A program made the translations under genes and the position numbers. A stretch of DNA of 43,371 bases from a virus: IMG/VR virus record IMGVR_UViG_3300036846_000730, positions 1-43,371 of that record, one strand, 5' to 3'. The notes under the pieces were generated by a model. That model saw only the letters and a list, made by a program, of their open reading frames with translations, was not told the origin of the DNA and did no database searches. Below, piece by piece: positions 1-43,371 of this stretch (position 1 is its first letter; each line of letters begins with the position of its first letter).

Positions 1-869
1 AGCAGCAGTACGGCGCCATGTACGGCTACGCCGGCGCGCCGACCGCGGGCGAGATGACCCAGTCGATGCAGAACCAGCTCGCCAACCAGGCGGTGGCTCA
101 GGCGGGCGTGACGGGCGTCTACTACGCACCCAACTACACGCCCCAGGCGCAGCAGCAGACGAGCTCCTGGGACCAGCTCAGCCAGCAGATCCAGCAGGCC
201 GCGGGCACGGGCTACAACGACGCCGCGGCCAAGGCGGCGTACGCCAACATGACCGGTCAGAACGTCCAGAACCTGCAGGGGAACCAGGCCGCACCGCTCA
301 CCCAGGCGCAGGTCCAGACGCTCTACAACGCCGGCGGCGTGCCAATGCAGAACCCGGGGCAGGGCGGCGTCGGGGGCACTGGTGGCCAGGGCGGCGGCGT
401 GATGACGCTCCAGGCGCAGCAGCAGCAACAGCAAGCTGCCCAGGCGTACCTGCAGCTCCTCAGCCAGCTCCAGGGGCCTGCGGACTACGGCAAGTACCTG
501 AACGTGCTTGGTAGCACGCCCGGCGGTCTGCAGAGTCTGGTGGGCGCCGCCGCCGGCCAGTACGTGCCTGGCACGGGCACCACCGGCGTCCAGCCGCAGG
601 GCCAGACGCTGGCCAATCTGGTCAACAGCGGCACCAGCGGCTATAGCCAGGGCGGTGGCCAGGGCTACCAGCAGCCGACCGGCAACATGCAGTACGACGT
701 GATGCAGGGCCAGCAGAACCAGCTCAGCGCCCAGCAGCAGGCGCAGCTCAGCGGTCAGAGCGGCATGGCCGGCATGCAGGCGTTCACGGGCAACAACGCC
801 ACCGGTGGCGTCGCCGGCGGTGGCCCCGCGCCGACCGGCACGCTCGGCTGGAACGGCGTGCAGGGTGCG
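1..869. repeat. Left copy of diverged terminal repeat
   Basis: Bases 1-869 align with 42509-43371. The first ~125 bases are identical. After that come clustered substitutions and two in-frame 3-base indels, near 380-400 and near 650-660. Some changes alter the protein (AGTG to AGSS, GNQAAPL to GATASPL). This is too divergent for an exact direct terminal repeat, and it suggests either strain variants joined at a circular genome's cut point or tandem gene copies. Confidence 0.9.
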
Positions 870-1184
870 ATGGCGCGGCCCCAGCAGCAGGCCAGCAGCG
901 CCTACCAGCAGCCGGGCGGCTCGATGAGTCTCCAGAACCCGTACGGCGGCGGCGGCGGGACGTCCTACGGCGACTTCATGAACGCGGCCAGCAACCTGGT
1001 GGCGCCGAACCAGATCGCGCCCCAGTCGTACAACGCCATGACCGACACCCAGAAGCAGCTCATGCAGAGCATGTACGCGCAGCAGGGGTACGCGCCGACC
1101 GACGTCGGCCAGCTCTTCAACCAGAGCCTGCCGAAGTACGCCGCCGGCGGCGGGCAGACCACGGGCAGCTTCAAGCTGGTGTAG
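3..1184 (+). CDS. Gln/Ala/Gly-rich putative virion protein, C-terminal part (5' end cut by the contig start)
   Basis: The reading frame is open from the first bases, and its start lies off the contig. The product is rich in Gln, Ala, Gly and Tyr, with no signal peptide, membrane segment or recognised enzyme motif. Its first ~290 residues match the last ~285 residues of the gene that starts at 41812, with scattered substitutions and two one-codon indels. The intact gene would therefore be about 238 residues from the right end joined to this 388-residue tail, roughly 626 aa. It lies directly before the 2797-aa polyvalent protein (TAG, then ATG), in the virion block after the portal. A structural or ejected internal protein is an inference from position and composition only. 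Confidence 0.75.
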   Translation, partial: QQYGAMYGYAGAPTAGEMTQSMQNQLANQAVAQAGVTGVYYAPNYTPQAQQQTSSWDQLSQQIQQAAGTGYNDAAAKAAYANMTGQNVQNLQGNQAAPLTQAQVQTLYNAGGVPMQNPGQGGVGGTGGQGGGVMTLQAQQQQQQAAQAYLQLLSQLQGPADYGKYLNVLGSTPGGLQSLVGAAAGQYVPGTGTTGVQPQGQTLANLVNSGTSGYSQGGGQGYQQPTGNMQYDVMQGQQNQLSAQQQAQLSGQSGMAGMQAFTGNNATGGVAGGGPAPTGTLGWNGVQGAMARPQQQASSAYQQPGGSMSLQNPYGGGGGTSYGDFMNAASNLVAPNQIAPQSYNAMTDTQKQLMQSMYAQQGYAPTDVGQLFNQSLPKYAAGGGQTTGSFKLV

Positions 1185-4100
1185 ATGGTCGACCTGCCGC
1201 TGCCCGACGTCCCGGTCAACGACTGGGCCGAGTACCAGGCGAACCAGTTCGGCGATTGGGCGAACAGCCAGATCGGCGCGCTCGGCTTCCAGCACCAGGC
1301 CGAGGGTGCGATCGCGACGCTGAACCCGCAGCCGCCCGATCAGCAGCAGGCACCTGACCAGCTCGAGCAGCCGCAACCGGCACCGGTCGAGCAGGCGGCA
1401 GCGCCGCCAGCGCCTCCACCGCCTCCGCCAGCTCCAGCGGCGCCCGCGGTCGCGCCTCAGCCCTACACACCGCCTCAGACCGCCCCAGCAGCCCCGCCAG
1501 CCGTCGAGCAGGCGTACCAGGCTCCAGCACCCCAGCCTGAGCCCCAGGCGCCCTCAGCCTCGCCTGAGACGCCTCAGAATCAATCCTGGACCGACGGACT
1601 GGGCGGCGCCGCGGCCACGGTTCAGCAGGGAGCTCAGCAGGCGGCGACCCAGGCTACCGACTGGACCACGGGCCTGGCCAACAATGCCGGTTCCGCCGTG
1701 CAGCAGGCGGCGGCACCGGTCGAGCAGGGAGCGCAGCAGGCAGCGTCCGCGGTCACCGACTGGACCAGCGGCCTGAACGCCAACCCGGTCGGCATGCCGT
1801 CGTTCTCGGGCCAGCCGCCACCCCAGCCCGAGGGCTCGACCGCGGCCCCGCAGACGCCGTCGACGGTCACGCCCCTGGCAGCCGGCCAGGATCCCTTCAA
1901 GACGCCCATCAACGGCCCGCCGTCGCTCACTCGAGATCAGACGATCGCCGCCGCCCAGCAGATCGGCTTGAACGCGGACGAGGCGGGCTACCTGTGGGAC
2001 CAGGGCGTGAAGTCGGGCATCGACCCCGGTGCCGCGCTGGCGATCGCGAAGCTCGAGGGCAATACGAAGACCGCCAACAACAACATCTTCGACATCCAGG
2101 GCGGCGACGGGAGCACGCCCGTACCCGCCGGCGACGACCCGCGCTGGGGCGCCTACCAGAACCACCAGGCGTCGATCGACGACTTCTACAACCTGATCAA
2201 CAAGCACTACGTGCCCAACGGTCAGGACACGATCGGCACGGTCATGCACGGCCCCGGCTCGACGATGGGGACGACCACCAGTCACGCCTACGCGCCCATC
2301 TTCGAGAACGCCGCCGACTATCCGCAGCAGGTCGTCGACACCGTCGCCGGCTGGTCCAAGCTGCCTCAGGGCGACCAGGCAGCCACCAGCGCCGCGCTCG
2401 ACAAGGTCAACAACGCCGTCGCCACGGTCGGTGGCCAGGCCAACCAGGGCGCGACACCGGTCGAGGCGCAGCGCCAGTTCGAGCAGGAGGCTGGCCTGTC
2501 CGACTCGGACGCGTACACCGCCTGCGGACCGGTGGCGGCGATGGCGTTCGCCCAGACCTACGGCCGCAACCCGTCGCCCACCGAAGCCGTCCAGCTCGCG
2601 CGCCAGGTCGGCTGGTCGCCAGGCACAGGCATGGCTGGCGTCGACTCCGAGGCGAAGCTCCTCCAGCAGATGGGCGTCGACGTCCACGTCAACTACGCCG
2701 ACCCGAAGAGCGGGCTCGACTGGACCGCCGTCCAGCACGACTCGAGCACGGGCAACCCGGTCATCCTGGACACGCCCAACCACTACTTTTACGTCGACGG
2801 CTACAACCCGGCCAACGGCAATTACCACGTCGGCAACTCGGGGCTGGTGATGAAGGGCGGCTCGGAGTGGATGACGCCCGCCCAGATGGGCGGTTTTGGT
2901 GGCGGACCGGTACGGGCGGCGGTCTTCGCGAACAGCCCGAACAGCCCGACCGACTCGGTGGCGACCACGGTCGCGAGCGCGCCGTCGAAGGCGACCAGCT
3001 ACGCGCAGTCGGCGACCCAGCAGATCCAGGATCAGGTCAACCAGCTTATCGGCGTCGGCCAGACGGCTGCGGGCGGCGTCACTCAGAGCGTGGGCAGCGC
3101 GATCGGCGGCGGCGCCCAGGCGGTCCAGCAGGGCGCCCAGCAGGCCACCTCGGCGATCGGCAGCCTGACGAGCTCGGTCGGCTCGAACATCCAGGACCAG
3201 TCGGGCAGCCTGCGCTCGGCGGTCGAGCAGGCAGCGTTCCCGGCCCAGCAGGCGGTGAGCGCGATCGGCTCGAGCGCCGGCTCCGCCTTCGGCGGCGCGC
3301 AGCAGGCGGCGGCGAGCGGTGCCGGCGCCATCGGCTCCGCCCTGCCGGACGTGAACGCGCAGAGCTACCAGAGCGCGATCGGCCAGCAGCAGGCGCAGCA
3401 GCCGCCCCAGGCGAGCGCCATCGACGACTTCAAGAACAAGATCGGCGACGCCTTCACAAGCTTGCTCGGGCCGCTCCTCGGCCAGGGCGGGCAGGCGGCG
3501 TCGGCGATCGGCAGCGCGCTCAGCCAGCCTTCGCCCGTGGCGGGCGTCAGCCCGCAGCAGGGGCTGAGCTCGCTGGTGTCCGCGGCCGAGGCAGCGCCAG
3601 GCGCGGTCCAGCAGGCAGCTCAGAGCCCGGTCGCGCAGGAGACGGCGCGCCTGGCCGCGCTCACCCCACCGGGGCAGGCCGCGAGCGCGTTGCAGCAGCT
3701 CTACACACCTGGCAGCCAGCTAAACACGGCCGACGTCCAGCTCAGTCGGCTGCTTACCAGCAACGGTATGCCGCCCGCCCAGGCGGCGCAGCTCGTCCGC
3801 GACCTGTACACGCCTGGCACCGCGGCCAACACGGCCGACATCCAGGCGGGCCAACTGCTCACCCAGTCAGGGCTGGGCCAGAAGGCGCAGGAGTTCCTGG
3901 ACCCGAACAACAACGCCAGCCTGGAGAACCGCCAGCGCTTCTGGGACATCCAGCAGGCGCACCTGAGCGGCCAGCCGGTGAGCCAGGACGACTTCGACTA
4001 CGAGCAGCAGTACAAGAGTTGGCTCGCCAGCCAGGCTGCCATGCTGGCTGGCGGCGAGCTGGCTGGGCCCGCCCTGGGTCTCGCCGGCCGCGCCGCCTCA

Positions 4101-7100
4101 CCGGCGCTCGAGGCGCTGGCCGGTACGAGCGCCGGCCAACTCGCGACTCGAGCGGCCGGTACGGGCGTCGGCCAGTTCGCGGCGCCCATCCTGGGCCGAC
4201 TGGCTCGAGCCGGTGCCGAGGGCGCGATCAGCGGCGCGGCCGGCGGTGCCGGCGGTATAGCGCCCTACCTGGTCCAGCCCGAGCTGCGGAACGACCCGAC
4301 CTTCTGGCAGAACGCGGTCGGCGAGATCGGCCAGTCGGCGCTCGCCAACGCCAAGCTGGGCGTGATGCTGGGCGCCGGCGGCGAGGCGCTCGGCCTGGGC
4401 GCCAGCGCGCTCGGTCGAGGCGTGCGGCCGGGCCAGGCGAACGTGGTCGAGGTGCCGCCCAGCTACCGCCCCGGCTCGATCGAAAGCCGCTACGAAGCTG
4501 CCGCGGCAGCGTCTCGAGCTGCCTCGACCGACGGTCTGGCGCACGGCATCGGCATGCAGGACGTCGAGGGCAACCCGTTCACGCCCGACGGGGTGAACAA
4601 TTCGACGTCGATCCAGACCAACCGCGCCGGCGCGCCCAACATCGACGACACGCGGGCAATGTCCGAGGCGAACATGGCAGCCAAGGACTGGTACATCGAC
4701 GGCGCCGACAACGGCCGCGGCCTGGTCGGCGAGGCGAACCTGCCCGAGCTCTTCACCAACCTGGGCATCACCTCGATGCGCACCAGCGTCGACGAGAACG
4801 TGTACCAGAGCCTGAACACGATGCTGGCGGTCCGCCGAGCGGCTCGAGACGCGCTGGCCAACGGCACCAGCGTCCGCGACGCGGTCATGGCCGCGATCGC
4901 CGACCCCAGCGCGGAGACGGGCGCCAACGTCACCGGCCTGACCGGCAACGCCAAGCGCGCCGGCCTGGCGAAGGCGTACGACCAGGGCGTGGTGACCGCT
5001 CAGCAGCCGAAGACGTCGAGCTACTTCGGCAACTTCGTCAGTGCCGGCCGACGCTTGTTCGATCCGCGGGTGACGAACGACGTCTGGTCCTGGCGCGGCG
5101 GGGCGAACACCTCCGACACCCAGATCCAGCGCATCGACCCGTCGAGCGGTAAGCAGGTCAACGTCACGCCCTCCGAGAACGCCGCCGCGGATAGCGACGC
5201 CGCCTACCGCGTGCTCGAGGCGCAGTACCAGGAGCTTGCGCGCGAGAAGGGTCTCGCGGGCCACCAGATCCAGGCCACCATCTGGGCGGGCACCAAGAAC
5301 CTCCAGGAGAAGGCGCCCGACCTGTGGGAGCTCTGGAAGAACGGCCGTGTCGACGACCAGGGCAACGTCACGCCCGCCTTCCAGGAGGCGATCCGCGAGG
5401 GCCAGGCGCGCGGCATCTTCACCGGCCTGGGCAAGGGTGACGTGCGCGACGCCTTCCAGAACCCGAAGACGCTAGCGGTGCTCGACCGAGCTCGAGCCGA
5501 GGGCATCGACCTGACCAGCCCCGGCCCGCTGGCAGCCAGCCGCATGGCGCGTGAGTACCAGCTCGGGGCGCGCTCACAGAAGCTGCCCAGCACCGAAGCC
5601 TTCCGAGCTGGCCAGCGCATCCCGATGGAGGCGCGTGCGCCGATCGTCCAGGTCGGCAGCGCGCAGGATCTCAACAAGATCGGCTACGACCCCGAGTCGC
5701 AGACCATCCCCTGGATCAGCGTCCCGCACCGCGTCGACGTCCAGGGCGACAACGCCTACATGCATCTGCCAGGCGGCAACTCGGACTCGGCGCGCTACTT
5801 CGGCTCGCTCTTCGGCGACGCGAGCGGGGCGCCCAGCTTCGACCTGCACTACCCCGACGGGCGGGTGGAGAACATCGCCGGCGCCAGCTTCAAGGGCGAC
5901 CCGCAGCAGGTCCGCGATTTCAGTACCGCGCTCACCGACCGCGGCGTCGAGCACGTCACCGGCGCCGAGGGCGGCAGCGTCCAGATTCCATATGCCTTCG
6001 GCAACTCCGACATACCAGGTACACTTAGGAGCGTTAAGGAGGCAGCAGATGCAGCGGGCATCGACGGCGCCTCCGTAGAACCGTATCGAGGAGTAACCGA
6101 CCGTGTTGATCAATCAAGTTACACCGCAAATGTTGCTCGAGGCGGGGCTGAGCTCGGTGCCACTGGGGCTCGACGATCCGATCTACAGCAGCGGGCCCTT
6201 ACTCAGCTTCGGGCAGATGTTGAATCGCGCTTCGGGCCAACAGCAGCCGGCAACGAGCCCATCGGTACCGCGGGTATCCAACCAGGAGGCGCTCGCGCAG
6301 CAACTGGCCTACCTGGACGAGCTCTCGAAGCGGTCACCAACCTACTCGCCCCCGAAGCTCCAACCGCCGGCTTCGCCCGCGCCGCAGAGTCCCCAGCCCG
6401 GCCCGGATACGACCGCTACTACCACGGTACCGCCTCGGACTTCGCGCGCACCGACCCCGAGCACATAAGCGGCGAGCGCAACCTGGTCGGGCCGGGCTAC
6501 TACCTGTCCAGCTCGCCCGAGATAACCGGCGGGCGGGTGGGCGCGGCCGACCCGAGGACGATCGACGGCATCGAGCGCCGCATCGCCGTCGCCGAGCGCG
6601 GCCTGGCGCGCGTCTCCGACCCTAACCAGCCGCTCATGTACGGCGAGACGGGGACGCGCGAAGACCTGGCCAGGCAGTATCAGGACGACCTGGCGCAGCA
6701 GCGCCAGCGGCTGGCCGACGCGCAGGCGGGCGCCGAGGTGCAGGCGCCTGGCTACGCCCAGCAGCGCGGCGCCACCAGCCAGGCGGCGCTCCGCGACCGT
6801 ATGACCAGCCTGACCACCGAGCACCAGCGCCTGGGCGACCAGATCCAGACCCTGCGCGACCGCGGCCAGACGGCGGGTGCGGCGTCGCTCCAGACCCGTC
6901 TCGATTCGGTCCAGGCGGATCTCAAGCAGGCGTTCGAGGACTACATGCACGGGCCGAGCTCGGGCCCGAACGTGCGCGCCATCGACGTGCCGCAGAACGC
7001 GCCTATGTTCGACCTGCGCTACCCGGTCGGCGCAGACCAGCTCGAGCGCATCGCGAGCGCCGCCGACCGCCTGTACCCCGACGAGCGCATCGGCGACGAG

Positions 7101-9578
7101 CTGCGCCAGTACTACCAGCTCGGCGACCCCGAGACCGCCGAGTCGCCTGGCGGCAACGGGCGCGCGGTCTACGACGACCTGGTGGCGACGCTCGCCGAGC
7201 ACGAAGCCGACCCGAACGGGCCGCGGACGAGCGTCAACAACATCCTGGCCGAGGCGGGCTACGACGGCATCACGCATGAGGGCGGGCTGAACCGCGGCAT
7301 GTCCGACGCCCAGGGCAATCCCGTCTACCACCAGGTCAAGGCGATCTTCCCGCACGCCCTGGACAAGCTGATCAACGCCACCAGCGGCACGCGCGGCGGC
7401 ATCCTCCAGGGCAACGACGCGCGCGACCTGGCGCGCTCGGTGCTCGGCCAGGGTGGCGCGGGTGCCTTCGCCGGCGCGGTCAACGCCTGGCGTGGCGGCG
7501 AGCGCGACCCGCAGAAGCTGCTCGCCGCTGCCGGCGAGGGTGCTGCCGCCGGCGCCGGGCTGGGCGTCGTCAGGCGGTTTGCGCCCGAGGCGGCGGGTAC
7601 CGCGCAGCGCCTGGTCGGCCCGGGAGCTCGAGCGGCGAGCTGGGCGCCGCCGACGTCGAAGCCGGCGTCGAAGCCAGTCGGTCCGACCGACGTCGTCCGC
7701 GCCTACCACGTCGGCAACGTGATCGCCGCGCCGGCGACGATGATCCACGTCGCGCTCAGTTCAGGCTTCGCCCCCGCCTGGTCGCTCGCGGCGCGCGGTA
7801 TCCAGGACATGGCCACGCTCAAGCCGTCGCGCGTGGCGGGCAGCATGATCGGCGCCCAGACGTCGCTCGTCAGCCTGTTCGACGACCTGGGCAAGAACCT
7901 CAGCGAGGGCTTCACGCGGCCGACCAACCTGTCCCAGCGGCTGAGCCCCGGCAACGCCGTCGGCCGCGGCCTGGCGTACGTCTCGGAGAGCTCCGCCGCC
8001 GGCCACAACATGCTCCAGGGCACCGCCCAGGACGCGATCACGCGCATGGAGCTCGGCCGCATGGCGGGTGAGCGCGCCAGCGCCGCCGGCCTGAGCGGTC
8101 CAGCCTGGCTGAGCGCGGTCCGCAACGACATCGCCCACCCGCGGACGGCGGACGTCGAGACGGCCACCGCGGTCGCGAAGCGAGCGGCGCTGCGGGGCGA
8201 CCTGGGCTCGACCGGCTCCTGGATCGAGAAGGCGATCCACGGCGGCGGACCGAGCGGCTCGGGCGGGCTGATCAGCAACATGCTCTTCCCCGTCTACAAG
8301 ATCGGCATGAACAGCCTCACCCAGATGGTCGAGGCGTCGCCCGCGGGCCTGGCGGGCACCGCCTTCGACGTCGCTCGAGCTGCCGCGGGCAAGGGCCCGT
8401 ACGCGGGTGGCCACTTCGAGACGCCGACGAGCTCGGCGGTCACCCCGCTCGGCCAGCGGCTGACGAACAACCTGATCGGCACGGGCATGTCGGTCTGGCT
8501 CGCCTCGAAGGCGCTCGACGGCTCGGTCACAGGCGACGGGCCATCCAACCCCGAGGACCGCAAGATGCTCGAGAGCCAGGGCTGGCAGCCGAACTCGGTC
8601 CTGGTCGGCAACCGCTACATCGACTACACGCGCCTACCGGCGGCACTGGCTGGTCCGCTGCGAGCGGCGGGCATGTACGCCGACGCCGCCGCGGCCATGA
8701 AGGCAGCCTCCAAGCCCGGTTCGAAGCAGACGCCGCTCGAGGCAGCCGGCGCGTCCCTGGTCCACTCGGGGCTCAACCTGGCGGCGTCGGAGACCCCGCT
8801 GCGCACCATCGGCGGCATCTACGACCTGATGAGCGCGCCCGACATCGAAACGGCCATGAAGCGCGGCGGCGCCAGCCTGGTGTCAGGCGCCGTCGGCGGC
8901 TACGTGCCCGAGAGTGCGTTGGCGCGAGCTGCCGCGATCGCCACCGACCCGAACGCGCGCACGCCCGAGCCGGGCGATATTGGCCAGATGATCGAGCAGA
9001 ACATCCCCGGCCTGCGCAACAACGTACCCGTGTCCCAGGACGTCCTGGGGCGCGTCATAGCCAACCCGCAGTCGGGCGCGGGTGTCCTCCTGCCGCGGTC
9101 GGGCAAGGGCGCTCCTGACCCGCTCCTGGCGGCGTACGGGAACGCTGGCGTGGCGCTCGCCCCACCGCCGTCGGGCATCACCTGGAACGGCCGTCAGATC
9201 CCGCTCAGCTCGGACGAGAAGCGCATGTACCAGCAGCTCGAGGGTAAGCAGCTCCAGGCGCGCGGCCAGGCGCTCACCTCGGCTCCCGGCTGGGACAAGC
9301 TGCCGCCCGAGGCGCAGACGCGCCAGCTCAAGGCGATCGACGCCACCGCGCGCGCCTACGCCGCTCGCCAGGTGCTGGCCACGATCCCGCCCGCGGACCG
9401 CGTCGCCGCGCCGAAGTCGAACACGCCCACGCCCGGCTACGAGCCGACCGCCCTGGCCGAAGCAGCGGGCTACACGCCGCCGAACTACAGCCCCGGCGGC
9501 GGCATGGCCACCACCAACGTCGCCGACGAGATGCCCGACCTGCAAAGCTACCTGGCGCAGCTACAAGGAGCGGCCTGA
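1185..9578 (+). CDS. Giant polyvalent internal-virion/ejection-type protein (2797 aa) with lysozyme-like, C39-like peptidase and ADP-ribosyltransferase-like domains
   Basis: Residues 1-240 are Pro/Gln/Ala-rich. Residues ~255-400 resemble a glucosaminidase/lysozyme fold (SGIDPGAALAIAKLEGN, candidate Glu ~291). Residues ~430-575 form a C39-like cysteine peptidase, with Cys ~447 (TACGPVAAM), His ~533 (NHYFYVDG) and a following GNSG. Residues ~1340-1440 resemble a domain seen in phage polyvalent proteins. Residues ~1745-2060 look like an ADP-ribosyltransferase of the polyvalent type: YYHGT at 1745, GPGYYLSSSPEI at ~1769, GYDGI at ~2025 and KAIFPHALDKL at the end, interrupted by a coiled-coil insert at ~1785-1930. 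The C-terminal ~700 residues carry a GWQP..VGNRYIDYTRLP stretch known from large phage virion proteins. The likely role is an ejected protein that degrades the wall during entry and may modify host targets. The frame stays open through an embedded second gene at 6103-6468. Confidence 0.8.
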   Translation: MVDLPLPDVPVNDWAEYQANQFGDWANSQIGALGFQHQAEGAIATLNPQPPDQQQAPDQLEQPQPAPVEQAAAPPAPPPPPPAPAAPAVAPQPYTPPQTAPAAPPAVEQAYQAPAPQPEPQAPSASPETPQNQSWTDGLGGAAATVQQGAQQAATQATDWTTGLANNAGSAVQQAAAPVEQGAQQAASAVTDWTSGLNANPVGMPSFSGQPPPQPEGSTAAPQTPSTVTPLAAGQDPFKTPINGPPSLTRDQTIAAAQQIGLNADEAGYLWDQGVKSGIDPGAALAIAKLEGNTKTANNNIFDIQGGDGSTPVPAGDDPRWGAYQNHQASIDDFYNLINKHYVPNGQDTIGTVMHGPGSTMGTTTSHAYAPIFENAADYPQQVVDTVAGWSKLPQGDQAATSAALDKVNNAVATVGGQANQGATPVEAQRQFEQEAGLSDSDAYTACGPVAAMAFAQTYGRNPSPTEAVQLARQVGWSPGTGMAGVDSEAKLLQQMGVDVHVNYADPKSGLDWTAVQHDSSTGNPVILDTPNHYFYVDGYNPANGNYHVGNSGLVMKGGSEWMTPAQMGGFGGGPVRAAVFANSPNSPTDSVATTVASAPSKATSYAQSATQQIQDQVNQLIGVGQTAAGGVTQSVGSAIGGGAQAVQQGAQQATSAIGSLTSSVGSNIQDQSGSLRSAVEQAAFPAQQAVSAIGSSAGSAFGGAQQAAASGAGAIGSALPDVNAQSYQSAIGQQQAQQPPQASAIDDFKNKIGDAFTSLLGPLLGQGGQAASAIGSALSQPSPVAGVSPQQGLSSLVSAAEAAPGAVQQAAQSPVAQETARLAALTPPGQAASALQQLYTPGSQLNTADVQLSRLLTSNGMPPAQAAQLVRDLYTPGTAANTADIQAGQLLTQSGLGQKAQEFLDPNNNASLENRQRFWDIQQAHLSGQPVSQDDFDYEQQYKSWLASQAAMLAGGELAGPALGLAGRAASPALEALAGTSAGQLATRAAGTGVGQFAAPILGRLARAGAEGAISGAAGGAGGIAPYLVQPELRNDPTFWQNAVGEIGQSALANAKLGVMLGAGGEALGLGASALGRGVRPGQANVVEVPPSYRPGSIESRYEAAAAASRAASTDGLAHGIGMQDVEGNPFTPDGVNNSTSIQTNRAGAPNIDDTRAMSEANMAAKDWYIDGADNGRGLVGEANLPELFTNLGITSMRTSVDENVYQSLNTMLAVRRAARDALANGTSVRDAVMAAIADPSAETGANVTGLTGNAKRAGLAKAYDQGVVTAQQPKTSSYFGNFVSAGRRLFDPRVTNDVWSWRGGANTSDTQIQRIDPSSGKQVNVTPSENAAADSDAAYRVLEAQYQELAREKGLAGHQIQATIWAGTKNLQEKAPDLWELWKNGRVDDQGNVTPAFQEAIREGQARGIFTGLGKGDVRDAFQNPKTLAVLDRARAEGIDLTSPGPLAASRMAREYQLGARSQKLPSTEAFRAGQRIPMEARAPIVQVGSAQDLNKIGYDPESQTIPWISVPHRVDVQGDNAYMHLPGGNSDSARYFGSLFGDASGAPSFDLHYPDGRVENIAGASFKGDPQQVRDFSTALTDRGVEHVTGAEGGSVQIPYAFGNSDIPGTLRSVKEAADAAGIDGASVEPYRGVTDRVDQSSYTANVARGGAELGATGARRSDLQQRALTQLRADVESRFGPTAAGNEPIGTAGIQPGGARAATGLPGRALEAVTNLLAPEAPTAGFARAAESPARPGYDRYYHGTASDFARTDPEHISGERNLVGPGYYLSSSPEITGGRVGAADPRTIDGIERRIAVAERGLARVSDPNQPLMYGETGTREDLARQYQDDLAQQRQRLADAQAGAEVQAPGYAQQRGATSQAALRDRMTSLTTEHQRLGDQIQTLRDRGQTAGAASLQTRLDSVQADLKQAFEDYMHGPSSGPNVRAIDVPQNAPMFDLRYPVGADQLERIASAADRLYPDERIGDELRQYYQLGDPETAESPGGNGRAVYDDLVATLAEHEADPNGPRTSVNNILAEAGYDGITHEGGLNRGMSDAQGNPVYHQVKAIFPHALDKLINATSGTRGGILQGNDARDLARSVLGQGGAGAFAGAVNAWRGGERDPQKLLAAAGEGAAAGAGLGVVRRFAPEAAGTAQRLVGPGARAASWAPPTSKPASKPVGPTDVVRAYHVGNVIAAPATMIHVALSSGFAPAWSLAARGIQDMATLKPSRVAGSMIGAQTSLVSLFDDLGKNLSEGFTRPTNLSQRLSPGNAVGRGLAYVSESSAAGHNMLQGTAQDAITRMELGRMAGERASAAGLSGPAWLSAVRNDIAHPRTADVETATAVAKRAALRGDLGSTGSWIEKAIHGGGPSGSGGLISNMLFPVYKIGMNSLTQMVEASPAGLAGTAFDVARAAAGKGPYAGGHFETPTSSAVTPLGQRLTNNLIGTGMSVWLASKALDGSVTGDGPSNPEDRKMLESQGWQPNSVLVGNRYIDYTRLPAALAGPLRAAGMYADAAAAMKAASKPGSKQTPLEAAGASLVHSGLNLAASETPLRTIGGIYDLMSAPDIETAMKRGGASLVSGAVGGYVPESALARAAAIATDPNARTPEPGDIGQMIEQNIPGLRNNVPVSQDVLGRVIANPQSGAGVLLPRSGKGAPDPLLAAYGNAGVALAPPPSGITWNGRQIPLSSDEKRMYQQLEGKQLQARGQALTSAPGWDKLPPEAQTRQLKAIDATARAYAARQVLATIPPADRVAAPKSNTPTPGYEPTALAEAAGYTPPNYSPGGGMATTNVADEMPDLQSYLAQLQGAA
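6049..6078 (+). other. Nine-codon leader-like ORF with a strong Shine-Dalgarno inside the giant ORF
   Basis: TAAGGAGG (6034-6041) lies 7 bases before an ATG that encodes only MQRASTAPP and then TAG, out of frame with the giant protein. The stretch ~6010-6140 is clearly less GC-rich than its surroundings and looks like an intergenic leader. It comes 24 bases before the nested ORF at 6103. It could be a leader peptide or the remnant start of an older gene. Translation is unproven. Confidence 0.35.
6103..6468 (+). CDS. Nested (overprinted) 121-aa ORF of unknown function
   Basis: This GTG-started ORF lies in another frame wholly inside the 2797-aa gene. GAGGAG at 6088-6093 sits 9 bases before the GTG. 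Its codons have the GC-rich third positions typical of this genome, whereas the giant ORF's frame over the same bases uses many A/T-ending codons, so the nested frame looks like the better-selected one here. The product starts MLINQVTPQMLLEAGLSSVP, has a central Gln/Leu-rich part and ends in a long Pro/Ser/Thr-rich tail. No domain was recognised. It overlaps giant-protein residues ~1640-1761 and ends inside the start of the ADP-ribosyltransferase module. Alternatives are an inserted gene that left the outer frame open, or chance. Confidence 0.5.
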   Translation: MLINQVTPQMLLEAGLSSVPLGLDDPIYSSGPLLSFGQMLNRASGQQQPATSPSVPRVSNQEALAQQLAYLDELSKRSPTYSPPKLQPPASPAPQSPQPGPDTTATTTVPPRTSRAPTPST

Positions 9579-11560
9579 TGCCCACCTCGAGCACCACCTA
9601 CGCGAACGAGCCCGCCGTCCTGGCCGCGGTCGGGCGCGACCCGGCCCAGGGCTGGCAGGTCGTCGGCCGCTCAATGGAGGTGAAGGACCAGTCGGTCACC
9701 GCCCCCGACACGCTCGCCGACGGCAGCGTCAACCCGGACGCGGGCACCAAGAGCACCCAGCCGACCCCGACCGGCAACTACGTCTGGGTGCTCTCGGGCC
9801 CGAACGGCCAGACCGACACGATCAAGGTTCACCCCGAGAGCGACCCGACCAGCCCGAACAAGGGCGGCGTCGGCTACACGGTGACGGCGCCGCCGAGCCG
9901 TGCGCTGAACATGAACGCGCCGCCGCCCAAGGAAGGCGACACGCGGCCGAACGTCAACGGCACCGGCTACCAGATCCAGGAGGTTTACAAGAACGGCGGC
10001 TGGGTCACCGACCCGACCGTCCAGCCGATCCCGTACACGCCCGAGGCGCAGAGCCGGCCAGCGGAGGGCACCAAGCGCTCGACCGTCGACAACGGCTTCC
10101 AGATCGGCCAGGTCTACCAGAACGGCGCCTGGATCACCGACCCGAACGTCAAGCCGATCGCCTGGTCGCCCGCCGCCCAGCGCGAGGGCCAGCTCCCGCA
10201 GAAGGGCGACACGCGCACCAACGTCAGCAACGGCTACCAGGTCACCGAGGTGTACGACGGTGCCAACTGGGCCGTCGACGCCTCGAAGCCGCCGGTGCCG
10301 TTCACGCCCGAGGCGCAGGTCTCGGCAGCTAAGGCCGCGGCCACGCCCAACAAGGGTGACAAGCGGCTGACCAACGACAACGGCTACACGGTCGGCCAGG
10401 TGTACGACGGCACCGCCTGGGTCAGCGACCCGTCGGTCACGCCGATCCCGGTCACGGGCGCCGCCAAGAGCTCGGAAGCCGCCGCGGCGAACCTGCCCAG
10501 CCAGGGCGACAAGCGCATGGCGCCCGACAACGGCTACCTGGTGCCGCAGGTCTACTCGCAGGGCCAGTGGATCCCGGACACCAGCCCTGGTGCGCCCGCG
10601 GCCACCAAATACCTGCCGAGCACGCCGACCACGGTCCAGACCGCGGCCGACCAGCCGTACGTGGCGACGCGCGACGAGAACAACAACCTGACCTGGACGG
10701 CCAACAAGAACTACATGCCGGCCGACCCGGCGCAGCGGGTGGCGCAGCTCCAGCAGCAGGCGCGCGACCAGATGAGCTCGCTCCAGGCGCAGGTCAAGGG
10801 GCAGACGCTCAGCCCGCAGGACGCGCAGTCGCAGTTCCAGTCCTGGTGGCAGACGAACATCGCGCCCCAGCAGGCGGCGGTCCAGGCAGCGCAGCAGCAG
10901 CAGGCGTTCAAGGACCAGACGACCGCCGCGGCGACCCAGAATGCGCAGCTCCAGGCTGCTACCCAGGCGCAGACCGCGGCCACCAGCTACGGCCAGAACG
11001 CGGCCGACATCGCGCTCCGCACGCTGCCCTACCGCGTCGGCGCCGGTTTCGCGCCGATGCTGAACCAGCTCAGCTCGAACATCACCGGCTCGGCCACTGG
11101 CCAGGCGCCGAAGGCGCTCGACATGAGCTCGCTGGTCACCCAGAACCCGGACCCGTCCAGCCTGTACACCCAGGGTGCGGCGTCAGCTCTCGCCCACCTG
11201 AGCCCGACCGCGGCCGGCATCGCCGGCATGCCATCGCCGACGCTGCCCGCCCAGCCCGACATCGCCGGCGCGTTCAACATGAACGCCTACACGCCGCCGG
11301 GCGGCTGGGGCGCCTCACCGCCGCCAGCGCCCGCGGCAGCCGCCGCCGCGGCAGCGCCAGCCGCGGGCCCGCAGACGCCGCTCCAGACAGGAGCGCCGGC
11401 ACCGGGTCCGCAGGTCAGCGGTCAGGGCAGCCAGTGGAACCAGTACCAGCAGTTCACCCCGACCGGCATGCAGAACGTGGCCAGCCCATTCGGGATCCCG
11501 GGCGGGCCCCAGCTCCCCTGGCAAAATCCCTACCAGCTCCCGCCGGGCTACCCCGGTTGA
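9578..11560 (+). CDS. Repeat-containing putative virion protein (660 aa)
   Basis: The start overlaps the stop of the giant gene (TGATG), so the two are translationally coupled. Residues ~110-345 contain five tandem modules of about 45-50 residues. Each has a G(D/T)(T/K)R entry, then an NGYxVxQVYxxGxW core, then a DPxVxPIP exit. The second half is Gln/Ala-rich and probably helical (~390-480), followed by a Pro/Ala-rich linker and a Gly/Pro/Gln-rich tail. There is no signal peptide or membrane helix. Its place between the giant protein and the scaffold suggests a structural role, perhaps internal virion or tail-associated. The aromatic YxxGxW repeats could bind carbohydrate or form small beta modules, but that is a guess. 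Confidence 0.65.
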   Translation: MPTSSTTYANEPAVLAAVGRDPAQGWQVVGRSMEVKDQSVTAPDTLADGSVNPDAGTKSTQPTPTGNYVWVLSGPNGQTDTIKVHPESDPTSPNKGGVGYTVTAPPSRALNMNAPPPKEGDTRPNVNGTGYQIQEVYKNGGWVTDPTVQPIPYTPEAQSRPAEGTKRSTVDNGFQIGQVYQNGAWITDPNVKPIAWSPAAQREGQLPQKGDTRTNVSNGYQVTEVYDGANWAVDASKPPVPFTPEAQVSAAKAAATPNKGDKRLTNDNGYTVGQVYDGTAWVSDPSVTPIPVTGAAKSSEAAAANLPSQGDKRMAPDNGYLVPQVYSQGQWIPDTSPGAPAATKYLPSTPTTVQTAADQPYVATRDENNNLTWTANKNYMPADPAQRVAQLQQQARDQMSSLQAQVKGQTLSPQDAQSQFQSWWQTNIAPQQAAVQAAQQQQAFKDQTTAAATQNAQLQAATQAQTAATSYGQNAADIALRTLPYRVGAGFAPMLNQLSSNITGSATGQAPKALDMSSLVTQNPDPSSLYTQGAASALAHLSPTAAGIAGMPSPTLPAQPDIAGAFNMNAYTPPGGWGASPPPAPAAAAAAAAPAAGPQTPLQTGAPAPGPQVSGQGSQWNQYQQFTPTGMQNVASPFGIPGGPQLPWQNPYQLPPGYPG

Positions 11561-11583
11561 CGGGAGGCTAGACGAGGCAGACA

Positions 11584-12336
11584 ATGGCCGACGAAAACAC
11601 TGCTCCTTCTCCGCAGACTCCACCCGATGCAGCTCGAGCTGCGCCGCCTTCGGAGTCCTCGGCCGGGGAGTCGGAAGACCGCTCATGGTGGCGCGGACTG
11701 CTGCGGCGACCGAACCCCAACGTGGGCGACCCGGCTTCAGGCCAGGGCACGGAATCGGCCAACGGCAACGGTACGTCGGCCACGGTCAACCTGACGCAGG
11801 AAGAGCTCGATAGGCGTATCCAGGCCGAGACCGACCGCCGCGAGGCGCGCCGCCAGCAGATGACGGCGCAGCAGCAGCAGTTCGAGTCTCGCCGCAAACT
11901 GCGCGACGAAGACCCGTACGCGTACGCCGAGCAGGAGCGTCAGGCCGAGGCGCGGCAGCAGTACGACCAGAACTTCAACAGCATCCTGGGCCAGGTCGGC
12001 GTCCAGCACGATCGAGCGGTGATCGACCCGATAGTGCTCTCCCTCTCCGAGAGCGAGCGCAATCGGATCATGGCGATCGAGGGTGCAGGCGTCGGTCTCG
12101 AGGGCCGCAAGCTGGTCGTCTCCGAGTCGCTCAAGGCACTCGAGAAGCAGTGGAAGGCGGATGGCGCCAGGGCGGCTGAAGCCAGGCTCCGTAAGAATCC
12201 GGCGTTCCGTAAGCAGGTCTTCGGCGAGCAGCGAGGGTCGCAGCCCGAGCCCGACCTGCTGCCCGCTTCGGGCGGCAGCTCAGGCGAGGACGGCGACGTG
12301 TCGAATATCCTCCGCCGTTCGCTCGGTCGGGGGTAG
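11584..12336 (+). CDS. Putative capsid scaffolding protein (250 aa)
   Basis: This is a 250-aa highly charged protein directly upstream of the major capsid gene, the usual place for a scaffold. An acidic Pro/Ser-rich N-terminus is followed by a helical, Gln/Arg/Glu-rich centre (TQEELDRRIQAETDRREARR) that looks coiled-coil. A basic helical region near 195-215 (ARLRKNPAFRKQVF) follows, then an acidic Gly/Ser stretch and an Arg-containing end (NILRRSLGRG). Phage scaffolds are typically helical with a basic C-terminal capsid-binding part, which this matches in composition. No protease domain is visible, so capsid maturation may not use a phage protease. The assignment rests on position and composition. 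Confidence 0.7.
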   Translation: MADENTAPSPQTPPDAARAAPPSESSAGESEDRSWWRGLLRRPNPNVGDPASGQGTESANGNGTSATVNLTQEELDRRIQAETDRREARRQQMTAQQQQFESRRKLRDEDPYAYAEQERQAEARQQYDQNFNSILGQVGVQHDRAVIDPIVLSLSESERNRIMAIEGAGVGLEGRKLVVSESLKALEKQWKADGARAAEARLRKNPAFRKQVFGEQRGSQPEPDLLPASGGSSGEDGDVSNILRRSLGRG

Positions 12337-12354
12337 CCAGAAGGGGCCACTCCG

Positions 12355-13371
12355 ATTCCGTACAACAGCATCACCTCGCGGACGAGCTCGCTGCCGTCCG
12401 CCACCCCGCTCATCCCTGAGGACGTTCAGCACGACATCGTGCAGAGCGTCGAGGTGAAGAGCGCGGCCATGCAGCTCATGCCGCATGTGACGATGAAAAG
12501 GGCCCAACAGAGGATCCCGGTCCTCGCGCAGCTCCCGGTTGCGTACTGGATTACGGGCGCCACGCTGGACGCCCGCGACATCGGTCTCAAGCAGACGACG
12601 AACCTGGCCTGGGACAACGTCTATCTCAACGCCGAAGAGATGGCAGTCCTGGTGCCAATCGCCCAGAACCTGCTCGACGACATCGACTACGACTTCTGGT
12701 CGGAAGTCAAACCCAAGGTGACCGAAGCCTTTGCGGTCGCATTGGATGACGCCATATTTTTCGGCACCAATGCGCCCACAACCTGGCCGCAGGCGATCGT
12801 GCCGGCGACCGCCGCCGCGGGCAACCAGGTGATCGTCGGTGCGAACACGCCCGACTTCCTCCAGGACGTGTCCGCGGGTATGGGCGCCGTCGAGGCGGAC
12901 GGTTTCGACGTCACCGGCTTCTGGGCACGGCGCCAGGTGCGAGCGGCGCTGCGCAAACTGCGCACCACCACCAACGCGTTCCTCCTGTACGGCGACGACG
13001 TCGGGCCGCAGAACGCACCCAACGTGAGCTCGCTCTTCGGCGAGCCGATCGTCTTCTCGAACGCCGGTCTGTCGAGCTTCAACACTGGCGCTTCCGGCTA
13101 CTCAATGGTCGGTGGTCAGTGGGATCAAAGCATGCTTGCTATCCGCGAAGATATCAGCATGCAAATGTTCGACCAGGGCGTCATAACTGACAATGGAAGC
13201 CCGCCTCAAGTAATTTACAACCTGATCCAGCAAGATATGGTTGTACTGCGCGTCATTGCACGCTTCGCCTGGGCGGTTCCCAACCCGGTTAACCGCATGC
13301 AGCAAACGAAGGCGAACCGTTACCCGTTCTTCTCGCTGCAGCAGAAGGCGACCACGGGCGGCGAGGGTTAG
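12355..13371 (+). CDS. Major capsid protein, HK97 fold (338 aa, apparent ATT start)
   Basis: The C-terminal ~310 residues read as an HK97-type major capsid protein, with ...LPVAYWITGATLDARDIGLK near the start and NLIQQDMVVLRVIARFAW near the end. The first ATG/GTG/TTG-type start is GTG at 12439, which would remove the conserved N-arm. Reading upstream in frame gives PYNSITSRTSSLPSATPLIP, close to the N-terminus typical of this family (M-x-Y-x-S-I-I-S-R-T...LIPE). That places the start at ATT (12355), eight bases after AGAAGGGG (12339-12346). ATT is a rare start codon, used by infC among others. A sequencing error from ATG is the alternative. The gene follows the scaffold and precedes a decoration-type protein. 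Bases ~13090-13265 use noticeably more A/T-ending codons than the rest. Confidence 0.9.
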   Translation: MPYNSITSRTSSLPSATPLIPEDVQHDIVQSVEVKSAAMQLMPHVTMKRAQQRIPVLAQLPVAYWITGATLDARDIGLKQTTNLAWDNVYLNAEEMAVLVPIAQNLLDDIDYDFWSEVKPKVTEAFAVALDDAIFFGTNAPTTWPQAIVPATAAAGNQVIVGANTPDFLQDVSAGMGAVEADGFDVTGFWARRQVRAALRKLRTTTNAFLLYGDDVGPQNAPNVSSLFGEPIVFSNAGLSSFNTGASGYSMVGGQWDQSMLAIREDISMQMFDQGVITDNGSPPQVIYNLIQQDMVVLRVIARFAWAVPNPVNRMQQTKANRYPFFSLQQKATTGGEG

Positions 13372-13380
13372 GAGAGAACC

Positions 13381-13977
13381 ATGACCCAGGACGCTCCCGA
13401 GCAGCTGGCGCTGCCGGCGGCGATCCGCCTGCTCGCGCCGGCCAACAACGGGCCGATCCTGTACGCCCGCGGTCGGGTGGTGGCGCCCTGGGACCAGAAC
13501 AGCTACACCTCGCTACGCTTCTCAGGACGCGCCGCAGACGCCGCCGCGGCCGACGGCCAGGTATCGAACCAGGGCACCGCGGCAGGCACCTTCACGGCGC
13601 CCTGGAACGATTCCAGTGGGCGCCTGTACGCGGCCGGCAGCCTGGCTACGGTCAGCGCCGCGGACGCCGCCCTGGCCAGGCTGGCGGGCAAGCTGGACAG
13701 TTCTGTCCTGCCCCCGCCCACGGTCAGCGCGGTGTCCGCGACCGCCCAGGGCGGTGGCGTGGTCCGCTTCAACTGGACGACCAACCAGGTCTGTGCGGTC
13801 ACCATCCAGTTCGGACCGACCACCGCCTACGGGACGAGCTTCAGCCCGCCCGCGGGCACGGGTGCGCAGACCTATCTGTACGGCATCATCGCCACCGGCC
13901 TGACCCACTACCTGGTCACGGTGACCAGCGTCTGGGGCACCACGGCCGGCACCGATGCGACGGTGACGGTGACCTGA
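13381..13977 (+). CDS. Putative capsid decoration protein with Ig/FnIII-like C-terminal domain (198 aa)
   Basis: The gene lies 9 bases after the capsid gene with GGAGAG before its ATG. The N-terminal ~115 residues are a compact Ala/Gly-rich unknown domain. After a Pro linker (VLPPPTVSAV), residues ~118-198 look like a fibronectin-III or Ig-like beta sandwich: ...VRFNWTTNQVCAVTIQFG..TTAYGTS...YLVTVTSVWG...ATVTV, with the Trp and Tyr spacing of that fold. Ig-like domains are common on capsid surfaces of tailed phages. Surface decoration or weak carbohydrate binding is an inference from the fold and from the position next to the capsid gene. Confidence 0.65.
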   Translation: MTQDAPEQLALPAAIRLLAPANNGPILYARGRVVAPWDQNSYTSLRFSGRAADAAAADGQVSNQGTAAGTFTAPWNDSSGRLYAAGSLATVSAADAALARLAGKLDSSVLPPPTVSAVSATAQGGGVVRFNWTTNQVCAVTIQFGPTTAYGTSFSPPAGTGAQTYLYGIIATGLTHYLVTVTSVWGTTAGTDATVTVT

Positions 13978-14138
13978 TGCCGCCGTACAAGAAGCCCGTC
14001 AGTCGAGCTCAGGCTCGGCTGTTCGGCGCTGCCGCGGGCGGGAACATCCCTGGTTTCTCGCCCGCGGACGCCCGAAACAAGCTCCGCGGTGTGAAGGAAG
14101 CGAAGCTGCCGACGCGCAAAAAGAGAAGGAGCAAGTGA
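13977..14138 (+). CDS. Small basic phage protein (53 aa)
   Basis: The ATG overlaps the previous stop (TGATG). The product is MPPYKKPVSRAQARLFGAAA then GGNIPGFSPADARNKLRG and a Lys/Arg-rich tail. The pattern RAQARLFGAA...G.SPADARNKLRG is one I recognise from small conserved proteins in phage structural regions, function unknown. Strong basic charge (ending RKKRRSK) suggests binding to nucleic acid or to an acidic partner. The gene sits in the head/connector cluster. Confidence 0.7.
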   Translation: MPPYKKPVSRAQARLFGAAAGGNIPGFSPADARNKLRGVKEAKLPTRKKRRSK

Positions 14139-14139
14139 C

Positions 14140-14436
14140 ATGCCAAAGAGCATCCTGCTCGCACCGTGGACCGACAGTAAGGGCGAACCGCACGCCGCCG
14201 GCGCCGAGGTGGACGTCTCCGACGAGGAGTACCAGGCGCTGCGCCAGGACGGGAAGATCGCCAACACCGAGCAGCCGTACCAGGGCCAGGAGGGCCACTA
14301 CGGCGACGTGACCACGCGCACCGACGTCCAGGGCACGGCGGTGCCGACGCTCGGCGACACCGACGTGAACAAGCCCAGCTCGGACGACGACGACGACGAG
14401 GACAAGCCCGTCAATCGGAGCTCGCGCAAGCGGTGA
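14140..14436 (+). CDS. Hypothetical head-region protein (98 aa)
   Basis: One base separates it from the previous stop. The first ~45 residues (ILLAPWTDSKGEPHAAGAEV then DVSDEEYQALRQDGKI) follow a pattern common in small phage head proteins: a short hydrophobic strand, a Gly-rich turn, a V-D-V-S strand and a helix ending in a DGKI turn. The C-terminus has a run of acidic residues (SSDDDDDEDK) and then a basic end. The gene lies between decoration-type and connector-type genes. No catalytic motif was seen and no firm function can be assigned. Confidence 0.6.
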   Translation: MPKSILLAPWTDSKGEPHAAGAEVDVSDEEYQALRQDGKIANTEQPYQGQEGHYGDVTTRTDVQGTAVPTLGDTDVNKPSSDDDDDEDKPVNRSSRKR

Positions 14437-15389
14437 TCACGCTCGCCCAGCTCGAGCTCGAGCTCGCCCGTCGGGTGGGCCCGTTCAAGGTGCTCACCGC
14501 GGACGCGACCAGCCCGACGATCAGCACCACCACCTTCGGCGTCATGCCGTACCTCCAGTCGAGCCTCGAGCTGGACGAGATCTCGAACCTGTTCGCGCTC
14601 CGCCGCGGCGTCCACGCCGACGGCACGCCCGTGGCCACCATCAACCCGCTCGATCGGCAGCGGCGGGTGGCCACGGTCGACGCCTCCAAGGGCACCTTCG
14701 AGGTGGACCGCCCCTGGCAGAACCCGCTCGACCCGTCCGAGCAGGTCGAGTTCCACCATCTGGACCCGGAGCAGGAGCTGCGGCCGGCCGCGCTGGCGGG
14801 CCTGCGGCGCTGCACCGTCGAGGACCGATTCCTCCTCGGTCCCGGCTTTGTGTACGAGTGCGACCTGACCGCCTCGGTACCCTGGTTGACCACCACCAGC
14901 CAGGTACGCGCCGTCCAGGTCGGTCCCAACCCCGGCGGCTGGCCAGGCACCTGGGGCGGTGCGATCGACATCCCCTTCGAGACCTTCATGGAGTGCGGCC
15001 ATGTCTGGATCAGGGTGGCCAACGGCGACATGTCGCCGTACTACGGCGGGCTGTACATCACCGCCCTGCACTCGTACGTTGACCTGGCCAGCGGTTGCCC
15101 CGGCACCGACCCCAGCCTGGACACCTCGACCTTCGCCTGCGACCTGAGCTGGGCCGCGGCGATGGGCCACATCGAAGCCTGGCACACGCTCAGCGCCAGG
15201 ATGCAGGCTGCCGCGGGCGCCGGCTGGCAGAGCTCGCAGGCGATGGCTGCCGCGGAGGCGAGCCGACAAGCCTGGCTGCACCGCCCGCCGTCTCGAGACC
15301 GCTTCGGCTTCGACCGCGTCGAGATGTGGGGCTTCGGCGGCAGCGGCTGGTCCGATAGCGCCCGACGGCCGACGGTGGTCAACTCTTGA
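14433..15389 (+). CDS. Putative head-tail connector/neck protein (318 aa)
   Basis: The GTG start overlaps the stop of the upstream gene (GTGA). The 318-aa protein begins with a short helix ([16 protein letters not shown]), followed by a mixed alpha/beta domain and a C-terminal half rich in Trp and Ala helices ([20 protein letters not shown]). There is no signal peptide or transmembrane segment. Its place after the head genes and before the tail fibres, together with its length and composition, fits an adaptor or neck protein. No diagnostic motif was found, so the function is inferred from position. Confidence 0.5.
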
Positions 15390-17755
15390 CGATCACGGTC
15401 GACCCGATCACCGGCTCCTCGCCGATGGTGCCGATCCATACCGACTCGCCGCCGACGGTGGTCGTCCCCTGCCCCGAGTCAGTCGGCCCGCCCGGGCCAG
15501 CCGGTCCCCAGGGAGCTCCTGGGCCGCAGGGCCCGTCGGGTGTCGGCGGGCCACCAGGAGCCGCGGGGGCGACTGGTGGACCCGGCCCGCCTGGGCCGAC
15601 GGGTGCGGTCGGCCCGCCTGGCCAGAGCGGCCCCCAGGGCGTCCCTGGGCCTGCCGGTGGCCAGGGTCCGATCGGGCCCCAGGGCGTTCCTGGCACCAGC
15701 ATCAACATCAAGGGCTCGGTGCCGAGCTACCCGAACCTGCCCGTGGCCGGCGTCAGCAACGGCGACGCCTGGATTACCACCGACACCGGTCACCTGTGGA
15801 TCTGGAACGGGTCAGTCTGGATCGACGCTGGTCCGTTCCAGGGACCACCTGGTCCGCAGGGCATCCAGGGTGTCCAGGGCCCCGTCGGAGCCACCGGCGC
15901 TCAGGGTATCCAGGGCGTGCCTGGTGCGACCGGCAGTACGGGTGCTACCGGTCCCGCGGGCGCTACGGGTCCACAGGGTGTCAAGGGTGACCAGGGCAAC
16001 ACCGGCCCCGCTGGTCCAACAGGCAGCACGGGCAGCCAGGGACCGATCGGCAATACGGGCCCCGCGGGACCAACGGGTGCGACGGGTGTCCAGGGACCAG
16101 CCGGCCAGGGCGTCCCTGCCGGTGGTACGACCGGACAGGCACTCGAGAAATCGTCTAACAGCGACTACGCCACGGTCTGGACCACGCTGGCCTACCTGCC
16201 GCTGACCGGCGGCACACTCAGCGGACCAGGCACGCTCACCGCCGCTGGCCAGATCACCGCCCAGAACGGTGTGATCCTGACGGGCGGGAATTTCTCAGTG
16301 CCGAGCGGCCAGTCGATCCTGTGGAACAACGACCAGGCGCACCGGATCACCGACAACCCGGCGAGCAACATCATGGAGTTCCATGAGTGGCTTGCGGATT
16401 TCCGCTTCTACCGCAACGACTCGAACAATTACATCCACTTCCTGGGCACCGGTTCAGGTGCGGACTTCATGCTGGAGAACCCGACCGGCATGATGCAGGT
16501 CCGATCCCCGACCAGTTACGCAATGGTCAGCAGCCTGAACGGCTCACACATGTCGAACAACGCCTACTACGACGGTGCCAACTGGCAACGCTGGAGTACC
16601 AGCACCCCGTCGTACCTGTTCAACACCACATCCTGGCTCTACGCGACGGCGGCGACAGGCAACATCGCCTGGGCTACCGCCATGTCGTGGGGCAGCACCG
16701 GCCTGACGATCAACGCCGGCGGTGTTTTCCTGCCCAGCGGTGGCGGCATCATCCGGGGCAGCGCTACGCCGGGCACCACCGACCTGGGGATCTACGGCCA
16801 GACGGCCAACTTCCTGCGGCTCGCCAACGCGAACAACATCGTCATGTACACCGACGCGGCAGCGGGCAACAGTTGGATCGGCGGTACGGCCGCGCTCACG
16901 CTCGACACCAGCCGCAACGCGACCTTCGGTGGTGCAATCTCCAACGGCACGAACCCGATCAACTGCGGCGACGTTCACGCCAGCCGCAGCGGCTCGTCGG
17001 GCGTGTACTACCTCGGCTCAGACGGTACCCACTACATCTACTACGACGGCTCAGCCTGGCAGTTCTCTGGTGCCGGCACGTTGAACTTCAACGGGCCGAT
17101 GACGCTAACCAACAACGGCCTGAGTGGCGTTTCGCAGCTAACTTTCAACCCGGGCTGGTACATCACACCCAGCGGGAACGACCTGTACTACCGGTCGGGC
17201 GGCAGCGGCTACCACTACTTCCAGAGCACCGGCGGCAGCAACGGCACCATCGTCTGCGCCAACGTTTCGGCCAGCAGCACTTGCGACGTGGCGACATGGA
17301 TTCGCTGCCAGAACGGCACGCTCTACATGACCACGCTCGGCGGTTCCGTTGGCATCCAGGTCGACAACGCCACCAACGGAAACTGGAACCACTACGCACC
17401 CAACGGCACGGGCAACATCAGAATGATGCATGCAGATGGGAGCTGGTGCGGAAGCCAGGGGGCAAACTTTCAGGTTCAGAGCGCGGCCCGCTACAAGACC
17501 GACATAAGCTCCATAGCTGACCGCGCCCTGGCGCTGCTCTGCCAGCCCGAGCTACGCGGTGTCGCCTACACGCTCAAGGACAACGGTACCAGGCGCCTGG
17601 GGTTCATCGCCGACGACTGGGCCGAGTTTCTGCCCGAGGTGGTGGGGCGCAACGCGCAGACGGGCGAGGTGGAAACCTTCGACTACGACCAGATCGTGCC
17701 TATTCTGTTCGAGGTGGTCAAGCGACTAGTGAAGGAAGCGGGACTCTGCCGATGA
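15386..17755 (+). CDS. Collagen-like tail fibre/spike with C-terminal S74 intramolecular chaperone (789 aa)
   Basis: A TTG start overlaps the previous stop (TTGA). Two collagen-like Gly-X-Y blocks (residues ~33-108 and ~153-243) flank a small domain with paired Trp motifs ([20 protein letters not shown]). A long beta-rich shaft follows. The last ~95 residues are a peptidase S74 chaperone: [10 protein letters not shown] holds the Ser699/Lys704 dyad with the five-residue spacing used for self-cleavage, followed by [16 protein letters not shown] and [18 protein letters not shown]74 domains trimerise the fibre and then cut themselves off. The expected role is a trimeric receptor-binding fibre. 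The stretch ~17400-17520 uses atypically A/T-rich codons. Confidence 0.85.
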
Positions 17756-18048
17756 GCCTTCAAGACGAGTACGTCGAGTCAACCAACCCGTCACTCCAGA
17801 GCCGGGTCCAGATGTCGATGGTGAGCGCGGCCCAGAACATCAGCACCGAGCCGGCGGACACGGCCAACCACTACAACCGCGTCCAGCTCGCGCAGCAGGT
17901 CGCACGTTCGCCGACCATGTTCATGCAGCCGTTCACCACCCTTGTGTGCGCCGAGGGCGTCACCAGCCAGTCGACCGACGAGGAGATCTCGAGCATGGTG
18001 TCCGCGGTCTGGAACACGATGGCCGGCTCGCCTGCGCCCGTTCCGTAG
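17752..18048 (+). CDS. Conserved-type small phage protein of unknown function (98 aa)
   Basis: An ATGA overlap joins it to the fibre gene. The protein is mostly helical ([20 protein letters not shown], then [20 protein letters not shown]) and ends with [20 protein letters not shown] recognise this pattern (NPSLQ.RVQM.MV.AA.NI....ANH.NR..LA..V) from small proteins beside tail genes in other tailed phages, but no function is known to me. It may be a tail-completion or neck factor. Confidence 0.6.
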
Positions 18049-20091
18049 ATGCCGCCGAGCTCGAGGCGCCGACCATTCCCGTACGACGCGCGCCTGCGCA
18101 CGTCGCCGGATCCGAACGCCCCGAGCACGGGCAACATCGGCGTGATGCTGGTGCCTGGCCAGGACGGGGCAATCCTGACGGGCAAGAAGCAGCAGATCGT
18201 CGAGTACCCGATCCCGAATACCTACGAGTACGACTCGGCGCCGCTCTACAAAGAGCGCACGTTCATCTTCCGCCCCCGAGCTGGCATGGGCGAGCGCGTG
18301 CAGCGTTCGATCGGCGACCAGCGGTACTACTTCGGCCTGAACATCTGGTGCTACGGAGGTCTTTTCGGCAAGGGCCCGCTCATGCATGAGCTGGTGCCGA
18401 CGACGACCGGCTCGATCGCCGAGTTCATCGACGCGCCCAACGCCGCGGTCCTGAACTGCCAGTTCGCCCTGGCCGGCGCGACCATCCTCCGCCGCACCGA
18501 CGATACCAACGCTGGCCAGGTCGCCGACCATACGCGCGCCGGCCAGACGGCCACCTCCGCGGTCCATTTCATGTCGACCGGTACCAGCCCCGTGGACGCG
18601 CTCTACGTCGCCTGGTCGGACGGCCTGCTCGAGCAGCGCTCCGCCGCGGGCACCTGGGTGAGCTGCGCGCTGCCCAGCGGCTTCCTGCCCAACTTCCTGG
18701 CCACCGTCGGGCCGACCATGATCGCCTCCGCGGCCGGCTCCTGCCAGCTACGGGTGTGCACCGCCGACCCGACGATCGCTGGCTCCTGGGGCGGTCCGAT
18801 CTTCATCGGCAACCCGTCGGTGCCCATCTCGGGCATGTCCGCGGCGGCGAATATGATCATCATCTTCAAGGCCGACGGCGGCATCTTCACGCTGAACACC
18901 GACGGCTCGACGAACGACGAGACGCCCGGCGCCAGGGTGCCGCTCGACACCATGAACGGCCGCACCGCGGCGCCCTGGCTCAACTCGGTGTACGCACGCA
19001 TCGGGCCGACCTTCTGGCAGATCGACATGCCGTCGGTGACGCTCACGCCGATCGGGCCCGAGCGCCAGCTCGACAACGCCTCGGCGGTGTACGGCCGCGT
19101 CCAGGCGTTCGCCGGCTGGGGCGCGCAGATGGCGTTCGTCGGCATCTACAACGCGACCAACAACGCCAGCTACCTGTGCACGTACGGCAACTGGGAGCCC
19201 GACCAGACCGACAGTTTCAAGTTCGTCGACCAGTACGATGGCGCCATCGCCTGGTGGCCGAATCGGCGCGTGAGCGCGCTCGGCGTCAGCAACGCCTCGG
19301 GCACCGACCGCCTGTACGTCGGCTTCACCGACGGCGGCTACTCCTGGTTCAAGCTGGTCCAGAACCCGCTCGGGCTCGGCTCGGGCGCCGAGTACACCAC
19401 CCAGGCGGCGAGCATGGACGTGCCCTGGCACACGGCCATGTTCGACGCCGACACCAAAGCCTGGACCGGCTTCTCGATCTTCGGGCCGCAGATCACCCAG
19501 GGCAACTTCTGCACGATCAGCTACCGCCTGGCGGGCACCGCGGGCGGACCGCCGCCGTCGGACGTGATGGCCACCTACCAGGATCTGACGGGCGACCTGA
19601 TCTACTCGGGCTTCCGCCTGGACTGCCCGCCAAATTTGAACGGTTCCATGCTGAGCCTGCGCATCAACCTGACCAACTTCGACTCGACCCAGACGCCCGT
19701 GCTCGAGGGCGTGGGCATCCATGAGCGCGTGATCCCGCGCTTCCGGCTCGACTACAACGGCACGATCGACGCCCATGACTGGGTAGCGCGCCGCGACGGG
19801 GCCGGCATCCGCCAGAGCGGCAAGGCGATCCGCGGCATCCTGCAGCAGTTTGTGTCCAGCCCGAACCTGGCCGTGATCGAGCTCCCCGACGAGACGCTCG
19901 ATAGCCTGGCGCTGTTCGACTACACCGACCACATGCTCGGCTGGAAGGTGGGCGGCTCCCAGCAGTGGGTGATCGACTTCAGCGCCTCCCAGTTCGCCAC
20001 ACTGAGCGTGTATGGGATCATCAGGCGGCTGCGCGGGACGACGATCGGCTCGCTCCGCGGGTACACCATCTCGAGACTGCGGGTGATGTAG
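18049..20091 (+). CDS. Putative tail nozzle/tubular protein B-like beta-propeller protein (680 aa)
   Basis: The ATG follows the previous TAG directly. The 680-aa protein is beta-rich, with repeated short blades (DALYVAWSDGLLEQRSAAGTW, CQLRVCTADPTIAGSWGGP, NMIIIFKADGGIFTLNTDGS, DRLYVGFTDGGYSWFKLVQ) that suggest a propeller. The C-terminus (from ~560) changes to an alpha/beta domain with ...FRLDYNGTIDAHDW. Podovirus tail nozzle proteins such as T7 gp12 have a comparable size and a propeller core. Together with the short-tail gene set, this supports a nozzle call. Similarity is by pattern only. Confidence 0.55.
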   Translation: MPPSSRRRPFPYDARLRTSPDPNAPSTGNIGVMLVPGQDGAILTGKKQQIVEYPIPNTYEYDSAPLYKERTFIFRPRAGMGERVQRSIGDQRYYFGLNIWCYGGLFGKGPLMHELVPTTTGSIAEFIDAPNAAVLNCQFALAGATILRRTDDTNAGQVADHTRAGQTATSAVHFMSTGTSPVDALYVAWSDGLLEQRSAAGTWVSCALPSGFLPNFLATVGPTMIASAAGSCQLRVCTADPTIAGSWGGPIFIGNPSVPISGMSAAANMIIIFKADGGIFTLNTDGSTNDETPGARVPLDTMNGRTAAPWLNSVYARIGPTFWQIDMPSVTLTPIGPERQLDNASAVYGRVQAFAGWGAQMAFVGIYNATNNASYLCTYGNWEPDQTDSFKFVDQYDGAIAWWPNRRVSALGVSNASGTDRLYVGFTDGGYSWFKLVQNPLGLGSGAEYTTQAASMDVPWHTAMFDADTKAWTGFSIFGPQITQGNFCTISYRLAGTAGGPPPSDVMATYQDLTGDLIYSGFRLDCPPNLNGSMLSLRINLTNFDSTQTPVLEGVGIHERVIPRFRLDYNGTIDAHDWVARRDGAGIRQSGKAIRGILQQFVSSPNLAVIELPDETLDSLALFDYTDHMLGWKVGGSQQWVIDFSASQFATLSVYGIIRRLRGTTIGSLRGYTISRLRVM

Positions 20092-21168
20092 ATGAGCGAT
20101 TCCAGCACCGAGCTCGGCCTCCAGCTCGCGGTCGACGCCGACGACACCGCGGACTATCTGACGATCGGCGCCAGGCAGAGCTTCCAGACGCTCGACGGGC
20201 TGTTCAGCCAGGCCAGCGGCCACACGCACTCGGGCCCGCACCAGGGCGGCACGATCAACGGCAACGCCTTCGGCGGGCCCTTCGACCTGCCCGACTGGTT
20301 CCGCTCAACGGGCCAGCGCTCGGGCTTCCCGACCGCGGGCCAGGGGCTCGAGATGTACTGGTCGGGCGTCGCGGGCGTGCTCCAGAGCTACGACCGCGCC
20401 GCAGGCGCCTACCGCGACCTGATGCTGTTCGGCTCGACCATCGAGCTGAACATCGGCGGCGCCGCCGCGCTCTCGATCGGTGCCGACAAGAGCATCGTCT
20501 TGCCGGGCGTGCTTACCGCCACTGGCGGTATCAACGCCAACGGCGGCGTCAACCTGGGCAATGTGATGCACGCGCTCAACCACGCCATCGACGGGGTGAG
20601 CGCGCTCTCGATGCAGAACGGCGCCAACCTGGGCTACTCGAGCACCGACCACATCCAGGTCAACAACTCGCTCGACACCACCTTCGACCTGACCGTTGGG
20701 CGAAACTTGCAGGTCAACGGCACGTACAACTCGCCTGGCGGTCTGACCGCCAGTAGCGTCACGTCGACCGGCTTGCTTCAGGTGAACGGCAACGCCACGG
20801 TCAACGGCACAACCCACGCCCAGGCGATGACCTGTACCACGCTCGCTGCCACGGGCGCGCTCACGGCCCAGAACGGCCTGGGCGTGCCGACGATGGCCGG
20901 CGGCAGCCAGGAGCACATCGAGCACGGTCTGGCCACGATCAACGGCGTGGGCAACAACTCTGGCGCGAACCAGGCGGTGACGTTCACGAAGCCCTTCGCC
21001 ACCAACCCGGTGGTGATCGCGGCGCTGGGTACAGTCACCGGCGGCGACATCGAGAACTGGGAGAGCGCGGCGCAGAACATCAGCACCACCGGCTTCAATG
21101 CGCGCGTCTACAACTCGAGTGGCGGCACCGGGAACGCCCAGGTTTACTGGCTGGCGATAGGAGCTTGA
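20092..21168 (+). CDS. Tail fibre protein with gp53-like/H-type lectin-like C-terminal domain (358 aa)
   Basis: The ATG comes straight after the upstream TAG. The N-terminal ~60 residues (LQLAVDADDTADYLTIGARQ, then HTHSGPHQGG) probably form an anchor. The middle contains short Gly/Asn/Thr-rich beta repeats (GVLTATGGINANGGVNLG; LQVNGNATVNGTTHAQAM) typical of fibre shafts. The last ~80 residues (GLATINGVGNNSGANQAVTF...KPFATNPVVIAALG, then NAQVYWLAIGA) fit the C-terminal receptor-binding domain of gp53-like or H-type lectin fibres. This is a second candidate adhesin, next to the S74 fibre. Confidence 0.75.
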   Translation: MSDSSTELGLQLAVDADDTADYLTIGARQSFQTLDGLFSQASGHTHSGPHQGGTINGNAFGGPFDLPDWFRSTGQRSGFPTAGQGLEMYWSGVAGVLQSYDRAAGAYRDLMLFGSTIELNIGGAAALSIGADKSIVLPGVLTATGGINANGGVNLGNVMHALNHAIDGVSALSMQNGANLGYSSTDHIQVNNSLDTTFDLTVGRNLQVNGTYNSPGGLTASSVTSTGLLQVNGNATVNGTTHAQAMTCTTLAATGALTAQNGLGVPTMAGGSQEHIEHGLATINGVGNNSGANQAVTFTKPFATNPVVIAALGTVTGGDIENWESAAQNISTTGFNARVYNSSGGTGNAQVYWLAIGA

Positions 21169-21170
21169 CC

Positions 21171-21461
21171 GTGGCACCGAACCAACTCTCACCGACCGCA
21201 CTGCGCCGCCTGGCGCGCTACCACGCACGCGTGGAGGGCGCTCAGCAGGTCTTGCAGGCGATGGAGGCTACCTACCGTAGCCTTGCCGAGAACTTCGAGA
21301 CGGCCCTGAGGAGTGCCTGTGAAGCGCAGGAGATCCCGCTCCCGCCCGAGGGCCAGCGGGCGAACATCAAGGTCGACTGGGCGACGGGCGACGTCGAGTG
21401 GTCGGAGGCGATGGTCGACGAGCGCACCGACGGCCAGGTGCCGCAGGGGATGGCCGGATGA
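21171..21461 (+). CDS. Hypothetical helical protein (96 aa)
   Basis: GTG at 21171 is preferred over TTG at 21165 because AGGAG (21159-21163) is 7 bases from GTG but only one base from TTG. The first ~60 residues are helical and charged (RRLARYHARVEGAQQVLQAM). A short strand pair follows (ANIKVDWATGDVEW), then an acidic end. There is no membrane segment. It begins the run of small overlapping genes between the fibre and the lysis cassette. A tail-associated or chaperone role is possible but unsupported. Confidence 0.6.
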   Translation: MAPNQLSPTALRRLARYHARVEGAQQVLQAMEATYRSLAENFETALRSACEAQEIPLPPEGQRANIKVDWATGDVEWSEAMVDERTDGQVPQGMAG

Positions 21462-21649
21462 CCGACGAGGAGACCCAGGCGCAGATCGTCCAGCTCCAGC
21501 AGCAGCAAGCGCTCCTGACCCAGGCGCTGGCGGCGGCGCTGGCCGGTCGCTGGACGGGCGGTGCGGACACGGTCGAGGGCTACCTGTTCGCGATCGACCC
21601 GAACCTTGAGGGCCTGATCGTGGCCAACCCACCGTACTACGACGAATGA
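21458..21649 (+). CDS. Small protein sharing the endolysin's N-terminal module (63 aa)
   Basis: The start is ATGA-coupled to the previous gene. The product is almost entirely a ~45-residue module: a Gln/Leu coiled-coil-like helix (QIVQLQQQQALLTQALAAAL) then GRWTGG...VEGYLFAIDPNLE. The same module begins the 223-aa endolysin candidate (EIQQLQDQQALLTNALAAML then QGYW...AAYVSALNPSAE), so the two genes are related by partial duplication. It could bind the same partner as the endolysin, or be a chaperone or regulator for it. Confidence 0.6.
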   Translation: MTDEETQAQIVQLQQQQALLTQALAAALAGRWTGGADTVEGYLFAIDPNLEGLIVANPPYYDE

Positions 21650-21652
21650 TGC

Positions 21653-21883
21653 GTGAAAGCACTGATCGACTCGGTCAGCAAGCGCCGTACGAAGTGGTCG
21701 GTGACGGTGCGCATTGTGCTCAGCCTGGTCGACCCCGAGGACGGCCCCGCGGTCTACGCGCTGGGTGGGCAGGTCGTCGACGTGCGCTTCGTCCCGATGC
21801 CCCAGGCGCCGATACTGGCGATGTCGACCGAGGAGGCAGCGGATCTGCGCGCACGGCTGAAGGCACACAATGACACGGCCTGA
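21653..21883 (+). CDS. Hypothetical protein (76 aa)
   Basis: A GTG start lies three bases after the previous stop, with only a weak ribosome-binding site. The product is a small alpha/beta protein (WSVTVRIVLSLVDPEDGPAV, then GQVVDVRFVPM) with an acidic helix near the end. Strand pattern and size suggest a single compact domain. It overlaps the endolysin start by 14 bases. No family was recognised. Confidence 0.55.
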   Translation: MKALIDSVSKRRTKWSVTVRIVLSLVDPEDGPAVYALGGQVVDVRFVPMPQAPILAMSTEEAADLRARLKAHNDTA

Positions 21884-22541
21884 GATCCAACAGCTCCAGG
21901 ACCAGCAGGCGCTGCTCACAAACGCCCTGGCAGCCATGCTCCAGGGGTACTGGTGTGGTGAGCCGCCCTCGGCGGCAGCCTACGTGAGTGCCCTGAATCC
22001 GAGCGCAGAACTGACCTGTGAGGAGCCCTGGCTCAGCGCCGACGAGCCGCCGCCGCCGGACCAGATCACCTGGGATCCCGACCAGCCGATGCCGGGCCAG
22101 CTCTACGACTGGACCTGCTCAGCCTGTGCAACCGAGTGGACTGAGAGAGCGTCGGGCCACTCCCGCGGGAGCGACATCTACAGCAACCGTGAAGCCGTGG
22201 TCGCCGCGATCGGCCATCCCGCCAACATCAACAGCACGTACGGTTTGATGGATGGGAGCGGAGCCCAGCTCCAGCGGGTACTGGCCGAGCAGGCTGGGCT
22301 GATCCTCGAGCACGCCTACCTGAGCTTCGACCAGGCGTACGCGGTCTTCTCGCACACGTACGGGCTGATGTCGGGGGCGGCGTACTACCACTGGGTCGGC
22401 GTCCGCGGCGTGAGCGGCTCAGAACTTGCCATAGCGAACAGCGCCGAAGGCTACAAGGGTGTCTACTCGACGATGAACCGCAGCCAGTTCAATGCCCTGG
22501 GCCCGTTCTCGATCCTGGCTGTTGTGGGGTTGATGGCATGA
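21870..22541 (+). CDS. Candidate endolysin: C39-like cysteine peptidase with N-terminal coiled-coil module (223 aa)
   Basis: Residues 1-48 are the module shared with the 63-aa neighbour, and residues ~48-70 are an acidic Pro-rich linker. The catalytic part (~75-223) has Cys at 83 or 86 (YDWTCSACATEW), GLMDGSGAQLQRVLAEQAG, His174 (YYHWVGVRG) and Asn190 (LAIANSAEGYKGV), fitting a Cys-His-Asn papain/C39-like peptidase. No signal peptide is seen, so export would need a holin, and small membrane proteins follow at once with an ATGA overlap. The likely substrate is the peptide part of host peptidoglycan. This is inferred from motif order and from the lysis-cassette context. Confidence 0.65.
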   Translation: MTRPEIQQLQDQQALLTNALAAMLQGYWCGEPPSAAAYVSALNPSAELTCEEPWLSADEPPPPDQITWDPDQPMPGQLYDWTCSACATEWTERASGHSRGSDIYSNREAVVAAIGHPANINSTYGLMDGSGAQLQRVLAEQAGLILEHAYLSFDQAYAVFSHTYGLMSGAAYYHWVGVRGVSGSELAIANSAEGYKGVYSTMNRSQFNALGPFSILAVVGLMA

Positions 22542-22693
22542 TCGTCATACCGAACGCGCCGGCCTACGCGACAGTCGGTTGGCTGCTCGCTGTTCTGATC
22601 CTCATCCTGGTGATCGTGTTCTGGGCGCTGGGGCAGATAGATGCCCGCGAGGCACTGATCGCCGGTGGGCTCGCCCTCGCCCGCATCCTCTGA
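22538..22693 (+). CDS. Small membrane protein, holin candidate (51 aa)
   Basis: ATGA overlap with the endolysin candidate. The product is MIVIPNAPAYATVGWLLAVL, continuing as a long hydrophobic run (ILILVIVFWALG) and a short helix with Asp/Arg/Glu (QIDAREALIAGGLALARIL). It has one clear transmembrane helix, and the weaker hydrophobic C-terminal segment could be a second. Size, topology and position fit a small holin. Function is inferred. Confidence 0.6.
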   Translation: MIVIPNAPAYATVGWLLAVLILILVIVFWALGQIDAREALIAGGLALARIL

Positions 22694-22694
22694 T

Positions 22695-22826
22695 GTGCAG
22701 TGGGGTCCGCTGGTCAGTCTGCTGAGCTGGCTGGCAGACCACGGTCCGATCGCCACCAGCGCGTTCTTCGGCGCCCTGGTCGGTGTGCTGGTCGGCTTCC
22801 GCTGGCACAATCGGAAACCGAAATGA
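22695..22826 (+). CDS. Second small membrane protein, holin/antiholin candidate (43 aa)
   Basis: GTG start, one base after the upstream stop. The product is VQWGPLVSLLSWLADHGPIA followed by a transmembrane stretch (TSAFFGALVGVLVGF) and a basic tail (RWHNRKPK). One transmembrane helix with a positive C-terminus resembles small holins. The stop overlaps the next start (ATGA). It may act with, or control, the preceding membrane protein. Confidence 0.55.
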   Translation: MQWGPLVSLLSWLADHGPIATSAFFGALVGVLVGFRWHNRKPK

Positions 22827-23053
22827 CGAACCCCGCTGACATCGCCCGTTTCGGCGAGCCAGAAATCCTTGAGCTTGGCACTGCGCGCGCCGAGGTTGTC
22901 CATTGGTCAACGCCGGTCAATCGTGGGCTTGACCTTTGCTGGCTCGCCCCAACCGTTGTCGACGATTGGAGCCGCGTACATCTGCAACGCGCCGATCTGC
23001 TGCAACTGCTGCACTACGTCGACTACTACGAAACGCTGCCGGTGACGCCCTGA
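22823..23053 (+). CDS. Hypothetical protein ending the late operon (76 aa)
   Basis: The start is at the ATGA overlap with the small membrane protein. The product begins MTNPADIARFGEPEILELGT and ends with a Leu/Tyr-rich helix (LLQLLHYVDYYETLPVTP). It is soluble and acidic, with no recognised motif. Codon use is somewhat more A/T-rich than in upstream late genes. It is the last rightward gene before the convergent terminator hairpin. Confidence 0.5.
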   Translation: MTNPADIARFGEPEILELGTARAEVVHWSTPVNRGLDLCWLAPTVVDDWSRVHLQRADLLQLLHYVDYYETLPVTP

Positions 23054-23085
23054 ACCCGATCCTGCTCGCGGTCTTCATGGCGTTC

Positions 23086-23120
23086 GGCGGCGAGCTCGGG
23101 AGTTGGGTGAGCTCGCCGCC
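23086..23120. terminator. Perfect 12-bp hairpin between convergent late and early operons
   Basis: GGCGGCGAGCTC (23086-23097), an 11-base loop, then GAGCTCGCCGCC (23109-23120). It lies between the end of the rightward genes (23053) and the end of the leftward genes (23167), where a terminator for either direction would be expected. No T-tract follows on either side, so it would be a hairpin-only or factor-assisted terminator. The rest of 23054-23166 shows no convincing gene. Confidence 0.6.
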
Positions 23121-23166
23121 TACCGCAGGCGGGCGGAGGAGATCCGAACCCCGACGCCCGTCTCGC

Positions 23167-23325
23167 TCAGACTAACAGACCGTACGCGTGCAGCAGCAGG
23201 TACATGGCGACGCCGCCGATGAGCAGCGCGACCACGAAGAAGACCCCGCACGTCACGCAGCCGGGGCCCTCTGGCTCGGGGTGGTCGCCGCGGCGGTACG
23301 CCTGCTGCCGCGGCGGCTGGATCAC
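23167..23325 (-). CDS. Small single-pass membrane protein (52 aa)
   Basis: A GTG start overlaps the stop of the upstream gene (GTGA). The product begins VIQPPRQQAYRRGDHPEPEG, then PGCVTCG and a strong transmembrane helix (VFFVVALLIGGVAMYLLL) to the end. The basic N-terminus should stay in the cytoplasm. The CxxC just before the membrane may bind metal or form a disulfide. It is the last gene of the leftward operon. Function unknown. Confidence 0.55.
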   Translation of the reverse strand: MIQPPRQQAYRRGDHPEPEGPGCVTCGVFFVVALLIGGVAMYLLLHAYGLLV

Positions 23326-24176
23326 TCGCGCACGATACCGAGGATCCCGTCCTCGCCAACGGCGTAGAGTGTTCGCGTCTCGGCCATTGCGGCGCTCAGT
23401 GTCGGCGCCTCGACGACCACCTCGGTCGGCTGCAGGATCGTGACCTTCCATCGCGGGCTGCCCGATGGTGTCAGACCGACCTGGGCGACCGCCCGAAGGT
23501 GCTCGAGCTCAGCCAGCTCGGCGTCGCGCTTGGCAGCCTTGGCGGCGCGCATGGCAGCCAGGTGCTCGGGCGTGCGCACCCCGCCGCGGGGGCGCCTGGG
23601 CGTCGGCTCGAGCTCGGGCACTTCGGGTACTTCGTTCAGGATTTCGTCTACCGCCCGTCGGGTGAGCTGGTAGTCCTGCGCAACCTCCTGCGCGGTGGCC
23701 GCGCCATTGCGAATCATCTGTCGGATCTCCTCTCGCTCCTGGTCACTCAGGTGCGTGACCTGGTCATTTACAAGCGTAGCCGGCGGCGCGTCTCTGAGCC
23801 GCTTCAGCGCCCGCTCTTTCGCGTCCAGTATGGGTGCCACGTCGCGTACAAACTCCTCGAAGCCCTCGTCTGAGCGGCCCTCCAGGCCGATCATGCCGGC
23901 TTCCATCGCCGACAGGCCGGTGGCCGCGGCGCGTATCCCGTACTCGGCGTTCAGCAGCTCGCCGGCCAGGTCGAAGACGGGGCCCACCTCGCGCTCGACG
24001 GCGCCCTGGACGCTCAGCTTGAGCTGGCGCCCGCGCACGTCGCGGCCCTCCGCCGCCATGCGCAGCTTGTGCTCCTCCAGGCACGGGTTGCACATGTCGA
24101 CGATGTTCCCGCGGTGCGCCTGGCCGCGGCAGCCGGGGTAGCGCCCGCGGCACGGGATGTGGGAGCGCGCGGCCAT
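23322..24176 (-). CDS. Zinc-ribbon and helix-turn-helix protein, probable DNA-binding regulator (284 aa)
   Basis: The ATG overlaps the stop of the upstream gene (ATGA), and a longer upstream frame is ignored as a shadow. N-terminal Cys9, Cys16, Cys29 and Cys32 (IPCRGRYPGCRG ... DMCNPCLEEH) form a likely zinc site. The middle is helical and acidic. Residues ~165-195 (EREEIRQMIRNGAATAQEVA, then QDYQLTRRAVDEILNE) look like a helix-turn-helix of the sigma-factor/MarR size. A Pro/Arg-rich linker then leads to a C-terminal beta domain (WKVTILQPTEVVVEAPTLSA). This looks like a phage regulator or host-takeover factor. The target is unknown. Confidence 0.55.
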   Translation of the reverse strand: MAARSHIPCRGRYPGCRGQAHRGNIVDMCNPCLEEHKLRMAAEGRDVRGRQLKLSVQGAVEREVGPVFDLAGELLNAEYGIRAAATGLSAMEAGMIGLEGRSDEGFEEFVRDVAPILDAKERALKRLRDAPPATLVNDQVTHLSDQEREEIRQMIRNGAATAQEVAQDYQLTRRAVDEILNEVPEVPELEPTPRRPRGGVRTPEHLAAMRAAKAAKRDAELAELEHLRAVAQVGLTPSGSPRWKVTILQPTEVVVEAPTLSAAMAETRTLYAVGEDGILGIVRE

Positions 24177-24619
24177 CAGGGCTCGACCAGCTCGGTGAGC
24201 TCGACGTCGGTCCGCTTCGAGGCGACGGTGATGCCGCGGTCGATCGTGCGCGCGATCACGCCGCCCGCCTTGTGCAGCTTGTTGAGCGCGGTCTTCTTCC
24301 ACTTGCGGACCATGATCGGCACGCCCAGCTCGTCGTACTCCTCGGGGCTCAGGTAGCCCTGGAGCTCGGAGAGCACCTCGTCGTCGTAGGTGTACGTCTG
24401 GCGGTCGGCCAGGTTGATCAGCCAGTGGTCTGTGCGCACCACCGACGCCGGCGGATCTTGGGCGCGCATCTCCTCGATGAGCCACTGCTGGGCGTAGGCC
24501 AGCTCGTCTCGGGTGCTGTTGAGCAGCTTCTGGCGCTCGTCGATGAAGCGCGCCAGGACGTCCCAGCGCTGGCGCGGTGACAGGGCGCGCAGTGCGTCCT
24601 GCTGTTCGGGTGTCATCAT
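24176..24619 (-). CDS. Hypothetical early protein (147 aa)
   Basis: The start is the first of two adjacent ATGs, 8 bases after GGGAG. It overlaps the zinc-ribbon gene upstream and the regulator downstream (ATGA both times). The N-terminal half is helical and charged (LSPRQRWDVLARFIDERQKL). The second half is mixed (DQTYTYDDEV-like segment, GYLSPEEYDELGVPIMVRKW), ending in a Lys-rich strand region. No enzyme motif was seen. Genetic coupling to the zinc-ribbon/HTH protein suggests the two may act together. Confidence 0.5.
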   Translation of the reverse strand: MMTPEQQDALRALSPRQRWDVLARFIDERQKLLNSTRDELAYAQQWLIEEMRAQDPPASVVRTDHWLINLADRQTYTYDDEVLSELQGYLSPEEYDELGVPIMVRKWKKTALNKLHKAGGVIARTIDRGITVASKRTDVELTELVEP

Positions 24620-24765
24620 GGCTTTGTCTCCCTCTTGACAATGGGGCAGCGGCGCGCCTTCGGGTGTCCACACTGCTCGCAGCGGTAGCCAGCCTGAGAG
24701 ACGCGCTTGAGCCTGCGGTAGGCACCACAGCGCGGGCACCAGGCGTGAATGGCGATGGTCTGCAT
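24616..24765 (-). CDS. Zinc-ribbon micro-protein (49 aa)
   Basis: Short gene with GGAGGGACTG before its ATG. Two CxxC pairs (WCPRCGAYRRL ... YRCEQCGHPKARR) at Cys10, Cys13, Cys29 and Cys32 form a classic zinc ribbon, with a basic C-terminus. Start and stop both overlap neighbours (TGATG and ATGA), so it is translated as part of a coupled chain. A role as nucleic-acid- or polymerase-binding adaptor is likely for this fold, but the partner is unknown. Confidence 0.65.
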   Translation of the reverse strand: MQTIAIHAWCPRCGAYRRLKRVSQAGYRCEQCGHPKARRCPIVKRETKP

Positions 24766-24833
24766 CAGTCCCTCCGGGTCAGGTTCTGGATGATCTGTTC
24801 AATCGCTCTGAGGATCAGCCACAGGCTCAACAT
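24765..24833 (-). CDS. Possible 22-aa micro-ORF
   Basis: MLSLWLILRAIEQIIQNLTR then RD. The first half is hydrophobic and the second polar, so it could be a membrane-inserting peptide. GAAGGA lies ~7 bases before the ATG. It overlaps the end of the 67-aa gene and its stop overlaps the next start (TGATG), which supports translation. It may serve only to couple translation. Confidence 0.35.
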   Translation of the reverse strand: MLSLWLILRAIEQIIQNLTRRD

Positions 24834-25002
24834 GGTCGGTTCCTTCCCGCTCGAGCAGGTCGAGCATGGTCTCTGAGTAGATGTCCACCGGCGACGGCAG
24901 CTCGGCGGCGAACTGGACACGCCAGTCGCCGCACAGGCAGACCCGAGCTCGGGCGCCGTCCGCGAGGGTGATGAACTCCCAGACGTGAGAGTGAGCGGCC
25001 AT
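24799..25002 (-). CDS. Hypothetical early protein with CxC motif (67 aa)
   Basis: The ATG at 25002 follows GGAGGAGC at good spacing and overlaps the upstream stop (TGATG). The product starts MAAHSHVWEFITLADGARAR, then VCLCGDWRVQF and an acidic tail. The His/Cys content (H4, H6, CLCG) might form a metal site. Function is not recognised. It belongs to the leftward chain of small coupled genes. Confidence 0.5.
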   Translation of the reverse strand: MAAHSHVWEFITLADGARARVCLCGDWRVQFAAELPSPVDIYSETMLDLLEREGTDHVEPVADPQSD

Positions 25003-25079
25003 CAGGCCGCTCCTCCGATGCGAGCTGCGAACACGATGCCCAGCGCCAGCAGCGCCAGGGCGTGGCAGAGGCGGATCAT
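25002..25079 (-). CDS. Possible 25-aa membrane micro-protein
   Basis: MIRLCHALALLALGIVFAAR then IGGAA: one hydrophobic helix with a basic N-terminus. The start is ATGA-coupled to the upstream gene and the stop overlaps the next start. The composition resembles a single-pass membrane peptide. Its frame contains the ribosome-binding site of the following gene, so translation could also be just a coupling device. Confidence 0.4.
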   Translation of the reverse strand: MIRLCHALALLALGIVFAARIGGAA

Positions 25080-25372
25080 GACTGCGCCTCTTTCGCGAGC
25101 TGGACCAGGTCGTAGGTGCCGCTCTCAACCGCGGCCTTGATCCGCGGGCAGTGTCCCCACATTTTGTCGGTGTGGTTCTGGATCTGGCCCTTGTCCTCGT
25201 AGGCGCCGCCGCAGGCGTAGCGGGCGAAGCTGCGCAGTGAGTGGTCCTGCTGGTCGAGCAGCTCGGCGCCGCAGGCAGGGCAGGCGAGCGGGAAGCTCCA
25301 GAGCACGCCGCGGTTGCGGTCCTCGCGGCGGAGCGCGAGCTCGGGGTAGATGTGCGCGTAACGGTTGTCCAT
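25076..25372 (-). CDS. Early zinc-finger-like protein (98 aa)
   Basis: The start is at the ATG preceded by GAGGAGATCCG, the ribosome-binding box shared by many genes here. Cys31 and Cys34 (LACPACGAELL), a later Cys (YACGGAYEDKG) and Cys/His near 70-75 (WGHCPRIKA) could bind zinc. The C-terminus is helical. It follows the SWIM-domain gene in the same direction. A short UUCG-capped hairpin (25391-25406) lies in the gap between them and may process or stabilise the message. Function unknown. Confidence 0.55.
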   Translation of the reverse strand: MDNRYAHIYPELALRREDRNRGVLWSFPLACPACGAELLDQQDHSLRSFARYACGGAYEDKGQIQNHTDKMWGHCPRIKAAVESGTYDLVQLAKEAQS

Positions 25373-25415
25373 CGGATCTCCTCTGTGAACGGGCTCCGAA
25401 GGGCCCAGGCGGTTG

Positions 25416-25778
25416 TCAGTCCTCTCGCTCGACACGCGGGTGGTGGTGCTCACCAGGGACGCATCGACTGGTGCAGGCCACCGGGTGAGCGGCCAACCAG
25501 GCGTCGACCTGGTCCTCGACCGCGGGCGGCGCGTACGGCTTGTCCTCCTGGGCGGCGTCCAGGACGCGCTGGAGGCGGAGGGCGACCATGTGCTTGCAGT
25601 CGACGCCGCGGTTGGCGTGGTCTGGGCAGGTGCAGTCCCAGTCGCTGGTCACGTAAAAGGCGCCCTCGGCGCTTGCGCTCGGGATCAGGAAGTGCCCCGT
25701 CTGCACCTCGACCAGGCTGGTGAGCGCGCCGGTGGCGACCAGCTCGATCGCTTTCGTCTGTCGGTTCGTCAGGTTCAT
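25416..25778 (-). CDS. SWIM-type zinc-finger protein (120 aa)
   Basis: The start is the ATG 13 bases after the predicted transcription start of promoter copy A. The motif CTCPDHANRGVDCKHMVAL (CxC...CxH) is a SWIM zinc finger, preceded by the usual strand (GAFYVTSDWD) and followed by a helix. SWIM domains bind DNA or protein and occur in plant transposases, MEKK1 and recombination-linked proteins. The C-terminus has an extra Cys/His cluster (CTSRCVPGEHHHP). It is probably an early nucleic-acid-binding or regulatory factor. Confidence 0.75.
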   Translation of the reverse strand: MNLTNRQTKAIELVATGALTSLVEVQTGHFLIPSASAEGAFYVTSDWDCTCPDHANRGVDCKHMVALRLQRVLDAAQEDKPYAPPAVEDQVDAWLAAHPVACTSRCVPGEHHHPRVERED

Positions 25779-25788
25779 GTCAGGATCT

Positions 25789-25837
25789 CCCACCCAGATA
25801 ATAGCAGGTTCGATCAGTAACGTGCAGGATTGATCAG
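25789..25837 (-). promoter_or_regulatory. Early promoter copy A
   Basis: 49-bp element related to the copies at 26891, 28468 and 29381. On the minus strand: CTGCAC as -35, an 18-base spacer, and TGCTATTAT as extended -10. The predicted start is the first G of GGGAGATCC, so the SWIM-gene transcript would begin at its ribosome-binding site. It is the most diverged of the three close copies. Confidence 0.65.
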
Positions 25838-25843
25838 CGGAGC

Positions 25844-26863
25844 CTAGTCGGCCCCGAAGATCTCCTCGTACGTGCGCCCTGGGCGGTAGGAGCTCTTGCC
25901 GTACCGATCGTCCAGGCTGGGCGCGACGCCCGCCTTGCGCAGGATCTGACGCCCGCTCTCGAACGTGCCGTCGTTGTGGCCCTTCCACTGGCTCGGCGCC
26001 AGCTCGCCCGCCAGGGTCTGATCGACCGTGGTAGGCTCGACCTGAGCCGGAACTGCCTCAACCTCTGGCTCAACCTCAGGCGCGGGGGCGGCGGTCACGG
26101 TCGCCTCCGCTGCCTCGACCGACGCCGGCTTGCTGGTCTCGCCCCAGGGCAGGTTGTACCTGGCGGCGCACTTCGGGCCGTAGCCCATCTCGATCGACTC
26201 GAGCGTGTCCAGCGCCTTGCCGCAGAAGCAGCACTGGCCACCCTCGCGGCTGAAGGCGAGCGCGTGCACCAGCCAGTCGCCCTCGCGGACTGAGCCGACC
26301 AGGACGTCCAGGGCAGCCTTCAGGCTGTTGCGCATGTTCCAGGCGCCGCGGCTCAGGCTGACCGCACCGTCGTCGATGAAACCGGCGAAGATCCAGTTGG
26401 CGCCCTGGCCCAGGTAGCTCAGCGAGCGCGTGCCCTCGGGCATGTCGGTCGCCCACTTCGCGTCGCCCAGGCGGACCGCCAGGCTCGAGCCGTCGGCCTG
26501 GACCACCCGGTAGCGCGAGCTCGGGACGCTCGCGACGTTCGGGAGCTGCGCCTTCTCGCCAGCCTTGCGCGAGCCGCGCGTCCAGGCGGTGATCGCGCAG
26601 TTCAGGCAGCCGGCCATCTGCCGCGGCGAGAGCTTCCAGCCCTGGAGGAGCGCCGCGCGCTGCTCGAGCATGAACTGGAAGTCGCCCTCGTACGTCCGCG
26701 CGTACTGCTCGCCGACCAGGTCCAGCCAGCGGTAGGTAGCCAGGTCCATGTCCTGGAACTTGCGGTCGAGCTCCTCGCGCAGCGCGATCGTCTTGCTCAT
26801 CGCGGCCGACCAGCGGTTGGTGTCGGCGAAGATGCGCTGGGCTTGCGTCAGTTGGTTGTTCAT
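25844..26863 (-). CDS. Early protein with DUF6011-type zinc finger (339 aa)
   Basis: The ATG follows GAGGAGATCCG. Residues 1-100 are helical. The central part is beta-rich (SSRYRVVQADGSSLAVRLGD). Residues ~205-245 (GGQCCFCGKALDTLESIEMG then YGPKCAARYNLPWG) match the DUF6011 pattern CxFCGxxL...S...GYGPxCA, a treble-clef-like zinc site common in phage and plasmid proteins. A long Ala/Pro/Val/Glu linker precedes a C-terminal segment. Transcription probably starts from promoter copy B, and the leader has a 6-bp hairpin. Exact function unknown; a role in DNA transactions is a family-level guess. Confidence 0.6.
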   Translation of the reverse strand: MNNQLTQAQRIFADTNRWSAAMSKTIALREELDRKFQDMDLATYRWLDLVGEQYARTYEGDFQFMLEQRAALLQGWKLSPRQMAGCLNCAITAWTRGSRKAGEKAQLPNVASVPSSRYRVVQADGSSLAVRLGDAKWATDMPEGTRSLSYLGQGANWIFAGFIDDGAVSLSRGAWNMRNSLKAALDVLVGSVREGDWLVHALAFSREGGQCCFCGKALDTLESIEMGYGPKCAARYNLPWGETSKPASVEAAEATVTAAPAPEVEPEVEAVPAQVEPTTVDQTLAGELAPSQWKGHNDGTFESGRQILRKAGVAPSLDDRYGKSSYRPGRTYEEIFGAD

Positions 26864-26876
26864 CGGATCTCCTCAG

Positions 26877-26895
26877 GTGGGCGTGGGTGGCCCAC
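26877..26895 (-). promoter_or_regulatory. 5' leader hairpin before the DUF6011 gene
   Basis: GTGGGC (26877-26882), a 7-base loop and GCCCAC (26890-26895), in the predicted leader just upstream of the ribosome-binding site. The same geometry recurs at 29367-29385. The predicted start lies at the 5' edge of the hairpin, so the RNA would begin with the structure. Confidence 0.45.
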
Positions 26896-26939
26896 CCATA
26901 GAATAGCAGAAACGATCAGGAGCGTGCAGTATTAATCAG
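26891..26939 (-). promoter_or_regulatory. Early promoter copy B
   Basis: Identical over 49 bp to copy C at 28468-28516. Minus strand: CTGCAC (26924-26929), 18-base spacer, TATTCT (26900-26905) with an upstream TG. It drives the DUF6011 gene. The TGA stop of the 53-aa gene upstream lies inside the element. Confidence 0.7.
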
Positions 26940-27097
26940 ATGGGGTGCACGTCAGACTGCGTCCCGAGCACGCGGCGAATGTCGTCGATCGCGGGCAGGA
27001 TCCTGTTGGTGATCGGCTCGGAGGGCTCGAGCTGGCTCTCGATGCGCCGCAGCGCCGCCTCCACCTGGCGGCGCTCGGTGAGCGTCAGTTTGGCCAT
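26936..27097 (-). CDS. Hypothetical early protein (53 aa)
   Basis: MAKLTLTERRQVEAALRRIE, then a short linker (SQLEPSEPITNRILPAIDDI) and RRVLGTQSDV. It is probably two helices, charged, possibly dimeric. The start overlaps the previous stop (TGATG) and the stop lies in promoter copy B. Function is not recognised. The size and helical character would fit a small binding or inhibitor protein. Confidence 0.5.
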   Translation of the reverse strand: MAKLTLTERRQVEAALRRIESQLEPSEPITNRILPAIDDIRRVLGTQSDVHPI

Positions 27098-27300
27098 CAG
27101 TCGACGTCTTCCGGCTCGTCGTCGGCGTGGTCCATGTCGTTGATGCGGTCGTCGAACTGGCTCATGCCGCTGGTCAGGAGCTCCGCATAGAGCTGGTCGT
27201 AGGTGCGGATGCCAGCAAAGGCGAGCGCCTCGACTTCGAGCGGGTCGAGGTGGAAGCGAACCACGATGGTCCGCGCCTTGAACTCCTTCTGCTTAGTCAT
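27097..27300 (-). CDS. Hypothetical early protein (67 aa)
   Basis: The start overlaps the upstream gene by 8 bases. The product is MTKQKEFKARTIVVRFHLDP, then LEVEALAFAGIRTYDQLYAE and an acidic C-terminus (DDRINDMDHADDEPEDVD). A strand followed by two helices and a strongly acidic tail fits a small adaptor or a DNA-mimic-like inhibitor, but this is speculative. No recognised family. Confidence 0.5.
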   Translation of the reverse strand: MTKQKEFKARTIVVRFHLDPLEVEALAFAGIRTYDQLYAELLTSGMSQFDDRINDMDHADDEPEDVD

Positions 27301-27670
27301 CGGACTTCTCCATCGCGGCTGCTTCGAGCCGCAGGCAGCGGAAGCTGCAGAACTGCTGGCGGATACTGCGCGTCTCCGCGGGGCGGCTGAGCATCGGCTC
27401 CGGACGGCTGAGCTCCATCCAGCCGACGGGCAGCTCGAGCTTGTAGAGCGCGTGGTGCTGGCGCGCATGGTACTGGCGGCGCTCCTCGCGCTCCTCCAGT
27501 GGCAGGCGCCAGTCGGTGCCGGTGTCGCTCTGCGCGTCCAGGAACTCCTGGTCGAGCGCCTCGAAGCTGCCGGGGATGACAGCGTAGCGGGCGCACTTCA
27601 GGCGCGAGCAGTGCACCTCGCCGAGCCAGGGGTTGCCTGGCCCGCCGCGGCGTCCAATTGATCGGCTCAT
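27293..27670 (-). CDS. Cys-containing early protein (125 aa)
   Basis: The start is at the ATG preceded by GAGGAGATCCG. Two Cys pairs (HCSRLKCARYAV near residue 22 and FCSFRCLRLE near 112) flank a central Arg/Glu/His-rich helix (EEREERRQYHARQHHALYKL). The two pairs could form one zinc site with the ends brought together. There is no catalytic motif. It overlaps the next gene by 8 bases. Probably nucleic-acid-binding, given its Arg/His content. Confidence 0.5.
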   Translation of the reverse strand: MSRSIGRRGGPGNPWLGEVHCSRLKCARYAVIPGSFEALDQEFLDAQSDTGTDWRLPLEEREERRQYHARQHHALYKLELPVGWMELSRPEPMLSRPAETRSIRQQFCSFRCLRLEAAAMEKSDD

Positions 27671-27681
27671 CGGATCTCCTC

Positions 27682-28461
27682 TCAGTTCCGGCGCGCCTCG
27701 CGGCGCACCAGGTTGTCGTAGGCTTCGGTCTCTTTCGCCAGGCTCATCTCGAGCAGGCGGGCGTCGCCGCACTCGGCGAAGTACTTGCAGGAGTAGCCCG
27801 TGGTCTCCACCCAGTAGATGGTCTCCAGGTCTTCCTTGCACCAGGAGCAGGGCAGGATCTCGCCCTTCCTGGTGGCGGCGGTCTGGGGGCGGGTCTCGCC
27901 GCAGACCATGCAGCGCGCCGGCAGCGGGCGGGCAGCCTTGCGGCTCTCGACCTGCTCGCGGACCGCACGCCGCTCGGCGACGCCGTCGACCTGCTCGCCG
28001 AAGAACCCGCTGCGGCAGTTCAGGCAGTTGATGGCGTCGGTGTCGGCGAGCTCGGCGCTCCAGGCGCCGGTGCCGCGGACGTTCTCGAAGCGGCAGACCG
28101 GGCGGACGGCGATCACGTCGCCGACCTTCGGCTGCTCACAGTAGTGGCCGTAGCAGCCGTGCTCGGCGATCTGGTGTGCTCGGCGGGCGGCGATCTGCTC
28201 GGCCGTGTCCCAGGCGCCGCCGCGGACGCTGGCAGCGCAGTAGGTCTGCCAGCAGTAGTCGGGGTGGATCTCGGTGATCACCGTCGCCACGCTCAGGTGC
28301 AGCTTGTCGCCACCCTGACCGCGGCCGTTGAAGCCGTCGCGGCTGTAGGCGAGTCCCCACTTGCCGACGCGGTACTCGGTGACCACCTCGAAGTCGGGGC
28401 GGCTGCCCGCGGTGCGGAAGCTCTCGTTGAGCTCGGCCAGGTTCTTCCGTGTCATGGTCAT
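27682..28461 (-). CDS. Multi-zinc-ribbon early protein (259 aa)
   Basis: The first ATG (28461) is 4 bases after GGAGATCC and fits the predicted 9-base leader. A second ATG six bases on is possible. The C-terminal two thirds contain many Cys pairs: CYGHYCEQ, CLNCRSGF, CMVCGETR, CSWCKEDL and CKYFAECGD, i.e. at least two zinc ribbons. The N-terminal part is mixed alpha/beta (FEVVTEYRVGKWGLAYSRDG). No enzymatic signature. It is probably a protein or nucleic-acid adaptor made early in infection under promoter copy C. Confidence 0.55.
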   Translation of the reverse strand: MTMTRKNLAELNESFRTAGSRPDFEVVTEYRVGKWGLAYSRDGFNGRGQGGDKLHLSVATVITEIHPDYCWQTYCAASVRGGAWDTAEQIAARRAHQIAEHGCYGHYCEQPKVGDVIAVRPVCRFENVRGTGAWSAELADTDAINCLNCRSGFFGEQVDGVAERRAVREQVESRKAARPLPARCMVCGETRPQTAATRKGEILPCSWCKEDLETIYWVETTGYSCKYFAECGDARLLEMSLAKETEAYDNLVRREARRN

Positions 28462-28467
28462 GGATCT

Positions 28468-28516
28468 CCCACCCATAGAATAGCAGAAACGATCAGGAGC
28501 GTGCAGTATTAATCAG
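28468..28516 (-). promoter_or_regulatory. Early promoter copy C
   Basis: 49-bp element identical to copy B. CTGCAC, an 18-base spacer and TGCTATTCT on the minus strand. The predicted start is 9 bases before the ATG of the 259-aa gene, so the message would begin GGGAGATCC and lead straight into the start codon. The element also overlaps the stop of the 65-aa gene upstream. Confidence 0.7.
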
Positions 28517-28706
28517 GTGGGTCGAGGCGGTTGACGATCGCCAGGCCGAGCGCCAGCGGCGCGCCGAAGAGGGTCAGCATGGTGGCCAGGCCGACCATCT
28601 GGTCCAGGAAGCCGCCGCGGTGGTAGAGCTGGACCGGGTCGAAACCGAGCGCGACCGCGGCGAAGATGGCGCCGCCCGCCAGGGCGGCACCGAGCATCAC
28701 CTTCAC
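28509..28706 (-). CDS. Small membrane protein (65 aa)
   Basis: Two hydrophobic segments: LGAALAGGAIFAAVALGF near the start and MVGLATMLTLFGAPLALGLA in the second half, joined by a polar loop (DPVQLYHRGGFLD). Basic N-terminus. The ATG overlaps the upstream stop (ATGA). A two-pass inner-membrane protein of unknown role; exclusion or membrane-tuning functions are typical of such early genes but unproven here. Confidence 0.55.
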   Translation of the reverse strand: MKVMLGAALAGGAIFAAVALGFDPVQLYHRGGFLDQMVGLATMLTLFGAPLALGLAIVNRLDPPD

Positions 28707-29086
28707 GCCAGCCGCCCGATGCGGTGCGCGCGGCGCCGATCGTTCCGATCCCGCTGCGCCTGGTCGTACAGGTCGGCCAGGATGCGGTTGCGGGCGTTCG
28801 CTCGCGAGAGGGTGGGGCGGTAGGTCGCGGCCGTCTCCGAGACCATGAAGTTGAAGCTCGGGAAGGCGGTCTCCTGGCGCGTCAGCCAGTCGGCGATCTG
28901 GCGGCGGAACAGGTGCCAGACCGAGCCCCAGCCCTGCATGATCGGCCGACCCTGGTCGGTGTAGATCCAGCCGCCCTGGGCGCCGTGCCAGCCCTTCTCA
29001 GCGAGCGCCCACTGGCGGCAGACGATGCGCACGTCGCGATCGTCGAGGTTGGAACGGGTAGCGGTGGTGCTGGCGAGCACGGTCAT
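28703..29086 (-). CDS. Hypothetical early protein (127 aa)
   Basis: Starts MTVLASTTATRSNLDDRDVR with GGAGAG upstream, overlapping the stop of the gene before it. The centre is Trp-rich (RQWALAEKGWHGAQGGWIYT; WGSVWHLFRRQIADWL). The C-terminus is a long basic helix (LYDQAQRDRNDRRRAHRIGR). Trp and Arg content suggests nucleic-acid or protein binding. No family recognised. Confidence 0.5.
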   Translation of the reverse strand: MTVLASTTATRSNLDDRDVRIVCRQWALAEKGWHGAQGGWIYTDQGRPIMQGWGSVWHLFRRQIADWLTRQETAFPSFNFMVSETAATYRPTLSRANARNRILADLYDQAQRDRNDRRRAHRIGRLA

Positions 29087-29352
29087 GAGTTGCTCTCCTG
29101 CCGAGCTGCCTCGGCGTCCATGAAGCGGGTCACCTCGGCCAGCGAGTGCCAGGCGTGGATCTCCTCGCCCGAGACGACGATCACGCGCTCGCCGCCGCCC
29201 TTGATGGCGCGCTTGCTGAACAGGTCCGGGTCGAGCTGCATGTTCGGGCGGCTCATGCAGCAGCGGCAGTCGCGATCCCAGCCGGCGGGCGTCATCACTG
29301 GGTTCGCGAACGCGCGCTGGAGGATCTTGGAGCGGATGCGGTCGGTGGTCAT
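29083..29352 (-). CDS. Hypothetical early protein with Cys cluster (89 aa)
   Basis: The ATG is preceded by GAGGAGATCCGAC. The product has a basic N-terminus (TTDRIRSKILQRAF), a Cys cluster (WDRDCRCCMSRP), a strand pair (GGGERVIVVSGEEIHAW) and an acidic helix. It is the first gene of the transcript from promoter copy D and carries the hairpin leader. The Cys cluster may bind metal. Function unknown. Confidence 0.5.
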   Translation of the reverse strand: MTTDRIRSKILQRAFANPVMTPAGWDRDCRCCMSRPNMQLDPDLFSKRAIKGGGERVIVVSGEEIHAWHSLAEVTRFMDAEAARQESNS

Positions 29353-29366
29353 GTCGGATCTCCTCG

Positions 29367-29385
29367 GTGGGCGTGGCTCGCCCAC
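29367..29385 (-). promoter_or_regulatory. 5' leader hairpin before the 89-aa gene
   Basis: GTGGGC (29367-29372), a 7-base loop, GCCCAC (29380-29385). Same arms and loop length as at 26877-26895, at the predicted 5' end of the transcript and just before the ribosome-binding site. Confidence 0.45.
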
Positions 29386-29429
29386 ACACAGTATGCCAGA
29401 TACGATCAGTATCGTGCAGTAATTCCCTG
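29381..29429 (-). promoter_or_regulatory. Early promoter copy D
   Basis: The most diverged copy of the element. CTGCAC and the CTGATCGT core are kept, and the -10 is CATACT. The predicted start again falls on a GGG. The element overlaps the last codons of the VRR-NUC gene. Confidence 0.55.
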
Positions 29430-29789
29430 CCGCCGCCAACTCTCGATCTGGGCCTGGATCATGTCCGCATCGCGTGGTCTCCACACTTCGGCGTACACCT
29501 CGATCGAGCGGAACAGCTCGAGCCAGTAGAGCTGGCTGGTCGTCACCCGACCGCGGTCCTGCTTGAGCTCGATCGCGATCAGGCGCACGCCCGGCAGGAT
29601 GGCGATGATGTCGGGGAAGCCCGGCTCCGACTTGCGCGAGTCGAACGTGTGGTAGGTCACAAACCCGGCACGGTGCAGCCAGGCGCGCACCTGGACTTGC
29701 CAGGCACGCTCGCCAACGGTGCTCAGCAACACCTCGCGCCCTTTGCCTGGATCGTGTGGCGACCTAAAACCCGGCATGAGGTACCTCAT
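29406..29789 (-). CDS. VRR-NUC domain nuclease (127 aa)
   Basis: Stand-alone VRR-NUC fold (PD-(D/E)XK superfamily). An N-terminal Glu/Gln helix (GERAWQVQVRAWLHRAG) is followed by HTFDSRKSEPGFPDIIAILP, holding the metal-binding Asp, then LIAIELKQDRGRV with the ExK motif, and a C-terminal TSQLYWLELFRS...VWRP. The length is usual for phage VRR-NUC proteins, which are thought to cut branched or recombination intermediates; in phages they often lie near replication genes. The ATG at 29789 lies in a palindrome shared with the divergent Rpf-like gene. A second ATG at 29777 is possible. Confidence 0.85.
   Translation of the reverse strand: MRYLMPGFRSPHDPGKGREVLLSTVGERAWQVQVRAWLHRAGFVTYHTFDSRKSEPGFPDIIAILPGVRLIAIELKQDRGRVTTSQLYWLELFRSIEVYAEVWRPRDADMIQAQIESWRRQGITARY
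29776..29789. repeat. 14-bp palindrome holding both divergent start codons
   Basis: ATGAGGTACCTCAT reads the same on both strands. The ATG of the Rpf-like gene (plus, 29776) and the ATG of the VRR-NUC gene (minus, 29789) are its two ends, so both products begin MRYL. Confidence 0.8.
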
Positions 29790-30093
29790 CAGCGTCGCAA
29801 CGACGTGTGTGCTCCTGCTCGCAGCCGCACCAGCTCACGCCGAGTCCGCGGCGACCTGGGACCGCCTGGCGGAGTGCGAAAGCGGCCAGCGCTGGCAGCT
29901 CGATAGTGGGAATGGGTTCTATGGCGGTTTGCAATTTACGCTCGAGAGCTGGGTGGGAGCCGGCGGCGAAAAGTACGCCTGGCGGGCGGATTTCGCCACC
30001 CGCTCAGAGCAGATCGAGATCGCCGAGAACCTGCTCGCGCTACAGGGCTGGCGCGCCTGGCCGACCTGCCGCCGGATCCTCGGCCTGTACTGA
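29776..30093 (+). CDS. Secreted Rpf-like (resuscitation-promoting factor) muralytic protein (105 aa)
   Basis: An N-terminal signal peptide (MRYLISVATTCVLLLAAAPA then HA|ES) is followed by a compact Rpf domain that fills the protein. It shows WDRLAECESGQRW with catalytic-type Glu35 and Cys34, SGNGFYGGLQF, a helix, and AWPTCRRILGL with Cys98, probably disulfide-bonded to Cys34. Rpf domains are lysozyme/transglycosylase-like and typical of Actinobacteria, where they open peptidoglycan and help dormant cells regrow. The gene is the only rightward gene in the leftward early block. No good ribosome-binding site is visible. It could aid wall turnover, lysis, or reactivation of dormant hosts. Confidence 0.8.
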   Translation: MRYLISVATTCVLLLAAAPAHAESAATWDRLAECESGQRWQLDSGNGFYGGLQFTLESWVGAGGEKYAWRADFATRSEQIEIAENLLALQGWRAWPTCRRILGLY

Positions 30094-30267
30094 CCGCGGC
30101 GTCGGCAGTGAGCCGTGCTCCAGGTCGCGGCCGAGCTCGAGGCGGTAGCGCACGATGTCGAACATGAACCGGTGGATCAGGTCTTCGTGCGCGATCGCGA
30201 CGGTGCGCCAGCGACGGCCGAGCTCGGTGAGCCCGTCGTCGTCGGCACTAAGCCGCCGCCGTGGCAT
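30040..30267 (-). CDS. Hypothetical protein (75 aa)
   Basis: The ATG lies inside the end of the HTH gene (20-base overlap), and its last 54 bases run tail-to-tail into the Rpf-like gene. The product has a basic start (MPRRRLSADDDGLTELGRRW) and a helix (RTVAIAHEDLIHRFMFDIVR). The final ~15 residues, where it overlaps the other strand, look unselected. Function unknown. Moderate doubt that it is a gene. Confidence 0.45.
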   Translation of the reverse strand: MPRRRLSADDDGLTELGRRWRTVAIAHEDLIHRFMFDIVRYRLELGRDLEHGSLPTPRSVQAEDPAAGRPGAPAL

Positions 30268-30457
30268 TGCTGCGCTCGGCGATGAACGTGTCCAGGTCGG
30301 TGCGGTCGACGCGCCAGCCGCCGCGGTCGGAGATGATGACGCCGGGGATGACGCCCTCGCGCAGCCAGATGCGGATTGTGTTCTGGCTGATGCGGAGCTC
30401 GGCCGACACCTCGGCGACGGTCAGGTAGTTGTGGGCGGGTGCTTTCTTGATGGCCAT
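30248..30457 (-). CDS. HTH_17/excisionase-like DNA-binding protein (69 aa)
   Basis: The product reads HNYLTVAEVSAELRISQNTI, then RIWLREGVIPG and DRGGWRVDRTDLDTFIAERS. This is the MerR-like winged HTH of excisionases and phage regulators. Length is typical (60-75 aa). The ATG at 30457 is preceded by TATAAT only 6 bases upstream, so its message is predicted to start at the A of the ATG (leaderless). It faces the replication genes and is well placed to control them or the early operon. With no integrase present, a regulatory rather than excision role is more likely. Confidence 0.75.
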   Translation of the reverse strand: MAIKKAPAHNYLTVAEVSAELRISQNTIRIWLREGVIPGVIISDRGGWRVDRTDLDTFIAERSNATAAA

Positions 30458-30463
30458 GAGCGG

Positions 30464-30469
30464 ATTATA
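30464..30469 (-). promoter_or_regulatory. -10 box of a leaderless promoter for the HTH gene
   Basis: Perfect TATAAT on the minus strand, ending 6 bases before the ATG. With the usual spacing the start is the A of ATG. A GTGCAGCAC near-palindrome (30475-30483) lies just upstream and contains the CTGCAC box seen at -35 in the repeated promoter, perhaps an operator. Confidence 0.5.
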
Positions 30470-30537
30470 GATGTGTGCAGCACCGACCAGTCTGATATCA
30501 TGCTGGCACACCGCGCCGAGGAGGCACCGACCACCGC

Positions 30538-30564
30538 TTGACCGACCCGCGACCCGTCTACCGT
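30538..30564 (+). promoter_or_regulatory. Weak candidate promoter for the replication genes
   Basis: TTGACC (30538-30543) and TACCGT (30559-30564) with a 15-base spacer, ~30 bases before the ATG at 30595. The spacing is short. A TATCAT near 30495 is another option. Some rightward promoter is needed in this divergent gap (30458-30594), but which one is uncertain. Confidence 0.25.
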
Positions 30565-30594
30565 ATCCGCCGCCTAGTCACCAGAGGTTACCGA

Positions 30595-31260
30595 ATGCCT
30601 GGTCTTTCATCGCCTACCGAGTCGTCCGGTCTCGAGCTGCCCGAGCTCGACGAGGACGACACCTACACGGGCACGCTGCTCGAGATCGAAGAGCGCGAGT
30701 CCACCTACACGGGCAAGTCGAAGCGCCCGCCGCGGTACACCGCCGACGGCAAAATCGTCCCCGAGACCACGATCGTGTGGAAGTTTGGCCTGGCCAGCTC
30801 CGACGGGACCAAGGTCACCCGCGACGACGGTGCGCCGTTCGAGCTCTGGTCGTTCTCGTCGACGTCGACGAAGCTGGCGACGCGGAGTACGCCCCTGGCT
30901 CGAGCCCGCGAGTACATGCATGCCCTGTCGGGCCGCGAGCTCTCCGACGACGACGTTGTCGACATGCTCCAGGAGTACGACTCTGGCCTACCCGAGGGGC
31001 TGGTCGGGAACAAGGTCACGCTGAACGTCAAGTACGAACAGAAGGAGGGCAAGAACCCGCGGTACGTGATCGACCGCATTCGCCCCTTCAAGAAGAAGGC
31101 GCGCCCTGCGCCAGCTCCGACGCCGCCGCCCGCGGACGACGATCAGTACGAGGAGGACGAGCCGACGCCGGCGCCGAAAGCGGCCGAGACCAACGGCACA
31201 GGTAAGAAGGCGAGCCGACGCCCTCAGCAGACCGTCGTCGAAGAGGACGAGGCACTGTAG
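30595..31260 (+). CDS. Putative OB-fold/ssDNA-binding-like replication accessory protein (221 aa)
   Basis: ATG at 30595 with AGAGG upstream; an in-frame TTG at 30538 lacks support. Residues ~15-165 form a beta-rich domain (YTGTLLEIEERESTYTGKSK; TTIVWKFGLASSDGTKVTRD; LVGNKVTLNVKYEQKEGK then YVIDRIRPF) with the strand pattern of phage OB-fold proteins found next to DNA polymerases. The C-terminus (~170-221) is acidic and Pro/Ala-rich (ADDDQYEEDEPTPAPK), like the flexible tails of single-stranded-DNA-binding proteins. Position just before the replication polypeptide supports a role in replication. No known SSB motif is exact. Confidence 0.55.
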   Translation: MPGLSSPTESSGLELPELDEDDTYTGTLLEIEERESTYTGKSKRPPRYTADGKIVPETTIVWKFGLASSDGTKVTRDDGAPFELWSFSSTSTKLATRSTPLARAREYMHALSGRELSDDDVVDMLQEYDSGLPEGLVGNKVTLNVKYEQKEGKNPRYVIDRIRPFKKKARPAPAPTPPPADDDQYEEDEPTPAPKAAETNGTGKKASRRPQQTVVEEDEAL

Positions 31261-31272
31261 ACTGCGCGGATT

Positions 31273-31298
31273 GGCGGCAGGGCTCCCACCCTGCCGCC
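31273..31298 (+). terminator. Perfect 10-bp hairpin between OB-like gene and polymerase gene
   Basis: GGCGGCAGGG (31273-31282), 6-base loop, CCCTGCCGCC (31289-31298), starting 12 bases after the upstream stop. There is no T-run after it. It could be a partial terminator or RNA-stability element that lowers polymerase expression relative to the OB-like protein. The rest of 31261-31333 holds nothing else clear. Confidence 0.5.
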
Positions 31299-31333
31299 GC
31301 TCCTCACCAACTCCAGAAAGCGGGATTCTTCCG

Positions 31334-34300
31334 TTGGCTGATACCAATCCTACAACAAACGCAGAGCAAGGCCACAATAGCCTGCTCAGTGCTGCACTCG
31401 GCTACCACGATGCGGGTATCCCCGTCTTTCCGCTCTGCTCGCCCGCCTGGGGCCCGCACACGCACTACGACACGGCTTCGAAGAAGCAGGTCGAGTGCCC
31501 CGAGACGAGCTGGGGCAAGCATCCCCTCGTTCGCTGGCGGCAGTTCCAGACGGTGCTGCCGTCGCGCGAGAAGGTCGAGCGCTGGTGGACGCGCTGGTCT
31601 GACGCGAACATCGGCATGGCCACGGGCCACCTGTCGGGGCTCGTCGTCGGCGACTTCGACGGCCACGTCGCGGTCCAGGAGGCGAAGCGGCGCGGCCTGC
31701 CGTCGACGGCGTTCGTCAGGACGGGCAAGCCAGGCGGGCAGCACCACTACTTCGCCTGGTCGGACGATGCGCCGCGCAACTTCGCCGGCGCCGTCGGCGG
31801 CATCGACTACCGCGGCGAGGGCGGCTACGTCGTCCTGCCGCCCAGCCGTCACTACCTCGGCCCGTACTACGCCTGGGGCTCGCCGCTGGTCGCGCAGCTA
31901 CCCGAGCTGCCGCTCTGGTTCGCCGAACTCAAGAACGAGCGTCGCCAGAAGCCGCCGACCGACGACGGCAAGGTCTACGAGCCGGGTCGGAACGACGCGC
32001 TGACCAGCCGCGCCGGCACCTACCGCGCCGCGGGGCTGGACGAGTCCGAGATCCTGGCGTTGCTGCTCAAGTTCAACGCCGACCACTGTGTGCCGCCGCT
32101 GGGCGAGGTTGAGGTGACCGTGATCGCCCACTCGGTCAGCCGCTACGAGGCTGGTGAAGCCGGCTCTCCGCCGATGGGCAAGGGCAGAGCTCGGAGCCGG
32201 CGCGCCGAGCCCGAGCCCGAGGACGAGCATGATCGGCGCATCTTGTACGCGCTGCCGACCTTCCCGCTCGCGGCGCTGCCAGCCGAGGTGCAGGCGTACT
32301 GCCGCGGCTCGTCGTACCCGACGCCCTACCTGGCTGGAGCAGCAATGGCCGCGCTGGCCATCGCCATCGGTGGCAACGCCAGCGTCGTCCTCGGTCTGAC
32401 CAAGCTCGAGCGCATCATCATCTGGTCGATCCTGCTCGGGCGCAACGGGCTGGCCAAGTCCGACTCGCTCGAGTCAATGTTCCGCCCGTTGCTCGACGCC
32501 GATCGTGCTGCGCACAAGCGCTTCCAGAAGGAGCTCGCAGACTGGCGCGAGGCGAAGGCAGCCGGCCACAAGGAGGATCCGCCCGTCGACCATCGCCTCC
32601 TGCGCGGCGACATGACCGGGCCCGCCCTGATCCGCCAGCTCAGGGTGCTGGCCGACACTGGCCTGTACATCCCCGAGATCAGCCGCGTGCTGCGCAACAC
32701 GCTCTCGGGCCGCGACGTACGTGCGCTGCTCGACCCGGGGCTGATGCTCAGCCTGTGGACGGGTGACGACGTCACCCAGGGACGCGTCGGCGAGGGCCGC
32801 GGCGGCGGCAACGACCTGGACCTGTTCGCGCCCGAGCCGACGGTCTCGATCGCCGGCGACATGCAGACGTTCCTGCACCCGTTGCTCGGCTCCGACCAGG
32901 ACGGCTCGCGCCCACGCTGGCAGCCGTACGCCTGGGACACACCCTGGGACGGCCACACGCGCGAGCCCACCGAGGACGTCATCAACGCCTACCGCGACCT
33001 GATCTGGCGCCTGGTCAATCGGCGCAGCCAGAAGCGCGAGTGGCACCTGGACGAGCGTGGCCAGCGCGACCTGGCGCTGTTGACCAGCGACTGGGCCAAG
33101 CGCGGGCGGTCCGCGGAGCAGGCGACCTACCAGGCCGCGCTCTTCAAGGCGCCGCGCCATCTGCCGCGCCTCGCCGGCGACCTGGCCGAAGCCGCGGCGA
33201 CTAGCGTCGACTATCGGTCGACCCTAGACCCGGTCTACCTGGAAGCCGCCGCCAAGCTGGTCGAGTACCACCTCGGCGTCTGGCTGTACCTGGGCGACGC
33301 CGAGACCCTGTCGCTCACCCAGGTGACCCAGCGGCTCGATCCCGCGGTAGACCGCGTGCGCCTGTACATCGAGCAACAGGGTGACATCGACGCCGAGACC
33401 GGTCGGCGATCGGTCACCGCCAAGCGTCTGATCAACCACGGCGTGGCTGGCGTCAAGGACGTCGAGACGCGCGATCAGCTCGTCGATCGGTACACACGGT
33501 TCTACCCCGGCTGCCAGGTCAAGCGGGGCAAGTCGGTCGTCCTGCTGGCGCCCGAGCGGCGCCAAAACGGCGGCGAACCACCCGTCGATTCGCCCCAGGA
33601 GCCGCAAAACGACCCGTCGATTCCCCCTGAGGCACCCGTCGATTCGTCAAAAGCACCCGTCGATTCGTCAAAACAACCCGTCGATTCTCCCAATCAACCC
33701 GTCGATTCGGGGGAATCGACGGGTACGAAAACGCCATCTCGCGCCCGCGCGCGCGAGGCAACGGCCGAAACCGAGGTAGCTGAGATCGTTACCGAAGCTA
33801 ACGAATCGGGGGGAATCGCTCCTGAACAGCCCTCGGAAAATGGCAATCTCGCGCCCGCGCCTGGCGCGCCCCCGCCTGGCGCGCGCGTCACGCGCGCGAA
33901 GACAACTCCTGGCAAGGCCGAGCTGAAGCTCTACGCCGACGCGGCGTACACGCTGGTCAGCTCGGAGGCAGGCTTCGCCAAGGCGCTGCTCTGGCTCGCC
34001 GAGGCGGACACGGTCGCGCTCGACCTGGAGACCACCCATCTGCGGCCCCAGGTTGGCCAGGTGCGGCTGGCTCAGCTCGCCGCCGACGTCGACGGCGTCC
34101 GCAGGACATTCGTCTGCGACCTGTGGCGGTGCGGCGAGTGGCAGGGCCCGCTGGGCAACCTGCTCGCGCATGACGAGATCACCTTCGTCGGCCAGGAGAT
34201 GCCCTTCGACCTGGGCTGGTTGTCCAGCAACGGCATCGGGTTACCGCGGAACCTGTTCGACGTGCGCATCGCCGCGATCGTGACCGAGCAGTCTGGCTCA

Positions 34301-35770
34301 CCTGGTCGGAGCTACGACCTGCGCTCAATCACGCGCGAGCACCTCGAGCGGCGTCTGGTCAAGGAGCTCCAGGCGAGCGACTGGTCTGGCGACCTGACTG
34401 ACGCGCAGCTCCAGTACGCCGCCAACGACGCCGCGGTCCTCCTGGATCTGCACAAAAAGCTCTGGGTACGCATCCAGCTCGCTGATCGCGAGCAGGTCTT
34501 CGACCTGGAGATGAGCCTGACGGGACCGATGGTCTGGCTGCGCGAGGCTGGCCTGCCGATCGACGTCGGCCTGTGGCGAGCGCGCACGGTCGAGGCGAAC
34601 GTCGAGCACGGCGCCAAGCTGCTCGAGCTGCATCACCTGGCCGGCACGATCCAGGAGACGCACAAGGGCGGCAAGTCGGCGAGCAAGAAGAGCCTGGCGG
34701 CGCGTGGCGAGACCGAGCACAACTGGGGCTCAGCGCCGCAGAACCTGGCCTGGTTCCGCGCTCAGGGGCTGGATCTAGAGACCGCGGGCAAAGAGGCGCT
34801 GACGCAGGTCGAGCACCCCGCAGCTCGCGCACTGCTCGAGTGGCGTGCCCTGGGGCGCCGAGCGTCCTACGGCCAGCAGGTACTCGACAAGGCACTGGTC
34901 GGTGACCGCGCGTACGGCAGCTTCACCCAGCTCGGTACGGCGACCGGCCGCATGTCCTGTCGGACGCCGAACCTCCAGCAGATGAACCGCGGGCGGCACT
35001 ACCGCGAGGCGGTGCGCGCGTCCGCAGGACACACCCTGGTCAAGTGCGACTACTCGGCGCTCCAGATGCGCATCGCCGCCGAGATCTCGGGCGACCCGAC
35101 GCTGATCCAGCTCTTCAACGACGATGGCGACCCGCACACCAACACCACCGTCGACGTGCTGCATGCGTCCGCGGACGACGACGTGGCGCGTGTGGTGGCC
35201 AAGGGCGTCAACTTCGGCTTCCTGTTCGGCGCCGGCGCTCGCACGGCACGGGTGACGATCCGTACCGGTTACGGCCAGGATCTGCCGCTCGAGACCGTCG
35301 AGGAGTACCGCACGCGCTACTTTCAGACCTACCCTGGCCTGAAGGACTGGCACAACCGCTGGGAGCACGCCGTGCGCGAGGCGCCGCTAGACGTTCCCGA
35401 CCCCAGCGGGAGCGGTCGCTGGCGGATGAAGGTGCTCAAGTACACCGAGCGCATCAACACGCCTGTCCAGATGGTCGAGGCGCACGGCGTGAAGCTCGCG
35501 CTACTTCGTTTGCACCGTGAGAAATCCGCCTGGCCAGGCGTCCGCCTGGTGATGATCGCCCACGATGAATTCGTGGCCGAGGTGCCGGTCAACGACGCTG
35601 ACGCCTATGGCGAATACCTGCGTGGGGTTATGCGCTCGGAGATGGCGACTCTGCTACATTCTGTACCAGTCAAAGTCGATCTGACGATCAATCCGACCTG
35701 GTGGAAGGACAAGGCAGCGCAGCCTGAGGTGCTGTTGAGCGAGCTCGACGATGAAGAGGAGATCCGATGA
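31334..35770 (+). CDS. Replisome fusion: primase-polymerase + DUF3987-type helicase + 3'-5' exonuclease + family A DNA polymerase (~1478 aa)
   Basis: TTG at 31334 is chosen because it follows the hairpin; TTG at 31271 is upstream of it. Residues ~15-200: AEP primase-polymerase (GDFDGH with D107/D109; GQHHYF with H137; IDYRGEGGYVVLPPS). Residues ~300-740: DUF3987-like P-loop ATPase (LLGRNGLAKSDS, Walker A 369-376). Residues ~745-865: Pro/Ser linker. Residues ~866-1050: DEDDy exonuclease (ALDLETTH with D897/E899; PFDLGW with D959; YAANDA with Y1028/D1032). Residues ~1060-1478: polymerase with motif A CDYSALQMR (D1239), motif B RVVAKGVNFGFLFG (R1286, K1290, F1294, F1298) and motif C HDE (1410-1412). 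All active-site residues seem present, so one chain could prime, unwind, proofread and extend. The position equivalent to E. coli Tyr766 is Phe. Confidence 0.9.
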   Translation: MADTNPTTNAEQGHNSLLSAALGYHDAGIPVFPLCSPAWGPHTHYDTASKKQVECPETSWGKHPLVRWRQFQTVLPSREKVERWWTRWSDANIGMATGHLSGLVVGDFDGHVAVQEAKRRGLPSTAFVRTGKPGGQHHYFAWSDDAPRNFAGAVGGIDYRGEGGYVVLPPSRHYLGPYYAWGSPLVAQLPELPLWFAELKNERRQKPPTDDGKVYEPGRNDALTSRAGTYRAAGLDESEILALLLKFNADHCVPPLGEVEVTVIAHSVSRYEAGEAGSPPMGKGRARSRRAEPEPEDEHDRRILYALPTFPLAALPAEVQAYCRGSSYPTPYLAGAAMAALAIAIGGNASVVLGLTKLERIIIWSILLGRNGLAKSDSLESMFRPLLDADRAAHKRFQKELADWREAKAAGHKEDPPVDHRLLRGDMTGPALIRQLRVLADTGLYIPEISRVLRNTLSGRDVRALLDPGLMLSLWTGDDVTQGRVGEGRGGGNDLDLFAPEPTVSIAGDMQTFLHPLLGSDQDGSRPRWQPYAWDTPWDGHTREPTEDVINAYRDLIWRLVNRRSQKREWHLDERGQRDLALLTSDWAKRGRSAEQATYQAALFKAPRHLPRLAGDLAEAAATSVDYRSTLDPVYLEAAAKLVEYHLGVWLYLGDAETLSLTQVTQRLDPAVDRVRLYIEQQGDIDAETGRRSVTAKRLINHGVAGVKDVETRDQLVDRYTRFYPGCQVKRGKSVVLLAPERRQNGGEPPVDSPQEPQNDPSIPPEAPVDSSKAPVDSSKQPVDSPNQPVDSGESTGTKTPSRARAREATAETEVAEIVTEANESGGIAPEQPSENGNLAPAPGAPPPGARVTRAKTTPGKAELKLYADAAYTLVSSEAGFAKALLWLAEADTVALDLETTHLRPQVGQVRLAQLAADVDGVRRTFVCDLWRCGEWQGPLGNLLAHDEITFVGQEMPFDLGWLSSNGIGLPRNLFDVRIAAIVTEQSGSPGRSYDLRSITREHLERRLVKELQASDWSGDLTDAQLQYAANDAAVLLDLHKKLWVRIQLADREQVFDLEMSLTGPMVWLREAGLPIDVGLWRARTVEANVEHGAKLLELHHLAGTIQETHKGGKSASKKSLAARGETEHNWGSAPQNLAWFRAQGLDLETAGKEALTQVEHPAARALLEWRALGRRASYGQQVLDKALVGDRAYGSFTQLGTATGRMSCRTPNLQQMNRGRHYREAVRASAGHTLVKCDYSALQMRIAAEISGDPTLIQLFNDDGDPHTNTTVDVLHASADDDVARVVAKGVNFGFLFGAGARTARVTIRTGYGQDLPLETVEEYRTRYFQTYPGLKDWHNRWEHAVREAPLDVPDPSGSGRWRMKVLKYTERINTPVQMVEAHGVKLALLRLHREKSAWPGVRLVMIAHDEFVAEVPVNDADAYGEYLRGVMRSEMATLLHSVPVKVDLTINPTWWKDKAAQPEVLLSELDDEEEIR
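33581..33723. repeat. Iteron-like array (six direct + one inverted CCCGTCGATTC), candidate replication origin
   Basis: Direct copies start at 33581, 33613, 33635, 33656, 33677 and 33698. An inverted copy (GAATCGACGGG) is at 33713-33723, forming with the last one a hairpin of 11-12 bp around GGGG. Spacings are 32, 22, 21, 21 and 21 bp, i.e. whole helical turns. Five direct copies encode PVDS, but the 33613 copy is in another frame (DPSIP) and the inverted copy encodes GESTG. The 11-mer is therefore conserved as DNA, not just as protein. It lies in the linker between helicase and polymerase parts. Confidence 0.7.
33773..33807. other. A/T-richer patch beside the iteron-like array (possible unwinding element)
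   Basis: A stretch of roughly even A/T and G/C content in a very GC-rich area, 50 bases after the inverted iteron. It contains CGTTA...TAACG arms. It is flanked by alternating GC tracts (33739-33756 and 33886-33899) able to form hairpins or Z-DNA. An origin-unwinding role is a guess from arrangement. Confidence 0.35.
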
Positions 35771-36027
35771 GTGCTAGCAACGAGTGGCAGGAGCGCCACC
35801 TGACCCCAGCGGGCTGGCTGGATGGCTCGACCAAGCTGGACCACTACCGCACGCCGACGCACGTCGAGCCGCCCGCGGACCGCGTACTGTCAGTCACCGT
35901 GCACGATTACTGGCCGTCGATGGCGCGCCGTGAGCACTGGATCGACGAAGACTATCGCTCTGAAGACGGCGAGCTGGTGACCCGTCTGCTCGAGCAGTTC
36001 GGCCAGCCATCGCCGTACGTCGGCTGA
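35767..36027 (+). CDS. Hypothetical protein after the polymerase (86 aa)
   Basis: ATGA overlap with the polymerase stop, with GAGGAGATCCG before the ATG, the same ribosome-binding box as in the early operon. The product begins MSASNEWQERHLTPAGWLDG and contains HDYWPSMARREHWIDEDYRS. It is Trp-rich, acidic and soluble. No recognised motif. Coupling to the replication protein suggests a replication-linked role. Confidence 0.5.
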   Translation: MSASNEWQERHLTPAGWLDGSTKLDHYRTPTHVEPPADRVLSVTVHDYWPSMARREHWIDEDYRSEDGELVTRLLEQFGQPSPYVG

Positions 36028-36341
36028 TGCCGAGCAAGACTGATCTCGACCAGCTCCGCTGGATGAACCAGTGCCAGCGCGGCATGCCCTGGGGCCGTGG
36101 CCATCGCGATTGTGGCGACTGGTGTCCGCCGCGGACCCAGCGCTACGACGGGCGCATCTGCCGCAAGCCTGACGTGTGCCGCACCGAGGGCGGCTGCCAC
36201 ATGGTGCGCACCGCCGAACGACTCGAGGAGGAGCAAAGGATCAATGCCACTCGACCTGCCCAACCGGAAGTCCGAGCGGAAGAGCTCCGCGCCGGCGCCC
36301 GAGGCGAGCCCACGCTTGGGCGCCGTCGGCGCGCCGACTAG
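36027..36341 (+). CDS. Cys-rich hypothetical protein (104 aa)
   Basis: TGATG overlap with the gene before. Residues ~15-60 contain many Cys (NQCQRGMPWGRGHRDCGDWC, ICRKPDVCRTEGGCHMV), probably a zinc-binding domain. From ~residue 73 the frame overlaps the next gene (98 bases) and turns into an Arg/Glu/Ala-rich tail that may be a by-product of the overlap. Function unknown. Confidence 0.5.
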   Translation: MPSKTDLDQLRWMNQCQRGMPWGRGHRDCGDWCPPRTQRYDGRICRKPDVCRTEGGCHMVRTAERLEEEQRINATRPAQPEVRAEELRAGARGEPTLGRRRRAD

Positions 36342-36624
36342 CGACACTGCTCGGCCGCTGGTGCCGACTCACCCCCGTGGTGCGACCTTCTGGCCAGTCC
36401 AGCAGCACTCGCCGCGCCTGTCGGCGTCGACCTGCGAGCTGGACATCCACTGCTGGCACACGGTGAACAAGACCGAGCTGCTCACCCAGGTCTGGGGGAA
36501 CAACATAGACGAGTCGCATTCGCGTCTGTACGGCGAGAACCGCTGTTGCTTCTGCGGCAAGCACGCCTCGATGCACAAGCTGGCGCAGCTCGAGCACGGG
36601 CCCTACCGACCGCTGAAGTCATGA
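36244..36624 (+). CDS. Hypothetical protein with C-terminal Cys pair (126 aa)
   Basis: GAGGAGGAGCAAAGG lies ahead of the ATG at 36244 inside the previous gene. The N-terminal third is Pro/Ser/Arg-rich and disordered. The second half has CELDIHCWHTVNKTELLTQV and ENRCCFCGKHASMHKL, a probable zinc knuckle with Cys/His ligands. It is ATGA-coupled to the small membrane protein that follows. No family recognised. Confidence 0.5.
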   Translation: MPLDLPNRKSERKSSAPAPEASPRLGAVGAPTSDTARPLVPTHPRGATFWPVQQHSPRLSASTCELDIHCWHTVNKTELLTQVWGNNIDESHSRLYGENRCCFCGKHASMHKLAQLEHGPYRPLKS

Positions 36625-36767
36625 GGCTGATCATTGGCGGCGTCGGCGTCGGCATCGTGCTGGCCTGGCTCATCGCCTGGTGGGACCAGCGCTTCGTCGA
36701 TGAGTACATCAAGCGCGAGCAGATGACGGTGCGACCGGTGCCGAGGTATCCGAAGCGCAGCCACTGA
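36621..36767 (+). CDS. Small membrane protein (48 aa)
   Basis: ATGA overlap at the start. MRLIIGGVGVGIVLAWLIAW is one transmembrane helix, followed by a charged tail (WDQRFVDEYIKREQM, then VRPVPRYPKRSH). An N-terminal anchor with a cytoplasmic tail is likely. It ends just before the terminase promoter. Role unknown. Confidence 0.55.
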   Translation: MRLIIGGVGVGIVLAWLIAWWDQRFVDEYIKREQMTVRPVPRYPKRSH

Positions 36768-36770
36768 TGG

Positions 36771-36776
36771 CATACT
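36771..36776 (+). promoter_or_regulatory. Candidate -10 box for the terminase/late operon
   Basis: CATACT after TGG, 7 bases before the TerS ATG, so the predicted start is within one base of the ATG (leaderless). TGGCATACTG also occurs at the -10 of early promoter copy D. The spacer to the ATG ends CGCTC, as in the HTH gene's leaderless start. No clear -35 box. Confidence 0.35.
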
Positions 36777-36783
36777 GGCGCTC

Positions 36784-37230
36784 ATGCCGAAGCGGCGGGT
36801 GAGCGAGGCAAAGTCGCCCTACCTGCCCGTGCAACAAGTAGAGGCACAACAGGAGAGCTACCTGCGCCATCTCTCGCTCGACGGCACGGTGACCGGCGGC
36901 TGCAAGGCGGCGCACATCTCGATTCACACCGTCTACACCTGGCGCGAGCAGGATCCGAGCTTCGTCACTCGAGAGTACGAGGCTCGCGAGGCGTTCGCTG
37001 ACGTGGTTGAGCGGGAGATGGTGCGGCGCGGTATCCACGGCGTGGTCAAGCCCGTCTACCAGGGCGGCGAGCAGGTCGGCGAGGTGCGCGAGTACAGCGA
37101 CTCGCTCCTGGCCAAGCTGGCTGGCGCGGCGCGGCCGAACAAGTTCCGCGAGCGCGTAGACGTCAGCTCGAGCCAGTCGATCGTGGTGCGGATCGTGAGC
37201 GCACGCATTGACGCTCATTCGCTCGTCTGA
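36784..37230 (+). CDS. terS: Terminase small subunit (148 aa)
   Basis: A helix-turn-helix-like N-terminal part (YLRHLSLDGTVTGGCKAAHI, then SIHTVYTWREQDPSF) is followed by a helical central region (REAFADVVEREMVRRGIHGV) and YSDSLLAKLAGAARPNKFRER, which resembles the oligomerisation and C-terminal part of phage TerS proteins. It recognises the packaging site and loads TerL. It overlaps the TerL start by 23 bases. The subgroup and packaging mode cannot be read from this alone. Confidence 0.75.
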   Translation: MPKRRVSEAKSPYLPVQQVEAQQESYLRHLSLDGTVTGGCKAAHISIHTVYTWREQDPSFVTREYEAREAFADVVEREMVRRGIHGVVKPVYQGGEQVGEVREYSDSLLAKLAGAARPNKFRERVDVSSSQSIVVRIVSARIDAHSLV

Positions 37231-38614
37231 GCCGTACACCCGCACACCGGCGCCGCGGCCGAAGCCGCGGGAGACGGTGCTCGAGCTCGACTACGACGCC
37301 AGCGCCGACGAGCGCGACCAGATCTACGAGCCCTACGGGGCGGCGCTCGAGCTCATGCACTGTCGCGAGCGCGAGGTGCTGCTCGCCGGGCCGGCGAACA
37401 CGGGCAAGTCTCGAGCCTGCCTCCAGAAGCTGGACCTGTGCGCCATCCTGCGCCCGATGCGCGGCCTGATCGTGCGCAAGGTGCGGTCGACGCTCACCCA
37501 GGCGGCGCTGGTGACGATGAACGAGCGGGTGCTGCTCGAGGACTCGGGCGTCACCTTCCACCATGAGGACCAGGAGTACCGCTACCCGAACGGCGCCCGC
37601 ATCGCGGTGGCTGGCCTGGACGACCCGCGCAAGATCCTCTCGAGCGACTACGACATGATCTACGTCCAGGAAGCCACCGAGCTCACCGAGTACGACTGGG
37701 GCATCCTGATCAGCCGCCTGCGCAACGGCGTGCTGAGCTACCAGCAGATCATCGCCGACTGCAACCCCGGCCCGCCCGACCACTGGCTCAAGCAGCGCTG
37801 CGACCGCGGCGAGACGCTACTGCTCGAGAGCCGACACCAGGACAACCCGTCGGTAACCACTGAGTACCTGGAGGCGCTCGATAAGCTCCCCGGCTTCCTC
37901 TACCAGCGCCTCCGTCTCGGTCTCTGGGTCGCCGCGGAGGGCATGTACTTCGAGGAGTACACCCCCGAACATCACCTCGAATCCGCCTTCGATCCAGGCG
38001 AAGACTGGGTGCGCTGGGTGAGCGTCGACTACGGCTTCGCCGCCCCATTTTGCGCGCTCTGGTACGCCCGAGATCCAGCTACGCGGCGCATCCACGTCTA
38101 CCGCGAGCTCTACGGGACCGGGCTTCGCGATGAGGACCAGGCGCGCCTGATCGGCCAGAAGAACCAGAACGAGCGGCTGGCTATGGTCGTCCTCGACCCC
38201 AGCATGTTCAACGCCCGATCCGAGCAACAGCGCCCCTCCATCGCCCAGGTGTACGCCAGCATGGGCGTCAACAACCTGGCCAGCATGGGCATCGTAGCCG
38301 GCTTCAACAACCGCAAGCAGGGCTGGAGCATCGTCCGCCGTGCGCTCGCCTACGGTGACGACCTGGCGCTCGAGCGCAGGGTGGAGCCTGAGTACCTACC
38401 TCGGCTGAAGATCATGCCCGAGCGCTGCCCGAACCTGGTGCGTACGCTGCCGATGATGGTGCGCGACCCGCTCGACCCGGAAGACCTGGCGGATGAGATC
38501 AAGCATGTGAAGACCGAGGACCACGCGGTGGACGCGCTCAGGTACGGGCTGGCAGCCGAGGCGCAGGCGGGCTTGCCAACGGCACCTATGCGTGGGAGCA
38601 TCGTGCCGCGGTGA
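37208..38614 (+). CDS. terL: Terminase large subunit (468 aa)
   Basis: ATPase: GPANTGKS (Walker A, residues 61-68) and DMIYVQEATEL (Walker B with catalytic Glu155), with a coupling segment DCNPGPPDHW. Nuclease: VSVDYGFA (Asp274), VVLDPS (~336) and DHAVDALRYG (~447), the RNase-H-like three-Asp site. Length is usual for TerL. The start is TTG at 37208 inside TerS; the next ATG would cut off the N-terminus just before the Walker A motif. It pumps DNA into the prohead through the portal encoded two genes later. Confidence 0.9.
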   Translation: MTLIRSSEPYTRTPAPRPKPRETVLELDYDASADERDQIYEPYGAALELMHCREREVLLAGPANTGKSRACLQKLDLCAILRPMRGLIVRKVRSTLTQAALVTMNERVLLEDSGVTFHHEDQEYRYPNGARIAVAGLDDPRKILSSDYDMIYVQEATELTEYDWGILISRLRNGVLSYQQIIADCNPGPPDHWLKQRCDRGETLLLESRHQDNPSVTTEYLEALDKLPGFLYQRLRLGLWVAAEGMYFEEYTPEHHLESAFDPGEDWVRWVSVDYGFAAPFCALWYARDPATRRIHVYRELYGTGLRDEDQARLIGQKNQNERLAMVVLDPSMFNARSEQQRPSIAQVYASMGVNNLASMGIVAGFNNRKQGWSIVRRALAYGDDLALERRVEPEYLPRLKIMPERCPNLVRTLPMMVRDPLDPEDLADEIKHVKTEDHAVDALRYGLAAEAQAGLPTAPMRGSIVPR

Positions 38615-38712
38615 GCGAGCTCTGGTATCGGCTGACGATTGTGTCGCTCAGCGGTATCGGCGTGGCGATCGTGCTCTACAGCCTGGCGCGCGCACTGGGG
38701 GCATTCAGCTAG
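38611..38712 (+). CDS. 33-aa membrane micro-protein between TerL and portal
   Basis: GTGA overlap with TerL. VSELWYRLTIVSLSGIGVAI then VLYSLARALGAFS: one transmembrane helix, with the TAG immediately followed by the portal ATG. It keeps the terminase-portal genes coupled. Function unknown. Confidence 0.5.
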   Translation: MSELWYRLTIVSLSGIGVAIVLYSLARALGAFS

Positions 38713-40893
38713 ATGGCGACCAGCTACCGCTCGAGCTCGAAGACGCCGCCCGACGAGGCGGTCCTGATCGAGCAGACGATCGACCTGGCGAACGGCCTGC
38801 GCTCGAGCTTCAAGAAGCGCGACCTGCTCTACCAGGCGATCGACGAGATCATCTTCCAGGAGCTGGCGGTCGAGATCCCGCACGCGTACAAGAAGACCGC
38901 GCTCGAGGTGCGCACGCCGCTCGCCATGCACATGGCGAACACGGTGGCCGCGGCGCTGACCGTCAACCCGCTCACCATCCAGTTCCGCCCGATCGCCTTC
39001 GGCGACATCGCCCAGAGCAATGCCACCCTGCGCGAGAAGTTCTTCGAGGCATCCTGGGCCAGGCAGGAGCAGGAAGCCAATCGGCAGCTCCTGCGGCTGT
39101 TCATGTACGCACTGGCCACCAAGGGCGCGGCGGTGCTGAAGACGGTGGAGCGCACGCAGACCGCCTGGTCGGACTACACCAGCCAGCAACAGGCGCTCGA
39201 GCAGCAGCTAGCGTACGAGCGGGACTTCGACCAGGATGCGAAGGACCGTGTCTACCACGCCGAGACCGAGCAGATGAAGCTGGCGCTGCCGTACCCGATC
39301 GCGACCACCGACGTGCCGCCCGAGACGTTCTACTTCAACAAGAACGAGAACGGCTTCACCGCCTGCGTGGAGATCAAACAGGTGCCCTACCTGGAGGCGC
39401 TCGAGCGCTTCGGGACGGCGCTCGATAGCCACGGCCAGGTGATGCGGCCGAACGACTACGAGAACCTGGACCAGCGCGCGATGGGCCTGGCTCGAGCTCA
39501 GTCGCGCGAGCTGATGACGGGCACCGACCAGACCGTGACCATCGTCGAAGCCTGGGACTACCAGCTCGTCAGCACGGTCTGCATCGGACCCGGTCAGAGC
39601 TCGAGCGGCTCGAGCAAGCTGGGCAACGGGACGCTGGTGAAGAGCTTCCGCCACGGCTACGGGGACGCGGTGCTGAAGACGCTCCGCGGTCCGTACTTCC
39701 AGGCGCTGGGCATCACCACCAACTCGCGGAGCTTCGCGCGCGAGGGGCTTGGCGTGCTGAACGGCTTCCTGGACCTGTTCCCGTTGCTCGATAGCCTGCT
39801 CACCATCCAGGGGAACGCGGCCATGATGACCGGCTTCCCGGCGTTCAAGCGCCTGTCCCAGCCTGGCGCGGTGCCCAGCATCCCGCCCTCGGGCATGCCC
39901 TTCGGTTCCGACGGCACCGAGCGCGCCGCGGCCGAGCCGATCCGCCTGGGCGACATCTACCCGTTCGACATCGCGCCGATCGACCAGCCCAAGAGCGGCA
40001 TCCAGCTCGACACGCTGCTCAGCAACGTGCAGCAGATGGTGCAGCTCGCATTACCAACGGTAGTTCAAGGTGTGGTAGCTGGAGAACAGAGCGGATACGC
40101 GATGAATCAGGCGGCATATCTCGCTCGTCTCGCCTGGGATCCGATCGTGGCGAATGCCCAGCAGGCGCTCGCCATGCGCACCGGCTTCGAGTCCTGGCTG
40201 ATCGAGCACCACATCGGCGAGGACGTGTACGCGTGGGCCGAGGAGACGCCCAAGTCAGCCGGTGGCGGACCCAGAAGGTACCGCGGCCAGCAGAAGGCGG
40301 GCTGGATCGGGCTCGGCCCGGACGACACCAACGGCGTCCACCGTTACGAGGCGCACCTGGACATCAGCACGCCGTCGGACGACGTGGTCAAGACTCGAGC
40401 GATCGCGGAGAAGCTGCAGCTCCAGCTCATGACCTGGGAAGACGCAGCTCGAGAGATGGGCGGCAACCCCGACGAGATCGAGCACTCGAACCTGTTGCGC
40501 ATGATGAAGCAGTCCGAGCCGATCATGAACCAGCTCCAGTCGATGACGATCCAGAAGCTGGGCACGATCCAGCAGAACCAGATGCAGAACACGCCTGGAC
40601 CAGGGCCGAACGAGCTCATGCAGGCGCTCAGCGGTGGTCCGCCAGGACCGGGCGGCGCGCCGTTCCCGCCCAACCCTGGCGGTCCAGCGCCTGGCGGACC
40701 GCCGCCTGGCGGGCCCGGCGGCATCCCCGCCAATCCGGTGCCGACGCCTGGCCAGGGTCTGCCCATGCGCCCTGGACCGCCGCCGGTACCCGTCCCTGTC
40801 CGCACCGGCCCCGGTCCAGGGCCTGGGACGATCGGGCCAGGGCCGAACGTGCCGAACATGCCCATGCGGCCACCGCCGCCGGTCGGAGCGTAG
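38713..40893 (+). CDS. Portal protein (726 aa) with Pro/Gly-rich tail
   Basis: Large podovirus-type portal. The helical N-terminus (LIEQTIDLANGLRSSFKKRD) contains LAMHMANTVAAALT. Wing/stem segments follow (LRLFMYALATKGAAVLKTVE; YPIATTDVPPETFYFNKNEN), then VVQGVVAGEQSGYAMNQAAY and a helical crown (LQLQLMTWEDAAREMGGNPD). From ~630 a collagen-like GPP/GPG tail runs to the end. It follows TerL, as usual. The dodecameric ring is the DNA channel and packaging dock. Bases ~40045-40135 use more A/T-ending codons than the surroundings although the protein segment is among the most conserved-looking. Confidence 0.85.
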   Translation: MATSYRSSSKTPPDEAVLIEQTIDLANGLRSSFKKRDLLYQAIDEIIFQELAVEIPHAYKKTALEVRTPLAMHMANTVAAALTVNPLTIQFRPIAFGDIAQSNATLREKFFEASWARQEQEANRQLLRLFMYALATKGAAVLKTVERTQTAWSDYTSQQQALEQQLAYERDFDQDAKDRVYHAETEQMKLALPYPIATTDVPPETFYFNKNENGFTACVEIKQVPYLEALERFGTALDSHGQVMRPNDYENLDQRAMGLARAQSRELMTGTDQTVTIVEAWDYQLVSTVCIGPGQSSSGSSKLGNGTLVKSFRHGYGDAVLKTLRGPYFQALGITTNSRSFAREGLGVLNGFLDLFPLLDSLLTIQGNAAMMTGFPAFKRLSQPGAVPSIPPSGMPFGSDGTERAAAEPIRLGDIYPFDIAPIDQPKSGIQLDTLLSNVQQMVQLALPTVVQGVVAGEQSGYAMNQAAYLARLAWDPIVANAQQALAMRTGFESWLIEHHIGEDVYAWAEETPKSAGGGPRRYRGQQKAGWIGLGPDDTNGVHRYEAHLDISTPSDDVVKTRAIAEKLQLQLMTWEDAAREMGGNPDEIEHSNLLRMMKQSEPIMNQLQSMTIQKLGTIQQNQMQNTPGPGPNELMQALSGGPPGPGGAPFPPNPGGPAPGGPPPGGPGGIPANPVPTPGQGLPMRPGPPPVPVPVRTGPGPGPGTIGPGPNVPNMPMRPPPPVGA

Positions 40894-41397
40894 GTGGTTC
40901 GAGCTACTCGAGACGTGTACACGCTGGTCGCCGAAGACCTGGCGTACTGGCTCGAGAAGACCAGCGACGAGCTCGCCGCGGCCATGTCGCCGCAGGGTGT
41001 GGCGCCCTTCGGCGCGGTGCTCTCGGAGGCGCAGAAGGTCGCGTACTACAAGCAGGTTTTGTTCAATTCCGACGGTACGCCGAACACCAACGGCCGCACC
41101 CAGCTCCTGGCCACCCTGGGACCGCAGGGTTTCCGCCAGGTGTATACCGCGGTTATCACCGCCTACCCGTACCTGCGCATCCCGACGCCGCCGGAGCTCA
41201 CACCCGCGGGCGAGCTCGAGCCGCCGCAACAGGAGGGCCAGCACAGTGGCCAACCAAACCAGCCGCAGCCAGGCCAGTCCCCTTATCCCGGAGCAAGTGG
41301 GCAAGCTCCGCCAATCCAGCCTGCCGTTGGTGCAACCAGCTCGCGGCCGTTACCGCAAGTACACGCCGCCCGGGCGGCGCAAGCGGCGCGCGGCTGA
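40894..41397 (+). CDS. Hypothetical protein after the portal (167 aa)
   Basis: The GTG follows the portal's TAG directly. Residues 1-100 form a helical and ordered domain (VYTLVAEDLAYWLEKTSDEL; FRQVYTAVITAYPYLRIPTP). The rest is Gln/Pro/Gly-rich and overlaps the next gene by 152 bases, where this frame uses poor third-position GC and so looks less selected than the other. Possibly a portal-associated or head-completion protein. No family recognised. Confidence 0.5.
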   Translation: MVRATRDVYTLVAEDLAYWLEKTSDELAAAMSPQGVAPFGAVLSEAQKVAYYKQVLFNSDGTPNTNGRTQLLATLGPQGFRQVYTAVITAYPYLRIPTPPELTPAGELEPPQQEGQHSGQPNQPQPGQSPYPGASGQAPPIQPAVGATSSRPLPQVHAARAAQAARG

Positions 41398-41413
41398 CGG
41401 GAAGTTCGCCTGA
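41246..41413 (+). CDS. Small basic protein nested in the preceding gene (55 aa)
   Basis: AGGAGG (41231-41236) lies 9 bases before GTG. The product (VANQTSRSQASPLIPEQVGK, then a strongly basic ARGRYRKYTPPGRRKRRAAD) has typical GC-rich third positions, whereas the overlapping frame does not. The stop overlaps the next start (TGATG). The basic character suggests DNA or capsid-interior binding. Confidence 0.6.
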   Translation: MANQTSRSQASPLIPEQVGKLRQSSLPLVQPARGRYRKYTPPGRRKRRAADGKFA

Positions 41414-41586
41414 TGGCTCGAGCGAGCGTCTCCAAGCGGGTACGTAGAAAACCCCCAGCGCCGCCGCCGCAGCAGCAACTGCAGGGCATGCCGAACCCGG
41501 GCCCGTTCGCGCAGCAGCCGCCGACTGGTCAGATGCCCAATTACGCGCCGCCACCGACGGCGCCGCCGCGGAAGAAGAAACGCTGA
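41413..41586 (+). CDS. Pro/Gln-rich small protein (57 aa)
   Basis: TGATG overlaps at both ends. A basic N-terminus (MARASVSKRVRRKPPAPPPQ) is followed by a disordered Pro/Gln/Met part (PNPGPFAQQPPTGQMPNYAP) and a Lys/Arg end (RKKKR). It belongs to a row of three small basic proteins between the portal and the virion proteins. Role unknown, possibly packaged with DNA. Confidence 0.5.
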   Translation: MARASVSKRVRRKPPAPPPQQQLQGMPNPGPFAQQPPTGQMPNYAPPPTAPPRKKKR

Positions 41587-41810
41587 TGGCACTCTCCGCC
41601 GCTCGCCGCCGCCGCATGCCAGCGAGCCAGTTCGCGCTACCGGGCAAAGGCAAGGGCGCCGGCGGCAAGGGCCCCGGCGCGTACCCGGTTGACACCCCAG
41701 ACCGAGCTCGAAACGCCCTGTCTCGAGTGGCGCAGAACGGCACGCCCGCGGAGAAGGCAGCCGTGCGCCGCAAGGTGAAGTCGAAGTACCCGAGCATCGG
41801 GAAGAAGTAG
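41586..41810 (+). CDS. Conserved small basic phage protein (74 aa)
   Basis: MALSAARRRRMPASQFALPG, then a Gly/Lys loop, YPVDTPDRARNALSRVAQNG and TPAEKAAVRRKVKSKYPSIG. The motif FALP....YPIDT..RARNALSRVAQ.GTPAEKA.VR..VK.KYP.IG is a widespread small phage/bacterial module of unknown function. Start is TGATG-coupled. High charge and a helix-pair layout suggest nucleic-acid or capsid binding. Confidence 0.75.
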   Translation: MALSAARRRRMPASQFALPGKGKGAGGKGPGAYPVDTPDRARNALSRVAQNGTPAEKAAVRRKVKSKYPSIGKK

Positions 41811-41811
41811 C

Positions 41812-43371
41812 GTGGCGACCAACTACTCGAGCCTGGCCGGCACGCCGACACCCGCGGTCGGCACCGCCGACCCGCAGATGGTCACGGCGGTCTCGACCGC
41901 CCAGCAGAACGCGGCCAACACCGCCGCCACCACCGCCTACAACCAGGCCAAGCTCCAGGGCGACGCCGACACGCTGGCGTTCAACAAGGCCACCCAGGCG
42001 TACACCGAGGCGTACAACTCGGCGACCACCTTCGGCGTGAGCCCAGGCGGCACCGGTATGCCGTCCGCGGGCACGCCCACGATGGCGCAGATGAACCAGT
42101 GGGCGAGCCTGTACGGCCAGGCCGCGGCGCCCGCGAACCAGTACCAGATGACCCAGGCTGCCCAGCAGCAGCAGTTCAACCAGCAGCAGGCGCAGCAGCT
42201 CCAGTACGCCAACCTGTCGGGCACCTACACGCCGACCACGGGCGGCACGCTGAGCTCGAGCGCGAACGTCGGCCAGATCGACCAGGCGCTCCAGAACGCG
42301 CTCGGCCGCGACTACAACCAGAACGTCTTCCAGTCGATGACCCGCAACCTGCAGGGTCAGAACCTGTCGAACCCGGCCGCGCTCCAGGCGATCAACTCGG
42401 CCATCCAGACCGCCAGCCAGGGCAAGTACCAGGGTGTCGGCGACATCGCCGGCCAGCTCGGCCAGGGCACGTACACCGCACCCCAGGCGGCGCAGACGCT
42501 GGCTGCCCAGCAGCAGTACGGCGCCATGTACGGCTACGCCGGCGCGCCGACCGCGGGCGAGATGACCCAGTCGATGCAGAACCAGCTCGCCAACCAGGCG
42601 GTGGCTCAGGCGGGCGTGACGGGCGTCTACTACGCGCCCAACTACACGCCCCAGGCGCAGCAGCAGACGAGCTCCTGGGACCAGCTCAGCCAGCAGATCC
42701 AGCAGGCTGCCGGCTCGAGCTACAACGACGCCGCGGCCAAGGCGGCGTACGCCAACATGACCGGCCAGAACGTCCAGAACCTCCAGGGCGCGACCGCCAG
42801 CCCGCTCACCCAGGCGCAGGTCCAGACGCTCTACAACGCCGGCGGCGTGCCGATGACCAACCCCGGCAGCGGCGGTACCGGCGGCGTCGGTGGCCAGGGC
42901 GGGGTGCTGACGCTCCAGGCGCAGCAGCAGCAACAGCAGGCTGCCCAGGCATACCTGCAGCTCCTCAGCCAGCTCCAGGGGCCAGCCGACTACGGCAAGT
43001 ACCTGAACGTGCTCGGGAGCACGCCAGGCGGTCTGCAGAGTCTGGTGGGCGCCGCCGCGGGCCAGTACGTGCCTGGCACGGGCACCACCGGCGTCCAGCC
43101 CCAGGGTCAGACGCTCGCCAACCTGGTGAACAGCGGCACCAGCGGCTACAGCCAGGCGGGCCAGGGCTATCAGCAGCCGACCGGCAACATGCAGTACGAC
43201 GTGATGCAGGGCCAGCAGAACCAGCTCAACGCCCAGCAGCAGGCGCAGCTCAGCGGCCAGAGCGGCATGGCCGGCATGCAGGCGTTCACGGGCAACAACG
43301 CCACCGGTGGCGTCGCCGGCGGTGGCCCCGCGCCGACCGGCACGCTCGGCTGGAACGGCGTGCAGGGCGCG
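41812..43371 (+). CDS. Gln/Ala-rich putative virion protein, N-terminal 520 residues (3' end cut by the contig end)
   Basis: GTG at 41812, one base after the previous stop, opens a frame to the contig end with no stop. Residues ~20-160 are helical and Ala/Gln/Thr-rich (MVTAVSTAQQNAANTAATTA; AAQQQQFNQQQAQQLQYANL). Residues ~165-235 are a possible small domain (QIDQALQNALGRDYNQNVFQ). From residue ~238 the sequence matches the left-end gene, which supplies the missing C-terminus. The family is not recognised. It lies in the block with the polyvalent protein, so an internal or tail-tip virion protein is likely. Confidence 0.75.
   Translation, partial: MATNYSSLAGTPTPAVGTADPQMVTAVSTAQQNAANTAATTAYNQAKLQGDADTLAFNKATQAYTEAYNSATTFGVSPGGTGMPSAGTPTMAQMNQWASLYGQAAAPANQYQMTQAAQQQQFNQQQAQQLQYANLSGTYTPTTGGTLSSSANVGQIDQALQNALGRDYNQNVFQSMTRNLQGQNLSNPAALQAINSAIQTASQGKYQGVGDIAGQLGQGTYTAPQAAQTLAAQQQYGAMYGYAGAPTAGEMTQSMQNQLANQAVAQAGVTGVYYAPNYTPQAQQQTSSWDQLSQQIQQAAGSSYNDAAAKAAYANMTGQNVQNLQGATASPLTQAQVQTLYNAGGVPMTNPGSGGTGGVGGQGGVLTLQAQQQQQQAAQAYLQLLSQLQGPADYGKYLNVLGSTPGGLQSLVGAAAGQYVPGTGTTGVQPQGQTLANLVNSGTSGYSQAGQGYQQPTGNMQYDVMQGQQNQLNAQQQAQLSGQSGMAGMQAFTGNNATGGVAGGGPAPTGTLGWNGVQGA
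42509..43371. repeat. Right copy of diverged terminal repeat
   Basis: 863 bases matching 1-869 at roughly mid-90s percent identity by eye. The two in-frame 3-base differences account for the length difference of 6. Confidence 0.9.

What the first reader, a model, noticed from the sequence alone, without database searches (positions are those of the whole stretch)
31334..35770. One polypeptide carrying primase, helicase, proofreading exonuclease and family A polymerase
Seen: complete-looking motifs for an AEP primase-polymerase (DFD, H, GGYVVLPPS), a P-loop DUF3987-like ATPase (GRNGLAKS), a DEDDy exonuclease and PolA motifs A, B and C in one uninterrupted frame. Known: phages often fuse primase to helicase, or exonuclease to PolA. 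A full PrimPol-helicase-Exo-PolA chain is, to my knowledge, not a standard architecture. Inference: a near-complete replisome in one molecule, perhaps started at the nearby iteron-like array.
Basis: partly seen in the sequence, partly recalled or inferred. Interest (0 to 1): 0.88.

Follow-up and report, generated by a model that had tools for sequence, protein, structure and literature searches.

The report
Four-enzyme phage replicase with embedded iterons

Summary
Window 31334-35770 (+) is one stop-free 1,478-codon frame: AEP primase-polymerase, PriCT-1, DUF3987 ATPase, DEDDy exonuclease, family A polymerase. No in-frame ATG/GTG/TTG exists between residues 705 and 909, so Exo-PolA cannot be started separately with its first exonuclease motif. 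Caveat on 'helicase': Walker A is normal for the family, but the Walker B Asp is Pro.

The fusion is not unique. The polymerase falls in a clade (100/100) whose nine members with complete 5' ends are all AEP-ATPase-Exo-PolA fusions, none from a cultured phage. The window's N-terminal half is instead closest to unfused PrimPol-DUF3987 proteins; a collinear relative (TerL 61-65% identical) has that gene and no PolA match. Modules were fused or swapped more than once.

The linker DNA holds seven copies of CCCGTCGATTC (six direct, one inverted), beyond what codon shuffling gives. Unfused PrimPol genes have such arrays just 3' of their stop in 28 of 70 cases (5' of the gene: 3 of 65). Likely reading: a self-initiating replicase whose origin-like array became its interdomain linker. 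GP55, the Pyrovirus polyprotein and PfPREX are precedents; this domain combination was not found in papers searched. All activities are inferred.

The parts
31334..35770 (+). CDS of the fused replicase, 1,478 aa, TTG start, TGA stop overlapping the next ATG
31394..31918 (+). AEP primase-polymerase domain (PF09250), residues 21-195, with D107/D109, H and D158 motifs
31985..32149 (+). PriCT-1 helical domain (PF08708), residues 218-272
32321..33274 (+). DUF3987 P-loop ATPase / predicted helicase, residues 330-647; Walker A GRNGLAKS, Walker B degenerate (YIPEIS)
33341..33547 (+). predicted winged-helix-like domain, residues about 670-738, candidate DNA-binding part
   Evidence: core pLDDT about 90; best Foldseek matches mostly winged-helix proteins, none significant
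33569..33919 (+). interdomain linker, residues 746-862, Pro-rich, GC3 0.62 against 0.85-0.91 in the domains, no in-frame start codon
33581..33723 (.). iteron-like array: six direct copies of CCCGTCGATTC (33581, 33613, 33635, 33656, 33677, 33698) and one inverted copy (33713-33723)
33950..34474 (+). DEDDy 3'-5' exonuclease (PF01612), residues 873-1047
34793..35701 (+). family A DNA polymerase (PF00476), residues 1154-1456; position equivalent to Klenow E710 is Gln
30538..31260 (+). upstream gene, 240 aa, acidic C-terminus; weak homologues in G001 and G005; an SSB-like role is a guess
35767..36027 (+). small ORF whose ATG overlaps the replicase stop (ATGA), likely translationally coupled
36784..38614 (+). 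terminase small (36784-37230) and large (37208-38614) subunits, showing phage context

Best explanation
It is a fused multi-enzyme replicase of a tailed phage that most likely also acts as its own initiator. Proposed order: the winged-helix part after the ATPase binds the iteron-like array lying in the linker-coding DNA of its own gene; the protein assembles and opens DNA there with the DUF3987 motor; the AEP domain with PriCT-1 makes a primer on the exposed strand; the attached Exo-PolA extends it with proofreading and probably strand displacement. Shown here: the frame, the domains, the motifs, the array, and relatives with the same domain order. Inferred: every enzymatic activity, origin function, and protein-array recognition. 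The gene most likely arose when a resident PrimPol-DUF3987 gene with an origin array just 3' of its stop was joined in frame, through that array, to a horizontally acquired Exo-PolA. The motor may be weak or non-hydrolytic because the Walker B aspartate is missing.
For: Domains and motifs. Single chain: no stop; no in-frame ATG/GTG/TTG at residues 705-909. Fused relatives of 1,315-1,348 aa from other metagenomes; PolA clade 100/100, marked by Gln at the steric-gate position in 16 of 16 rows (window held twice) against Glu in all 179 others. N-half kin are unfused: PrimPol tree 100/99, grouping with the fused-clade PrimPols rejected, p-AU 0.0013. Collinear relative G001 (TerL 61-65%) has PrimPol-DUF3987 and no PolA match. 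Array: 7 matches, all in the linker, 0 of 100 shuffles reach that; exceeds synonymous-codon permutation in 500 of 500 and has copies in another frame and on the other strand. Arrays 3' of unfused PrimPol genes 28/70 against 3/65 on the 5' side and 3/135 at other ORFs. Literature: the AEP-helicase-winged-helix replicase of pRN1 needs an origin element just 3' of its gene (PMC4234260); ori-lambda iterons lie within the O gene (PMC3985674).
Against: Walker B Asp is Pro. AlphaFold of the ATPase core failed (pLDDT 48, four sequences), so a helicase fold was not confirmed structurally. Foldseek matches for the winged helix are not significant (best E 0.33). No clear AT-rich unwinding element beyond a dip to 53% GC. 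Only one assembly carries this exact fusion.
Confidence: 0.6

Rival explanations
1. The chain is made as a polyprotein and cut in the linker, as reported for PfPREX, so that a primase-ATPase and an Exo-PolA work as separate enzymes.
For: A 117-residue Pro-rich linker; PfPREX is described as a proteolytically processed polyprotein (PMC7689252).
Against: No protease was recognised by Pfam or PHROGs among the window ORFs scanned; linkers differ in sequence between relatives while fusion is kept throughout the clade.
Confidence: 0.2
2. The ATPase is no longer a motor. It is a structural or oligomerisation domain, and unwinding comes from PolA strand displacement or a host helicase.
For: Walker B Asp to Pro in the window against DE in all 12 distinct homologues with a GxxxxxK[ST] Walker A.
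Against: Walker A and the Glu after the missing Asp are kept; the other fused relatives, read by eye, keep the Walker B Asp in their AAA_25 domain.
Confidence: 0.35
3. The linker repeats only reflect a repetitive Pro-Val-Asp-Ser peptide linker, not an origin.
For: Five of six direct copies are in one frame and encode PVDS; a 21-bp period equals seven codons; linkers are often repetitive.
Against: One copy is in another frame and one is inverted; 0/500 synonymous permutations reach the count; fused relatives have different words repeated on both strands in both linkers; unfused relatives have arrays outside the coding region at the same place.
Confidence: 0.2
4. The fusion is an assembly or sequencing artefact that joins two neighbouring genes or two phages.
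For: One metagenomic contig; no second copy of this exact gene was found.
Against: Same GC3 on both sides; genes on both sides of the replicase belong to the same phage lineage; an accidental join would need to keep frame; other independent contigs show fused PolA of the same clade.
Confidence: 0.05

Closest known systems
GP55 replicase of lactococcal phage 1706 (PMC12205980, NAR 2025)
   Same: [quoted passage not shown] activities shown for GP55
   Different: Helicase first, alpha-helical domain instead of PriCT/HBD, and a family B polymerase; here AEP-PriCT-1-DUF3987-Exo-PolA
Pyrovirus OS3173 PolA polyprotein (PMC7689252)
   Same: Phage polyprotein of about 1,600 aa with an N-terminal replication ATPase fused to 3'-5' Exo-PolA; fused in some members, separate in others
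   Different: DUF927 motor; an AEP domain is not named there. L259, a Thermovibrio MAG contig, shows AEP-TOTE...Exo-PolA but its relation to OS3173 was not tested
PfPREX, apicoplast primase-helicase-exonuclease-polymerase
   Same: Primase, helicase, exonuclease and family A polymerase in one precursor; PREX polymerase is among the best PDB sequence matches
   Different: From established knowledge: TOPRIM primase and TWINKLE-type helicase, nuclear gene, processed; no TOPRIM domain found here
pRN1 ORF904 and related PrimPol-helicase replicases (PMC4234260)
   Same: AEP + ATPase + winged helix, origin element just 3' of the gene
   Different: SF3 helicase rather than DUF3987; no Exo-PolA fused; origin outside the gene and a stem-loop, not iterons
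Phage lambda O / ori-lambda (PMC3985674)
   Same: Iterons embedded inside the initiator's own gene, units of about 20 bp
   Different: O is not a polymerase or primase
Unnamed AEP-AAA_25-Exo-PolA fusions found here (L175, L176, L177, L179, L180, L182, L184, L185)
   Same: Same PolA clade, same domain order, iteron-like words in linkers
   Different: RepA-like AAA_25 motor; some have another AEP or a degenerate PrimPol motif A

Membership tests
Family A DNA polymerase with proofreading exonuclease | PolA motifs A, B, C and DEDDy exonuclease motifs | tested here: met
AEP primase-polymerase (PF09250) | DxD, H and D motifs plus PriCT/HBD accessory domain | tested here: met
AEP primase-polymerase (PF09250) | Primer synthesis in vitro | not testable with these tools
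   needs protein
DUF3987 predicted helicase | Profile match over the domain and Walker A | tested here: met
DUF3987 predicted helicase | Walker B Asp-Glu | tested here: not met
   PE in place of DE; DE in all 12 distinct homologues with a GxxxxxK[ST] Walker A; two more distant, weakly aligned ones (L322, L332) also deviate
DUF3987 predicted helicase | Structural match of the central segment to a helicase | tested here: inconclusive
   model too poor, pLDDT 48
GP55-type replicase | Family B polymerase with N-terminal helicase | tested here: not met
   family A polymerase and AEP first
Pyrovirus-type polyprotein | DUF927 fused to Exo-PolA | tested here: not met
   no DUF927; DUF3987 instead
PfPREX | TOPRIM primase with TWINKLE/DnaB-type helicase | tested here: not met
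   AEP and DUF3987 found instead
Fused AEP-ATPase-Exo-PolA clade | PolA monophyly and Gln at steric gate | tested here: met
Fused AEP-ATPase-Exo-PolA clade | N-terminal module of the same origin | tested here: not met
   AU test p 0.0013; the PrimPol groups with unfused genes
Iteron-type origin inside the initiator gene | Several ~20-bp direct repeats in the coding sequence, more than codon choice explains | tested here: met
Iteron-type origin inside the initiator gene | Adjacent AT-rich unwinding element | tested here: inconclusive
   only a dip to 53% GC in a genome of about 68% GC
Iteron-type origin inside the initiator gene | Bound by the encoded protein and used as origin | not testable with these tools
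   needs binding and replication assays

The most novel reading that the evidence does not exclude
A one-gene replicon: a single gene holds, in its interdomain linker, the origin iterons, and encodes the initiator, motor, primase, proofreader and polymerase that use them. Such genes arose more than once when phage PrimPol-helicase genes, which carry their origin array just 3' of the stop codon, were fused through that array to a PolA gene.
Probability: 0.45. Interest if true: 0.82.

Novelty: new variant of a known kind. Interest (0 to 1): 0.68.

Why it matters
It would give a family A counterpart to GP55: a compact, possibly primer-independent replicase with proofreading, of interest for whole-genome amplification. 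The embedded arrays make testable the idea that one gene can be both origin and replisome. The position rule (arrays 3' of PrimPol genes) offers a way to find origins in many uncultured phages from sequence alone.

Tried and rejected
A single-protein scan of viral contigs found no close relative; profile scans were needed. AlphaFold of the ATPase core with four sequences was too poor for a fold search. A wider DUF3987 alignment from bacterial genomes was used for motifs only, since the structure tool does not list such loci as allowed. Artefact by frameshift was considered and judged unlikely. L108 is a fusion but showed no linker array. A cruder test of linker repeats against random segments was strong for some fused genes only (window: 12 of 400 random draws as high), so the synonymous-codon test was used. 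A PDB sequence search with the AEP domain found nothing. A search of the open literature found no PrimPol-helicase-Exo-PolA fusion, but most subscription papers are not held. The L185/L184 N-terminus as an AEP rests on PHROG 'DNA primase' matches (5e-16) and motif reading, not on structure.

Full report
CHECK OF THE OBSERVATION. The window is a 43,371-base IMG/VR virus record, about 68% GC. The frame is open from 31070 to 35767; from the TTG at 31334 it codes 1,478 aa. Pfam finds, all above cut-off, Prim-Pol, PriCT-1, DUF3987, DNA_pol_A_exo1 and DNA_pol_A in that order. AEP (D107, D109, H, D158), exonuclease (D897, E899, D959, Y1028, D1032) and polymerase motifs are in place. Third-position GC is 0.85-0.91 in every domain. 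Between residues 705 and 909 there is no in-frame ATG, GTG or TTG, so Exo-PolA cannot be translated on its own from a standard start without losing exonuclease motif I (D897/E899).

THE MOTOR. DUF3987 is described in the literature as a predicted helicase that replaces known helicases beside AEP primases (PMC5862659). The window's Walker A, GRNGLAKS, is within family variation (GRPGINKS, GKSGMSKS, GRPGACKS). Its Walker B is not: YIPEIS where all 12 distinct homologues with a GxxxxxK[ST] Walker A have Asp-Glu; two more distant, weakly aligned members also deviate. A model of this region from four sequences was poor (pLDDT 48). The domain is a DUF3987 ATPase by sequence; whether it works as a helicase is open.

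RELATIVES OF THE POLYMERASE HALF. No record of 50,697 phages or 72,556 plasmids has one place covering 80% of the query. Profile scans of viral contigs found a clade of PolA genes, 33-39% identical to the window. All nine of its distinct members with complete 5' ends, the window included, are fused, with frames of 1,315-1,348 aa in the others: PrimPol-AAA_25-Exo-PolA (L175, L176, L177, L179, L180) or another AEP-like primase-AAA_25-Exo-PolA (L182, which is the same contig as L095; L184; L185; primase call from PHROGs). With the window they form one clade with 100/100 support. All 16 clade rows (the window is held twice) have Gln at the position of Klenow E710, the steric gate, where all 179 other PolA rows have Glu. 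Other fusions lie outside this clade: L108 (PrimPol...Exo-PolA, 1,504 aa), L255 and L257 (DUF3854...Exo-PolA, MAG contigs placed in Myxococcota) and L259 (AEP-TOTE...Exo-PolA, Thermovibrio MAG contig). Adjacent but unfused primase-helicase and PolA genes occur in L096 and L119 and in cyanobacterial plasmids, and near one another in Microbacterium phage Theresita (gp49, gp51). This is the expected precursor order.

RELATIVES OF THE PRIMASE HALF. The window's AEP is closest to L014, L015, L288 and L289, 43-49% identical and unfused; L014, L288 and L289 have the same PrimPol-PriCT-1-DUF3987 order. The AEP tree places the window with them (100/99), and grouping it with the AEPs of the fused clade is rejected (p-AU 0.0013). 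The PolA and AEP trees therefore disagree: the N-terminal module was swapped, or the fusion happened more than once. The phage of L014 (G001, 44,131 bp) is collinear with the window, with TerL 61-65% and another large structural protein 57% identical, and has no detectable PolA. More distant relatives with fused replicases (G004, G005) share some structural genes. The nearest named TerL is that of Thermobifida phage P1312, 48% over part of its length, so an actinobacterial host is possible but not shown.

THE ARRAY. Linker DNA 33581-33723 holds seven perfect CCCGTCGATTC, six direct and one inverted; no other match with up to one mismatch occurs in the 43-kb record, and 0 of 100 shuffles reach seven. 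Spacing is 32, 22, 21, 21, 21. The second copy is in another reading frame, and the count exceeds all of 500 synonymous-codon permutations that keep the protein. GC3 falls to 0.62 in the linker. In the fused relatives both linkers show lowered GC3 (0.51-0.72) and share a phage-specific word on both strands, e.g. CTGTTCC/GGAACAG in L179 and L180, AGCCGTCC/GGACGGCT in L184. The permutation test is passed strongly for most of them, marginally for L176, and not by L108.

WHERE ARRAYS SIT IN UNFUSED GENES. L014 and L289 carry arrays directly after the stop codon of PrimPol-DUF3987, with an AT-richer stretch and a dyad. Among 70 non-redundant unfused PrimPol genes, 28 (40%) have a significant 8-mer cluster within -150 to +300 of the stop, against 3 of 65 upstream of the gene and 3 of 135 at the ends of other ORFs; five or more copies: 24, 0, 0. 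This fits pRN1, where a replicase with AEP, helicase and winged helix needs a 100-bp stem-loop just 3' of its gene, a layout its authors also report in phages (PMC4234260). In the window that 3' element lies inside the gene because the frame continues into Exo-PolA, as ori-lambda lies inside O (PMC3985674).

LIKELY MECHANISM. The region just before the linker is predicted as a winged-helix-like fold (core pLDDT about 90; best Foldseek matches mostly winged-helix DNA-binding proteins, none significant). I propose that it binds the array, that the chain assembles there, opens DNA, primes with AEP-PriCT-1 and extends with Exo-PolA. Each step after 'the domains exist' is inference. Of the window ORFs scanned, no second primase, helicase or polymerase was recognised, which fits this gene being the replisome core.

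COMPARISON WITH THE KNOWN. GP55 has shown that one phage chain can hold all four activities, with PolB (PMC12205980). Pyrovirus has DUF927-Exo-PolA (PMC7689252). PfPREX has the four functions with other primase and helicase folds (established knowledge). The present chain is none of these by domain content; it is a new variant of the multi-enzyme replicase idea. I found no paper on AEP-ATPase-Exo-PolA fusions in the open library, which lacks most subscription papers.

VERDICT. Real, not an artefact on present evidence, a member of a wider fused clade, with a degenerate ATPase motif that weakens 'helicase'. The surprise is the origin-like array used as interdomain linker.

Noticed in passing
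70 unfused PrimPol loci among L003-L306: Iteron-like 8-mer clusters lie just 3' of 40% of phage PrimPol-helicase genes, almost never 5' of them; a possible general origin rule.
   Followed up: partly
window 35042-35071; L174-L186: Klenow E710 equivalent (steric gate) is Gln in all members of the fused PolA clade and Glu in all 179 others compared; possible effect on ribonucleotide or primer handling.
   Followed up: partly
L175, L176, L177, L179, L180 N-terminal domain: PrimPol motif A reads GLVDVAPDS, so the first Asp of DxD is lost; the primase may be inactive or altered in these fused relatives.
   Followed up: no
L002 5941-8352, L161, L165, L173: Uracil-DNA glycosylase domain (PF03167) fused N-terminally to Exo-PolA in several viral contigs.
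   Followed up: no
L255 3722-8638, L257 2881-7734: DUF3854...Exo-PolA fusions of 1,618-1,639 aa in contigs binned with Myxococcota MAGs, probably viral.
   Followed up: no
L259 3800-8530: Thermovibrio MAG contig with an AEP-TOTE...Exo-PolA fusion of 1,577 aa; its linker has CATTCCAC repeats on both strands. Possibly akin to the Pyrovirus polyprotein.
   Followed up: partly
window 31036-31121 (-): ARAGORN calls a tRNA-Phe antisense within the upstream coding gene; probably a false positive.
   Followed up: no
window 22500-30500: Region between structural genes and replicase with many ORFs mostly without family matches; 29719-30090 matches a transglycosylase family, 25844-26863 (-) matches DUF6011.
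   Followed up: no
window 15386-17755: Large tail fibre-like protein with matches to collagen-like tail families.
   Followed up: no
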